The notes under the pieces: generated by a model
What the model saw: the letters and a program-made list of their open reading frames with translations, nothing else
Database searches by the model: none
What the model was told of the DNA's origin: nothing
DNA from: Acidobacterium sp.
GTDB taxonomy: Bacteria; Acidobacteriota; Terriglobia; Terriglobales; Acidobacteriaceae
Reading direction: 5' to 3'
DNA: 33,373 nucleotides
NCBI GenBank assembly: GCA_003167515.1
Contig: PMSS01000310.1
Span: 2,039 to 35,411 of the forward strand
Shown here: positions 1 through 33,373 of the stretch, in pieces
How positions within the stretch are numbered: position 1 is the stretch's first letter
Layout of the letters: each line of letters begins with the position of its first letter
Translations under genes and position numbers: made by a program

Positions 1-324
1 GGGTGTTGCAAAGCTGGAGAAGACAAGGTTGTACCACACCACGTCGGGTTTCAACCGGCGAATGGTTTTTAACAGACGCACCGGAGTTTTTAAACTGCCG
101 AACCTCCAGCAGCGAATCACGTTGAATCCCGGCAGTTCTGACAATTGATCCGCCTTGAGCGAATTGCCTTTGTCGTCGGTTGCGAAGTCATAGTCCATCA
201 CTTCGTCGGCGAGGATAGTCAATTCAACATCAGGGTTGCAGCGTAGCTCCTGTGCGAGATGAAACGCATATTCGTTCAACTGGCGTCCGCTGGGAGGAAA
301 GGTCGCAACAAGACAAATCTTCAT
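1..324 (-). CDS. Glycosyltransferase family 4 (GT4), N-terminal part, cut by window edge
   Basis: This reading frame is open from an ATG at 324 to the window edge and gives 108 residues, so it was missed by the ORF track. It begins MKICLVATFPPSGRQLNEY, the usual start of a GT-B fold GT4 enzyme: a first beta strand followed by a loop in the acceptor-binding domain. It continues with a second strand (ELTILADEV) and a typical KPDVVWYNLVF segment. The C-terminal nucleotide-sugar domain lies outside the window, so the donor cannot be inferred. A good Shine-Dalgarno sequence (AAGGGG) overlaps the TAA stop of the upstream TPR gene, with only 10 nt between them. The two genes are therefore very likely co-transcribed, which points to surface-polysaccharide assembly in the cytoplasm. 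Confidence 0.8.
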   Translation of the reverse strand, partial: MKICLVATFPPSGRQLNEYAFHLAQELRCNPDVELTILADEVMDYDFATDDKGNSLKADQLSELPGFNVIRCWRFGSLKTPVRLLKTIRRLKPDVVWYNLVFSSFATP

Positions 325-334
325 TAATTCCCCT

Positions 335-3300
335 TTAGAACAAGGTGATGCTCACGTACGGTCTGAACTGTTCGTTCTGGCCACCTGTGAAATTGAAGAA
401 AGTCTCCTGTTGCACGCCCGCCGAAAAACGAATGGGGTACTGCAGGACTACATCCCCCGTCTCGTCCCTGAACTCCCGGTGGAAAGGCATCCCATATGAA
501 ACCGAAAAACTGCTCTGGACCGCGTCGTAGACGTGAAAACCGCGGTTGTTGGAGTAGGAGCCCGACGCCTGCACGCTCCACTTACGAGCCGGAATGAACT
601 TCACGCTTCCGGCCGGTCGCAGAGCCTGCGCGATTCCCGAGCGAGTTCCAACCGTCCGCCAAGCGCGCAGATCTTCGGCGAGACCCTTGACGTCGAACCG
701 GTCACCGAAGCGGCGATCCAGTCCTATATAGGAAGATGTGTAGTAATCCTCGATGCTCACCGGAGTGAAGGTCTGATCGTTTCTTCCCCATCCAGTAACA
801 AGAGCCGTCCTCCCCCATGGGGCTCCAACTCGAAAATCGACTGCGGCGGCGAATGCGTCCGAATGGAGATTGCTTTCAGTGAAAGGTCCGGTTTCGCGCA
901 GAATATAACCGTCCATCGAAAGCGCATTGAAAAATGAACTGGTCGACACGTAGGTGAAAACGCGAAACAGGTTCTGATCCAGTTCGACAGGTGACTCGGA
1001 GTCGCGGCGTACCGTAGCCTGAGCGCCGCTATTGAAGGTAATGACATTGGTTCCCAGATGAATTGTGGGGTTCACGCCGAAATTGAACGAGTAGTCCGTC
1101 GTATCGCGACTTACAACAGAATTTGTGGCTGGCACGGAGATAACACCGCGCGCATTCCGGACCTCGAAGAAACCGCTCACAGCAGGAACATAATTCAGGT
1201 GAAGATGGAAAGCGCCAGTCCCCTGCGTTTCGAAAGAAGAACGTGGCGGAGGCAGCAGAGACGTATCGGAAATCGGCACCGGAAAAGCCGCATCCAGTTT
1301 GGAGTCGAGCACATAGACGGTTGTATCTTCGAAAATTGGATCTACCGATACGTCCGCCAGCGCGCTCAGCCGGGAATTGACTCTGTAACCCTCGTCGCCC
1401 GCCGCCTGCAGCAGGTTCTGTTCAGCGGTCTGATCTTCGCCAGCGGCATCGGAGGCCTGCGCGAAGGCTGTAAGCGCCTGGGTGCTTTGATGTTCCTGGC
1501 GATAGACGTTGGCCTTGGCGAGCAAGTACTGATAATCCGGTTCATCCCCTGGCGAGCTGTTGATGGCCGCAAGCTCCCCCTGGGCCCGGGCTGTGTCGCC
1601 CTGCGCAAGGTACGTGTTGGCCAATCCGACGCGCACAGCAGTATCGGATGCGCCTGCAGCCCCGGCACGTTGGAGGTAGGTTACCGATAATTGGTAATCA
1701 TGCATTTGCCGAAACAGATCCGAGGCCTCGATCATCTGCTCCCCCGTCGGCGGAAGCGTATCTCCTGCCTCGGCTTCCATCAGCCCTAAGGCGATCTGGC
1801 GGCTCGCATCCTCCGAATGATTCTCCGTGGCCATCAGTTGGGCGATGGCCAGACGTACTGTCACACGGTCGCTGGCGGGCATCGTCAGCGCCCTGCGAAA
1901 ACGCTCCATGGCAGCGTTCTGATCGCCAAGGTGGCTCAAAGCCTCGCCGGTGAAAACGAATACATCGGGTGCGTCGGAGCGCGGCTCGGTCGCAGCAGCC
2001 GGCTTGAGCATTGCATGCTGCTCCGCCAGTTGCACGTAGCGCAGAGTCTCCTGCGTGTTCTGGAGCTGCGACCAGGACCGCGCCAGCCATGCGTAAACGA
2101 GGTCATCGCCGGGCAGAAGCTTCTGTGCAATATCCAGTTCGTCGATGGCGTCGTGATAGCGCCGCTCCGCATACAAAGTGCCCGCTAAAGCCAGATGGAG
2201 CGATCCATCGTTCGGCGTGAATTTGAGCGCTGCGCGATATTCTCTGGCCGCTTTGCCGAGCGACCCCGCCTGACCATACGCTGTCGCTCGAATCAGATGG
2301 ATCGGTTGCGAGTCGCCAAGACCCGCTTCGGCAAGCTGCACCTGGCGGAGCGCCAGCTGCGGTTTATGCAGATCCAGCGCGGTGTAGGCCAGGCCGAGAT
2401 GCGCTTCACCATTCTTCGGTTCTCGCTTCAGAGCCGCTTCAAAATCAGCCGCGGCCTCGCGCGGCTGGTGCAGGTCGTGGAGCACGTAGCCACGATTCAC
2501 GTATGCGGTCACTACTTCGGGATCCCGCTGCAACGCCTCGCTGAAGTCTGCGCGGGCATCCTGCAGCTGGCCATTGTGTTTGTGCACGTAACCCGCCAGC
2601 AGAGGAATGTCCGGTTCTTTCGGCAGAATCTGATCGTATTTCGAGGTCAGGCTCAGCAGGTCGTCGTATTGATTGAGATGAAGAAAATCGTAGCCAAGGT
2701 AGACCACCACGTCTCTGTCGGCAGGCAAAACGCGAATGGCTTGCGCCGCGACGTCGGCCGATTGCCGATAGTCACCGTGAAAACTCAGATACCTTTCCTT
2801 TTCGCGAAGCACCTGAGGTTCGCCCTGCATGTCATTCGTGACGCGATGGAACCACACGCCGGCGTCATCGAGCTTGTGGGCTTCAATGTCGGCGTTCAAG
2901 CCGCCGGCAACAATGAGAGCATTCCCTGGAGCGAGCGCATACGCCTTGCTGTAGGCGCTCTCGGCTCGGGGGAAGTCGCGGCGCGAGGTATACATGTCTC
3001 CCAGCGCGAGCCAGGGAATGTAGAGCGTTGGATAGTCTTGTGCCAGCCGCTGAAAATACTTCTCCGCCTCCTGATCACGCCCCGCCGCGCGGGATGCGTA
3101 ACCCAGGGAAGTGAGCGCGAAGCGGCTGTTCGGGTCGACTGTAAGAATCTGCTTGTAAACCGCGATGGCTTCTTCCGTATGCCCGAGCTTCATCAGCAGA
3201 TCGCCGTCCAGCTGCAGGCTGTTGGGATCGGTTGAGTTGATCGCCAGCGCCTCAGTCATGTCGCTGCGAGCCCCGGTAAGGTCGCCGGCGTTCATCCGGA

Positions 3301-4606
3301 TCAGCGCTCGCAGGCGCAGAAACGGGGCTCTGTCAGACCCGTGCTCGTCGAGCGCGTTGATGGCCGACTCCGCAGTGGCCAGCTGCTTTTGTGCGGCGTC
3401 GGTTTGTCGAAGGTTCTGATAAAGCTCCATCAGATCCATATGCAGCTGGATGGGGTAGAGCGGACCGTCGGCGGGTTCCGATGGCAGGTGCGCCAGAGCC
3501 GCATTGAATTCCTGGACGGCGTCCGCGTCCCGCTCCTCGATGCGCGCAATCTCTCCGCGGATGGCATGCAGCCGATAGTGATTTGGATCGATCGAGGCCG
3601 CGCGCTCCAGAAATGTGTTGGCATGCTCCATGGAACCGACCGCAACTTCAGCCTGTGCGGCCGAGAGCTGCAGAGTCAGGTCCTTCGGTAGAGCATTCGC
3701 GACTTGCACGTAGAGTTTCGCAGCCACTTCCTGCTTGCCATCGAGTTGGTAGGTATAAGCAAGCTCAGCGACAACATCGGGCCGCGGCGAGCGAATCGAT
3801 TTCAGAGCGGCGATAGCGTCGCCGTAGTTGCCCGTCTCCCGGTAGTAGCCACCCAGCGATCGCTGCACATCAGGATTATTCGGGGTACGGGCCTTGGCCA
3901 TATCGAGATAGCGCCGGGCCATGTCCAGTTGCTTCGTATGCTCGTACGAAATCGCCAGCAGCAACTCCGCGCGAGCGCCGGGGTGAAATCGTTCCGCGGT
4001 GCCCAGCGTTTCCAGTGCGCCCTGGTAATCACCCGACCTCATTTGCAGGTCGCCAAGGAGCACAGCGTCGTCGCTCTGCTTCGGATCGGCGGCCAGGACT
4101 TTCGTCAGCAGATCCTGCGCCTCTTTGGTACGGCCCATCACAGCGTACGTCTGCGCAAGACCGGACTGACCCTCAAGCGAGGCCGGATTCAGGCGAAGCC
4201 CGTGATTGTAAGCGTCGGCGGCCAGCCAAGGCTTCGAGTCGAGCCGCGCGGCATAACCGAGCAGAAACCACAGATGCGGATCATTAGGAGCCGCCTGCGC
4301 AGCGCGCTGCGCGAAGGCCACCGCCTGCTCATGATCCCCACGCTTGATCGCCGCTTCCGCAGCTCCGGCGAGTCGAGCAGTTTGAATATTCGATCCCCAG
4401 CCCAGCGATTGATCCTGGGATTGTGATTGGGATTGCGGTTGATTCGGCGTGCTCGGTGTTTTCGTCGACCCGTCCGAGCCCACTTTGTACGTCTGCGCCA
4501 GACCGCAGAGTGCAAAAGAGATCATGGTCAGAAGAACGCCTGCAAATCTGAGGCAGCCAAGTCGAGCAATCAAGGTATCACCGGGGAAATGCACAGAATG
4601 GTCCAT
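335..4606 (-). CDS. TPR-repeat outer-membrane beta-barrel protein, putative exopolysaccharide export porin
   Basis: This 1423-residue protein starts with a signal peptide: a hydrophobic stretch near residues 20-35 ending GLAQ, with likely cleavage after GLA. Roughly residues 75-1090 are consecutive TPR helices, seen in recurrent patterns such as LGYAARL, AHLGLAYTALDL and AYVNRGYVLHDL. The last ~300 residues change to alternating hydrophobic/aromatic strands and end in Phe (YVSITLF), the usual C-terminal signature of an outer-membrane barrel. The layout resembles BcsC or PgaA, in which periplasmic TPRs feed a polysaccharide-conducting barrel. That role is inferred from architecture and from the GT4 gene 10 nt downstream. 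The start is uncertain: the ATG at 4606 has no clear Shine-Dalgarno sequence and slightly overlaps one possible start of the divergent gene. A general protein-interaction or assembly role is the alternative. Confidence 0.8.
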   Translation of the reverse strand: MDHSVHFPGDTLIARLGCLRFAGVLLTMISFALCGLAQTYKVGSDGSTKTPSTPNQPQSQSQSQDQSLGWGSNIQTARLAGAAEAAIKRGDHEQAVAFAQRAAQAAPNDPHLWFLLGYAARLDSKPWLAADAYNHGLRLNPASLEGQSGLAQTYAVMGRTKEAQDLLTKVLAADPKQSDDAVLLGDLQMRSGDYQGALETLGTAERFHPGARAELLLAISYEHTKQLDMARRYLDMAKARTPNNPDVQRSLGGYYRETGNYGDAIAALKSIRSPRPDVVAELAYTYQLDGKQEVAAKLYVQVANALPKDLTLQLSAAQAEVAVGSMEHANTFLERAASIDPNHYRLHAIRGEIARIEERDADAVQEFNAALAHLPSEPADGPLYPIQLHMDLMELYQNLRQTDAAQKQLATAESAINALDEHGSDRAPFLRLRALIRMNAGDLTGARSDMTEALAINSTDPNSLQLDGDLLMKLGHTEEAIAVYKQILTVDPNSRFALTSLGYASRAAGRDQEAEKYFQRLAQDYPTLYIPWLALGDMYTSRRDFPRAESAYSKAYALAPGNALIVAGGLNADIEAHKLDDAGVWFHRVTNDMQGEPQVLREKERYLSFHGDYRQSADVAAQAIRVLPADRDVVVYLGYDFLHLNQYDDLLSLTSKYDQILPKEPDIPLLAGYVHKHNGQLQDARADFSEALQRDPEVVTAYVNRGYVLHDLHQPREAAADFEAALKREPKNGEAHLGLAYTALDLHKPQLALRQVQLAEAGLGDSQPIHLIRATAYGQAGSLGKAAREYRAALKFTPNDGSLHLALAGTLYAERRYHDAIDELDIAQKLLPGDDLVYAWLARSWSQLQNTQETLRYVQLAEQHAMLKPAAATEPRSDAPDVFVFTGEALSHLGDQNAAMERFRRALTMPASDRVTVRLAIAQLMATENHSEDASRQIALGLMEAEAGDTLPPTGEQMIEASDLFRQMHDYQLSVTYLQRAGAAGASDTAVRVGLANTYLAQGDTARAQGELAAINSSPGDEPDYQYLLAKANVYRQEHQSTQALTAFAQASDAAGEDQTAEQNLLQAAGDEGYRVNSRLSALADVSVDPIFEDTTVYVLDSKLDAAFPVPISDTSLLPPPRSSFETQGTGAFHLHLNYVPAVSGFFEVRNARGVISVPATNSVVSRDTTDYSFNFGVNPTIHLGTNVITFNSGAQATVRRDSESPVELDQNLFRVFTYVSTSSFFNALSMDGYILRETGPFTESNLHSDAFAAAVDFRVGAPWGRTALVTGWGRNDQTFTPVSIEDYYTSSYIGLDRRFGDRFDVKGLAEDLRAWRTVGTRSGIAQALRPAGSVKFIPARKWSVQASGSYSNNRGFHVYDAVQSSFSVSYGMPFHREFRDETGDVVLQYPIRFSAGVQQETFFNFTGGQNEQFRPYVSITLF

Positions 4607-6472
4607 TGGATGCTGCGCGCGTCTTCAGCGTTGGCTTTTACGAAGGCTACCACTCTGTTTACCAGGCAACCGGGGGCGTCGATTTTCGAATCCAATGGTC
4701 TTTCGCGAGGCATATCTTTGCAGAAGCTCGAAGCGGTCGCACCATCAACTCGGCCCATCCCCTTGAGTCTCATCCTCATGGCAGCGTTAGCCGTTCATCT
4801 GCCGCTCCTGTTGATGGAACTGCCGCTGAAGTCGTACGACACAAATTTCCACATTTTTTTCGCCTCGCATTATCTCCACCACTGGTTCGATCCCTGGAAC
4901 CCAAAGTGGTATGCGGGTTTTTCACAGACCACGTATCCGCCGTTGCCTCAACAGTGGATCGCACTCGTATCCAGAATTACCGGCCTCGACCTGGCGTATA
5001 TGACGGTCCAGCTGGTCGCCATCCTGCTCCTGGTGGTCGGCGTTTATCGCTTTGCGCTGCTGTGGGTGACCCCACGCGCCGCGTCCCTGGCCGCGCTGGC
5101 TGCCGTGTTTCTCGGCTCGGAAAGCTTTTTGGTGTACTCCGCCGGGCAGCTGTCGACTACGACCGCCGCGCCGCTTTACCTCAACGCGCTGCCGTATCTG
5201 TTTGAGTGGGTTCGGGAAGGGAAGTGGCGTTCCTTCGTCAAAGGTGCTGCTCTCTTTACCGCCGCCGCAGCCGCCCACCACGCCACGCTGCTCTTCGGCT
5301 CCATGTTCTTCGCCATTCCGGTGCTGGCGCTTGTCCTGATCGATCGCCAGGACGGCGAGCGGGTTTCGACTCCAGCGTTCCTCATTCGCACTGTCGTCAT
5401 GACCGTAGTGGTCGCTGCCGCCGTCGCTGTCGTGCTGCTGCCCTTCTGGATCGCGCTGATTCACTATCCCGTTACGCAGACTCCCATCCCGCATGCCAGC
5501 CGCGCAAACTACATTCTGAGCCCACAGTGGGGTCTCAATTACTTCGTTATCCCCTACGGGGCGCTGATTCTGGCACTGCCTTTCATTTTCGTGCGTGGAT
5601 CCGCTGTCACCCGTCTTCGCCCTTTGCTGCTCGGCTTCTGGGTTGCATTCCTGGTCGGGCTCGGCGGAACCACCCCTGTGGGTCATCTGTTGCTGGGCCG
5701 CGCCTTTGACGTCCTGACCATGGAGCGTTTCAGCTACTGGGCTACATTGCTGGCGCTGCCCTTTGTCGGGCTTCTTGCTGCCGAACTGATCGATCGCTAT
5801 CGGGGGCGTGCTGTCGCTGTTCTGACCATTGCCGCGACCTTTACCTGTGCCATGGCCGTGGCCTGGTCAACCTTTCGACCCGCCGATGCCGCAGATTTCA
5901 AGGTCGATTCGGTTGCAGCATGGCTCAATCGCGATGGTCACGATAACTACCGCTACGTGACCCTCGGCTTTGGCAACAAGATATCCCGCCTGTCGGTTCT
6001 CACCGACGCCAGCAGTGTCGATGGCGAGTGGAATTCCGGACGCATGCTGCCGGAGCTGACCGCCCACGGCGGAGCCGCGCTCACCAGTTCAAAGTATTTC
6101 AACAAGGAAGGCCTCGACGCGCTCCGAGCAATTCTCGATCATGCCGATCGCTACGGTCTGAAGTGGGTCTTTGTCCGGGATCCCTACTACGAGCCGCTGC
6201 TTACCTTCGGCGGCTGGCGTCGCGTCGACGATCTGGAAGACCGCACCATCATTGTGTGGAGCAAGGACGGTGTGCCTCCCGCCGCGCCGGTGAACGCGCC
6301 GCAAATTCCTCCGCACTGGCAGGGACTGATGTGGGGAACCTTGCCCTTTGGCAGCAGCCTTCTGGCAATTTTTGTCGTCCTGGCTCTTCCGGAAAGGCAG
6401 CGGCGCAGAGCTGCCGACGTTGAGCCTGCTGTCATGGATAAAGATCTCGTCCCAGGAAGGATGTTCTCGTGA
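4589..6472 (+). CDS. Multi-pass membrane protein, PF10131-like (GT-C-type glycosyltransferase-like)
   Basis: The protein has about ten or more hydrophobic segments from roughly residue 55 to 450, then a soluble domain and a last TM (PFGSSLLAIFVVLAL). The first extracytoplasmic loop contains DTNFHIFFASHYLHHW and then WNPKWYAGF with YPPLPQQW. This is the loop pattern of the '6-pyruvoyl-tetrahydropterin synthase related' membrane family (PF10131), which resembles GT-C glycosyltransferases using lipid-linked sugars. Function is therefore inferred as glycan transfer or polymerisation at the inner membrane. The start is unresolved. ATGs at 4589, 4598 and 4610 overlap or abut the divergent TPR gene. 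A TTG at 4718 preceded 7 nt upstream by GAGG would leave a divergent promoter region and still sit before TM1. The stop overlaps the next gene's GTG (GTGA), indicating an operon. Confidence 0.7.
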   Translation: MHRMVHWMLRASSALAFTKATTLFTRQPGASIFESNGLSRGISLQKLEAVAPSTRPIPLSLILMAALAVHLPLLLMELPLKSYDTNFHIFFASHYLHHWFDPWNPKWYAGFSQTTYPPLPQQWIALVSRITGLDLAYMTVQLVAILLLVVGVYRFALLWVTPRAASLAALAAVFLGSESFLVYSAGQLSTTTAAPLYLNALPYLFEWVREGKWRSFVKGAALFTAAAAAHHATLLFGSMFFAIPVLALVLIDRQDGERVSTPAFLIRTVVMTVVVAAAVAVVLLPFWIALIHYPVTQTPIPHASRANYILSPQWGLNYFVIPYGALILALPFIFVRGSAVTRLRPLLLGFWVAFLVGLGGTTPVGHLLLGRAFDVLTMERFSYWATLLALPFVGLLAAELIDRYRGRAVAVLTIAATFTCAMAVAWSTFRPADAADFKVDSVAAWLNRDGHDNYRYVTLGFGNKISRLSVLTDASSVDGEWNSGRMLPELTAHGGAALTSSKYFNKEGLDALRAILDHADRYGLKWVFVRDPYYEPLLTFGGWRRVDDLEDRTIIVWSKDGVPPAAPVNAPQIPPHWQGLMWGTLPFGSSLLAIFVVLALPERQRRRAADVEPAVMDKDLVPGRMFS

Positions 6473-7599
6473 CAGGTGGACGTCTCCTCGCAGTTTTTCT
6501 GTGCCTCGCGACCGTGGGGCTGGTTGTGATCGGCACTCTTTGGCCCGTTCCCGCGGCGGCGGCTTGGGCGGGTGGCACCGGCGGCTTCATCAGTTCCTCA
6601 TCGACACCGGAAGGAGCGGTGAACAACTTTGCCAATGACCTCGGTCATCACGCGTGGCAGGAGGCCTATTCCACCCTCGCGAATAAAGGCAAATTCACCG
6701 AGCAGGACTTTGTCCGTGACATGACGGGTAGTTATCCCGGTCTGCGCACGTACGCGAGCCTGGACAACTTCGAGGTGCGGCCACTGCATGCTTCCGACAA
6801 TGAGGCGCAGGTGGAACTGCGACTGCACTGGTCAACCGTGGTTGGCACTTTCCTCGACACGCGCACCCTGCAGGTTGTCAAAAACGGGGATCATTGGGCG
6901 CCCGTATGGCCCATCGTGAAAGAGCAGCACGTCCCGCCGCAGGTGATCCCAGTAACTTACCTGCGCTGGGATGTGATCTATCGCGGCCCGGAAGATGACT
7001 GGGGTGCACAGGACGTGGAAGCGCCGCACGTCCGCATCATCGACATGCACCCGGTCGAGCGCGCCGCCGGCGTAGTCGTCCTCGGTGAACTCCTGAACGA
7101 AGATGTGGTGCCGGCGTATGTCTCGGTGAAGGCTACCCTGCTCGGCAAGAACGGATCGCCGATCGCCACCGAAGATAGCTTCGACAAGATTTCTCATCTG
7201 CTCCTGCCGAAGCAGGTCACGCCCTTTCTCATCACGTTCCCCAACGTCTCACTCTCCGACGTCGACAGCATCCACATGGACCCCACCTCGAGCCTCGTCG
7301 CTGCCTCCGCCGACCCCGTGATAGAGATTCAGAATCAGAAACTGAGCCCTGCGCCGGACGCCTGGTTCAGCGGGAGTCTCGTGAACCAGAGCGGGCAGAA
7401 CGTAAGCATCGCCCACGTCCTTGGCACCTTCTATGACCAATCAGGTCAGCTGGTCTGGGTGGCGGATCAATACATCGACCGTGCGCTATTGCCGCAGACG
7501 CCCGTCTCTTTCGCCATCCCCGTTCCCGAAGACCTTGCCAGGAAAATCAGCACCGAACGCGCTGTAGTCGCGACCTACAGTCCTGGCGGCTTCCAATGA
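6469..7599 (+). CDS. Secreted or membrane-anchored protein with NTF2-like and tandem FxLYD-like domains
   Basis: I do not recognise a named family for this 376-residue protein. The GTG start overlaps the preceding stop (GTGA). An N-terminal hydrophobic segment (residues ~5-30) is a signal peptide or anchor. Residues ~42-145 look like an NTF2/DUF4878-type alpha+beta domain (EGAVNNFANDL, then strands such as AQVELRLHW). The rest has two beta-rich segments with the pattern 'V.L.G.L.N......V.V.ATL...G', at about 190-270 and 285-360, resembling FxLYD domains of bacterial surface proteins. It is the first of three exported proteins in a row between a PF10131-like membrane protein and a GT2. A periplasmic accessory role in glycan assembly is an inference from context. 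Confidence 0.7.
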   Translation: MTGGRLLAVFLCLATVGLVVIGTLWPVPAAAAWAGGTGGFISSSSTPEGAVNNFANDLGHHAWQEAYSTLANKGKFTEQDFVRDMTGSYPGLRTYASLDNFEVRPLHASDNEAQVELRLHWSTVVGTFLDTRTLQVVKNGDHWAPVWPIVKEQHVPPQVIPVTYLRWDVIYRGPEDDWGAQDVEAPHVRIIDMHPVERAAGVVVLGELLNEDVVPAYVSVKATLLGKNGSPIATEDSFDKISHLLLPKQVTPFLITFPNVSLSDVDSIHMDPTSSLVAASADPVIEIQNQKLSPAPDAWFSGSLVNQSGQNVSIAHVLGTFYDQSGQLVWVADQYIDRALLPQTPVSFAIPVPEDLARKISTERAVVATYSPGGFQ

Positions 7600-8468
7600 A
7601 ACACGCCTTCACATTCCTGATCGGCGTCACGGTCTCCGCCGGCGCCCTGCCAGCTCTGGCACAAAGCGGAAATCTTGACCTGCCCAAAAGTATCGTGGCC
7701 GGCAGCGCGTTTTCGATTCAGAGCACAAGCAGCGCCCAGGGAGTTCTGTATATCGTTGGACCCGGCCAGGTGCTGAAGCGCGACGTTCAACCTGGTCAGC
7801 CCATCACCATCGCTGCTGGAGACCTCGATTGTGCCGGTCACTACCTCGCGGTGCTGACCAGTGGCTCCTCGACAGAAACCGGCGAGTTCGACGTAGTTCC
7901 GGGCAGTCAGCCGGCGACGCTCAGCTTTCTGGCGAAACCCTCTCGTCTCCCCGTGGGACTGCAGAGCGGGATCAGCGGCGCTGTGTACATCTTTGACGCC
8001 TTTCAGAATCTGATAACCGCGCCGACCCCGGTGTCCTTTCAGCTTTCGATTCCCTCTGAAGCGACACAGTCGCGAACTGTGGTCAGCCGCCAGGGGGCAG
8101 CGTGGACCGATATGAACTCCGGATCGAAAGACGGGAACGCAAAGTTCGTCGCTCAAGCCGGCGATGTTTCTGCTACCCGCGTCATCCAGCAGGTTCCCGG
8201 CGATCCCTGCGGGCTGAAGATGAGCGCCAAAAAAGTAGGCGAACAGATTCAACTCGAAACCGATCCGCTGCGCGACTGCAGTGGGAACGCCGTAACCGAC
8301 GGTACCATCGTTACGTTTACAGAATCCTGGAACGGCGGGCAAACTACGGTGGACGTGCCTCTGAAACACGGAATCGCTCAGGCGGAAGTACCCGCTTACA
8401 ACGGCGCAAGAATCTCTGTAGCGACCGGCGTGGTGATGGGGAACGAGATTCGGTGGGCAAACCAATGA
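7596..8468 (+). CDS. Secreted protein with bacterial Ig-like (BIG1-type) domains
   Basis: The 290-residue protein has a clear signal peptide (MKHAFTFLIG to ALPALAQ, cleavage after ALA). The first ~90 mature residues form a beta-rich domain. Next come segments typical of invasin-type Ig domains: GAVYIFDAFQNLITAPTPV, then DGNAKFVAQAGD, and a second copy with DCSGNAVTDGTIVTF. Its ATG overlaps the upstream stop by 4 nt and its own stop overlaps the next ATG, so it lies in the middle of a translationally coupled set. The family fits extracellular adhesion or scaffolding. Here it probably works in the periplasm or at the surface with the neighbouring glycan genes. No catalytic motif is visible. Confidence 0.75.
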   Translation: MKHAFTFLIGVTVSAGALPALAQSGNLDLPKSIVAGSAFSIQSTSSAQGVLYIVGPGQVLKRDVQPGQPITIAAGDLDCAGHYLAVLTSGSSTETGEFDVVPGSQPATLSFLAKPSRLPVGLQSGISGAVYIFDAFQNLITAPTPVSFQLSIPSEATQSRTVVSRQGAAWTDMNSGSKDGNAKFVAQAGDVSATRVIQQVPGDPCGLKMSAKKVGEQIQLETDPLRDCSGNAVTDGTIVTFTESWNGGQTTVDVPLKHGIAQAEVPAYNGARISVATGVVMGNEIRWANQ

Positions 8469-8962
8469 TCCGGCCGCTTGTAATTTTGTTGGCCGCGTTT
8501 GCGGCATCCGGCGCCTTTGGTGCGGATCAGGCATCGGTACAAATAGAGCCCACCACCTTGCAGGGGCCGAGGCCGCTGGCAAAAGAGACGGCAACCGCAG
8601 TGGTGCGCGATTATCTCGAGGCCTGGCAGAGTTTAAGCGCCGCACTTGAGCAAAACCGCACAGATTTGCTCAATCAGGACTTTGTCGGCACAGCGAAGGA
8701 TAAATTCGCGGAAACGATTGAAGAGCAACAGAAACTGGGCATTCGCACGCGTTATCAGGAGCGCTCCCACGACATCCGGATTATTTTCTACTCTCCGGAA
8801 GGACTTTCTGTTGAGTTAGAAGACAACATTGCATATGACGTGCAACTCCTTGACCACAATAAGGTTCAAACCACACAACTGGTTCGCGCACGCTACGTTG
8901 CCGTGTTGACACCCGCAGAGGTTCGCTGGCGAGTGCGCGTTCTGCAAGCTGATTCAAATTGA
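8465..8962 (+). CDS. Small secreted protein, NTF2-like fold suspected
   Basis: The ORF track shows a longer ORF starting at 8102, but that N-terminal part is a shadow of the preceding gene. The real start is the ATG at 8465, which overlaps the upstream TGA (ATGA) and gives 165 residues with a signal peptide (MIRPLVILLAAFAASGAFG, cleavage near GAFG/ADQ). The mature part begins with a helix (AVVRDYLEAWQSLSAALEQN), continues with a mixed region and ends with two or three beta strands (VRARYVAVLT, VRWRVRVLQA). This order resembles an NTF2/SnoaL cone without recognisable catalytic residues. Function is unknown. It is the last gene of the coupled trio, about 100 nt before the GT2. Confidence 0.7.
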   Translation: MIRPLVILLAAFAASGAFGADQASVQIEPTTLQGPRPLAKETATAVVRDYLEAWQSLSAALEQNRTDLLNQDFVGTAKDKFAETIEEQQKLGIRTRYQERSHDIRIIFYSPEGLSVELEDNIAYDVQLLDHNKVQTTQLVRARYVAVLTPAEVRWRVRVLQADSN

Positions 8963-9068
8963 TGTAGCTGCCATGCAATCGAAGACCGTACGACCGACAT
9001 GCAGACAAAATCCAGGCCAGTCGCGAAAGAGAGTACTAGCCTTTGGAAAAATCCCAAGGAGGAAGTCA

Positions 9069-10055
9069 ATGATCTCGGTCGTCGTACCAATCTTCAACGA
9101 GGAAGAGAACATTCTCCTCTTCCACGAAGCCGTTGCCTATGCCTTAAGAGACATCGGCGAGGACTGGGAGGTGGTCTACGTCAATGACGGTTCGAGGGAC
9201 TCCTCACTGGATATACTCCGCGGACTGCAGTCCGCCGACTACCACGTCGTTGTGGTCGATCTGTCGCGCAACTGGGGGCACATGGGCGCGATCTCGGCGG
9301 GCCTGCAGACAGCCCGCGGCGATGCTGTTGTCATGATGGATGGTGACTTCCAGGATCCCCCGGAAGTTTTGCCGCAGTTAGTCGAAGCATGGCACCAGGG
9401 ATCTCAGGTCGTAGTGGCCGTCAGGCGGAGCCGGCAGGAACGCCGCAAGGTTCTCGCCAAGCTGTTCCCGATCTTTTATCGCGTGCTGGGCGCCCTATCC
9501 GATTTTCCCATACCTCTGAACGCCGGAATTTTCGGTCTCATGGACCGGCAGGCCGTCGACGCGATCAACGCCATGCGCGAAAACAACCGCTACCTGCCTG
9601 GCCTGCGCGCGTGGGTCGGTTATAGCAACACCGTTATCTACTACGATCGGCAGGATCGCGCCGCTGGCGACGGCAAGCTGACGTTCGTCAGCCGCATCAA
9701 GTATGCGATGGACGCGATCACCAGCTTCAGTTTCAAGCCGTTGCGACTCTGTTTCGCGCTGTCGGCGCTCTCCTGTTGCGTGGCCGCCATACTTGGGCTG
9801 TCAGGCCTGATATCGAGCAGCGCATTGACCGCCGTGGGCTGCGGCGTGGCGGCGGCAATCTTCATGGTCGGAGGCGCGGTCCTCCTCTCTCTCGGCGTAC
9901 TGGGTGAATATCTGGGTCGCGTCTACGACGAAGTCCGGCAGAGACCGCTGTCAATCGTCAACAAGGTCTACTACGCTTCGGATATGGCTGGGGCTCTGGT
10001 GGACCAGTCCGCAAACGAGGAAGAGCCAGCGGCGAGGATACTGCGGATCGCTTAA
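9069..10055 (+). CDS. GtrB/DPM1-type glycosyltransferase family 2, polyprenyl-phosphate sugar transferase
   Basis: The start is set by a strong Shine-Dalgarno sequence (AAGGAGG) 6 nt before the ATG at 9069; the longer ORF in the track is not needed. The 328-residue protein opens with the GT2 GT-A fold (ISVVVPIFNEEENI, then VNDGSRDSS). The metal/nucleotide motif DGDFQDPPE matches the D-D-LQDPPE signature of the GtrB/DPM1 group. Two C-terminal TM segments (residues ~235-255 and ~265-290) followed by LGEYLGRVYDEVRQRP are also typical. Such enzymes load a sugar onto undecaprenyl phosphate at the cytoplasmic face, supplying GT-C enzymes such as the PF10131-like gene upstream. Donor sugar unknown. 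Confidence 0.9.
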   Translation: MISVVVPIFNEEENILLFHEAVAYALRDIGEDWEVVYVNDGSRDSSLDILRGLQSADYHVVVVDLSRNWGHMGAISAGLQTARGDAVVMMDGDFQDPPEVLPQLVEAWHQGSQVVVAVRRSRQERRKVLAKLFPIFYRVLGALSDFPIPLNAGIFGLMDRQAVDAINAMRENNRYLPGLRAWVGYSNTVIYYDRQDRAAGDGKLTFVSRIKYAMDAITSFSFKPLRLCFALSALSCCVAAILGLSGLISSSALTAVGCGVAAAIFMVGGAVLLSLGVLGEYLGRVYDEVRQRPLSIVNKVYYASDMAGALVDQSANEEEPAARILRIA

Positions 10056-10076
10056 ACGTCGAACCAGTCGGCGTGG

Positions 10077-11030
10077 CTACTGCGATCCGGCCGGGCAGGT
10101 GGGTATCCCCGGCTCGATCGCGGTGCCTTCCTCGTAATCGTTCCACGTCGCAATCAGCAGGAAGGGCAGCGTATTGTCTGACGGGTAGTACTGCCGCCAG
10201 AAGTTCAGCGTGTCGGTAAACGTCTTACCGCAGCGTGCTGAGATATGGCGGTTGAGACTCCACGAGGCTTTGCTGTCGTTAAACTGCGCCCAAGCGCCAC
10301 CTACGGCAATCTTGTCGGGATATTTGGTTTGCATGGTGCTGTAGAAGTCGGCGAGATAATCGTCTCCCCAATTGCCCCCGTCCGCCGCCCAGCCCTTTTT
10401 CCCCGGCTGCACCCAGGCATAAAACCCGTCAAAAGCGTTCACGTAGGGGCCGCCGGGCAGGTTTTCGTAGATGAGCAACGGCGCCGGATTCCATTTGTTC
10501 AGATCTTCCCGGACACGGTTCCAATCCGTATGCATGCCCTTGGGAAAGATGAATATGACGGGCCGCCCCTCGTATTCGAGGTACGCCTGCCTTCCTGCGG
10601 AGTCCGGAGCAAAGTAAGTATCGTGAAACATTTTGAAGTCGGAGAGCGTATCGTCGGTCGCGCCGTCTTCCTGATCGGTCTCGTCATACATCATCGCGAC
10701 CTTAAACTTCTGCTCGGCTGCGGCAGTCTGCATCAGAGCGTAGGTCTGATCGTTGAAGGGGTCGCGATCCCCATACCAGTCCACGACAAAGCCGGAAATC
10801 CCCATGGCCTTTGCCTGGCGGATTTGCTTGCGGATCTCGGCTGGGTCGTGCGACGAATATCCGACGGAAATGTGGGCAGGATGGCCGAACCACGGTTCAT
10901 ACACTGCAAGCAGCTGCGGCGCACTGCTGCCGTGCTTCGGTCGAAGCCGCGTCACCTTCTGCGTTGGCGATTGAGAACATCCGTGAACAAGCAGAAGAAG
11001 GGAAAATAATGCAGTCGTTATACGAGCCAT
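10077..11030 (-). CDS. GH99-like lipoprotein (putative endo-mannosidase-type glycosidase)
   Basis: I place the start at the ATG at 11030 (317 residues) because it begins a short lipoprotein signal, MARITTALFSLLLLVHGC, with the lipobox ending HGC. The 35 residues upstream in the ORF track are not signal-like. The mature protein opens with LLAVYEPWFGHPAH and then GFVVDWYGDRDPFND, as in GH99/GH71-like (beta/alpha)8 proteins. Near the C-terminus it has WNDYEEGTAIEP, matching the conserved W-N-E-(W)-x-EGT-x-IEP region that carries acidic active-site residues in GH99. It converges on the GT2 and diverges from the flippase, so it sits inside the glycan locus. A role trimming or releasing the exported glycan in the periplasm or at the outer membrane is inferred. 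Confidence 0.75.
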   Translation of the reverse strand: MARITTALFSLLLLVHGCSQSPTQKVTRLRPKHGSSAPQLLAVYEPWFGHPAHISVGYSSHDPAEIRKQIRQAKAMGISGFVVDWYGDRDPFNDQTYALMQTAAAEQKFKVAMMYDETDQEDGATDDTLSDFKMFHDTYFAPDSAGRQAYLEYEGRPVIFIFPKGMHTDWNRVREDLNKWNPAPLLIYENLPGGPYVNAFDGFYAWVQPGKKGWAADGGNWGDDYLADFYSTMQTKYPDKIAVGGAWAQFNDSKASWSLNRHISARCGKTFTDTLNFWRQYYPSDNTLPFLLIATWNDYEEGTAIEPGIPTCPAGSQ

Positions 11031-11066
11031 TACGGGAATGGTTCTTAGACGGCGGCAACACCGGCC

Positions 11067-13205
11067 ATGGTTGTCCGGCATCGGCGTTTTGACGCTGACC
11101 CTGCGAGCAGCCGGACGGTTGAAGGCCGCATCCAATGCTCAGTTCAAAACACCTCTCTCATAGAGGGAGACGGCCTCGATGGATTCGCACGATTTCTCGC
11201 CGCCAACCCCACCGCGACGGAGTTTGTAGCTTTGGAGATTAGCCCGACAGACCGATCAAGAACTCTGCATGCCCGTATTTTGTCGGGAAGTTTCGTACTG
11301 ATTCTGGGGTCGGGCCTCGCCACCGCAGCCAATTTTGTCTACAACATGGCGGTTGCGCGGTTTCTGGGCCCCACCGGCTACGGTCACGCAACGGCTGTCT
11401 ACACTCTTCTGATTCTGACCTCAGCGGCAACCCTCTCTTTCCAGATCATCTCCGCCAAGGTAGTCGCCCAGCAAAGCTCTCTCGAAGCCAAAGCTGCCGT
11501 CTATCGCGCATTTCACCACGCCGCGTGGGCCTGCGGGATCGCCCTCGCCCTGCTCCTGCTCGTATTTCAGAGCTGGATCGCCGCCTACCTCAACCTGCCA
11601 AGCCCCGTTCTCGTGGCCTTGTTGGCCGCCGGTGTTGCCTTTTACGTTCCCCTCGGCAGTCGGCGCGGCTACATTCAGGGGGTCTGTGGTTTCCGCATCC
11701 TCGCCACGAATATGGTGCTCGAAGGAGTCGTTCGACTCTTCGGCTCGCTCCTGCTGGTCAAACTTGGCTTCGGCGTCCGCGGAGTGGTCGCCGCCAATGC
11801 CGCGGCGGTTGCGGTAGCCTATTTCGCCGCCATACCCCGGTCCGCTCCGCGTGTACCCAACCCGCTGCAATTCCAATATGCCCTTCGCGAGACCTTCCAG
11901 GCCCTGATCTTCTTTTCCGGCCAGGTCCTCATCAACAATTGTGACATCGTTCTGGTCAAGCACTTCTTCCTGCCGACAACCGCAGGGCTCTACGCGGCGG
12001 TAGCCATGGTCGGCCGCGTCATCTTTTCCTTCTCTTTCGCAGTTGTCAATTCCATGTTTCCGCTGGTGGCAGGCACCCGCCAGGAAGAGAGAAGGGGACT
12101 GAAGGCGATCGCGACGTCCTGCTTACTCGTCCTGGTCATCGGCTCTGCTTTCGCTCTCGGCCTGCGTCTTGCCCCGGCGGCGATCTGGACAACCATGTTC
12201 GGAAGTGGCTTTGCAATTAGCGGGCAATTCGGACTCCCTTACCTCCTGGCGCTGTATGCCATAACTACGGTCGTCTATTCGCTCAGCGTGGTGATCACGA
12301 CCTACGAAATGTCCTACAAAATCGCGAATGCCAGCTGGATTCAGCTGGCTTTCAGTGGCATCGTTATTGCCGGCATTTGCCGATTCCATTCGTCGCTACG
12401 AGAAGTTATCTGGGTACAACTGGTTGTGATGATCGTGTTGCTCGTCGTTGTGGCTGTCCCCTTCATCCTTAGCTCGCTGTCGGAGTCGCGTATGTTGCAG
12501 GGAACTGCGGGCGCCGGTCCCATCAGGATCATGCGCCGCGTATCGGAAGACCAAGTTATCGCCGAATTCCTCAGGAACGATATCAATAGTCCAGCCTTCC
12601 ACGATTATCGAGAGTCCCTGGGTCACCTAGTCACCGATCCGAATCTCGATGATCCCAGTGAGAACGCGAAAAGGAAAGCCCTCTTTTTCATCCGGCATCG
12701 CGCACTGTGGAAGGAGCTGCCCAGAGATACCGAATGGTATGAGGTGGAACTGCGGCCGGCGGAGTTCTCGCAGATCAGGTTCTTTCCAAGAGCACAGTGG
12801 CGCAAGCTCGCAAAGGGAGACTTCTCCGCTCCCGCTGTGGTCGAGCGCCTCCGCAGTCAGGAGAATCTCATCCACCCTGGCTTCCGGTCGAAAATCGACT
12901 CCATTCGCAAGCGGTTGGGGCCGCAGGATGCAGCGTTGGGCACCGTGGTTCTGATCGGCATCAGCGAGAAGGAGCCGGTTACCGTTCTTGATGGCAATCA
13001 CCGCCTGGCCGCGGCGATGCTCGCCTCCTCACCGGACGGATTTGAGAAGCTGCGCTTCCTCTGCGGACTATCGCCGACGATGACGAGATGTTGCTGGTAC
13101 AACACCAATCTGGTCACACTGCTTCGCTATGGAAAGAACATCGTCGGGCACATTGTGCGGGATCCCGAGGCAGAGCTTGCGCGTCTATTGCAGACCAGTG
13201 GCTAG
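11067..13205 (+). CDS. Polysaccharide flippase (MATE/MVF-like) fused to a ParB/Srx-like C-terminal domain
   Basis: Residues ~75-475 form about 12-14 TM helices of an O-antigen/exopolysaccharide flippase. The first conserved motif is NFVYNMAVARFLGPTGYG, followed later by the DIVLVKHFF segment common in Wzx-like proteins. Residues ~490-712 are soluble and contain VTVLDGNHRLAAAML near residue 640. This is the DGxHR-type loop of the ParB/sulfiredoxin superfamily, whose members include CTPases (ParB), sulfiredoxin and free-serine kinases (SerK, SbnI). The reading frame is uninterrupted across both parts, so this is a fusion. The start is uncertain: ATG 11067 follows the track, but a TTG at 11232 with GGAG 9 nt upstream leaves a more usual short N-terminus before TM1. 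The flippase would export lipid-linked glycan; the domain's activity is unknown. Confidence 0.85.
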   Translation: MVVRHRRFDADPASSRTVEGRIQCSVQNTSLIEGDGLDGFARFLAANPTATEFVALEISPTDRSRTLHARILSGSFVLILGSGLATAANFVYNMAVARFLGPTGYGHATAVYTLLILTSAATLSFQIISAKVVAQQSSLEAKAAVYRAFHHAAWACGIALALLLLVFQSWIAAYLNLPSPVLVALLAAGVAFYVPLGSRRGYIQGVCGFRILATNMVLEGVVRLFGSLLLVKLGFGVRGVVAANAAAVAVAYFAAIPRSAPRVPNPLQFQYALRETFQALIFFSGQVLINNCDIVLVKHFFLPTTAGLYAAVAMVGRVIFSFSFAVVNSMFPLVAGTRQEERRGLKAIATSCLLVLVIGSAFALGLRLAPAAIWTTMFGSGFAISGQFGLPYLLALYAITTVVYSLSVVITTYEMSYKIANASWIQLAFSGIVIAGICRFHSSLREVIWVQLVVMIVLLVVVAVPFILSSLSESRMLQGTAGAGPIRIMRRVSEDQVIAEFLRNDINSPAFHDYRESLGHLVTDPNLDDPSENAKRKALFFIRHRALWKELPRDTEWYEVELRPAEFSQIRFFPRAQWRKLAKGDFSAPAVVERLRSQENLIHPGFRSKIDSIRKRLGPQDAALGTVVLIGISEKEPVTVLDGNHRLAAAMLASSPDGFEKLRFLCGLSPTMTRCCWYNTNLVTLLRYGKNIVGHIVRDPEAELARLLQTSG

Positions 13206-13249
13206 CTTATTAGTACGAGCGAGTAGAAAAGGGAGGGGAATTCAAAGAT

Positions 13250-13642
13250 ATGACAACCGGTTTGCGTGCTGTGGCTGTAAAGAGATTCCCGGACGAGCTC
13301 AGTGTGAAGCTGAAGCTCACCTTCCTTCACGAAATCAGCGGCGTTATGAGTGCAAATCGGCCACGTCTCGTCCTTGACTGCTCTGGTCTCGGTGAATGCA
13401 ACAGCTCCGCCATTCATCTCCTGCTGCATTGTCTCGAAGAGGCGATGAAACGCAACGGAGATGTCAGACTCGCTGCAATCCCGCCCGCAGCAGCCGTGGC
13501 TCTGGTCAGCACCGGAGTAGCGCGGCTGTTTGAGAAGTTCGATACCACCGCTGAGGCGGTGAACAGCTTCCATCAACTTCCCAAAGATACGGAAAGACAG
13601 CCGTTGTGGGGCCCGCAACAGGAATCAGAAAAGGCCGCGTAA
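13250..13642 (+). CDS. STAS-domain protein (anti-sigma-factor-antagonist-like)
   Basis: This 130-residue single-domain protein is preceded by a purine-rich Shine-Dalgarno region (GGGAGGGG). It has the STAS core RLVLDCSGLGECNSSAIHLLL. The position of the phospho-accepting Ser in SpoIIAA-like proteins is kept (N-S-S), but the usual preceding Asp is Asn and the following Gly is Ala. The next strand/helix (DVRLAAIPPAAAVALVSTGVARLF) is also typical. STAS proteins are usually partner-switch regulators or small binding modules. No anti-sigma kinase is nearby. Located between a flippase and a kinase-like gene, it may regulate the glycan machinery; this is inference. The start might lie slightly downstream, but the STAS core is not affected. 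Confidence 0.8.
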   Translation: MTTGLRAVAVKRFPDELSVKLKLTFLHEISGVMSANRPRLVLDCSGLGECNSSAIHLLLHCLEEAMKRNGDVRLAAIPPAAAVALVSTGVARLFEKFDTTAEAVNSFHQLPKDTERQPLWGPQQESEKAA

Positions 13643-13643
13643 G

Positions 13644-13679
13644 GTGCCCGGTCCCGGCGTTGAACCCGCCGGGTGGCAC
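13644..13679 (+). promoter_or_regulatory. Intercistronic hairpin between the STAS gene and the next gene
   Basis: Immediately after the STAS stop codon there is a perfect 7-bp stem (CCCGGCG / CGCCGGG, loop TTGAACC). It is extended by an outer 5-bp pairing (GTGCC / GGCAC) across a small asymmetric bulge. The structure ends directly before the Shine-Dalgarno sequence (GGAGG) of the following gene. No T-run follows, so it is more likely an mRNA-stability or processing element, or a partial attenuator, than a complete intrinsic terminator. Confidence 0.5.
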
Positions 13680-13690
13680 GGAGGTAAGAC

Positions 13691-14179
13691 ATGAAAACTG
13701 CACGATCATGGTTTCAACGGCAGGTCGCCGTTTGCCTGATGTTCCTGCTGGCTGCCCCACTCGGGGTAGCGGCTCAACAGGAAACCCCGCCCGTCCAGCA
13801 AGCAGCTGCAACGTCTGCCCAGATCCCTCCGCAAACCGCCCAGCTGGCGGATGCTGCGCCATTGCCCGATAGTCCCAATCCCGCAGTCAGTCCCGCAGCG
13901 CCGCAATCCAGCACGGCAAGCCCACAATCCAACTCGTCGCAGACAACTCCGCAACAACAAAACGGCCCGTCGCAACCACTGGGAACCGCCGCCGCGCCTT
14001 ATGAACCGGGCACCGGTGTTGCCGCATCCAGACCGTCGGGAGCGGCTATCGCTCCAGCACGCCAGAAGCGCACGCGATCTTTCATGATCAGGGTTGGACT
14101 CCTGATCGGGGCTGCCGTTGCTGTCGGCACGGTTATCGCCCTTTCCAGTGCGAGCCCGAGCCAGCCGTCGGCAAAATAA
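13691..14179 (+). CDS. Pro/Gln/Ser-rich exported protein with C-terminal membrane segment
   Basis: The family is not recognised. The 162-residue protein has a signal peptide (FQRQVAVCLMFLLAAPLGVAAQ, cleavage near VAA/Q). About 95 low-complexity residues follow, rich in Pro, Gln, Ser and Ala. Near the C-terminus a basic stretch (ARQKRTRSF) is followed by one TM helix (LLIGAAVAVGTVIALSS). A good Shine-Dalgarno sequence (GGAGG) lies upstream. The layout suggests a disordered periplasmic linker tethered to the inner membrane. It lies between the STAS and P-loop kinase-like genes, all on the plus strand with gaps under 50 nt, so co-transcription with the flippase is likely. Confidence 0.7.
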   Translation: MKTARSWFQRQVAVCLMFLLAAPLGVAAQQETPPVQQAAATSAQIPPQTAQLADAAPLPDSPNPAVSPAAPQSSTASPQSNSSQTTPQQQNGPSQPLGTAAAPYEPGTGVAASRPSGAAIAPARQKRTRSFMIRVGLLIGAAVAVGTVIALSSASPSQPSAK

Positions 14180-14215
14180 GGAGTTGCTGCGTATCCATCA
14201 CGGGAGGCCCCTGCA

Positions 14216-14932
14216 ATGCGATCGGAAGCCAAACACAAACGCGCCGGTTTTGTGAGCTTTTCCGGCATCGATGGCGCGGGAAAGAGCACGCAGATTAATC
14301 TTCTTCGCGCTCGTTTGCAGCTAGCCGGTCTCCGCGTTCGGGTGATTACATTTTGGGATGACGTTGCCTGCTTAACCGGATTGCGCGAGGCCACCGGGCA
14401 CAAGCTGTTTAAAGGAGACAAAGGCGTCGGCACCCCCGAGTCACCCATCAACAGGCGGGACAAAAACGTCAGATCACACTTCATGACGATGGTTAGGTTA
14501 TGCCTTTACCTCGCTGATGCCGTTGCGCTTCGCCGCACAGTGAAAAGGGCACTCGTGTCCAACGAAGATTTCGTGATCTGTGACCGCTATGCCTATGACG
14601 AGCTCGTGAACCTGACTCCGCACAATTGGTTCATCCGGGCTTATGTGCGGCTGGTCATGAAGCTCGTCCTGCGGCCGGATATCAGCTATTTTCTGGACGC
14701 TGATCCTATTCAGGCCCGCGCCCGCAAGCCCGAGTATCCGCTCGATTTCCTCTATACCTGCCGAGAATCGTATTTGACCCTGAGCGAACTGGCGGGTGGA
14801 ATCACGATCATTCCTCCCATGCCAGTGCGTGAGGCTGAGCGCGAGATCCTGAAGCACCTGCTGCTCCGAGACACGCAATGCGACCGGAGAATAGCATTCG
14901 TTGGAGAGGACGATCTTGGCATTCCCGCGTAG
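14216..14932 (+). CDS. Thymidylate-kinase-like P-loop protein of a polysaccharide locus
   Basis: The 238-residue protein has a perfect Walker A motif (FSGIDGAGKST, residues ~12-22). It also has the DRY-like motif of thymidylate kinases (VICDRYAYDELVNL, around residue 120) and a FLDADPIQARARKPEYPLD segment like the lid/LID-adjacent region (normally LD.. P..a..R). A Shine-Dalgarno sequence GGGAGG lies 8 nt before the ATG. It differs from housekeeping Tmk in its long insert after the P-loop region (residues ~45-95) and in its genomic setting, next to flippase, STAS and secreted proteins. Related divergent Tmk-like proteins are often encoded in glycan clusters with no assigned substrate. It may phosphorylate a sugar or nucleotide precursor; this is inference. 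Confidence 0.8.
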   Translation: MRSEAKHKRAGFVSFSGIDGAGKSTQINLLRARLQLAGLRVRVITFWDDVACLTGLREATGHKLFKGDKGVGTPESPINRRDKNVRSHFMTMVRLCLYLADAVALRRTVKRALVSNEDFVICDRYAYDELVNLTPHNWFIRAYVRLVMKLVLRPDISYFLDADPIQARARKPEYPLDFLYTCRESYLTLSELAGGITIIPPMPVREAEREILKHLLLRDTQCDRRIAFVGEDDLGIPA

Positions 14933-15131
14933 AGATGCGGCCTTCATTGCCACATCCGGTTCCTGTTGAGTTACTCAAAATCCCCGCGGCTACCACGCCC
15001 TCATCACATTAGTACCCAACCCAGAGCAAAAGAGTAACGCACCCTTGCGCCTGCATCGGGAAGGTGCAAACATCTACGTCACCGCTGGACTTCCGCACCT
15101 CAGGAGCCCGTCGGCATAGCTAAGAACAAGA

Positions 15132-15159
15132 GAACCGTTTCACAATTGGTTCCTTTTTT
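15132..15159 (+). terminator. Possible intrinsic terminator after the kinase-like gene
   Basis: The 271-nt gap between the kinase-like gene and the small gene at 15204 holds no convincing ORF. Near its end GAACC and GGTTC form a 5-bp stem (11-nt loop) followed at once by CTTTTTTA. The T-run is good but the stem is short and not GC-rich, so this is a weak terminator candidate for the glycan operon. Nothing else recognisable was seen in the gap. Confidence 0.35.
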
Positions 15160-15203
15160 ATTGATCGGCATTGTTTGAATTTCTGCTTTGGAGAGCTGGT
15201 CCC

Positions 15204-15434
15204 ATGTCAACCATCACAGTCTATGTACGGTGCAATCCGGACGAGCCGCGAATTCATGTCCTCGCCAAACAGCTCAGGATCGCCGGCCTGTCCGAGGGCA
15301 GCGACCCGGCGGCCGACAGTCCGGGCGAGGATGACAAAACGCTTGCCGAAAAGGTCTGCCTGTTCCTCGAACGGCGGCGCAGCTCAATAGAGAGGGTTGA
15401 ATATTTGAGGAAGCGCCGGCGGACGGCGCGTTAA
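15204..15434 (+). CDS. Small hypothetical protein
   Basis: I chose the internal ATG at 15204 (MSTITVYVRC, 76 residues) over the track start at 15171 because GGAGAG lies 8 nt upstream. The sequence has an N-terminal beta strand and a charged middle with several Asp/Glu. It ends in an Arg-rich helix (LERRRSSIERVEYLRKRRR). No family is recognised and there is no membrane segment or signal. The strongly basic C-terminus could bind nucleic acid, but this is only compositional. It converges with the LuxR-type gene. Moderate chance that it is not a real gene. Confidence 0.4.
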   Translation: MSTITVYVRCNPDEPRIHVLAKQLRIAGLSEGSDPAADSPGEDDKTLAEKVCLFLERRRSSIERVEYLRKRRRTAR

Positions 15435-15476
15435 CGTCTGATAACAGATATTCTGTTAACTCAACGCCGCCCTGCG

Positions 15477-16136
15477 CTAAGAATCCTTCTCGCCCCACGC
15501 GCCGCTGGCCGCCTGCACCGACAAGGCGATCCTGTTCCCCACGCCGACTTTCCGCATGAGCCGGGCCACATAGGACTTCACGGTTTGTTCCCGAATGCTG
15601 AGCGCCTGGGCGATCTCCCGGTTCGATCGCGCGAGAACCAGCTGCTGCAGCACTTCTTCCTCGCGTTCCGTAAACCGCGGACTATGCCGCCGCCGTCGCG
15701 CCGCCGCTCCGTCGAGCGTTCGATCCACGAAGGTCGACAGCACCCGTCTCGGCACCCAGATCGATCCATCCAGCACCGCGCAGGCCGCCTGCATCACCTG
15801 CAGCGGAGACACCGTTTCCTCCAGCCACCCCTTGGCGCCGGCACTCAGGGCGTCCATGATTCTTTCCGGTTCCGAGCCCGAACCGATCACGAGAACCTTC
15901 AGACCCTGATTCCGCGCCCGCAGCCTCGCCAGCAGAGCCAGCGAAAACGTCTGATCCCGAAGCACAACCACCGCCAGGTCCAGGGCAGTTTCCTTAAACG
16001 CCACCGCCCACTCCGTAGCCACAACCTTGAAATCCGGCTGCGAAGCAAAAATTTCCCGCAGTCCGGCGATGCGGATCGGCTCGAAATCCAGCAATCCTAC
16101 CCGCAGGGGGCGCGTGGGACGAGTGATAGTTTCCAT
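15477..16136 (-). CDS. LuxR/NarL-type transcriptional regulator with degenerate receiver domain
   Basis: The 219-residue protein has the two-domain layout of NarL/FixJ regulators. Residues ~10-130 align with a receiver (LRVGLLDFEPIRIAGLREIF matches the first strand and helix). Residues ~150-212 are a LuxR HTH (FTEREEEVLQQLVLARSNREIAQ and REQTVKSYVARLMRKVGV). Key receiver residues are lost: the second acidic residue of strand 1 is Phe, the phospho-acceptor Asp position in LDLAVVVLRD is Val, the conserved Thr is Gly and the conserved Lys is Glu. It is therefore an aspartate-less receiver and probably not controlled by a histidine kinase. No partner kinase is adjacent. It is divergent from the HU-like gene, with 272 nt between. 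Confidence 0.9.
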   Translation of the reverse strand: METITRPTRPLRVGLLDFEPIRIAGLREIFASQPDFKVVATEWAVAFKETALDLAVVVLRDQTFSLALLARLRARNQGLKVLVIGSGSEPERIMDALSAGAKGWLEETVSPLQVMQAACAVLDGSIWVPRRVLSTFVDRTLDGAAARRRRHSPRFTEREEEVLQQLVLARSNREIAQALSIREQTVKSYVARLMRKVGVGNRIALSVQAASGAWGEKDS

Positions 16137-16340
16137 AGGCTCTTACAACTTCGGCAGAACAATTCCCTGCTGGTTCTGGTACTTGCCTTTCCGGTCTGCG
16201 TAGCTGATCTCGCAGGGTTCGTCCGGCTCCGCCCGCAGTGGCTTTGTATTCGGTATCACCAGAGTACCAAGCCCTCCCATTCCGGATCGAAAGGGCTGGT
16301 GTCTCACGATGATACTGCATCTTACGGCAGGGGCGGCACA

Positions 16341-16369
16341 TTGACAATGCGGCAAAACATTTCTACGAT
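16341..16369 (+). promoter_or_regulatory. Sigma70-type promoter for the HU-like gene
   Basis: The sequence shows TTGACA (16341-16346), a 17-nt spacer, and TACGAT (16364-16369). The -35 is perfect and the -10 matches 4 of 6. The predicted transcription start is near 16376, giving a leader of about 33 nt that contains GGAG 6 nt before the TTG start codon at 16409. This is the best promoter match in the window. The rest of the 272-nt divergent gap has no other clear signal. Confidence 0.75.
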
Positions 16370-16408
16370 CAGCCTTGAGACGCACCGTTCGCCTGACCGG
16401 AGAAAACC

Positions 16409-16681
16409 TTGATAAAACAGGACATCATTCACCAGGTGATTGAGCGCACCGGCCTTCAGCGCAACAAGGCTGAAGCTGCCGTCGATACCGTATTCGAATC
16501 CCTCAAGCGCGCCCTCGCCGAGGGACAGCGTATCGAGCTGCGCGGCTTCGGCGTTTTCAACGTCCGTCCGCGCAAGACCGGCATCGGCCGCAATCCCCGC
16601 ACCGGAGCTGAAGTCAGCATCGCTCCGGGCAAAGCCGTCCGCTTCAAGCCAGGAAAAGAACTCCACCTCCTCGATCAATAG
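16409..16681 (+). CDS. HU/IHF-family DNA-binding protein
   Basis: This 90-residue protein has the normal HU length. It opens MIKQDIIHQVIERTGLQRNKAE, the helix-turn-helix dimerisation body. It contains the RIELRGFGVFNVRPRKTGIGRNPRTG core, where the GRNP motif at the tip of the beta arm carries the intercalating Pro, and ends in VRFKPGKEL. It bends or compacts DNA non-specifically and also assists recombination and transcription. The start codon is TTG, supported by GGAG 6 nt upstream and by the family N-terminus. It has its own strong promoter and is a stand-alone gene. HU versus IHF cannot be decided from sequence alone; one gene with this arm suggests an HU homodimer. Confidence 0.95.
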   Translation: MIKQDIIHQVIERTGLQRNKAEAAVDTVFESLKRALAEGQRIELRGFGVFNVRPRKTGIGRNPRTGAEVSIAPGKAVRFKPGKELHLLDQ

Positions 16682-16779
16682 ACGGCTGATGAACTTTCTG
16701 CATTAGGCGAACAAGAGGAAGTCGGGGGAGATTCCCACCCTTATCATTCAAAACGCATCGGCTGAAAACGAAGGTTCCC

Positions 16780-17193
16780 TTAAAGGGCGACGACATTGAG
16801 GCCAGGGATGGCCTCGAAATGTTTGGCGTTGAGCGTCACCACATCGAAGCCCAGATGCAAAGCTGTGGCTCCAATGATCAGGTCCTGGACAGCGATGGAA
16901 ATGCCTTTCGCCGCCTGTTCACCCTCGATGCGCCCGGCCAGCTGAGCAATCTCCAGGGTTAGTGGGTGCGTGATCAGGTCGTGGAAGACGCCTTCCACGA
17001 ATACCCGGCGTCGCACGCGATCTGCGTCTGTCCTCGCACGATAAATGCCGTGTGTCAGTTCCACTGCGCTGACCGAGGACAATGCGACGTCAATCTCGCC
17101 ATGCAAGTCCCGCGACCGGCGGAGGACGTCTTCGACGCCTTCGCCCCGCCGTTCGCTTTCGATCAGGATGCTGGTGTCCAGGATCAGGCCCAC
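16780..17193 (-). CDS. vapC: PIN-domain toxin, VapC family
   Basis: The 137-residue protein has the PIN nuclease layout: LDTSILIE with Asp6, SAVELTHG with Glu45, and IAVQDLIIGATAL with Asp104. A VVTLNAKHF strand follows, where Asn122 stands near the fourth site. These residues coordinate Mg2+/Mn2+ in VapC ribonucleases, which cleave tRNA or rRNA when free of antitoxin. The length is normal and no catalytic residue is obviously missing. The ATG at 17193 lies 4 nt after the stop of the antitoxin gene, so the two are coupled. The target RNA cannot be predicted. Confidence 0.92.
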   Translation of the reverse strand: MGLILDTSILIESERRGEGVEDVLRRSRDLHGEIDVALSSVSAVELTHGIYRARTDADRVRRRVFVEGVFHDLITHPLTLEIAQLAGRIEGEQAAKGISIAVQDLIIGATALHLGFDVVTLNAKHFEAIPGLNVVAL

Positions 17194-17197
17194 TGAG

Positions 17198-17482
17198 TCA
17201 TTCCCATACTGAGGTATCGCGCGGCTTGCGACTGCGGATGATCTCCTCGAGATCGGCGGCGAAGCCCGCGTCCATCACCGGCTTATAGCCCAGATCTTTC
17301 GACCGGGCTTCGGCCAAAGCGATGGACTCGGAGATGGACCGGCGCGGCGGAGCCGCCGTACGAATCACAGCCACCGGGTTCGCTCCGTTCTCGATCACAA
17401 CCTCCGCGCCAGCGCGCACACGCGCCAGCAGCCCTGGAAAATCGCGCGCAGCATCGTCTTCCGAGATGTGGATCGTTGCCAT
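17198..17482 (-). CDS. Phd/YefM-type antitoxin of the adjacent VapC
   Basis: The start is placed at the ATG at 17482 (MATIHISEDDAARDF, 94 residues); the track's upstream extension is not conserved in character and runs through the promoter. The first ~55 residues match the Phd/YefM fold: ARDFPGLLARVRAGAEVVIENGANPVAVI has the typical 'F..ll..v..Ge.v.I...g.p.avl' pattern. The C-terminal part, rich in Arg, Glu and Asp (residues ~60-94), would be the disordered toxin-neutralising tail. It lies immediately upstream of vapC. A palindrome in its promoter suggests autorepression. Confidence 0.88.
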   Translation of the reverse strand: MATIHISEDDAARDFPGLLARVRAGAEVVIENGANPVAVIRTAAPPRRSISESIALAEARSKDLGYKPVMDAGFAADLEEIIRSRKPRDTSVWE

Positions 17483-17489
17483 ACTCAAG

Positions 17490-17512
17490 ATGATACCAGG
17501 AATGCTTTCCTG
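17490..17512 (-). promoter_or_regulatory. Promoter with operator palindrome for the antitoxin-vapC operon
   Basis: On the minus strand TATCAT (17495..17490, 5/6 match to TATAAT) lies 7 nt before the ATG. The perfect inverted repeat CAGGAA-TGCT-TTCCTG (17497-17512) falls just upstream, where the -35/-10 spacer would be. No Shine-Dalgarno sequence is visible between the -10 and the ATG, so the transcript may be leaderless. The position fits an operator bound by the Phd-type antitoxin; this is inferred. Confidence 0.55.
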
Positions 17513-17573
17513 ACTATTCGCAGGACACACTCCAGTCTTGATGTTCGACCCTGCGACCCGCGAATTCCGTTCC

Positions 17574-18332
17574 TCAGCTCGCCGGCTTAACATGCACGAT
17601 CGTGCAGTTCACCTTGGCCGTGTTCGCAATGAAAGCCCCAATCCGAATATTGCTGTAGCTGCTGGTGGCATTCGCATTTGTTGGCCCGTTCAGCGTTACT
17701 CGGTATTGCGACAGGTCGGCTCCGTTCGCGTCGTCCTGCTCGCATTGCACTACCGCCGAAGTAAGCGCGACCGCCGAGTTGTTGGCCCACGTTGCCGTCG
17801 TCAGAACCAGAAACCCGTTCTCCGACTGCCAATGCGCGTTGAATGCCTGCTGGTTTACCAGCGCCGCATTCCCGCCTGACCCGGAACCGGCGGGCGGCGG
17901 CGCACTGGGCGCGCCAGGCTGAGAAGCCGGCTGGCTGGCAGCCGGAGGGTTCGACGCAGGAGTGCTCGCGCCCGGGTGCGACTTCGAGTAGTAGTAGTAA
18001 ACGAGCCCGGCGACAATCACGATGACGATGATCGTCCCCAGCATCGAATTGCGGTTCTGTGCGCCTGCCGGAGCCTGTCCCGGTGGCACAGCCACCACGA
18101 CCGGACCCTGCGCCGGTGCAACATACTGCGGCGGTGCGCTCGCGAATGTTTGAGTCGCTGGCTGAGGTGCGCTCGCGAATACCTGAGCCGCTGGCGGAGG
18201 AACGGGCGCGGCCGGCGGTGGTGAGCTCGGCGCCCCCGCTGCTGCCGTCTTCGCAGAAACGTCCGCTCCACACTGCGCGCAAAAGCGCTCTTTGCCCGTT
18301 AGAGTATTCCCACAATTGCTGCAAAATGCCAT
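17574..18332 (-). CDS. Zinc-ribbon, Pro-rich, single-TM protein with exported C-terminal domain
   Basis: The start is the ATG at 18332 (MAFCSNCG), supported by GGGAGAGG upstream; the longer track ORF is rejected. The protein has 252 residues. Residues 4-21 form a zinc ribbon of the CxxC-x10-CxxC type (CSNCG and CAQCG). A long Pro/Ala-rich linker (~25-105) follows, then one TM helix (TIIVIVIVAGLVYYYY) and a second Pro/Ser-rich linker. The C-terminal ~85-residue beta domain (LVLTTATWANNSAVALTSA) has two Cys that could form a disulfide. The topology suggests a cytoplasmic zinc ribbon and a periplasmic sensing or binding domain. It lies 67 nt downstream of the PrsW gene, which has a matching N-terminal ribbon, so the two may act together. 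Confidence 0.75.
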   Translation of the reverse strand: MAFCSNCGNTLTGKERFCAQCGADVSAKTAAAGAPSSPPPAAPVPPPAAQVFASAPQPATQTFASAPPQYVAPAQGPVVVAVPPGQAPAGAQNRNSMLGTIIVIVIVAGLVYYYYSKSHPGASTPASNPPAASQPASQPGAPSAPPPAGSGSGGNAALVNQQAFNAHWQSENGFLVLTTATWANNSAVALTSAVVQCEQDDANGADLSQYRVTLNGPTNANATSSYSNIRIGAFIANTAKVNCTIVHVKPAS

Positions 18333-18399
18333 GGACGATCCTCTCCCTCGAGAAAACGGATGAACTACCCCGCCTTTGCGGCGGAAGTTTGCGGCGCAA

Positions 18400-19698
18400 C
18401 TATGTAACCGCGCTGCCTGCGGGCTGCATCGAAGCCTCAACCCTCTGCAAGGTCCCCTGCAGATCCTGCTTCTGCTCTTCCTTCACCTGCCGCAGCCCCT
18501 GCTGCACCAGACCAAACACAACGTACCAGCTAACCACGGCCGACAGAATATAGTTCCCGCCGAAAGGAAGCTGCAACTGAGCGGGCAGATCCCAGATCGT
18601 GTGCAATACCACTGGAATCATGAACGCCTTCAGGAACCGCGAATCCATCAGCATCGATGGACTCGTCGGCAACGCCCCTTTGACGCGCCAGAACGCCCCG
18701 GCCGCGATCGCCGTCCACGCCACATGCCCCCAGGGCGTCAGCAGCGCGCGCGTCCGCAGCACTTGCAGCATCAGGATGATGCCCGCTTTGAGGTTCGCAC
18801 CAGCCAGCAGCCCCTGATTCAACGCGTATCCGGAAGTCTCAAACGCCGCGAATCCCGCGCCCACCGTCGCTCCGAAAAGCAATCCGTTCAGGATGTACTT
18901 GTACCGCACCTCGCGCACCACAATCACGACGGTCAGCAGCTTGGCGACTTCTTCGACGATTCCGGCCGCTGTGTCTCCCAGCGAACCCAGAACCGGCAAC
19001 GTATATCCGATCAGCGCGAAGACCAGCGAAACGACCGCGCCAAACAGAAACAGCGTCGCGAGCCTGTGTAGCGAGACGTTCCGCGGGCTGTTCATCTCAA
19101 AGAAAAACGTCAGCGTCGTCAGCGGAACGGCGAACGCTCCGAGGATCATCACCGCTGGAACCAGGTTTCCCGCATCCGACAAATGCAGCAGTGTGAACGT
19201 GAAGACCAGATACGAGATGACCATCGTCGCCAGCACGCGGAAGAAGAGCCACGGCTTCGGCCAGCCCGCCTGCACCAGATCGATCGGAGGCGTGGTTTTC
19301 CTCGTTCCCACCGCAAGGTAGTCTTCCACGTCCTCGGTGCTGCGCTTCTTGAAGACATCCGAGAACATCTCCTTCAGGCTGAACCCTTCCAGCTGTTCAG
19401 TGGAAGCCAGTTTCTGCAGCCTGCCCTGCAGGTTGCGCAGCAGATTTAACTGCTGAATGGTGTGCGGCTGCGCTGCTGGATGGGCTGCGACGTAATACAC
19501 CTGCTGCGGGGCTCCTGGTACCTGCGGTGGAACCGGATAAACCGGCTGCGGAACATACTGGACCATGGGCTGAGCAGAGGCTGGCTGTTGCGGGGTGGGA
19601 CCGGTCGCAGCCCCTTCAGGACGCGTTACCGCCGTCCCGCATTGCATACAAAACTTATTTTGCGGTGGAACCAGGGAGCCACATTGAACGCAGTACAC
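18400..19698 (-). CDS. PrsW-family intramembrane metalloprotease with N-terminal zinc ribbon
   Basis: The true start is a GTG at 19698 with GGAG 8 nt upstream. It gives MYCVQCG and 432 residues and removes a 38-residue artefact from the track ORF. Residues 3-20 are a CxxC-x10-CxxC zinc ribbon, followed by a Pro/Gln-rich linker to ~residue 75 and a helical region. From ~150 on there are about eight TM segments. PrsW/CAAX-protease-superfamily motifs are present in order: IVEEVAKLL near residue 249, AGFAAFETSG near 287, a HVAWTA segment, and HTIWDLPAQ. The Glu-Glu and His residues are the expected metal/catalytic set. PrsW proteins cleave membrane anti-sigma factors in Bacillus. The substrate here is unknown, but the downstream zinc-ribbon single-pass protein is a candidate partner. 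Confidence 0.88.
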   Translation of the reverse strand: MYCVQCGSLVPPQNKFCMQCGTAVTRPEGAATGPTPQQPASAQPMVQYVPQPVYPVPPQVPGAPQQVYYVAAHPAAQPHTIQQLNLLRNLQGRLQKLASTEQLEGFSLKEMFSDVFKKRSTEDVEDYLAVGTRKTTPPIDLVQAGWPKPWLFFRVLATMVISYLVFTFTLLHLSDAGNLVPAVMILGAFAVPLTTLTFFFEMNSPRNVSLHRLATLFLFGAVVSLVFALIGYTLPVLGSLGDTAAGIVEEVAKLLTVVIVVREVRYKYILNGLLFGATVGAGFAAFETSGYALNQGLLAGANLKAGIILMLQVLRTRALLTPWGHVAWTAIAAGAFWRVKGALPTSPSMLMDSRFLKAFMIPVVLHTIWDLPAQLQLPFGGNYILSAVVSWYVVFGLVQQGLRQVKEEQKQDLQGTLQRVEASMQPAGSAVT

Positions 19699-19797
19699 CG
19701 GAAATTCTCCGTCAGGAAAAGGCTGGGGGGATTGGTATAGGAACGTAGCATGGAGCGCTTTTCGAAGTAAAGAAAAGATTGCGCGCTCGGGAAGTGG

Positions 19798-21465
19798 TTG
19801 GGGAACCTGCACTTGCCCCGTTCCGTACTAAGGACCGCACAGGCCCCGTACCAACGGCTGCGTAGTAAGATTCGATACCCACGAGGATTCCCCACGAACG
19901 CAGCGAAAGCCATCCCGTCGACGAGCCCCGAGCCCTCCCAGCCCCACACCGAACGCTGGTTCACCTCCGGCCCGGCCATCGTGGCCGCCATCGCGATCCT
20001 GAAGCTCGCGCTCCAGCTCCATGCCGCGCCCCACTACGGCATCTTCCGCGACGAGATGTACTACCTCGCCTGTGGCCAGCACCTCGGCTGGGGTTACGTC
20101 GACCATCCGCCGGGGATGCCCTTCATCGCCTGGCTGGTCAGCCACACCCTCGGTACGTCTCTCATCGCATTGCGTCTGCTGCCGGCCCTCGCCGGAGCCG
20201 CGCTCGTCTGGCTCAGCGGCACGATGGCTCGCCAGATGGGTGGCGGCCGCACGGCCCAGGCCCTCGCCGCTCTCGCTGTCCTCGTAGCACCCATTTACAT
20301 GCTCCTGCAGCACTGGTTCACCATGAACGCCTTCGAGCCGCTCCTGTGGATGGTCTGCGCCTGGTGCGTCCTGCGCTACGTCGAGAGCGGCGACGCGCGC
20401 TGGTGGCTCTGGGTTGGCGTTCTCTGCGGCATCGGCCTCGAAATGAAGTACTCGGTCGTCCTCTTCGCTGCGGGGCTGATCGTCGGACTCGCCCTCACGC
20501 CCCATCGCCGTGTTCTCGCCTCAAAATGGTTCTGGCTCGGCTGTCTCGCCGCGTTTCTTATCTTCCTGCCGCATCTGGTGTGGCTCATCCACCACCACTT
20601 CCCTTTTCTTGAATACGAGCAGAACGTCCGCATGACCTCGCGCGATGTGCGCCGCGCCCCGCTGGCCTTTCTGCTCGACCAGGCCAACATCCTCAATCCC
20701 GTCTCGGCTCTCCTGGGGGTCGGCGGACTGGTGTGGCTGTTTACACGCGCCGGCGCACCCTACCGCATCCTCGCGTGGACCTTTCTGGTCGTCCTCGGCG
20801 CGTTGATGGTCACGCAGGGCAAGAACTACTACGTTGCGCCGGTTTATCCCATGATCTTCGCCGCCGGCGCAGTCGCCTTCACACAATGGATACGCAGCGC
20901 CTGGCTGCGCGGAGCCTACACGGCCCTGCTCGCCGCCTCCGGCATCCTCCTCGCGCCGCTGGCGATGCCGCTCCTGCGCCCGGAGACGTTTCTCCGCTAC
21001 GAACACGCGATCCACATCTCGACCCCGAAAGCAGAGAATCAGCGCACCGGACCGCTGCCGCAAATCTTCGCCGACGAGTTCGGCTGGGAAGACATGGTGC
21101 GCAAAACCGCAGCCGTCTACTGGAGTCTGCCGCCCACCGAACGAGCCCGCACCGCCATCTTCGCGAACTCCTGGGGCGAGGCCGCAGCCGTCGACTATTT
21201 CGGCCCGAAGTACGGCCTGCCCCGCGCCATCAGCGCGCATAATTCCTACTGGCTCTGGGGGCCGCGCGATACTGACGGCAGCACCGTCATCGTTCTCGGC
21301 AGCGACGGCAGCGGCGATCGCGAACATTTCCAGAGCGTCATCGACTCAGGTCAGAAAACCGACAACCCCTGGTCCCGCGAAGACGAACACTTCACGATAT
21401 GGCTCTGCCGCGGACTGCACTGGGATCTCCGCGCCGTCTGGCCGAAGATCAAACACTGGGGATGA
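19798..21465 (+). CDS. GT39/ArnT-type membrane glycosyltransferase (PMT family)
   Basis: The 555-residue protein has about 10-12 TM helices. The first periplasmic loop carries FRDEMYYLACGQHLGWGYVDHPP. The acidic D-E pair and the G-x-VDHPP motif are hallmarks of the PMT_2 group of GT-C enzymes, which transfer sugars from polyprenyl-phosphate donors. Other family patterns are YMLLQHWFTMNAFEPLLW and GLEMKYSVV. The C-terminal ~150 residues are soluble, including a segment with SWGEAAAVDYFG. The start is uncertain. No ATG precedes TM1; TTG codons at 19798 and 19813 and a GTG at 19981 are the options, and none has a strong Shine-Dalgarno sequence. It is divergent from the PrsW gene. It could accept donors made by a GT2 such as the one at 9 kb. 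Confidence 0.85.
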   Translation: MGNLHLPRSVLRTAQAPYQRLRSKIRYPRGFPTNAAKAIPSTSPEPSQPHTERWFTSGPAIVAAIAILKLALQLHAAPHYGIFRDEMYYLACGQHLGWGYVDHPPGMPFIAWLVSHTLGTSLIALRLLPALAGAALVWLSGTMARQMGGGRTAQALAALAVLVAPIYMLLQHWFTMNAFEPLLWMVCAWCVLRYVESGDARWWLWVGVLCGIGLEMKYSVVLFAAGLIVGLALTPHRRVLASKWFWLGCLAAFLIFLPHLVWLIHHHFPFLEYEQNVRMTSRDVRRAPLAFLLDQANILNPVSALLGVGGLVWLFTRAGAPYRILAWTFLVVLGALMVTQGKNYYVAPVYPMIFAAGAVAFTQWIRSAWLRGAYTALLAASGILLAPLAMPLLRPETFLRYEHAIHISTPKAENQRTGPLPQIFADEFGWEDMVRKTAAVYWSLPPTERARTAIFANSWGEAAAVDYFGPKYGLPRAISAHNSYWLWGPRDTDGSTVIVLGSDGSGDREHFQSVIDSGQKTDNPWSREDEHFTIWLCRGLHWDLRAVWPKIKHWG

Positions 21466-21526
21466 ACGGTACACTTGGAAGAGCATACCGGTGGGCGAGA
21501 GAAGCTTCGGCTGCACGGGAGAGACG

Positions 21527-21730
21527 ATGGACAAGACCGTTCGCAAATTCGCCAGTCTGGAAGCGATGAAGGACGCGGAATACACGGAGTGGCAGGCGCT
21601 GTCCGCGCGGGCCCGGCTAAACGCCGCCGCAGAGCTTTCCGTCATGCAATATCAATGGAAGGAACCAACACGCGATGTTCAGTCAGGACTTCAAAGAACT
21701 CTTGTCCGCGTTCAACGAGCATCGCGTTAA
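21527..21730 (+). CDS. Small protein preceding a nucleotidyltransferase gene
   Basis: I take the internal ATG at 21527 (MDKTVRKFASLEAMKDAEYTEWQ, 67 residues), with GGGAGAG just upstream. Similar short proteins with a 'KF.s..eak..e.eyW......R' pattern commonly precede nucleotidyltransferase genes in bacteria. I recall the pairing from such loci, but no function is established. The C-terminal part after ~residue 45 may be disordered. The frame overlaps the nucleotidyltransferase start by 56 nt, suggesting coupling. It may be the partner of a toxin-antitoxin-like pair. Because the downstream gene appears frameshifted, the pair may no longer work. Confidence 0.6.
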   Translation: MDKTVRKFASLEAMKDAEYTEWQALSARARLNAAAELSVMQYQWKEPTRDVQSGLQRTLVRVQRASR

Positions 21731-22176
21731 GTATCTCGTCGTGGGCGGGTACGCCGTAGCGGTTCACGCCCAGCCTCGAGCTACCAAGGACCTTGATCTC
21801 TTTATTCAGCCAGATCCGGAGAATGCAAAAGCTGTTTTTGCGGCGTTGGCCAGATTCGGAGCGCCGCTCGCGGGCGTGAAACCAGCGGACTTCATCGACC
21901 CCGACTCCTTTTTTCGCATCGGTGCCGCACCGCAGATGATCGAAATTCTCCCTCGGATTTCAGGCGTGAATTTCGATCAGGCATGGAAGCGTCGACGAAG
22001 TCACCGGCTTGAAGGTGTACTTCATATCGGCCGACGATTTTGTTGTAAACAAATTGGCTGCTGCCAGAGCTCAGGATATTGCCGATGCTGCGGCCGTTCA
22101 GCGCGCCACAGAGCTGAGGTCGCCTTCGAGGCAGGACGAACCAGCAGACCAGAGCGACAGCGCCTCACAATCCTGA
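21675..22176 (+). pseudogene. Frameshifted nucleotidyltransferase (DUF6036/MNT-like)
   Basis: The N-terminal ~105 residues are normal: YLVVGGYAVAVHAQPRATKD followed by DLDLFIQP, the GG...DxD motif of minimal nucleotidyltransferases. The track ORF then runs into a Cys/Arg-rich sequence from about 21990. In the +1 frame from 21991 the expected family C-terminus appears instead: VDEVTGLKVYF, ISADDFVVNKLAAARAQDIA, ending at TGA 22174-22176. The gene therefore has a frameshift near 21990. Intact relatives have several residues between these parts, so a small deletion is more likely than a single extra base. It could be a true pseudogene or an assembly error. Intact members act as toxins or antitoxins that modify or protect partners. 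Confidence 0.8.
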
Positions 22177-22195
22177 CTTTTCAGCGAATCCGCGC

Positions 22196-22612
22196 CTACA
22201 GCTTCTCCGGCTGAATCCCAATATTCTTCTCGCCGGCAGCCTTCTTCTCCCAGTATTTCCTGATCCACGCCTCGAAGGTCTTCCCCGCCGCATTGTCGCG
22301 CCCGGTAAAAGCCAGCGCAGCAATGTCGGAATAAGGAATGCTCAGCTTCGTCCGCTCTTCCGACGGCATCACCCGCACAACTGAATCCTGGAGAGTCGCG
22401 CCGGTGCGCCGGTCAAACACGTAGCCGTGAACCACGCGGCCATCTTTCAGCGTCAGTGTCACATCGCCGCGGTAATCGAACGCCTTCTCGAGCGCCTGCC
22501 GAACGTCATTCTCGCTCGCCAGCGACGGGATCCACCCCTCGAGCTGCTCGCGCGCACGCCCCTCCATCACCTCAACGCTGTTCGGATCCATGGCAGCCGG
22601 CCGGCCTGTCAT
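22196..22612 (-). CDS. Unknown protein coupled to hpnH, possible Sm-like beta barrel
   Basis: I do not recognise a named family. The 138-residue protein has an N-terminal helical part (VMEGRAREQLEGWIPSLA, ASENDVRQALEKAF). The middle reads as a small bent beta sheet: DVTLTLKDGRVVHGYVFDRR, then LQDSVVRVM and LSIPYSDIAALAFTGRD. The 'G.v..G.v......v.v.......I....I..l' order resembles Sm/SH3-like barrels. The C-terminus is Lys-rich. There is no signal peptide or TM. Its ATG overlaps the hpnH stop by 4 nt, so it is co-translated with a hopanoid side-chain enzyme and may be an accessory or regulatory factor of that pathway. This is inference from position only. Confidence 0.75.
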   Translation of the reverse strand: MTGRPAAMDPNSVEVMEGRAREQLEGWIPSLASENDVRQALEKAFDYRGDVTLTLKDGRVVHGYVFDRRTGATLQDSVVRVMPSEERTKLSIPYSDIAALAFTGRDNAAGKTFEAWIRKYWEKKAAGEKNIGIQPEKL

Positions 22613-23745
22613 ACCCGAGTTCCCTCTTCCACACGGACATGCGTCTCAATCTGGGCATTGATCTGAACCAAAGGATTGAAACTATGCACCGGCTTCACCG
22701 GATCATTGAGCAGATCGAGCGCGCCCTTATCCGGATAGAGCTTCGTCATCGCCTTCGCCGTCTCCCACAGCCCCTTCAGCGATCCAAACGTGTAGTTCAC
22801 CGCGGTGCCTTCGTAGCCGGAATGCACCATGCAGTTCGCGCACTTCGGATTGCCGCTCTCGGTCCCGTAGTTATCCCAGTTCGTCGACTCGATCAGCCCC
22901 TCAAACGTGTCCGCATACCCGTCCTGCAGCAGGTAGCAGGGCTTCTGCCAGCCAAAAATGCTGAACGTCGGCATCGCCCACGCCGTGCATTTGAAATCCC
23001 GCTTCCCCATGATGAATTCGAGGTAGAGATAATTCGCGTTGAACTTCCAGCTCTTCTTCCGGTTCGAAAGAATCGCACGGAAGAGCCGCCGCGAACGAGC
23101 ACGCCCCAGGAAATGCTTCTGATCCGGCGCCTTCTCGTACGTGTACCCCGGCGCCACCATCATCGCCTCCACACCTACATCCATCAGCTCGTCAAAATGC
23201 GCCCGCACCGAGTTGGGATCGGCCCCGTCGAACAGCGTCGTGTTCGTGGTTACGCGGAATCCACCCGCGATCGCCGCCTTGATCCCTTCCATCGCGATGT
23301 CGTACCCACCCTCGCGGCACACCGAGAAATCATGATGCTCGCGTTGGCCGTCCAGATGAACCGAAAACGACAGATATTTGCTCGGCTTAAACAGATGAAG
23401 TTTTTCTTTCAGAAGCAGCGCGTTCGTGCACATATAAACGTACTTTTTCCGCTCAACCAGCCCCGCCACAATCCTGTCGATCTGAGGATGCAGCAGCGGC
23501 TCTCCGCCCGGTATCGAAACCATTGGCGTGCCCGCTTCTTCGACCGCGCGGAAGCACTCCTCCGGCGTCAGCTCCTGCTTCAGAATGTGCGGCGGATACT
23601 GGATCTTGCCGCAGCCGGCGCAGGCCAGGTTGCAGCGGAAGAGCGGCTCCAGCATCGTGACCAGCGGAAAACGCTTCCGCCCCTTCAACTTCTGCGTCAG
23701 AACGTACGTTGCCACCGTCCACGCCTGTGATACAGGTACCGCCAT
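22609..23745 (-). CDS. hpnH: HpnH, adenosylhopane synthase (radical SAM)
   Basis: The 378-residue protein has the radical SAM cluster motif CNLACAGC (Cys38, Cys42, Cys45). The sequences MLEPLFRCNLACAGCGKIQY and VSIPGGEPLLHPQI are typical of HpnH, which joins a 5'-deoxyadenosyl radical to diploptene/hopene and starts C35 bacteriohopanepolyol synthesis. A C-terminal part contains further Cys residues (PKCANCMVHSGYEG), as in the family. It lies downstream of shc on the same strand, 98 nt away with a palindromic repeat between. A Shine-Dalgarno-like stretch, GGAGGAAGGG, precedes the ATG. It acts at the cytoplasmic side of the membrane where hopene accumulates. Length is normal. Confidence 0.95.
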   Translation of the reverse strand: MAVPVSQAWTVATYVLTQKLKGRKRFPLVTMLEPLFRCNLACAGCGKIQYPPHILKQELTPEECFRAVEEAGTPMVSIPGGEPLLHPQIDRIVAGLVERKKYVYMCTNALLLKEKLHLFKPSKYLSFSVHLDGQREHHDFSVCREGGYDIAMEGIKAAIAGGFRVTTNTTLFDGADPNSVRAHFDELMDVGVEAMMVAPGYTYEKAPDQKHFLGRARSRRLFRAILSNRKKSWKFNANYLYLEFIMGKRDFKCTAWAMPTFSIFGWQKPCYLLQDGYADTFEGLIESTNWDNYGTESGNPKCANCMVHSGYEGTAVNYTFGSLKGLWETAKAMTKLYPDKGALDLLNDPVKPVHSFNPLVQINAQIETHVRVEEGTRV

Positions 23746-23771
23746 CAGGAACCCTTCCTCCGTCTCAAATT

Positions 23772-23820
23772 CGGGTGCCCCATCCTGGGCGCGCCCGTTT
23801 TTGGCGCTCGCAGGGTGGGT
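23772..23820. repeat. REP-like palindromic element between shc and hpnH
   Basis: The gap holds CGGGTGCCCCATCCTGG, then a central GCGCC/GGCGC stem around CGTTTTT, then CAGGGTGGGT. CCATCCTG pairs with CAGGGTGG with one wobble, so the whole forms a long imperfect hairpin. A CGGGTGCCCC core also occurs inside the hemY gene at 32229. I recall GGGTGCCCCATCC...GGGTGGG elements as dispersed repeats in Terriglobia genomes; copy number cannot be checked here. The hairpin may attenuate or stabilise the shc-hpnH transcript. Confidence 0.6.
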
Positions 23821-23843
23821 GTTTCCCCAGCTTCAGTGCTTTG

Positions 23844-25934
23844 TTACGCCTCAGCCTTCTCCAGCGCCCGTTTGTAATCCGTCAGCGCCAGCAGCGGAAA
23901 ATAATCTCGATACAACGGATACGCCAGATAAAACACCCGTGGAAACCCAGTTCCGGTATAGATCGCCTGCCGTGTCTTGCCCTGCCCAAGACTCTCGTCC
24001 CAGGACCCGTGTCCCTGCTCATCCACTTGCTGCCTGGCCAATAGCCATTTGATGCCCTTCGCTACCGAGTCGCTTCTCTTGTCGCCGGCCGCCAGCAGCC
24101 CCAGAATCCCCCACGCTGTTTGCGAAGGCGTGCTTGCCCCTATACCGCGTGTCACCGGATCATCGTAGCTGTTGCAGCTCTCGCCCCATCCGCCATCGGC
24201 ATTCTGCACCATGCGGATCCACTCCGCCGCCTGCTGAATCTCCGGCTCGTGGTTCCACACCCCAATCGTCTCAAGCCCGCGCAGCACCAGAAACGTGCCG
24301 TACAGATAGTTCACGCCCCAGCGCCCGAACCAGCTGCCGTCCGCTTCCTGCTCGGAGTAGATGAACTTAATCGCCTTCTCCACGCGCCGGTCCTTGCGCG
24401 TGTAGCCGTACGTCGCCAGCATCTCGAGGATGCGTCCCGTGATGTCCACCGTCGGCGGATCCAGCATCGCGTTATGGTCCGCGAACGGAATGTGCTGGAA
24501 GATCATCTTCGTGTTGTCTTTGTCGAAGCTCGCCCAGCCACCGTTGCGGCACTGCATCGCGAAAACCCACTCGATGGCGCGCTGGCACACATCGTACTGA
24601 TAGCGTTCCCGCGGATTATCGACCTTGTTCAGCGCCAGAAGAACCTGCCCGGTATCATCGACATCCGGGTAAAACTCATTGTCAAACTCGAAGTACCATC
24701 CCCCCGGCGCCGCTCGCCGATTCTTCACGCTCCAGTCGCCCTTGTGGCGTACTTCCTTCGACAACATCCAGTCAGCCGCCTTCAGCAGCCGCGGATCCCT
24801 GCGATCGACCCCCGCCTCGCCCAGCGTGTAAACCGCCTGCGCCGTGTCCCACACCGGCGACATACACGGCTGCATCCGGAACGTCGCCTCCGGATAGTCC
24901 TTCGTCCCCCCCGGCTCATCGATGCCCAGCTTCTCAAACTCGTCCATCGCCCGAATCACCTGCGGATCGTCCAGCGAATACCCCAGGCACCGCAGCGCAA
25001 TAATCGAGTTCAGAATGGCCGGATAGATCGCGCCCAAACCATCGGACATCTCCAGCCGCTCCAGCATCCACTTCTGCGCCTTCTTCAGCGCCATCGAACG
25101 CAGCGGCCGAATGTGAATTCTCTCGAACCAGTGGATTATCCGGTCGAGGAAGATGAAGAAATTCCGCCAGCTGACCCTATGGGTCTTATCCCACTTCAAC
25201 CGCAGATCGGCGTTCTCGCGCCCACCCACAAATAATTCGCTGATCCCATGCTCCGGCGGAATCCTCTTGTACGGCTTCTTCGCATAAGCAATCGAGAGCG
25301 GAACCAGAATCGCCCGCGACCACGAAGAAATTTCGTAGATGTTGAACCAGAACCAGTTCGGAAACAGCACAATCTCCGGCGGGATCGCCGGCACCGAGTT
25401 GTACTCGTACTGCCCAAGCGAGCAGAGATAAATCTTCGTGAAGGTGTTGCACTCCGTCACGCCGCCATGCGCCAGGATCCACTCCCGCGTCTGCGTCAGA
25501 ATCGGATCGTCAGCCGGCCACCCCATCAACTTGCACGCGAAGTAGCACTTCACCGAAAGACTGATGTTCCCCGGCCCGCCCGGATAGAGCGACCAGCTTC
25601 CGTCCTCGTTCCGGTAGCGCATAATCTCCGTCAGCGCTCGCCGCATCTTCCCTTCATCGCCCGTGCCCAGCAGCACGTGCAGGAAGATATAGTCGGCCTC
25701 GAGCATCGAGTCGCCCTCGAGTTCCCCGCTCCAGTAGCCTTCCGGATGTTGCCGCGCCAGCATCGATTCCCGCGCGCGCTCAATCGCCAGCGCAACCTCT
25801 TCGGGCGCGGCGTCGATCCGCCCAAATTTCACACTGCTGGAAATCGGCCGAACCTCGGCAACTTTGGGAGCGCTGCCCGCACTTCCCGAAGGAGCGGTGC
25901 CTCTGGGCCGGACGGTTTCAAATGGTGTACTCAT
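23844..25934 (-). CDS. shc: Squalene-hopene cyclase
   Basis: Start at the ATG at 25934 (MSTPFETVRPRG, 696 residues); the 58 residues upstream in the track are not family-like. The catalytic motif is DVDDTGQVLLA, the D-x-D-D acid that protonates squalene. Several QW repeats are visible, such as EDGSWSLYPGGPGN, NGGWASFDKDN, EADGSWFGRWGVNYLYGT and NADGGWGE. The double alpha/alpha barrel length is typical. The enzyme is a monotopic membrane protein that cyclises squalene to hopene/hopanol. It lies between ispH (64 nt upstream) and hpnH (downstream), forming a precursor-to-hopanoid block. The Asp in VDD where many cyclases have ADD is a minor variation. No squalene synthase gene is in the window. 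Confidence 0.97.
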   Translation of the reverse strand: MSTPFETVRPRGTAPSGSAGSAPKVAEVRPISSSVKFGRIDAAPEEVALAIERARESMLARQHPEGYWSGELEGDSMLEADYIFLHVLLGTGDEGKMRRALTEIMRYRNEDGSWSLYPGGPGNISLSVKCYFACKLMGWPADDPILTQTREWILAHGGVTECNTFTKIYLCSLGQYEYNSVPAIPPEIVLFPNWFWFNIYEISSWSRAILVPLSIAYAKKPYKRIPPEHGISELFVGGRENADLRLKWDKTHRVSWRNFFIFLDRIIHWFERIHIRPLRSMALKKAQKWMLERLEMSDGLGAIYPAILNSIIALRCLGYSLDDPQVIRAMDEFEKLGIDEPGGTKDYPEATFRMQPCMSPVWDTAQAVYTLGEAGVDRRDPRLLKAADWMLSKEVRHKGDWSVKNRRAAPGGWYFEFDNEFYPDVDDTGQVLLALNKVDNPRERYQYDVCQRAIEWVFAMQCRNGGWASFDKDNTKMIFQHIPFADHNAMLDPPTVDITGRILEMLATYGYTRKDRRVEKAIKFIYSEQEADGSWFGRWGVNYLYGTFLVLRGLETIGVWNHEPEIQQAAEWIRMVQNADGGWGESCNSYDDPVTRGIGASTPSQTAWGILGLLAAGDKRSDSVAKGIKWLLARQQVDEQGHGSWDESLGQGKTRQAIYTGTGFPRVFYLAYPLYRDYFPLLALTDYKRALEKAEA

Positions 25935-25998
25935 GCCGTTTGAGAAAACCAGTTCCCCCCTGAATGTTCTTTGCTGTACTGATGCCCGCGCTGTCCGC

Positions 25999-27021
25999 TT
26001 AGACCCGGGCAGTTGCCGGCGGGGCAGACCGGATCGCCTGTACGATCTCCGGAGGAAGCCCGAACCGGACGTTTTCCGGCATGACCTCAACTTCCTCGAC
26101 CGTCCCAAAGCCGTTGTGCTTCAGGTACCCGATGACACCCTCGACCAGAATCTCCGGCGCCGAAGCCCCCGCCGTCACCGCCACGTTACGGACGCCCAGC
26201 AGCCACTCAGGATCGATCGCCTCGGCGTTGTCGATCAGATAGCCCTGCGTTCCCAGGTTCCGCGAGACCTCCACCAGGCGGTTCGAGTTCGAGCTGTTGT
26301 TCGAACCCACTACCAGTACCAGATCGGCGCTGTGAGCCACGTTCTTCACTGCAACTTGCCGATTCTCCGTCGCATAGCAAATGTCCTGCGAATGCGGCCC
26401 GACAATCTTCGGAAACTTCAGCTTCAGCGCCTGAATAATGTCGTGCGACTCGTCGAGCGACAACGTGGTCTGCGTCAGATACGCCACGTGCTCAGGGTCC
26501 GGCACATCGAGCGTCCGCACCTCTGCAACGCTCGATACCACCTGCGTCACGTTCGGCGCCTCACCCAGCGTGCCCTCAATCTCATCGTGATCGCGATGCC
26601 CAATCAGCACCAGCGAATACCCCTGCTGCGCAAACTTCACCGCCTCCACGTGGACCTTGGTCACCAGCGGGCAGGTCGCGTCGATCACCTTCAGCTTCCG
26701 TTCTTTCGACTGCTCGCGAACCGCCGGCGAAACGCCATGCGCCGAGTAGATCACCCGAGCTCCTTCAGGAACCTGGTGAATATCGTCGACAAAAATAGCG
26801 CCCTTTTCCGCCAGCTCATTCACCACAAAGCGGTTATGGACGATCTCCTTGCGGACATAAATCGGCGCGCCAAAGGTCTCAAGCGCAATGCGCACAATGT
26901 CGATCGCCCGCACCACACCCGCGCAAAACCCGCGTGGTTTGAGCAGGAGAACGCGTTTTTCCTCAGGCTTCGACGCCGAATGCCGGGGTGCGACTGGGGT
27001 CGCTGTAGTAATAGCACTCAC
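25999..27021 (-). CDS. ispH: 4-hydroxy-3-methylbut-2-enyl diphosphate reductase
   Basis: IspH (LytB) makes IPP and DMAPP in the last step of the MEP pathway using a [4Fe-4S] cluster. The three cluster cysteines are visible in PRGFCAGVVRAID, DATCPLVTKVH and QDICYATENRQ. The substrate-site patterns HNRFVV, SAHGVSP and VVGSNNSSNSNRL are also present. The track start at 27150 overlaps the neighbouring gene. I prefer the GTG at 27021 (340 residues), because a TATAAT lies 7 nt before it and the family core begins about 23 residues later. A short non-conserved Ala/Thr-rich leader then remains. It is the first gene of the ispH-shc-hpnH block and feeds squalene synthesis. Confidence 0.93.
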   Translation of the reverse strand: MSAITTATPVAPRHSASKPEEKRVLLLKPRGFCAGVVRAIDIVRIALETFGAPIYVRKEIVHNRFVVNELAEKGAIFVDDIHQVPEGARVIYSAHGVSPAVREQSKERKLKVIDATCPLVTKVHVEAVKFAQQGYSLVLIGHRDHDEIEGTLGEAPNVTQVVSSVAEVRTLDVPDPEHVAYLTQTTLSLDESHDIIQALKLKFPKIVGPHSQDICYATENRQVAVKNVAHSADLVLVVGSNNSSNSNRLVEVSRNLGTQGYLIDNAEAIDPEWLLGVRNVAVTAGASAPEILVEGVIGYLKHNGFGTVEEVEVMPENVRFGLPPEIVQAIRSAPPATARV

Positions 27022-27034
27022 GTTCTTTATTATA
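27022..27034 (-). promoter_or_regulatory. ispH: -10 element placed for a leaderless ispH transcript
   Basis: Reading the minus strand, a perfect TATAAT (27034..27029) is followed by 7 nt and then the GTG start codon at 27021. The expected transcription start falls on the GTG itself. No good -35 match is seen 17 nt upstream (CCGGGA) and no Shine-Dalgarno sequence lies between. This supports the chosen start and suggests a leaderless mRNA for the hopanoid block. Confidence 0.5.
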
Positions 27035-27094
27035 CCGTGAACCGCTGCACCTCCCGGTGGGCAGATTGTTTCCTCGTCCCTCCGACGCAGCCGA

Positions 27095-27520
27095 TCATCG
27101 AGCCGGGAAGCGATACTCCCGGCACTCGATAGCGTCGCCCCGAGAATCAACCTCGATCACGGTGTTCGTCAGGTCCCGTTCTCCCACACGTTCCAGCGCG
27201 GCTTGGAACAGCTCCCGCTGCTGCGCGGGCGGGACGTTAGGAACAATTACGATCAGTCCCGCGTGTACGGCTTCGCGACCGTAAAGGGCCATAAAGTCGG
27301 AGCCGTTATTCGTGACGAGCGCGTACTCCCGCTCCCGAATGAAGGCCATGAGCTGCCAATCCTTGTATCCGCCTAAGCCCAGATGGGCGACATGATCGGC
27401 GGGATGGCCTCCCCGGTGCGCCAAATCAACGAGTGAAGTGTGCAGGCACTCGTCGATCAGCAGCTTGACCATAATTGGGAGACGGAAAGGATTCGTAGGA
27501 CCTTCAGAACTGGCAGCCAT
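27095..27520 (-). CDS. DUF5615-family PIN-like protein, putative toxin
   Basis: I choose the ATG at 27520 because GGAGAG precedes it at good spacing (141 residues); an internal ATG at 27472 would begin directly at the domain (MVKLLIDECLHTSLVD). The core pattern of LLIDECL, a H-x-x-D-H-V-A segment (HPADHVAHLGLGGYKD), LVTNNGSDFMAL and GLIVIV matches DUF5615/Mut7-C-like proteins. These resemble PIN nucleases and are usually paired with DUF433 antitoxins. The acidic residues at the first strand and at NNGSDF would be catalytic. A DUF433 protein gene is upstream on the same strand, but 184 nt away rather than adjacent. Confidence 0.8.
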   Translation of the reverse strand: MAASSEGPTNPFRLPIMVKLLIDECLHTSLVDLAHRGGHPADHVAHLGLGGYKDWQLMAFIREREYALVTNNGSDFMALYGREAVHAGLIVIVPNVPPAQQRELFQAALERVGERDLTNTVIEVDSRGDAIECREYRFPAR

Positions 27521-27704
27521 AAATCTCTCCAACGATTCAGCGAACTGAACCCGTGTGGCGAGCTGCTGCTTGTCCTGTTCAGGAGGCGCGTTGCTACGCG
27601 ATGTCTAAGTCATCCTGGCGAATCGAATACAATCGGGTATCGCAAACGCCGGTGCCGTCACTGGCAGTATGCTATCTCGAAAATAGTTCTCCCTGCCATG
27701 AGAG

Positions 27705-28310
27705 CTACTTCCGTTTGAATTCCGTAACCCCTATCGGCTCTTGCCCCGCCCACGGCAGCCGCACCGGCCGCCCGCGCCGCGGAAAAGCCTTCAAGTAAAA
27801 CGGAGCCGCATTCACCTGGTCGGACCCAAGCGCCGGGTATCCCTCAAGAATCTCCTCCTCGCTCGCTCCCTGGGCCAGCATATCCGCCACCAGGTCGACA
27901 GGGATCCGGGTCCCCCGAAAGACCGGCGTCCCGCGCATAATTTCAGGATCGGAAACCACCATCCGCTGCACCTTCCGCAGCTGCGCCAGTTCCTTGTCCA
28001 CCGCGCGGCGAGCACTCCGCACCTCAATCACAAGCGCCTTGCCGCCTGTCACCCTCATGGCATCCACGTCCGGCTGACTCTCCACCGTCCGGGCAACTTC
28101 CCGCCGCACCGCCATCGGCAACAGCCGCACACCCTCTGCCTCAAGCCGGAGGTAGACCAGCTGCCCTCGCGATAGAAGCCGCTGCGACGCCTTGCCCCGT
28201 GATGCCCGCTGAGGTCGAATCAGCCGGCTATCTATCAACTTGTGCACCGTCTTCAACGGCAGCCTGGCCACCGCCGAGGCCTGCGCCGGTGTATAGCGAT
28301 CCTCGCTCAT
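27705..28310 (-). CDS. HTH-DUF433 protein, putative antitoxin
   Basis: The 201-residue protein joins two parts. Residues ~1-70 look like a MerR/HTH-type DNA-binding segment (YTPAQASAVARLPLKTVHKLID, then RLLSRGQLVYLRLEAEG). Residues ~118-185 are a DUF433 domain, with SDPEIMRGTPVFRGTRIPVD and EEEILEGYPALGSDQV, the consensus 'P.i..G.Pvi.GTRipv..i.....g.s.eeIl..yP.l'. The C-terminus (PRRGRPVRLPW) is short and basic. DUF433 proteins act as antitoxins to DUF5615 toxins. The fused HTH may provide operator binding. The ATG at 28310 has a TAGAAT 6 nt upstream. The 184-nt gap to the DUF5615 gene contains no ORF I can support. Confidence 0.8.
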   Translation of the reverse strand: MSEDRYTPAQASAVARLPLKTVHKLIDSRLIRPQRASRGKASQRLLSRGQLVYLRLEAEGVRLLPMAVRREVARTVESQPDVDAMRVTGGKALVIEVRSARRAVDKELAQLRKVQRMVVSDPEIMRGTPVFRGTRIPVDLVADMLAQGASEEEILEGYPALGSDQVNAAPFYLKAFPRRGRPVRLPWAGQEPIGVTEFKRK

Positions 28311-28316
28311 GACATA

Positions 28317-28322
28317 ATTCTA
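28317..28322 (-). promoter_or_regulatory. -10-like element 6 nt before the DUF433 gene start
   Basis: The minus strand reads TAGAAT (5/6 match to TATAAT), then TATGTC, then ATG. GGAG occurs upstream of the hexamer but is 12 nt from the ATG, too far for a usual Shine-Dalgarno sequence. The spacing matches three other candidate leaderless starts in the window. The -35 is unclear. Confidence 0.4.
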
Positions 28323-28535
28323 CTCCGAACAGGGAAGATTATCTGCAAATGCTCCCACTCCCTGTTCTCTGCGTATCCACCCCCCGCCAACCTATCCCAA
28401 CGGACGGGCATCCACCAGGTCGTAACCCATTGCGAAACAAAGCTGGATCACCCACCCATTAGCAATTAAGGTTCCCTCGCCCCTCCCACCTTCGGGTCAT
28501 TCGGCACATCGCTCCCACCGATCCGCGCGTCTAAA

Positions 28536-28604
28536 TTGCTAAGGAAATTCATCGGGATTTGCGAAGACTATTAATCAGGATCCGCTAAAGATATTCATCA
28601 GGAG
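28536..28604 (+). repeat. Three tandem 23-bp repeats upstream of the NmrA-like gene
   Basis: The 300-nt divergent gap 28311-28610 has no ORF. Its last part holds three head-to-tail 23-bp units at 28536, 28559 and 28582. Each has a GCTAAGGA/GCGAAGAC/GCTAAAGA block followed by ATTCATCGGG/ATTAATCAGG/ATTCATCAGG. The 10-bp second block recurs exactly every 23 bp. The last unit supplies the Shine-Dalgarno AGGAG of the NmrA-like gene. The repeats could bind a regulator or arise from slippage duplication. Confidence 0.75.
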
Positions 28605-28610
28605 CATTCG

Positions 28611-29492
28611 TTGAAAGTCTTAACCGTAGGCATTACCGGACAATTCGCCGCCCTCGTTGTTCCGGAGCTCAAGAAGCGCGGAATCGCCGTTCGCGCTCTC
28701 ATCCGCGACCAGCGCCACGCGGGAATCGCATTCGCCCGCGGCGCCGACGAAACCGTCCTCGGCAATCTCGAGAATCCCGGCAGCCTACGCAACGCCGCGG
28801 AAGGCGTCGACGGTATCTTTCACATCAATCCGGCCTTCTCGCCCAATGAATTCGACATGGGCATCGCCATGCTCGAAGCTGCCCGCGCCGCAAGCGTGGA
28901 AAGGTTCGTCTTCTCCGGCGTCATTCACCCCTCGATCCTCGGCTTGAGCAATCACGCCGCGAAACTTCCCGTCGAAGAAGTCCTCTATCAGTCAGGCATG
29001 AACTTCACCGTCCTGCAGCCCGCCATGTTCATGCAGAATTTCGACCGAAGCTGGAGCGACATCGTTCGCCGCGGCCGCTTCGCCCTTCCCTATTCCGTTC
29101 ACGCTCGCGCCTGCTACGTCGACTACCGCGACGTGGCCGAAGCCGCCGCCATCGCATTCGCAACCAACCGCCTCGACTATGGAACCTTTGAGCTGTGCGC
29201 CCCTGGCATGCTGAATCGCATCGAGGTTGCCGCTCTGATGAGCGAGGCGCTCGACTTCCCTGTCAAAGCGGGAGAGATCTCCTTCGACGAATGGGCGCAT
29301 GCCGCCCAACTGCCATCCGGACCGATGCGCGACGGCCTCCGCCACCTGTACGAGGACTACGACCGCCACGGATTTCCTGGAGGCAACGCCCTGGTTCTGC
29401 GCGCCATTCTCGAACGCGAACCCCGCACCCTCCGCCAATACATCCAGGAACTGGCGCACAGCGAGGAATACCAGTTGCTCCGCGCCTCGTAA
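28611..29492 (+). CDS. NmrA/atypical-SDR family NAD(P)-binding protein
   Basis: This 293-residue protein starts at a TTG with AGGAG 6 nt upstream. It has an N-terminal Rossmann fold (LTVGITGQFAALVVPELKKR), where the third glycine of the usual GxxGxxG is replaced. It continues with RALIRDQRHAG and GVDGIFHINP. The segments VERFVFSGVIHPS, NFTVLQPAMFMQNF and YVDYRDVAEAAAIAF are typical of NmrA-like atypical SDRs. These include quinone reductase-like and redox-sensing proteins, so the substrate cannot be deduced. The gene stands alone with a tandem-repeat array directly upstream. The HSCARG/NmrA type often lacks the catalytic Tyr-Lys pair, as seems true here. Confidence 0.85.
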   Translation: MKVLTVGITGQFAALVVPELKKRGIAVRALIRDQRHAGIAFARGADETVLGNLENPGSLRNAAEGVDGIFHINPAFSPNEFDMGIAMLEAARAASVERFVFSGVIHPSILGLSNHAAKLPVEEVLYQSGMNFTVLQPAMFMQNFDRSWSDIVRRGRFALPYSVHARACYVDYRDVAEAAAIAFATNRLDYGTFELCAPGMLNRIEVAALMSEALDFPVKAGEISFDEWAHAAQLPSGPMRDGLRHLYEDYDRHGFPGGNALVLRAILEREPRTLRQYIQELAHSEEYQLLRAS

Positions 29493-29503
29493 TCATCCCG
29501 GAG

Positions 29504-29535
29504 GCATGCATGCACATGCATGTCTTCGATATACT
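29504..29535 (+). promoter_or_regulatory. Double palindromic operator and -10 of the antitoxin-vapC operon at 29.5 kb
   Basis: Two adjoining 10-bp perfect palindromes, GCATGCATGC (29504-29513) and ACATGCATGT (29514-29523), share an ATGCAT core with centres exactly 10 bp apart, one helical turn. TATACT (29530-29535, 5/6 match) follows and lies 6 nt before the ATG at 29542, with no Shine-Dalgarno sequence between. The palindromes cover the -35/spacer region. This is the expected layout for autorepression by a dimeric antitoxin. Confidence 0.6.
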
Positions 29536-29541
29536 TGCGTC

Positions 29542-29781
29542 ATGCGCACCACCGTCGAAATGAAACCCGAGCATCGGAGTGCCTTGATTTCCATCGCTTC
29601 CCGCCGTGGAGAAAAGGGCTTCTCCGGAGTCCTCGCGGACGCCATCGATCTTTACCTGCGCTCCCAGGACGATGGGGCCAGGCGCAAGAAACTCCTGCTC
29701 TCACTCGGTGGCTCCATTTCTGCCGAAGAAGGAGAGCGGATGAGGCGGGTCGCTGCGGATCTCCGAAAGAACTGGCGATGA
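29542..29781 (+). CDS. Antitoxin (ribbon-helix-helix-like) of a VapC pair
   Basis: The real gene is hidden within a longer track ORF. The ATG at 29542 (MRTTVEMKPEHRSALISIAS, 79 residues) is chosen because it follows a -10 by 6 nt. The N-terminus alternates as a short strand (RTTVEM) followed by two helices (PEHRSALISIASRRG and GFSGVLADAIDLYLRSQ), in line with a ribbon-helix-helix dimer. The C-terminal ~30 residues are Lys/Arg/Glu-rich (RRKKLLLSLGG, then EEGERMRRVAADLRKNW) and would wrap the toxin. The stop overlaps the vapC ATG (ATGA), so the two are coupled. Palindromic operators upstream suggest autorepression. Confidence 0.82.
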   Translation: MRTTVEMKPEHRSALISIASRRGEKGFSGVLADAIDLYLRSQDDGARRKKLLLSLGGSISAEEGERMRRVAADLRKNWR

Positions 29782-30167
29782 TTCTCGCCGACACGGATGT
29801 TCTAATCGACTACCTCATCGGTCTGTCGCCCGCACGTGAACAAATCGCCCGGCTCATTGGTTCTGGTGTGTTGGAAACTACCACCGTCAACTGTTTTGAG
29901 ATCTTGAGTGGCGCTGACCAGGGACGGCAGGGCGACCCGTCGCGAGCCCTGGTCAGCGTCATTCCATCTCTGCCCCTGGACCTCCCCGCTGCCGAACGCG
30001 CAGCATCCATCCGCCGCCATCTTGATCGAATTGGCAAGTCCATCGGCATGGCCGACAGCCTCATCGCCGGCATCGCTCTTGCCAACGATCTGCCTCTGCT
30101 CACGCGCAATCGAAGCCACTTCTCCCGCGTGCCAAACCTGAAACTCGTCGATATCCAGAAAGTCTGA
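29778..30167 (+). CDS. vapC: PIN-domain toxin, VapC family
   Basis: The start is the ATG at 29778 overlapping the antitoxin stop; the track ORF beginning at 29520 is mostly a shadow. The 129-residue protein has PIN motifs: MILADTDVLIDYL (first Asp pair), VNCFEILSGA (Glu), SIGMADSLIAGIAL (second Asp) and LLTRNRSHFSRV. These give an Mg2+-dependent RNase typical of VapC. It is clearly different from the VapC at 16.8 kb, whose antitoxin is Phd-like. RNA target unknown. Confidence 0.92.
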   Translation: MILADTDVLIDYLIGLSPAREQIARLIGSGVLETTTVNCFEILSGADQGRQGDPSRALVSVIPSLPLDLPAAERAASIRRHLDRIGKSIGMADSLIAGIALANDLPLLTRNRSHFSRVPNLKLVDIQKV

Positions 30168-30275
30168 ACTCTCCCCTCCGCGGCTTGTTTTCTGAACGCT
30201 GAACGCTGTTCCCTGTTGCCTGCATTGTGACTCCCATCACATCCCACCCCGCCGCCCCCCTGCCAACCTATCCAC

Positions 30276-31520
30276 ATGGATATCCACCAGGCCATGACCA
30301 AGCTCGACTACGACCGCGCGCCCTTCCTCGCCATATGGGAGACGACCCAGGCCTGCGACCTCGCCTGCAAACACTGCCGCGCCTCCGCCCAGCCGCTGGC
30401 CCACGCCAGCCAGCTCAGCACTGCCGAAGCGAAGAACCTCATCGATCAGATCGCCGAACTCGAGGTCCCACTCTTCGTCTTCACGGGAGGCGACCCCCTC
30501 AAGCGCCCGGACATCTTCGAGCTCATCCAGCATGCCGCCGGCAAAGGAGTGCACGCCGCGCTCACCCCCAGCGCTACCCCGCTCCTTACGCGCGACGCCA
30601 TCTTCCGCATGAAAGATTCCGGCCTTTCGCGCCTCGCCGTTTCGCTCGACGGCTCCGTGCCCGCCATCCACGACTCCATCCGCGGCATTGCCGGTACCTG
30701 GGAGCGCACCGTCGAAGCCATCCACTGGGCCAACGAAGCGCAGCTGCCCATCCAGGTCCACACCGTCGTCAGCCGCCTCAACATCGCGGACCTCGACAAT
30801 CTTGCGACCCTCCTTACCCTCAAGCAAATCGTGATGTGGAGCTTCTTCTTCCTCGTCCCCGTCGGCCGCGGCAAGACCGACGACCTGCTCACCGCCCAGG
30901 AATTCGAAGACGTCTTCGCCAAAATGTGGGACCTCACCAAGCGCGTCCCCTTCGCCATCAAGACCACCGAAGCCATGCACTACCGCCGTTACCTCATCCA
31001 GCAACGCATGAAGGAAGGCCGCCCGACAACAGGCATCCACGACGACGCCGGCGCTCGTCCAACTGCGCATCCAACTGCCCACCAAGGCTGGACCGTCACC
31101 TCCGGTCATCCAGGCCAGGGCTCTGAAGCGAAGGCCGTAGGCTGGGCCACCAAGCGCGTCAACGACGGACGCGGCTTCGTCTTCATCTCCCACATCGGCA
31201 AGGTCTACCCCAGCGGCTTCCTCCCCATCGAAGGCGGCGACCTCCACACCGACTCCCTCGCCCACATCTACCAGGAGTCGCCCATCTTCCTCAAGCTGCG
31301 CGATTCCGGCCTGCTTCACGGCAAATGCGGCGCCTGCGAATACCGCAACATCTGCGGCGGATCCCGCGCCCGTGCCTACGCCGTCACCGGCGACATCTTG
31401 GCCGAAGAACCCTGCTGCATCTATCAGCCGCGCGGCTATCATCCCGACCCAAATCAAAAAGACGCTTCCCCTGCATGCGCCGCCCATGATCTGATTCAGT
31501 TAGAGGTTGCCCATTCTTGA
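30276..31520 (+). CDS. Radical SAM/SPASM protein, TIGR04053-like, coupled to hemY
   Basis: The 414-residue protein has the radical SAM motif CDLACKHC (Cys27, Cys31, Cys34) and a GGDPLKRPD segment that binds SAM. The C-terminal SPASM signature CGACEYRNICGG carries extra cluster ligands, with further Cys in EEPCCIYQP. The sequence opening (APFLAIWETTQACDLACKHC) resembles the AhbD/heme-d1-maturase-like branch and the TIGR04053 family. The stop overlaps the hemY TTG by 4 nt, so a porphyrin/heme role is inferred. A Pro/Ala/His-rich stretch near residues 252-285 looks like an insertion and contains an imperfect DNA palindrome. No strong Shine-Dalgarno sequence precedes the ATG at 30276. The large minus-strand ORF over it is a shadow. 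Confidence 0.85.
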   Translation: MDIHQAMTKLDYDRAPFLAIWETTQACDLACKHCRASAQPLAHASQLSTAEAKNLIDQIAELEVPLFVFTGGDPLKRPDIFELIQHAAGKGVHAALTPSATPLLTRDAIFRMKDSGLSRLAVSLDGSVPAIHDSIRGIAGTWERTVEAIHWANEAQLPIQVHTVVSRLNIADLDNLATLLTLKQIVMWSFFFLVPVGRGKTDDLLTAQEFEDVFAKMWDLTKRVPFAIKTTEAMHYRRYLIQQRMKEGRPTTGIHDDAGARPTAHPTAHQGWTVTSGHPGQGSEAKAVGWATKRVNDGRGFVFISHIGKVYPSGFLPIEGGDLHTDSLAHIYQESPIFLKLRDSGLLHGKCGACEYRNICGGSRARAYAVTGDILAEEPCCIYQPRGYHPDPNQKDASPACAAHDLIQLEVAHS

Positions 31521-33073
31521 GTGTCATCCTGAGCGAGCCCAGCGAGTCGAAGGAACCCCCGAACGGAGTGAGGGGACGGAAGGTTGCCATCATCGGCGGA
31601 GGCATCGCGGGCCTCAGCGCCGCCTGGTCCCTCGAGAAAGCCCGCCGCGCCGGTTCGGCCCTCGAATATCGCCTCTATGAAGCCTCCGGCCGCCTCGGCG
31701 GAGTCATCAGATCCGAAACCATCGACGGCTGCGTCATCGAGGGCGGCCCCGATTCCTGGCTCACCGAAAAACCCGCCGCAGCCGCCCTCTGCCGCGAGTT
31801 GGGCCTGGCCGATCAGCTCCTTCCCTCCAACGACCACGAACGCAAAACCTATATTGTCGTCCGCAATCGCCTCATCCCGCTGCCCGACGGCCTCATGTTC
31901 ATGATCCCGACCAGGCTCGTGCCCACCGCATTCACCCGCCTCTTCTCCTGGTCAACCAAACTTCGCATGGCGCGCGAATATCTCTTCCCACCGCCCCCTG
32001 CCACCGAAGACGAATCCGTAGCCACCATGACCCGCCGCCACTTCGGCCAGGAAACCGTCGACCGCCTCGTCTCCCCTCTGCTCTCCGGAGTCTACGGCGG
32101 CAATGCCTCCCAGCTCAGCGTGCGCGCCGTTCTGCCCCGCATGGTCACCATGGAGCAGAACCACGGCAGCTTGACCCGCGCCATGCTCGCCGCTCGCAAA
32201 AAAGCGACTGTGCCCCCACCTCCTGCTCCGGGTGCCCCGGGTCTCGCTTCTGAGACCCGGGATCGTCCCCGCTCCCTCTTCACCACCCTCCGCGGAGGGA
32301 TGCGGCAAATGGTCGACGCCATCGCCGCCCAGCTCCAGCCCGGAGCCATTCACCTCAGCTCCACCGTCCACTCCATTGCGCGCCCCAAACCCGACCCGCG
32401 ACCCTCCCGCCTCCACGCCGCGCCCGACAACACCTGGCTCATCGAAACCGCCTTCGGCCAGGAACAATTCGACGGACTCATCCTCGCCCTCCCCGCCTGG
32501 GTCTCCGCCAGTCTCCTGCGTCCACTCAACGCGCCCCTCGCCGAAGCTCTCGCCGGAGTTCCCTATAGCTCCTCCATCACCGTCACCATGGGCTTCAACA
32601 TGGCCGATCTGAGCAGCCTTCCTCCCGGCTTCGGCTATCTCGTCCCCGCCACCGAAAAGCGGAGCATGCTCGCCTGCACCTTCGTCCATGCCAAATTCGC
32701 CGGCCGCACCCCCGCTGGCAAAGGCGTTCTCCGCTGCTTCCTCGGCGGCAGCGGCAACGAGCACCTCCTCGACGAAACCGACGCCCACCTCACCGAGATC
32801 GTCCTGCAGGAACTCTCAGCAATCCTCGGGCTCAAGGCGACCCCGAACTTTGTCCGCATCGTCCGCTCGCGCCACTCCATGGCGCAATATGCTGTCGGCC
32901 ATCTCGAACGCATGCTGATCGTGCGCCACGCCGTCGCCGCGATCCCCGGCCTCGCCCTCGCCGGCAACGCCTACGAAGGCATCGGCGTACCCGACTGCAT
33001 CCGCACCGGTCAGCAAGCCGCCGAGGCAGTTCTTCACGCACTGGAGGAACAGCCCGCCGCCGCTACCGTATAG
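31517..33073 (+). CDS. hemY: Porphyrinogen oxidase of HemY type (protoporphyrinogen/coproporphyrinogen)
   Basis: The FAD-binding motif VAIIGGGIAGLSAAWSLEK is followed by the typical RLYEASGRLGGVIRSE and GGPDSWL. Later signatures are VSPLLSGVYGG, LFTTLRGGM and the C-terminal GLALAGNAYEGIGVPDCI, as in HemY-type oxidases. It oxidises the porphyrinogen to the porphyrin in heme synthesis, membrane-associated and FAD-dependent. The track start, TTG 31517, overlaps the radical SAM stop. The first 17 residues, however, are encoded by a dispersed-repeat sequence, so GTG 31568 just before RGRKVAIIGG is a good alternative. Near residue 240 a Pro-rich insert (APGAPGLASETRDRP) is encoded by a perfect 10-bp palindrome. 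Proto versus copro specificity cannot be read from sequence. Confidence 0.92.
   Translation: MSVILSEPSESKEPPNGVRGRKVAIIGGGIAGLSAAWSLEKARRAGSALEYRLYEASGRLGGVIRSETIDGCVIEGGPDSWLTEKPAAAALCRELGLADQLLPSNDHERKTYIVVRNRLIPLPDGLMFMIPTRLVPTAFTRLFSWSTKLRMAREYLFPPPPATEDESVATMTRRHFGQETVDRLVSPLLSGVYGGNASQLSVRAVLPRMVTMEQNHGSLTRAMLAARKKATVPPPPAPGAPGLASETRDRPRSLFTTLRGGMRQMVDAIAAQLQPGAIHLSSTVHSIARPKPDPRPSRLHAAPDNTWLIETAFGQEQFDGLILALPAWVSASLLRPLNAPLAEALAGVPYSSSITVTMGFNMADLSSLPPGFGYLVPATEKRSMLACTFVHAKFAGRTPAGKGVLRCFLGGSGNEHLLDETDAHLTEIVLQELSAILGLKATPNFVRIVRSRHSMAQYAVGHLERMLIVRHAVAAIPGLALAGNAYEGIGVPDCIRTGQQAAEAVLHALEEQPAAATV
31521..31576 (+). repeat. Dispersed 'GTCATCCTGAGCGA'-type repeat at the radical SAM/hemY junction
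   Basis: The junction carries TGTCATCCTGAGCGAGC, then AGCGAGTCGAAGGAACCCC and GAACGGAGTGAGGGG. I recognise this as a common intergenic repeat type in Acidobacteriota and other bacteria. It is in frame with hemY and encodes its apparent N-terminus. Only one copy is present in the window, so its repeat nature rests on recall. Confidence 0.5.
32229..32261. repeat. Palindromic element inserted in frame in hemY
   Basis: CGGGTGCCCC (shared with the element at 23772) runs into the perfect inverted repeat CCCGGGTCTC-GCTTCT-GAGACCCGGG (32236-32261). It encodes a Pro/Gly/Ala-rich segment in a surface loop of HemY before the conserved LFTTLRGGM. The element keeps the reading frame. Confidence 0.65.
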
Positions 33074-33163
33074 CAGCCCGTTCATTTTACTATTCGAAGC
33101 AATCCTGAACTGGCTTCTTCGACAAGGAACCGGACACCGTCCTGAGATTCTTCTCAACCGCAA

Positions 33164-33373
33164 ATGAAATGCGGCCCCACGAACTACAGGGCCGCGCCAG
33201 CAGATAAAATTTTTCGCTCTGGTTTTCGTTCTAGCACCAAATTGTTTAAGCTCACGGTTGCTGCGACCACGATTGTTCCTTATATGCAGGATTACGAGCA
33301 GGACGGAGGAGCCTGGCAGAACGTCTCCAGTGTCACTGCGAACTACACCGACACGGTGAACCTTGGTCCGCAG
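33164..33373 (+). CDS. Start of a probable secreted repeat-domain protein, cut by window edge
   Basis: This frame is open from the ATG at 33164 to the window edge (70 residues) and is absent from the track. The end reads IVPYMQDYEQDGGAWQN and then NYTDTVNLGPQ. I recognise the pattern 'PY.Q..GG.WQ...SVT...G..V.LGPQ' from beta-sandwich repeats in acidobacterial and other extracellular glycan-related proteins. That argues the frame is coding; the link is by recall and not certain. No signal peptide is visible and the ATG lies just before a strong hairpin, so the true start may be downstream (for example TTG at 33242), or this may be a fragment of a displaced gene. Confidence 0.4.
   Translation, partial: MKCGPTNYRAAPADKIFRSGFRSSTKLFKLTVAATTIVPYMQDYEQDGGAWQNVSSVTANYTDTVNLGPQ
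33171..33195 (+). terminator. Hairpin downstream of hemY, possible terminator
   Basis: GCGGCCC and GGGCCGC form a perfect 7-bp GC-rich stem with an 11-nt loop, about 100 nt after the hemY stop. A T-run (ATTTTT) occurs only ~14 nt after the stem, so it is an imperfect intrinsic terminator on the plus strand. It may also serve as a stability hairpin. The gap 33074-33163 otherwise holds nothing recognised. Confidence 0.4.

Follow-up and report, generated by a model that had tools for sequence, protein, structure and literature searches.

A Wzx-type flippase carrying a conserved cytoplasmic domain, probably of a divergent ParB/Srx (ParB-CTPase) fold, is encoded by a single gene in the 33,373-nucleotide stretch of Acidobacterium sp. 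DNA analysed here (the window). At the DNA level, flippase and soluble domain are joined in one stop-free frame of 712 aa (window:11067-13205, +), as the earlier note on this DNA had claimed, and the sequence VTVLDGNHRLAAAML was found at the place which that note had given. The features of the gene and of its conserved neighbours are listed in Table 1.

Table 1. Features of the fused gene and its neighbours in the window. Neighbour counts refer to the 80 best loci, many of which are cut by contig ends.
Feature	Position	Strand	Loci with neighbour	Basis
TPR protein, 1423 aa	335..4606	-	50/80	TPR families
Large multi-TM protein, GT-C/PTPS_related-like	4427..6472	+	52/80	Family match
Polyprenyl-phosphate GT2 glycosyltransferase (PgfS/ArnC-like)	8973..10055	+	43/80	PF00535; NF047588 241 bits, below its cut-off
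GH71/GH99-like glycoside hydrolase	10077..11135	-	72/80	Family match
Flippase part (Wzx type, MOP superfamily), residues 67-475 of the frame, with 12 TM helices	11232..12506	+		PF01943, Foldseek WzxE, AlphaFold helices
Short junction, where flippase stop and domain start overlap as ATGA in the split clade	12507..12524	+		Model, split-clade loci
Cytoplasmic domain, probably a divergent member of the ParB/Srx (ParB-CTPase) fold	12525..13202	+		AlphaFold2, Foldseek, conservation
FPRAxW, an invariant motif that follows the first core strand	12783..12800	+		F, P, R, W in 99/99
Helix placed like the C-motif (Box I) helix of ParB	12876..12911	+		DSSP of the model; hhalign register with ParB, stand-alone homologues
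DGNHR, candidate Box II (P-motif, GxxR)	12990..13004	+		GNHR in 99/99; G and R in 102/102 homologues
C-terminal conserved segment CGLSPxMxxCCWY	13062..13100	+		Alignment conservation
Small STAS-domain protein	13250..13642	+	67/80	PF13466/PF01740
Small Pro/Gln-rich protein, signal-like N-terminus, C-terminal TM segment	13691..14179	+	68/80	No family match
Thymidylate-kinase-like (Tmk-like) P-loop protein	14216..14932	+	66/80	PF02223, 46 bits

The translation start is likely to be TTG 11232 rather than ATG 11067, because ATG 11067 falls within the glycoside hydrolase gene on the opposite strand, and because the N-terminal ~55 residues of the 712-aa frame are unconserved and lie within a stretch that is disordered in the AlphaFold model (residues 1-64). 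TTG 11232 is preceded by a Shine-Dalgarno-like GGAG (11219-11222).

For the membrane part, the match of the window protein to PF01943 (30.3 bits) was above the gathering cut-off (28.2), and MATE and WzxE structures were matched by Foldseek, including the inward-facing WzxE 9g9n with a TM-score of 0.72 by target length (E 3.4e-6). The full-length AlphaFold model (mean pLDDT 86.8) contains 12 TM helices across residues 67-475; the flippase identity given in the earlier note was thus supported, but its count of about 13 helices was not. Loop charges were broadly consistent with cytoplasmic N- and C-termini, as in Wzx proteins, and the 12-helix model with a cytoplasmic N-terminus places the tail on the predicted cytoplasmic side, a location that is well supported and had also been proposed before. 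Judging by the gene context, with GT2, GT-C-like, GH and TPR proteins, the flippase may flip an undecaprenyl-linked oligosaccharide.

A profile scan of genome contigs returned 156 relatives, and at the best 80 of these, kept as loci, the domain was in frame with the flippase in every case (80/80). The 5' end of the frame was complete at 74 of the 80 fused loci and truncated by a contig end at the other six, and the fused loci included those of the isolates Acidipila rosea, Occallatibacter savannae and strains KBS 83, KBS 89, S8 and AB60, ruling out a sequencing error or a mis-joined ORF. The flippase subfamily and the domain are obligately paired: in 61 related genomes they co-occurred in an identical set of 23 (flippase threshold E <= 1e-20), and the flippase was never found without the domain. 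In the fragmented genome G035 of this set, the two ends of the domain sit on short contigs. Only 8 of 396 phylum-wide genomes matched, and seven of the eight belong to the family of the window, so the fusion is a lineage-specific feature of one family of soil Acidobacteria. Three genomes of one genus carry the fused gene twice on one contig, the second copy being diverged and ~18-27 kb from the first (L031, L033 and L058 in G006, G001 and G003).

The earlier note had allowed that the fusion might be a sequencing error, with separate genes in homologs. Error is excluded by the fused loci, whereas separate genes do occur in four genomes (L034, L035, L056 and L057) forming one clade (support 100/98), where the genes are adjacent and the ATG of the domain overlaps the flippase stop as ATGA. 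A GGAGG-like stretch lies just upstream of this ATG, which together with the overlap is a sign of coupled translation, and the functional link is therefore strengthened rather than weakened by the split. The two parts have thus switched at least once from one gene to two overlapping genes or the reverse, with the coupling retained; given a very long outgroup branch in the tree, either fusion or fission may account for this.

The domain of ~226 residues (~487-711 of 712) is a separate unit and was modelled by AlphaFold2 with a pLDDT of 92.9 and a pTM of 0.88. In domain numbering, the core of the model consists of strand 75-80, helices, helix 123-134, strand 144-150, strand 157-161, GNHR, helix 163-171 and strand 181-187. 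This order, strand-helix-strand-strand-GxxR-helix-strand, is that of the ParB/Srx fold and agrees with the topology suggested earlier. Sequence searches of the domain against Pfam, NCBIfam and PDB gave no significant match, and PF02195 (ParB_N) was matched by none of 72 family members nor by the window protein. The structural comparison with SerK, SbnI and ParB that had been suggested gave a mixed result, since the core order and the names Noc, SerK and ParB among the matches agreed with the proposal, but no match was significant (Foldseek E at least 0.17 for ParB/Srx-type matches). The 14 matches in PDB included Noc (two chains), SerK 5x0g and the SerK relative 1vk1, none significant, and about a quarter of the 50 matches listed among BFVD viral models were named ParB, Srx, DndB or GmrSD-N, again none significant. 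For two family members scanned apart against PHROG, the sole function-named match of each was to ParB families at the GxxR segment (E 0.24 and 0.043). In hhalign comparisons with ParB profiles built from 13, and later about 40, acidobacterial proteins, GxxR was aligned on GxxR, and with the stand-alone homologues the helix, loop and strand that come before it were also in register (P 0.14-0.20, non-significant).

GNHR was invariant in 99/99 acidobacterial sequences, and the G and R of GxxR in 102/102 sequences including stand-alone Actinomycete homologues. Residues F501, R536, P552, W557, W578, G643 and R646 (712-aa numbering) were kept in all 102, and G667 in all but one. Taken with the model, these results indicate that the domain probably belongs to the ParB/Srx (ParB-CTPase) fold superfamily as a divergent member. 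The Foldseek and hhalign values, the missing PF02195 match and the long, variable loop that follows the putative C-motif helix (Box I side) in the fused family count against this assignment. Each fold or profile score being non-significant by itself, the tail could also be an unrelated novel fold whose GNHR likeness to ParB/Srx is coincidental; however, the core elements stand in the correct order around GxxR, and ParB, Srx and DndB names are enriched among the best Foldseek and PHROG matches (an enrichment that is a judgement without an exact background rate), which makes coincidence improbable. Two known members of the superfamily were considered and rejected: a canonical ParB (CTP clamp), as there was no HTH/ParB family match above cut-off and no ENxxR (Box III) after Box II in the alignment, and a sulfiredoxin, as the catalytic Cys is missing from the GxxR loop, which reads GNHR in 99/99.

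A soluble single-gene version of the domain was found in one other acidobacterial family (L146) and on plasmids of Streptantibioticus cattleyicolor and Kitasatospora (E 2e-6 with the window domain). In these Actinomycete homologues, TGEQFPP before the strand resembles, as a resemblance only, the Box I loops of nucleotide-binding ParB-fold proteins (PMC12704722). The domain had no relatives among the phages and viral contigs searched, and a phage origin was rejected; residues 104-167 of a stand-alone homologue gave a weak match to a Fusobacterium phage ORF (E 3e-3).

The STAS and kinase-like genes pointed out downstream in the earlier note were conserved across the family (Table 1); in the split clade, the STAS gene precedes the flippase gene. 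Three exported-looking proteins were also conserved (55-57 of 80 loci), and in the Sulfotelmatobacter-like branch (e.g. L125, L127, L136) the order was rearranged while most of the gene set was kept. From this conserved neighbour set, the cluster is very likely a secreted polysaccharide system with the flippase as its translocator. The 1423-aa TPR protein has a strand-rich C-terminal region with a terminal F and, judging from its sequence, may be an outer-membrane polysaccharide exporter of the PgaA/BcsC kind; such a candidate beside a Wzx-type flippase is an unusual pairing. SpoIIAA-like partner switching by the STAS neighbour is not favoured, since its SpoIIAA-type phospho-serine position is variable. 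Elsewhere in the window, hopanoid genes (22609-27150) encode an HpnH-type radical SAM protein (TIGR03470), squalene-hopene cyclase and LytB/IspH, and are followed by a second radical SAM protein and an amine oxidoreductase (30276-33070). Also observed were a toxin-like gene of the PIN-domain type next to a small ORF resembling an antitoxin gene (16780-17593, -), and a zinc-ribbon-like protein (18400-19812, -) whose match to PrsW-type intramembrane proteases (NF033739) was weak and below cut-off.

The best-supported view of the tail is a regulatory cytoplasmic module on the flippase, by analogy with the pseudokinase tail of MurJ. In the conserved acidobacterial polysaccharide system, the Wzx-type flippase would carry an undecaprenyl-linked glycan through the inner membrane, and the tail would probably bind a nucleotide through the GNHR loop together with the helix and loop before it. 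Once bound or turned over, the nucleotide would alter how the tail contacts the flippase at its inner face, so that flipping is gated, and the neighbouring STAS protein may share in sensing it. If the fold assignment is right, nucleotide binding would be the likely signal, since ParB-CTPase-fold domains bind CTP, ATP or GTP and are repeatedly fused to other modules; their nucleotide specificity cannot be read off sequence (PMC12704722). The reading as a whole, a nucleotide-binding tail of divergent ParB/Srx fold gating Wzx-type glycan flipping, is plausible but tentative, and its narrower form, in which flipping is gated by or coupled to nucleotide (possibly CTP) binding or hydrolysis in the built-in domain with the STAS protein as partner, is doubtful.

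Two genomes that also possess the fused gene (G022 and G015) carry an extra copy of the domain that has an N-terminal TM segment of its own (L032:9587-10564 and L036:9561-10583), without a flippase and with an aroA-like gene directly after it on the opposite strand. These copies form one clade (support 100/99) and imply that the domain can work at the membrane without a flippase, which counts against gating. They could be enzymes, and the fused domain might likewise be a SerK/SbnI-type kinase or phosphotransferase acting on the lipid-linked glycan, a nucleotide-sugar-derived substituent or a free metabolite just before flipping. The presence of SerK and 1vk1 among the few PDB matches is in line with this, and the invariant polar and aromatic residues (R536, W548, E550, T555, W557, F573, P574, R575, W578, GNHR, C676 and W677) look active-site-like. 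However, none of the SerK catalytic residues could be mapped onto the domain, SerK uses free serine only (PMC5120207), no substrate gene pattern was found and GNHR lacks the catalytic Cys of Srx; an enzymatic role is thus considered unlikely, and the serine-kinase idea is an analogy only.

The conserved STAS, GT2 and Tmk-like neighbours and the variable Box I loop would also fit a scaffold without catalytic activity, docking the flippase to cytoplasmic glycosyltransferases or the STAS protein and having lost nucleotide binding, as the non-catalytic tail of MurJ works in this way (PMC6180346). The invariance of GNHR and other polar residues over 99 sequences goes beyond the needs of a scaffold, however, and GxxR is kept in the stand-alone Actinomycete homologues, making a pure docking role quite improbable.

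The domain has no family in the databases searched. No literature on such a flippase-domain fusion was found among openly accessible main texts. Wzx flippases are generally regarded as carriers that lack soluble domains, and little is known about what adjusts flipping to the supply of precursors. With an obligate module that is lineage-wide and probably of a fold acting elsewhere as a CTP/ATP switch or kinase, the regulation of flipping would become directly testable by point mutants in a harmless, cultivable soil bacterium. If gating by the tail is true, this protein would be a nucleotide-switched polysaccharide flippase, and the ParB/Srx fold would be extended into membrane transport, in a branch that would escape PF02195-based surveys. 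In the main text of a survey of ParB-CTPase-fold fusions from 2025, neither a flippase nor a transmembrane partner is mentioned (PMC12704722); since that survey is PF02195-based and the domain has no PF02195 match, it probably went undetected there.

Compared with known systems, the membrane part resembles the Wzx O-antigen/ECA flippases (PF01943; WzxE, PDB 9g9n) in its 12 TM helices, MOP fold and polysaccharide gene context, whereas the listed WzxE chains have ~409-418 residues and no soluble tail, in contrast to the 226-residue conserved domain fused here. Like the predicted domain, ParB, Noc, SerK, SbnI, Srx and DndB share the GxxR Box II, the order of core strands and helices and the habit of domain fusion (PMC12704722), but the domain differs from ParB-CTPase-fold proteins in lacking a PF02195 match, in an extra N-terminal helical region (residues 487-555), in its FPRAxW and CCWY segments and in its membrane transporter partner. 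The stand-alone Streptantibioticus and Kitasatospora homologues are matched over most of the domain length and share the F, R, P, W and GxxR invariants, yet they are soluble hypothetical proteins of ~200 aa with a GHLR loop and without a flippase partner. The precedent is mycobacterial MurJ (MviN), also a flippase of the MOP superfamily, whose C-terminal cytoplasmic module has been proposed as a regulator of flipping; FhaA and CwlM are bound by its pseudokinase domain and linker, for which a control of flipping is proposed (PMC6180346), although MurJ belongs to another flippase subfamily (14 TM) and its tail has an unrelated protein-kinase fold.

Follow-up and report, generated by a model that had tools for sequence, protein, structure and literature searches.

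Organization of the locus

We analysed a stretch of 33,373 nucleotides (hereafter the window) from an Acidobacteriaceae metagenome bin (G000:C50:2039-35411). It carries three short plus-strand genes in a row, encoding a STAS-domain-only protein (STAS), a Pro/Gln-rich membrane protein (PRO) and a thymidylate-kinase-like protein (TMKL), directly after a gene that joins a flippase (FLIP) to a ParB-like domain (PARB). The surrounding genes of the locus are listed with them in Table 1. The original prediction had given this trio gaps shorter than 50 nt and a Shine-Dalgarno sequence for each gene. Both statements are correct: each gene is separated from the one before it by 44 nt (STAS), 48 nt (PRO) or 36 nt (TMKL), and purine-rich motifs are found at each start (AGGGAGGGG, GGAGG and GGGAGG, respectively). 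The STAS gene product scores 37.6 bits against Pfam STAS_2 (cut-off 29.2), and TMKL scores 46.1 bits against Pfam Thymidylate_kin (cut-off 27). Sequence, order and strand of the three open reading frames are kept across tens of genomes, far above chance, which confirms that they are real genes.

Table 1. Genes and domains of the locus, with positions in the window
Feature	Position	Strand	Remarks
TPR protein, 1423 aa	335..4606	-	ends like an outer-membrane beta-barrel; TPR part resembles PrsT/PgaA/BcsC
Polytopic membrane protein	4679..6472	+	weak PTPS_related match; putatively GT-C-like; start uncertain
h376	6469..7599	+	exported or anchored; no known family; co-occurs with the system
h290	7596..8468	+	exported; no known family; conserved in the locus
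h165	8465..8962	+	small exported protein; no known family; conserved in the locus
GT2	8973..10055	+	polyprenyl-phosphate type (DPM1/ArnC/PgfS-like); two C-terminal TM helices
GH71/GH99-like glycoside hydrolase	10077..11036	-	signal peptide; ORF to 11135
FLIP-PARB	11067..13205	+	MOP/Wzx-like flippase with C-terminal ParB-like domain; conserved from about 11220; start uncertain
ParB-like domain of FLIP-PARB	12504-13202	+	contains GNHR; C-terminal to the flippase
STAS	13250..13642	+	STAS-domain-only protein, 130 aa; Pfam STAS_2
PRO	13691..14179	+	bitopic Pro/Gln-rich membrane protein, 162 aa; no known family
TMKL	14216..14932	+	thymidylate-kinase-like P-loop kinase with rebuilt acceptor region, 238 aa; Pfam Thymidylate_kin

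No known RNA was detected in the window, and a scan for sigma-70 promoters between positions 10000 and 16000 gave no match. The gap between STAS and PRO (13643-13690) contains a stem-loop, GTGCC..CCCGGCG-loop-CGCCGGG..GGCAC, that is strong when folded. It was rejected as a conserved element, being absent from relatives and only modestly above shuffled sequences. Elsewhere in the window, genes for PIN-domain proteins and a DUF433 protein, toxin-antitoxin-like, are present at 16780-17593 and 27705-30167, and a PrsW-family intramembrane protease with an N-terminal zinc ribbon (18400-19812) adjoins a zinc-ribbon protein (17574-18440).

The neighbourhood was then surveyed with tblastn and iterated HMMs in 37 named loci plus some 20 additional regions of 20 kb. 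The same system is found across these loci: the TPR protein, the polytopic protein, the three exported proteins, the GT2, the GH71/99-like hydrolase, the flippase, the ParB-like domain, STAS, PRO and TMKL. Gene order is identical in about 20 loci; the others keep the trio as a group, and FLIP-PARB either is inserted between STAS and PRO or lies at a distance of a few kb. The neighbourhood is thus conserved in relatives, and STAS-PRO-TMKL is the tightest unit of the locus. The trio had been described as lying behind a flippase. This is true of the window, where the FLIP-PARB fusion is followed by STAS-PRO-TMKL, but it is only one among several layouts. In a second layout, STAS-FLIP-PARB-PRO-TMKL, the flippase and the ParB-like protein are encoded by separate genes, PARB directly after FLIP (L025, L091, L097, L099, L100, L104, L105, L107 and L108). 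In a third, FLIP-PARB is located several kb from STAS-PRO-TMKL or on another contig. In the second and third layouts, the gene directly 5' of STAS, often overlapping its start by ~14 nt, encodes a left-handed-helix protein whose N-terminus resembles a degenerate nucleotidyltransferase and has no Pfam match (L095:11489-12703, L105:14287-15486, L110:8602-9663, L031:5781-6860); none precedes STAS in the window. An ECF-type sigma factor gene lies just 5' of the cassette formed by the left-handed-helix gene and the trio at L102:7412-8170 and L094:12547-13308.

Distribution and inheritance

Of 120 related genomes, 72 of which belong to one family (f1), the 41 that have TMKL are also the 41 that have PRO. 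FLIP and PARB also share an identical set of 41 genomes, 40 of them in common with the TMKL/PRO set, and h376 occurs in 41 genomes, 39 in common with TMKL. All five are confined to this one family, with no occurrence outside it among the 120 genomes, and the locus is present in about half of the sampled Acidobacteriaceae. The suggested co-occurrence of flippase-ParB, STAS-linked and Tmk-like genes is therefore nearly all-or-none (TMKL vs. PARB, Fisher P = 6e-18 over the 72 family genomes, uncorrected for kinship). Two genomes are discordant. In G068, which has PARB and no TMKL, the contig ends 0.2 kb after STAS. G055 (99% complete) carries STAS-PRO-TMKL without FLIP, PARB or h376 and is a genuine exception, indicating that the trio can persist without this flippase. 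Mapped onto a tmk gene tree (48 genomes), presence and absence require at least 13 changes, compared with 16.1 for shuffled labels (single-gene tree). The set has therefore often been gained or lost, with its parts moving together.

In a sample of 300 genomes of the phylum, only generic P-loop/Tmk matches were detected outside the family. A phage or plasmid origin was rejected, as plasmids and phages gave no match and viral contigs only generic Tmk at 23-32% identity. Kinship with the tandem Tmk-like genes found in other families of the class was also discarded: these have CHAD, Ppx/GppA, MlaD or SixA-type neighbours and miss the TMKL motifs. Such tandem genes (L112, L113, L114, L115, L118) are possibly polyphosphate-related, and some of them have STAS genes nearby (L113). 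Some genomes carry a second, diverged FLIP-PARB pair (G001:C17, G003:C39, G006:C43) or a second, diverged PARB (G015:C34, G022:C26).

A Tmk-like kinase with a rebuilt acceptor site

When a Tmk-like gene turns up in a polysaccharide locus, it is usually dismissed as misplaced housekeeping. The genome of the window possesses a second, canonical tmk (C476:9954-10262, cut by the contig end). Among 81 relatives, the NCBIfam dTMP kinase equivalog TIGR00041 was matched in all 61 genomes of good quality, and 75 of the 81 show a match above the curated cut-off. A separate housekeeping tmk, the conserved neighbourhood and the co-presence with the ParB-bearing flippase together place the trio, very probably, in a glycan system. 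They thus bear out the earlier proposal that it is not devoted to nucleotide housekeeping.

The kinase core of TMKL is intact. As originally described, the protein keeps Walker A (GIDGAGKST, residues 17-25) and DRY (123-125), both (near-)invariant in 54 relatives, which have 29 invariant positions in common. The unusual insert that had been noticed is real as well: a conserved insert of ~17 residues (62-78) in the acceptor region, together with 4 more residues, is absent from housekeeping Tmk paralogues. We compared the 54 TMKL relatives with 14 housekeeping Tmk, mostly from TMKL-bearing genomes, in an alignment at about 20-25% identity. The P-loop with its acidic residue D19, R57, DR, P154, the lid arginine R170, F178 and Y186 are kept in TMKL. 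The phosphate-site motif T-R-(E/Q)-P-G-G-T of Tmk is replaced by (T)-F-W-D-D-V-A, the base-contact arginine of FxxRAQ by Ala102 behind an invariant Asp101, (A)YQGGGR by (A)NL..., and the acidic lid by RKPEYPLDF; a conserved stretch, GDKGVGxPxxPxNRRDKNVRS, is added. The motifs R(E/Q)PGGT, FxxRAQ (its Arg) and AYQGGGR, which from general knowledge of Tmk structures and this alignment we take to contact dTMP, are conserved in the 14 paralogous Tmk and replaced in the 54 TMKL.

TMKL reaches 42 bits against TIGR00041, far below the cut-off of 83.25. On this score and the motif replacement we rejected a duplicated dTMP kinase. TMKL shares with Tmk (PF02223/TIGR00041; T. maritima 3hjn, A. aeolicus 2pbr) the fold, the P-loop GxDGxGKST, DR(Y/F) and the lid arginine, but differs by the replaced phosphate and base motifs, ~21 extra residues in the acceptor region, the RKPEYPLDF lid, its score below the equivalog cut-off and the separate tmk in the same genome. 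The structure prediction that had been suggested gave a confident Tmk-type core (AF2, pLDDT 88.7), whereas confidence within the ordered core is lowest in the insert (pLDDT about 71-74). The nearest solved structures in Foldseek are without exception thymidylate kinases (prob 1.00; TM by target length up to 0.75), and profile searches also return thymidylate kinases. Since the core is intact and the dTMP-contact motifs are replaced, we infer that TMKL is an active ATP-dependent kinase with an acceptor other than dTMP. A small-molecule kinase with a substrate other than dTMP is fairly likely.

The ParB-like domain of the flippase

The motif GNHR is invariant in 36 sequences of the ParB-like domain and fits the GxxR P-motif of the ParB-CTPase fold defined in a survey (PMC12704722). 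The domain model has a pLDDT of 91.5, and Noc, KorB and SerK are found within its top 12 fold matches, with non-significant E-values of 1-10. The domain probably has a ParB fold. The ParB-CTPase fold is already known beyond chromosome segregation (SerK, SbnI; PMC12704722). PARB resembles these proteins by its GxxR-type GNHR and a weak fold similarity (Foldseek E about 1, not significant), and differs from them by its fusion to a flippase, an arrangement that the survey does not mention. Our literature search for Tmk-like or ParB-domain proteins associated with flippases found no report in the collection of papers searched.

STAS and its membrane partner

The STAS profile matches anti-sigma antagonists, TM1442 being the best. 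In Vibrio fischeri, STAS-only proteins control polysaccharide biofilm post-transcriptionally, and SypA has the phospho-site D-S56-S57-G (PMC10120452). We anchored the alignment on this motif and took the first residue after Asp as the phospho-site. The window copy has a Ser at this position. In its relatives, Ser/Thr is found in 17 out of 58 and absent in 41; 27 have neither candidate position occupied by Ser/Thr. Because the phospho-site lacks Ser/Thr in 41 of the 58 relatives, a conserved classical STAS phospho-switch is unlikely, and we rejected it as a candidate. Neither a GHKL kinase nor a PP2C phosphatase was seen among the locus genes scanned in the window. STAS is comparable to SypA of the V. 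fischeri syp polysaccharide locus in being a STAS-domain-only protein encoded in a polysaccharide locus. It differs in that the phosphorylatable Ser is not conserved, no SypE-like kinase/phosphatase was seen in the locus, and the protein is tied by fusion to a membrane protein.

This membrane protein is PRO. Its hydrophobic segments lie at residues 8-24 and 135-151 in the window copy; a signal/TM segment is found in 50 of 52 relatives and a C-terminal TM segment in all 52, within the conserved signature PAGAAIAPAKQRR-x-RS-TM-SPSxP. PRO is present in a single copy per genome, which argues for a dedicated protein and not for a sorting signal common to many. No Pfam family matched the window copy, and the scan of 52 members gave no recurrent match, on which ground we rejected a minimal Wzz/GNVR co-polymerase: Wzz/GNVR was obtained for one member at E = 0.64, and GNVR is not among the 25 families listed for the 52 members. 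STAS and PRO form a single open reading frame in four loci (L014:1623-2570, L017:7008-7955, L018:6920-7930, L019:6975-7958). The fusion is real in L018, where PRO has lost its start codon.

Proposed role in glycan assembly

Taken together, co-inheritance, paralogue comparison and natural fusions show that these kinases form a dedicated family, remodelled at the substrate site and linked to a flippase with a ParB-like domain. Very probably, STAS-PRO-TMKL is a cassette of a lineage-specific system for envelope-glycan assembly and export in Acidobacteriaceae; to the whole of the explanation that follows, with its kinase and its adaptor, we give even chances. The product of the locus would be a glycan, judging from the gene families present. 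TMKL would phosphorylate a small glycan precursor (a sugar or sugar phosphate, a nucleotide sugar precursor or a lipid carrier) on the cytoplasmic side of the inner membrane. Docked on PRO's cytoplasmic tail, STAS would serve as a membrane adaptor keeping TMKL near the flippase; the poor conservation of the phospho-site points to such an adaptor role. This complete adaptor model is tentative and less likely than not. The ParB-like domain may sense a nucleotide, so that the flippase would perhaps be nucleotide-controlled. The locus could then represent a new class of nucleotide-controlled glycan export, in which a ParB-fold NTPase domain gates the flippase and a Tmk-derived kinase acts on a lipid carrier or sugar intermediate, docked at the membrane by a non-phosphorylated STAS on the PRO anchor, but this we regard as rather unlikely. 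Of the two roles originally offered for the trio, precursor activation agrees with a small-molecule kinase and its rebuilt acceptor site, while phospho-regulation of the classical STAS type does not fit a site that is not conserved.

The nearest folds and profiles of TMKL are NMP kinases and its acidic P-loop residue is kept, so it might instead recycle UMP, CMP or other NMPs, regenerating the nucleotides released by glycosyltransferases, and not be a sugar or lipid kinase at all. The NMP-phosphate and base motifs of Tmk are replaced, however, a conserved insert occupies the acceptor region, and a general recycling enzyme would have no need to be inherited strictly together with PRO; we consider this reading unlikely. 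Incidental placement of a duplicated tmk behind a flippase is hardly credible: TMKL does pass the Pfam cut-off for Tmk homology, but the kept order, the co-occurrence through at least 13 switches and the family-specific invariant positions speak against it, and the distribution contradicts it.

Two further alternatives turn phosphorylation towards proteins. In partner switching of the SypA/SypE kind, phosphorylation of a Ser by TMKL or by a distant kinase would switch STAS. The V. fischeri precedent in a polysaccharide biofilm (PMC10120452) and the Ser of the window copy are in its favour, but the site distribution among the 58 relatives and the lack of a GHKL kinase or PP2C phosphatase among the genes seen in the locus make it quite improbable. 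TMKL could also phosphorylate PRO or another protein, as in the split BY-kinase pairs (CapA/CapB), and thereby control chain length or export. PRO, encoded beside a P-loop kinase in a glycan locus, is indeed bitopic and Pro-rich, with a juxtamembrane motif of basic character and a short SPS tail that is conserved. This is nevertheless very improbable, as the P-loop of TMKL is of the Tmk type and the Wzz/GNVR resemblance of PRO is limited to the single non-recurrent match.

Turning back to the proposed assembly and export system, its locus shares with those of Pel, PNAG and cellulose export (PelB, PgaA, BcsC; PelA hydrolase) a TPR outer-membrane protein, a periplasmic glycoside hydrolase and translocation at the inner membrane. 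It differs from them by a GT2 of the polyprenyl-phosphate type, a putatively GT-C-like protein and a flippase of the MOP kind, with no c-di-GMP receptor seen, and by its ParB-like, STAS and Tmk-like parts. As general background, the exopolysaccharide of acidobacterial Granulicella contains mannose, glucose, galactose and xylose (PMC5259719). The TMKL system sits in a widespread family of soil bacteria, and the locus is present in Acidipila rosea (L016), which has been cultured, so that the role of a Tmk-like kinase in glycan assembly is now directly testable.
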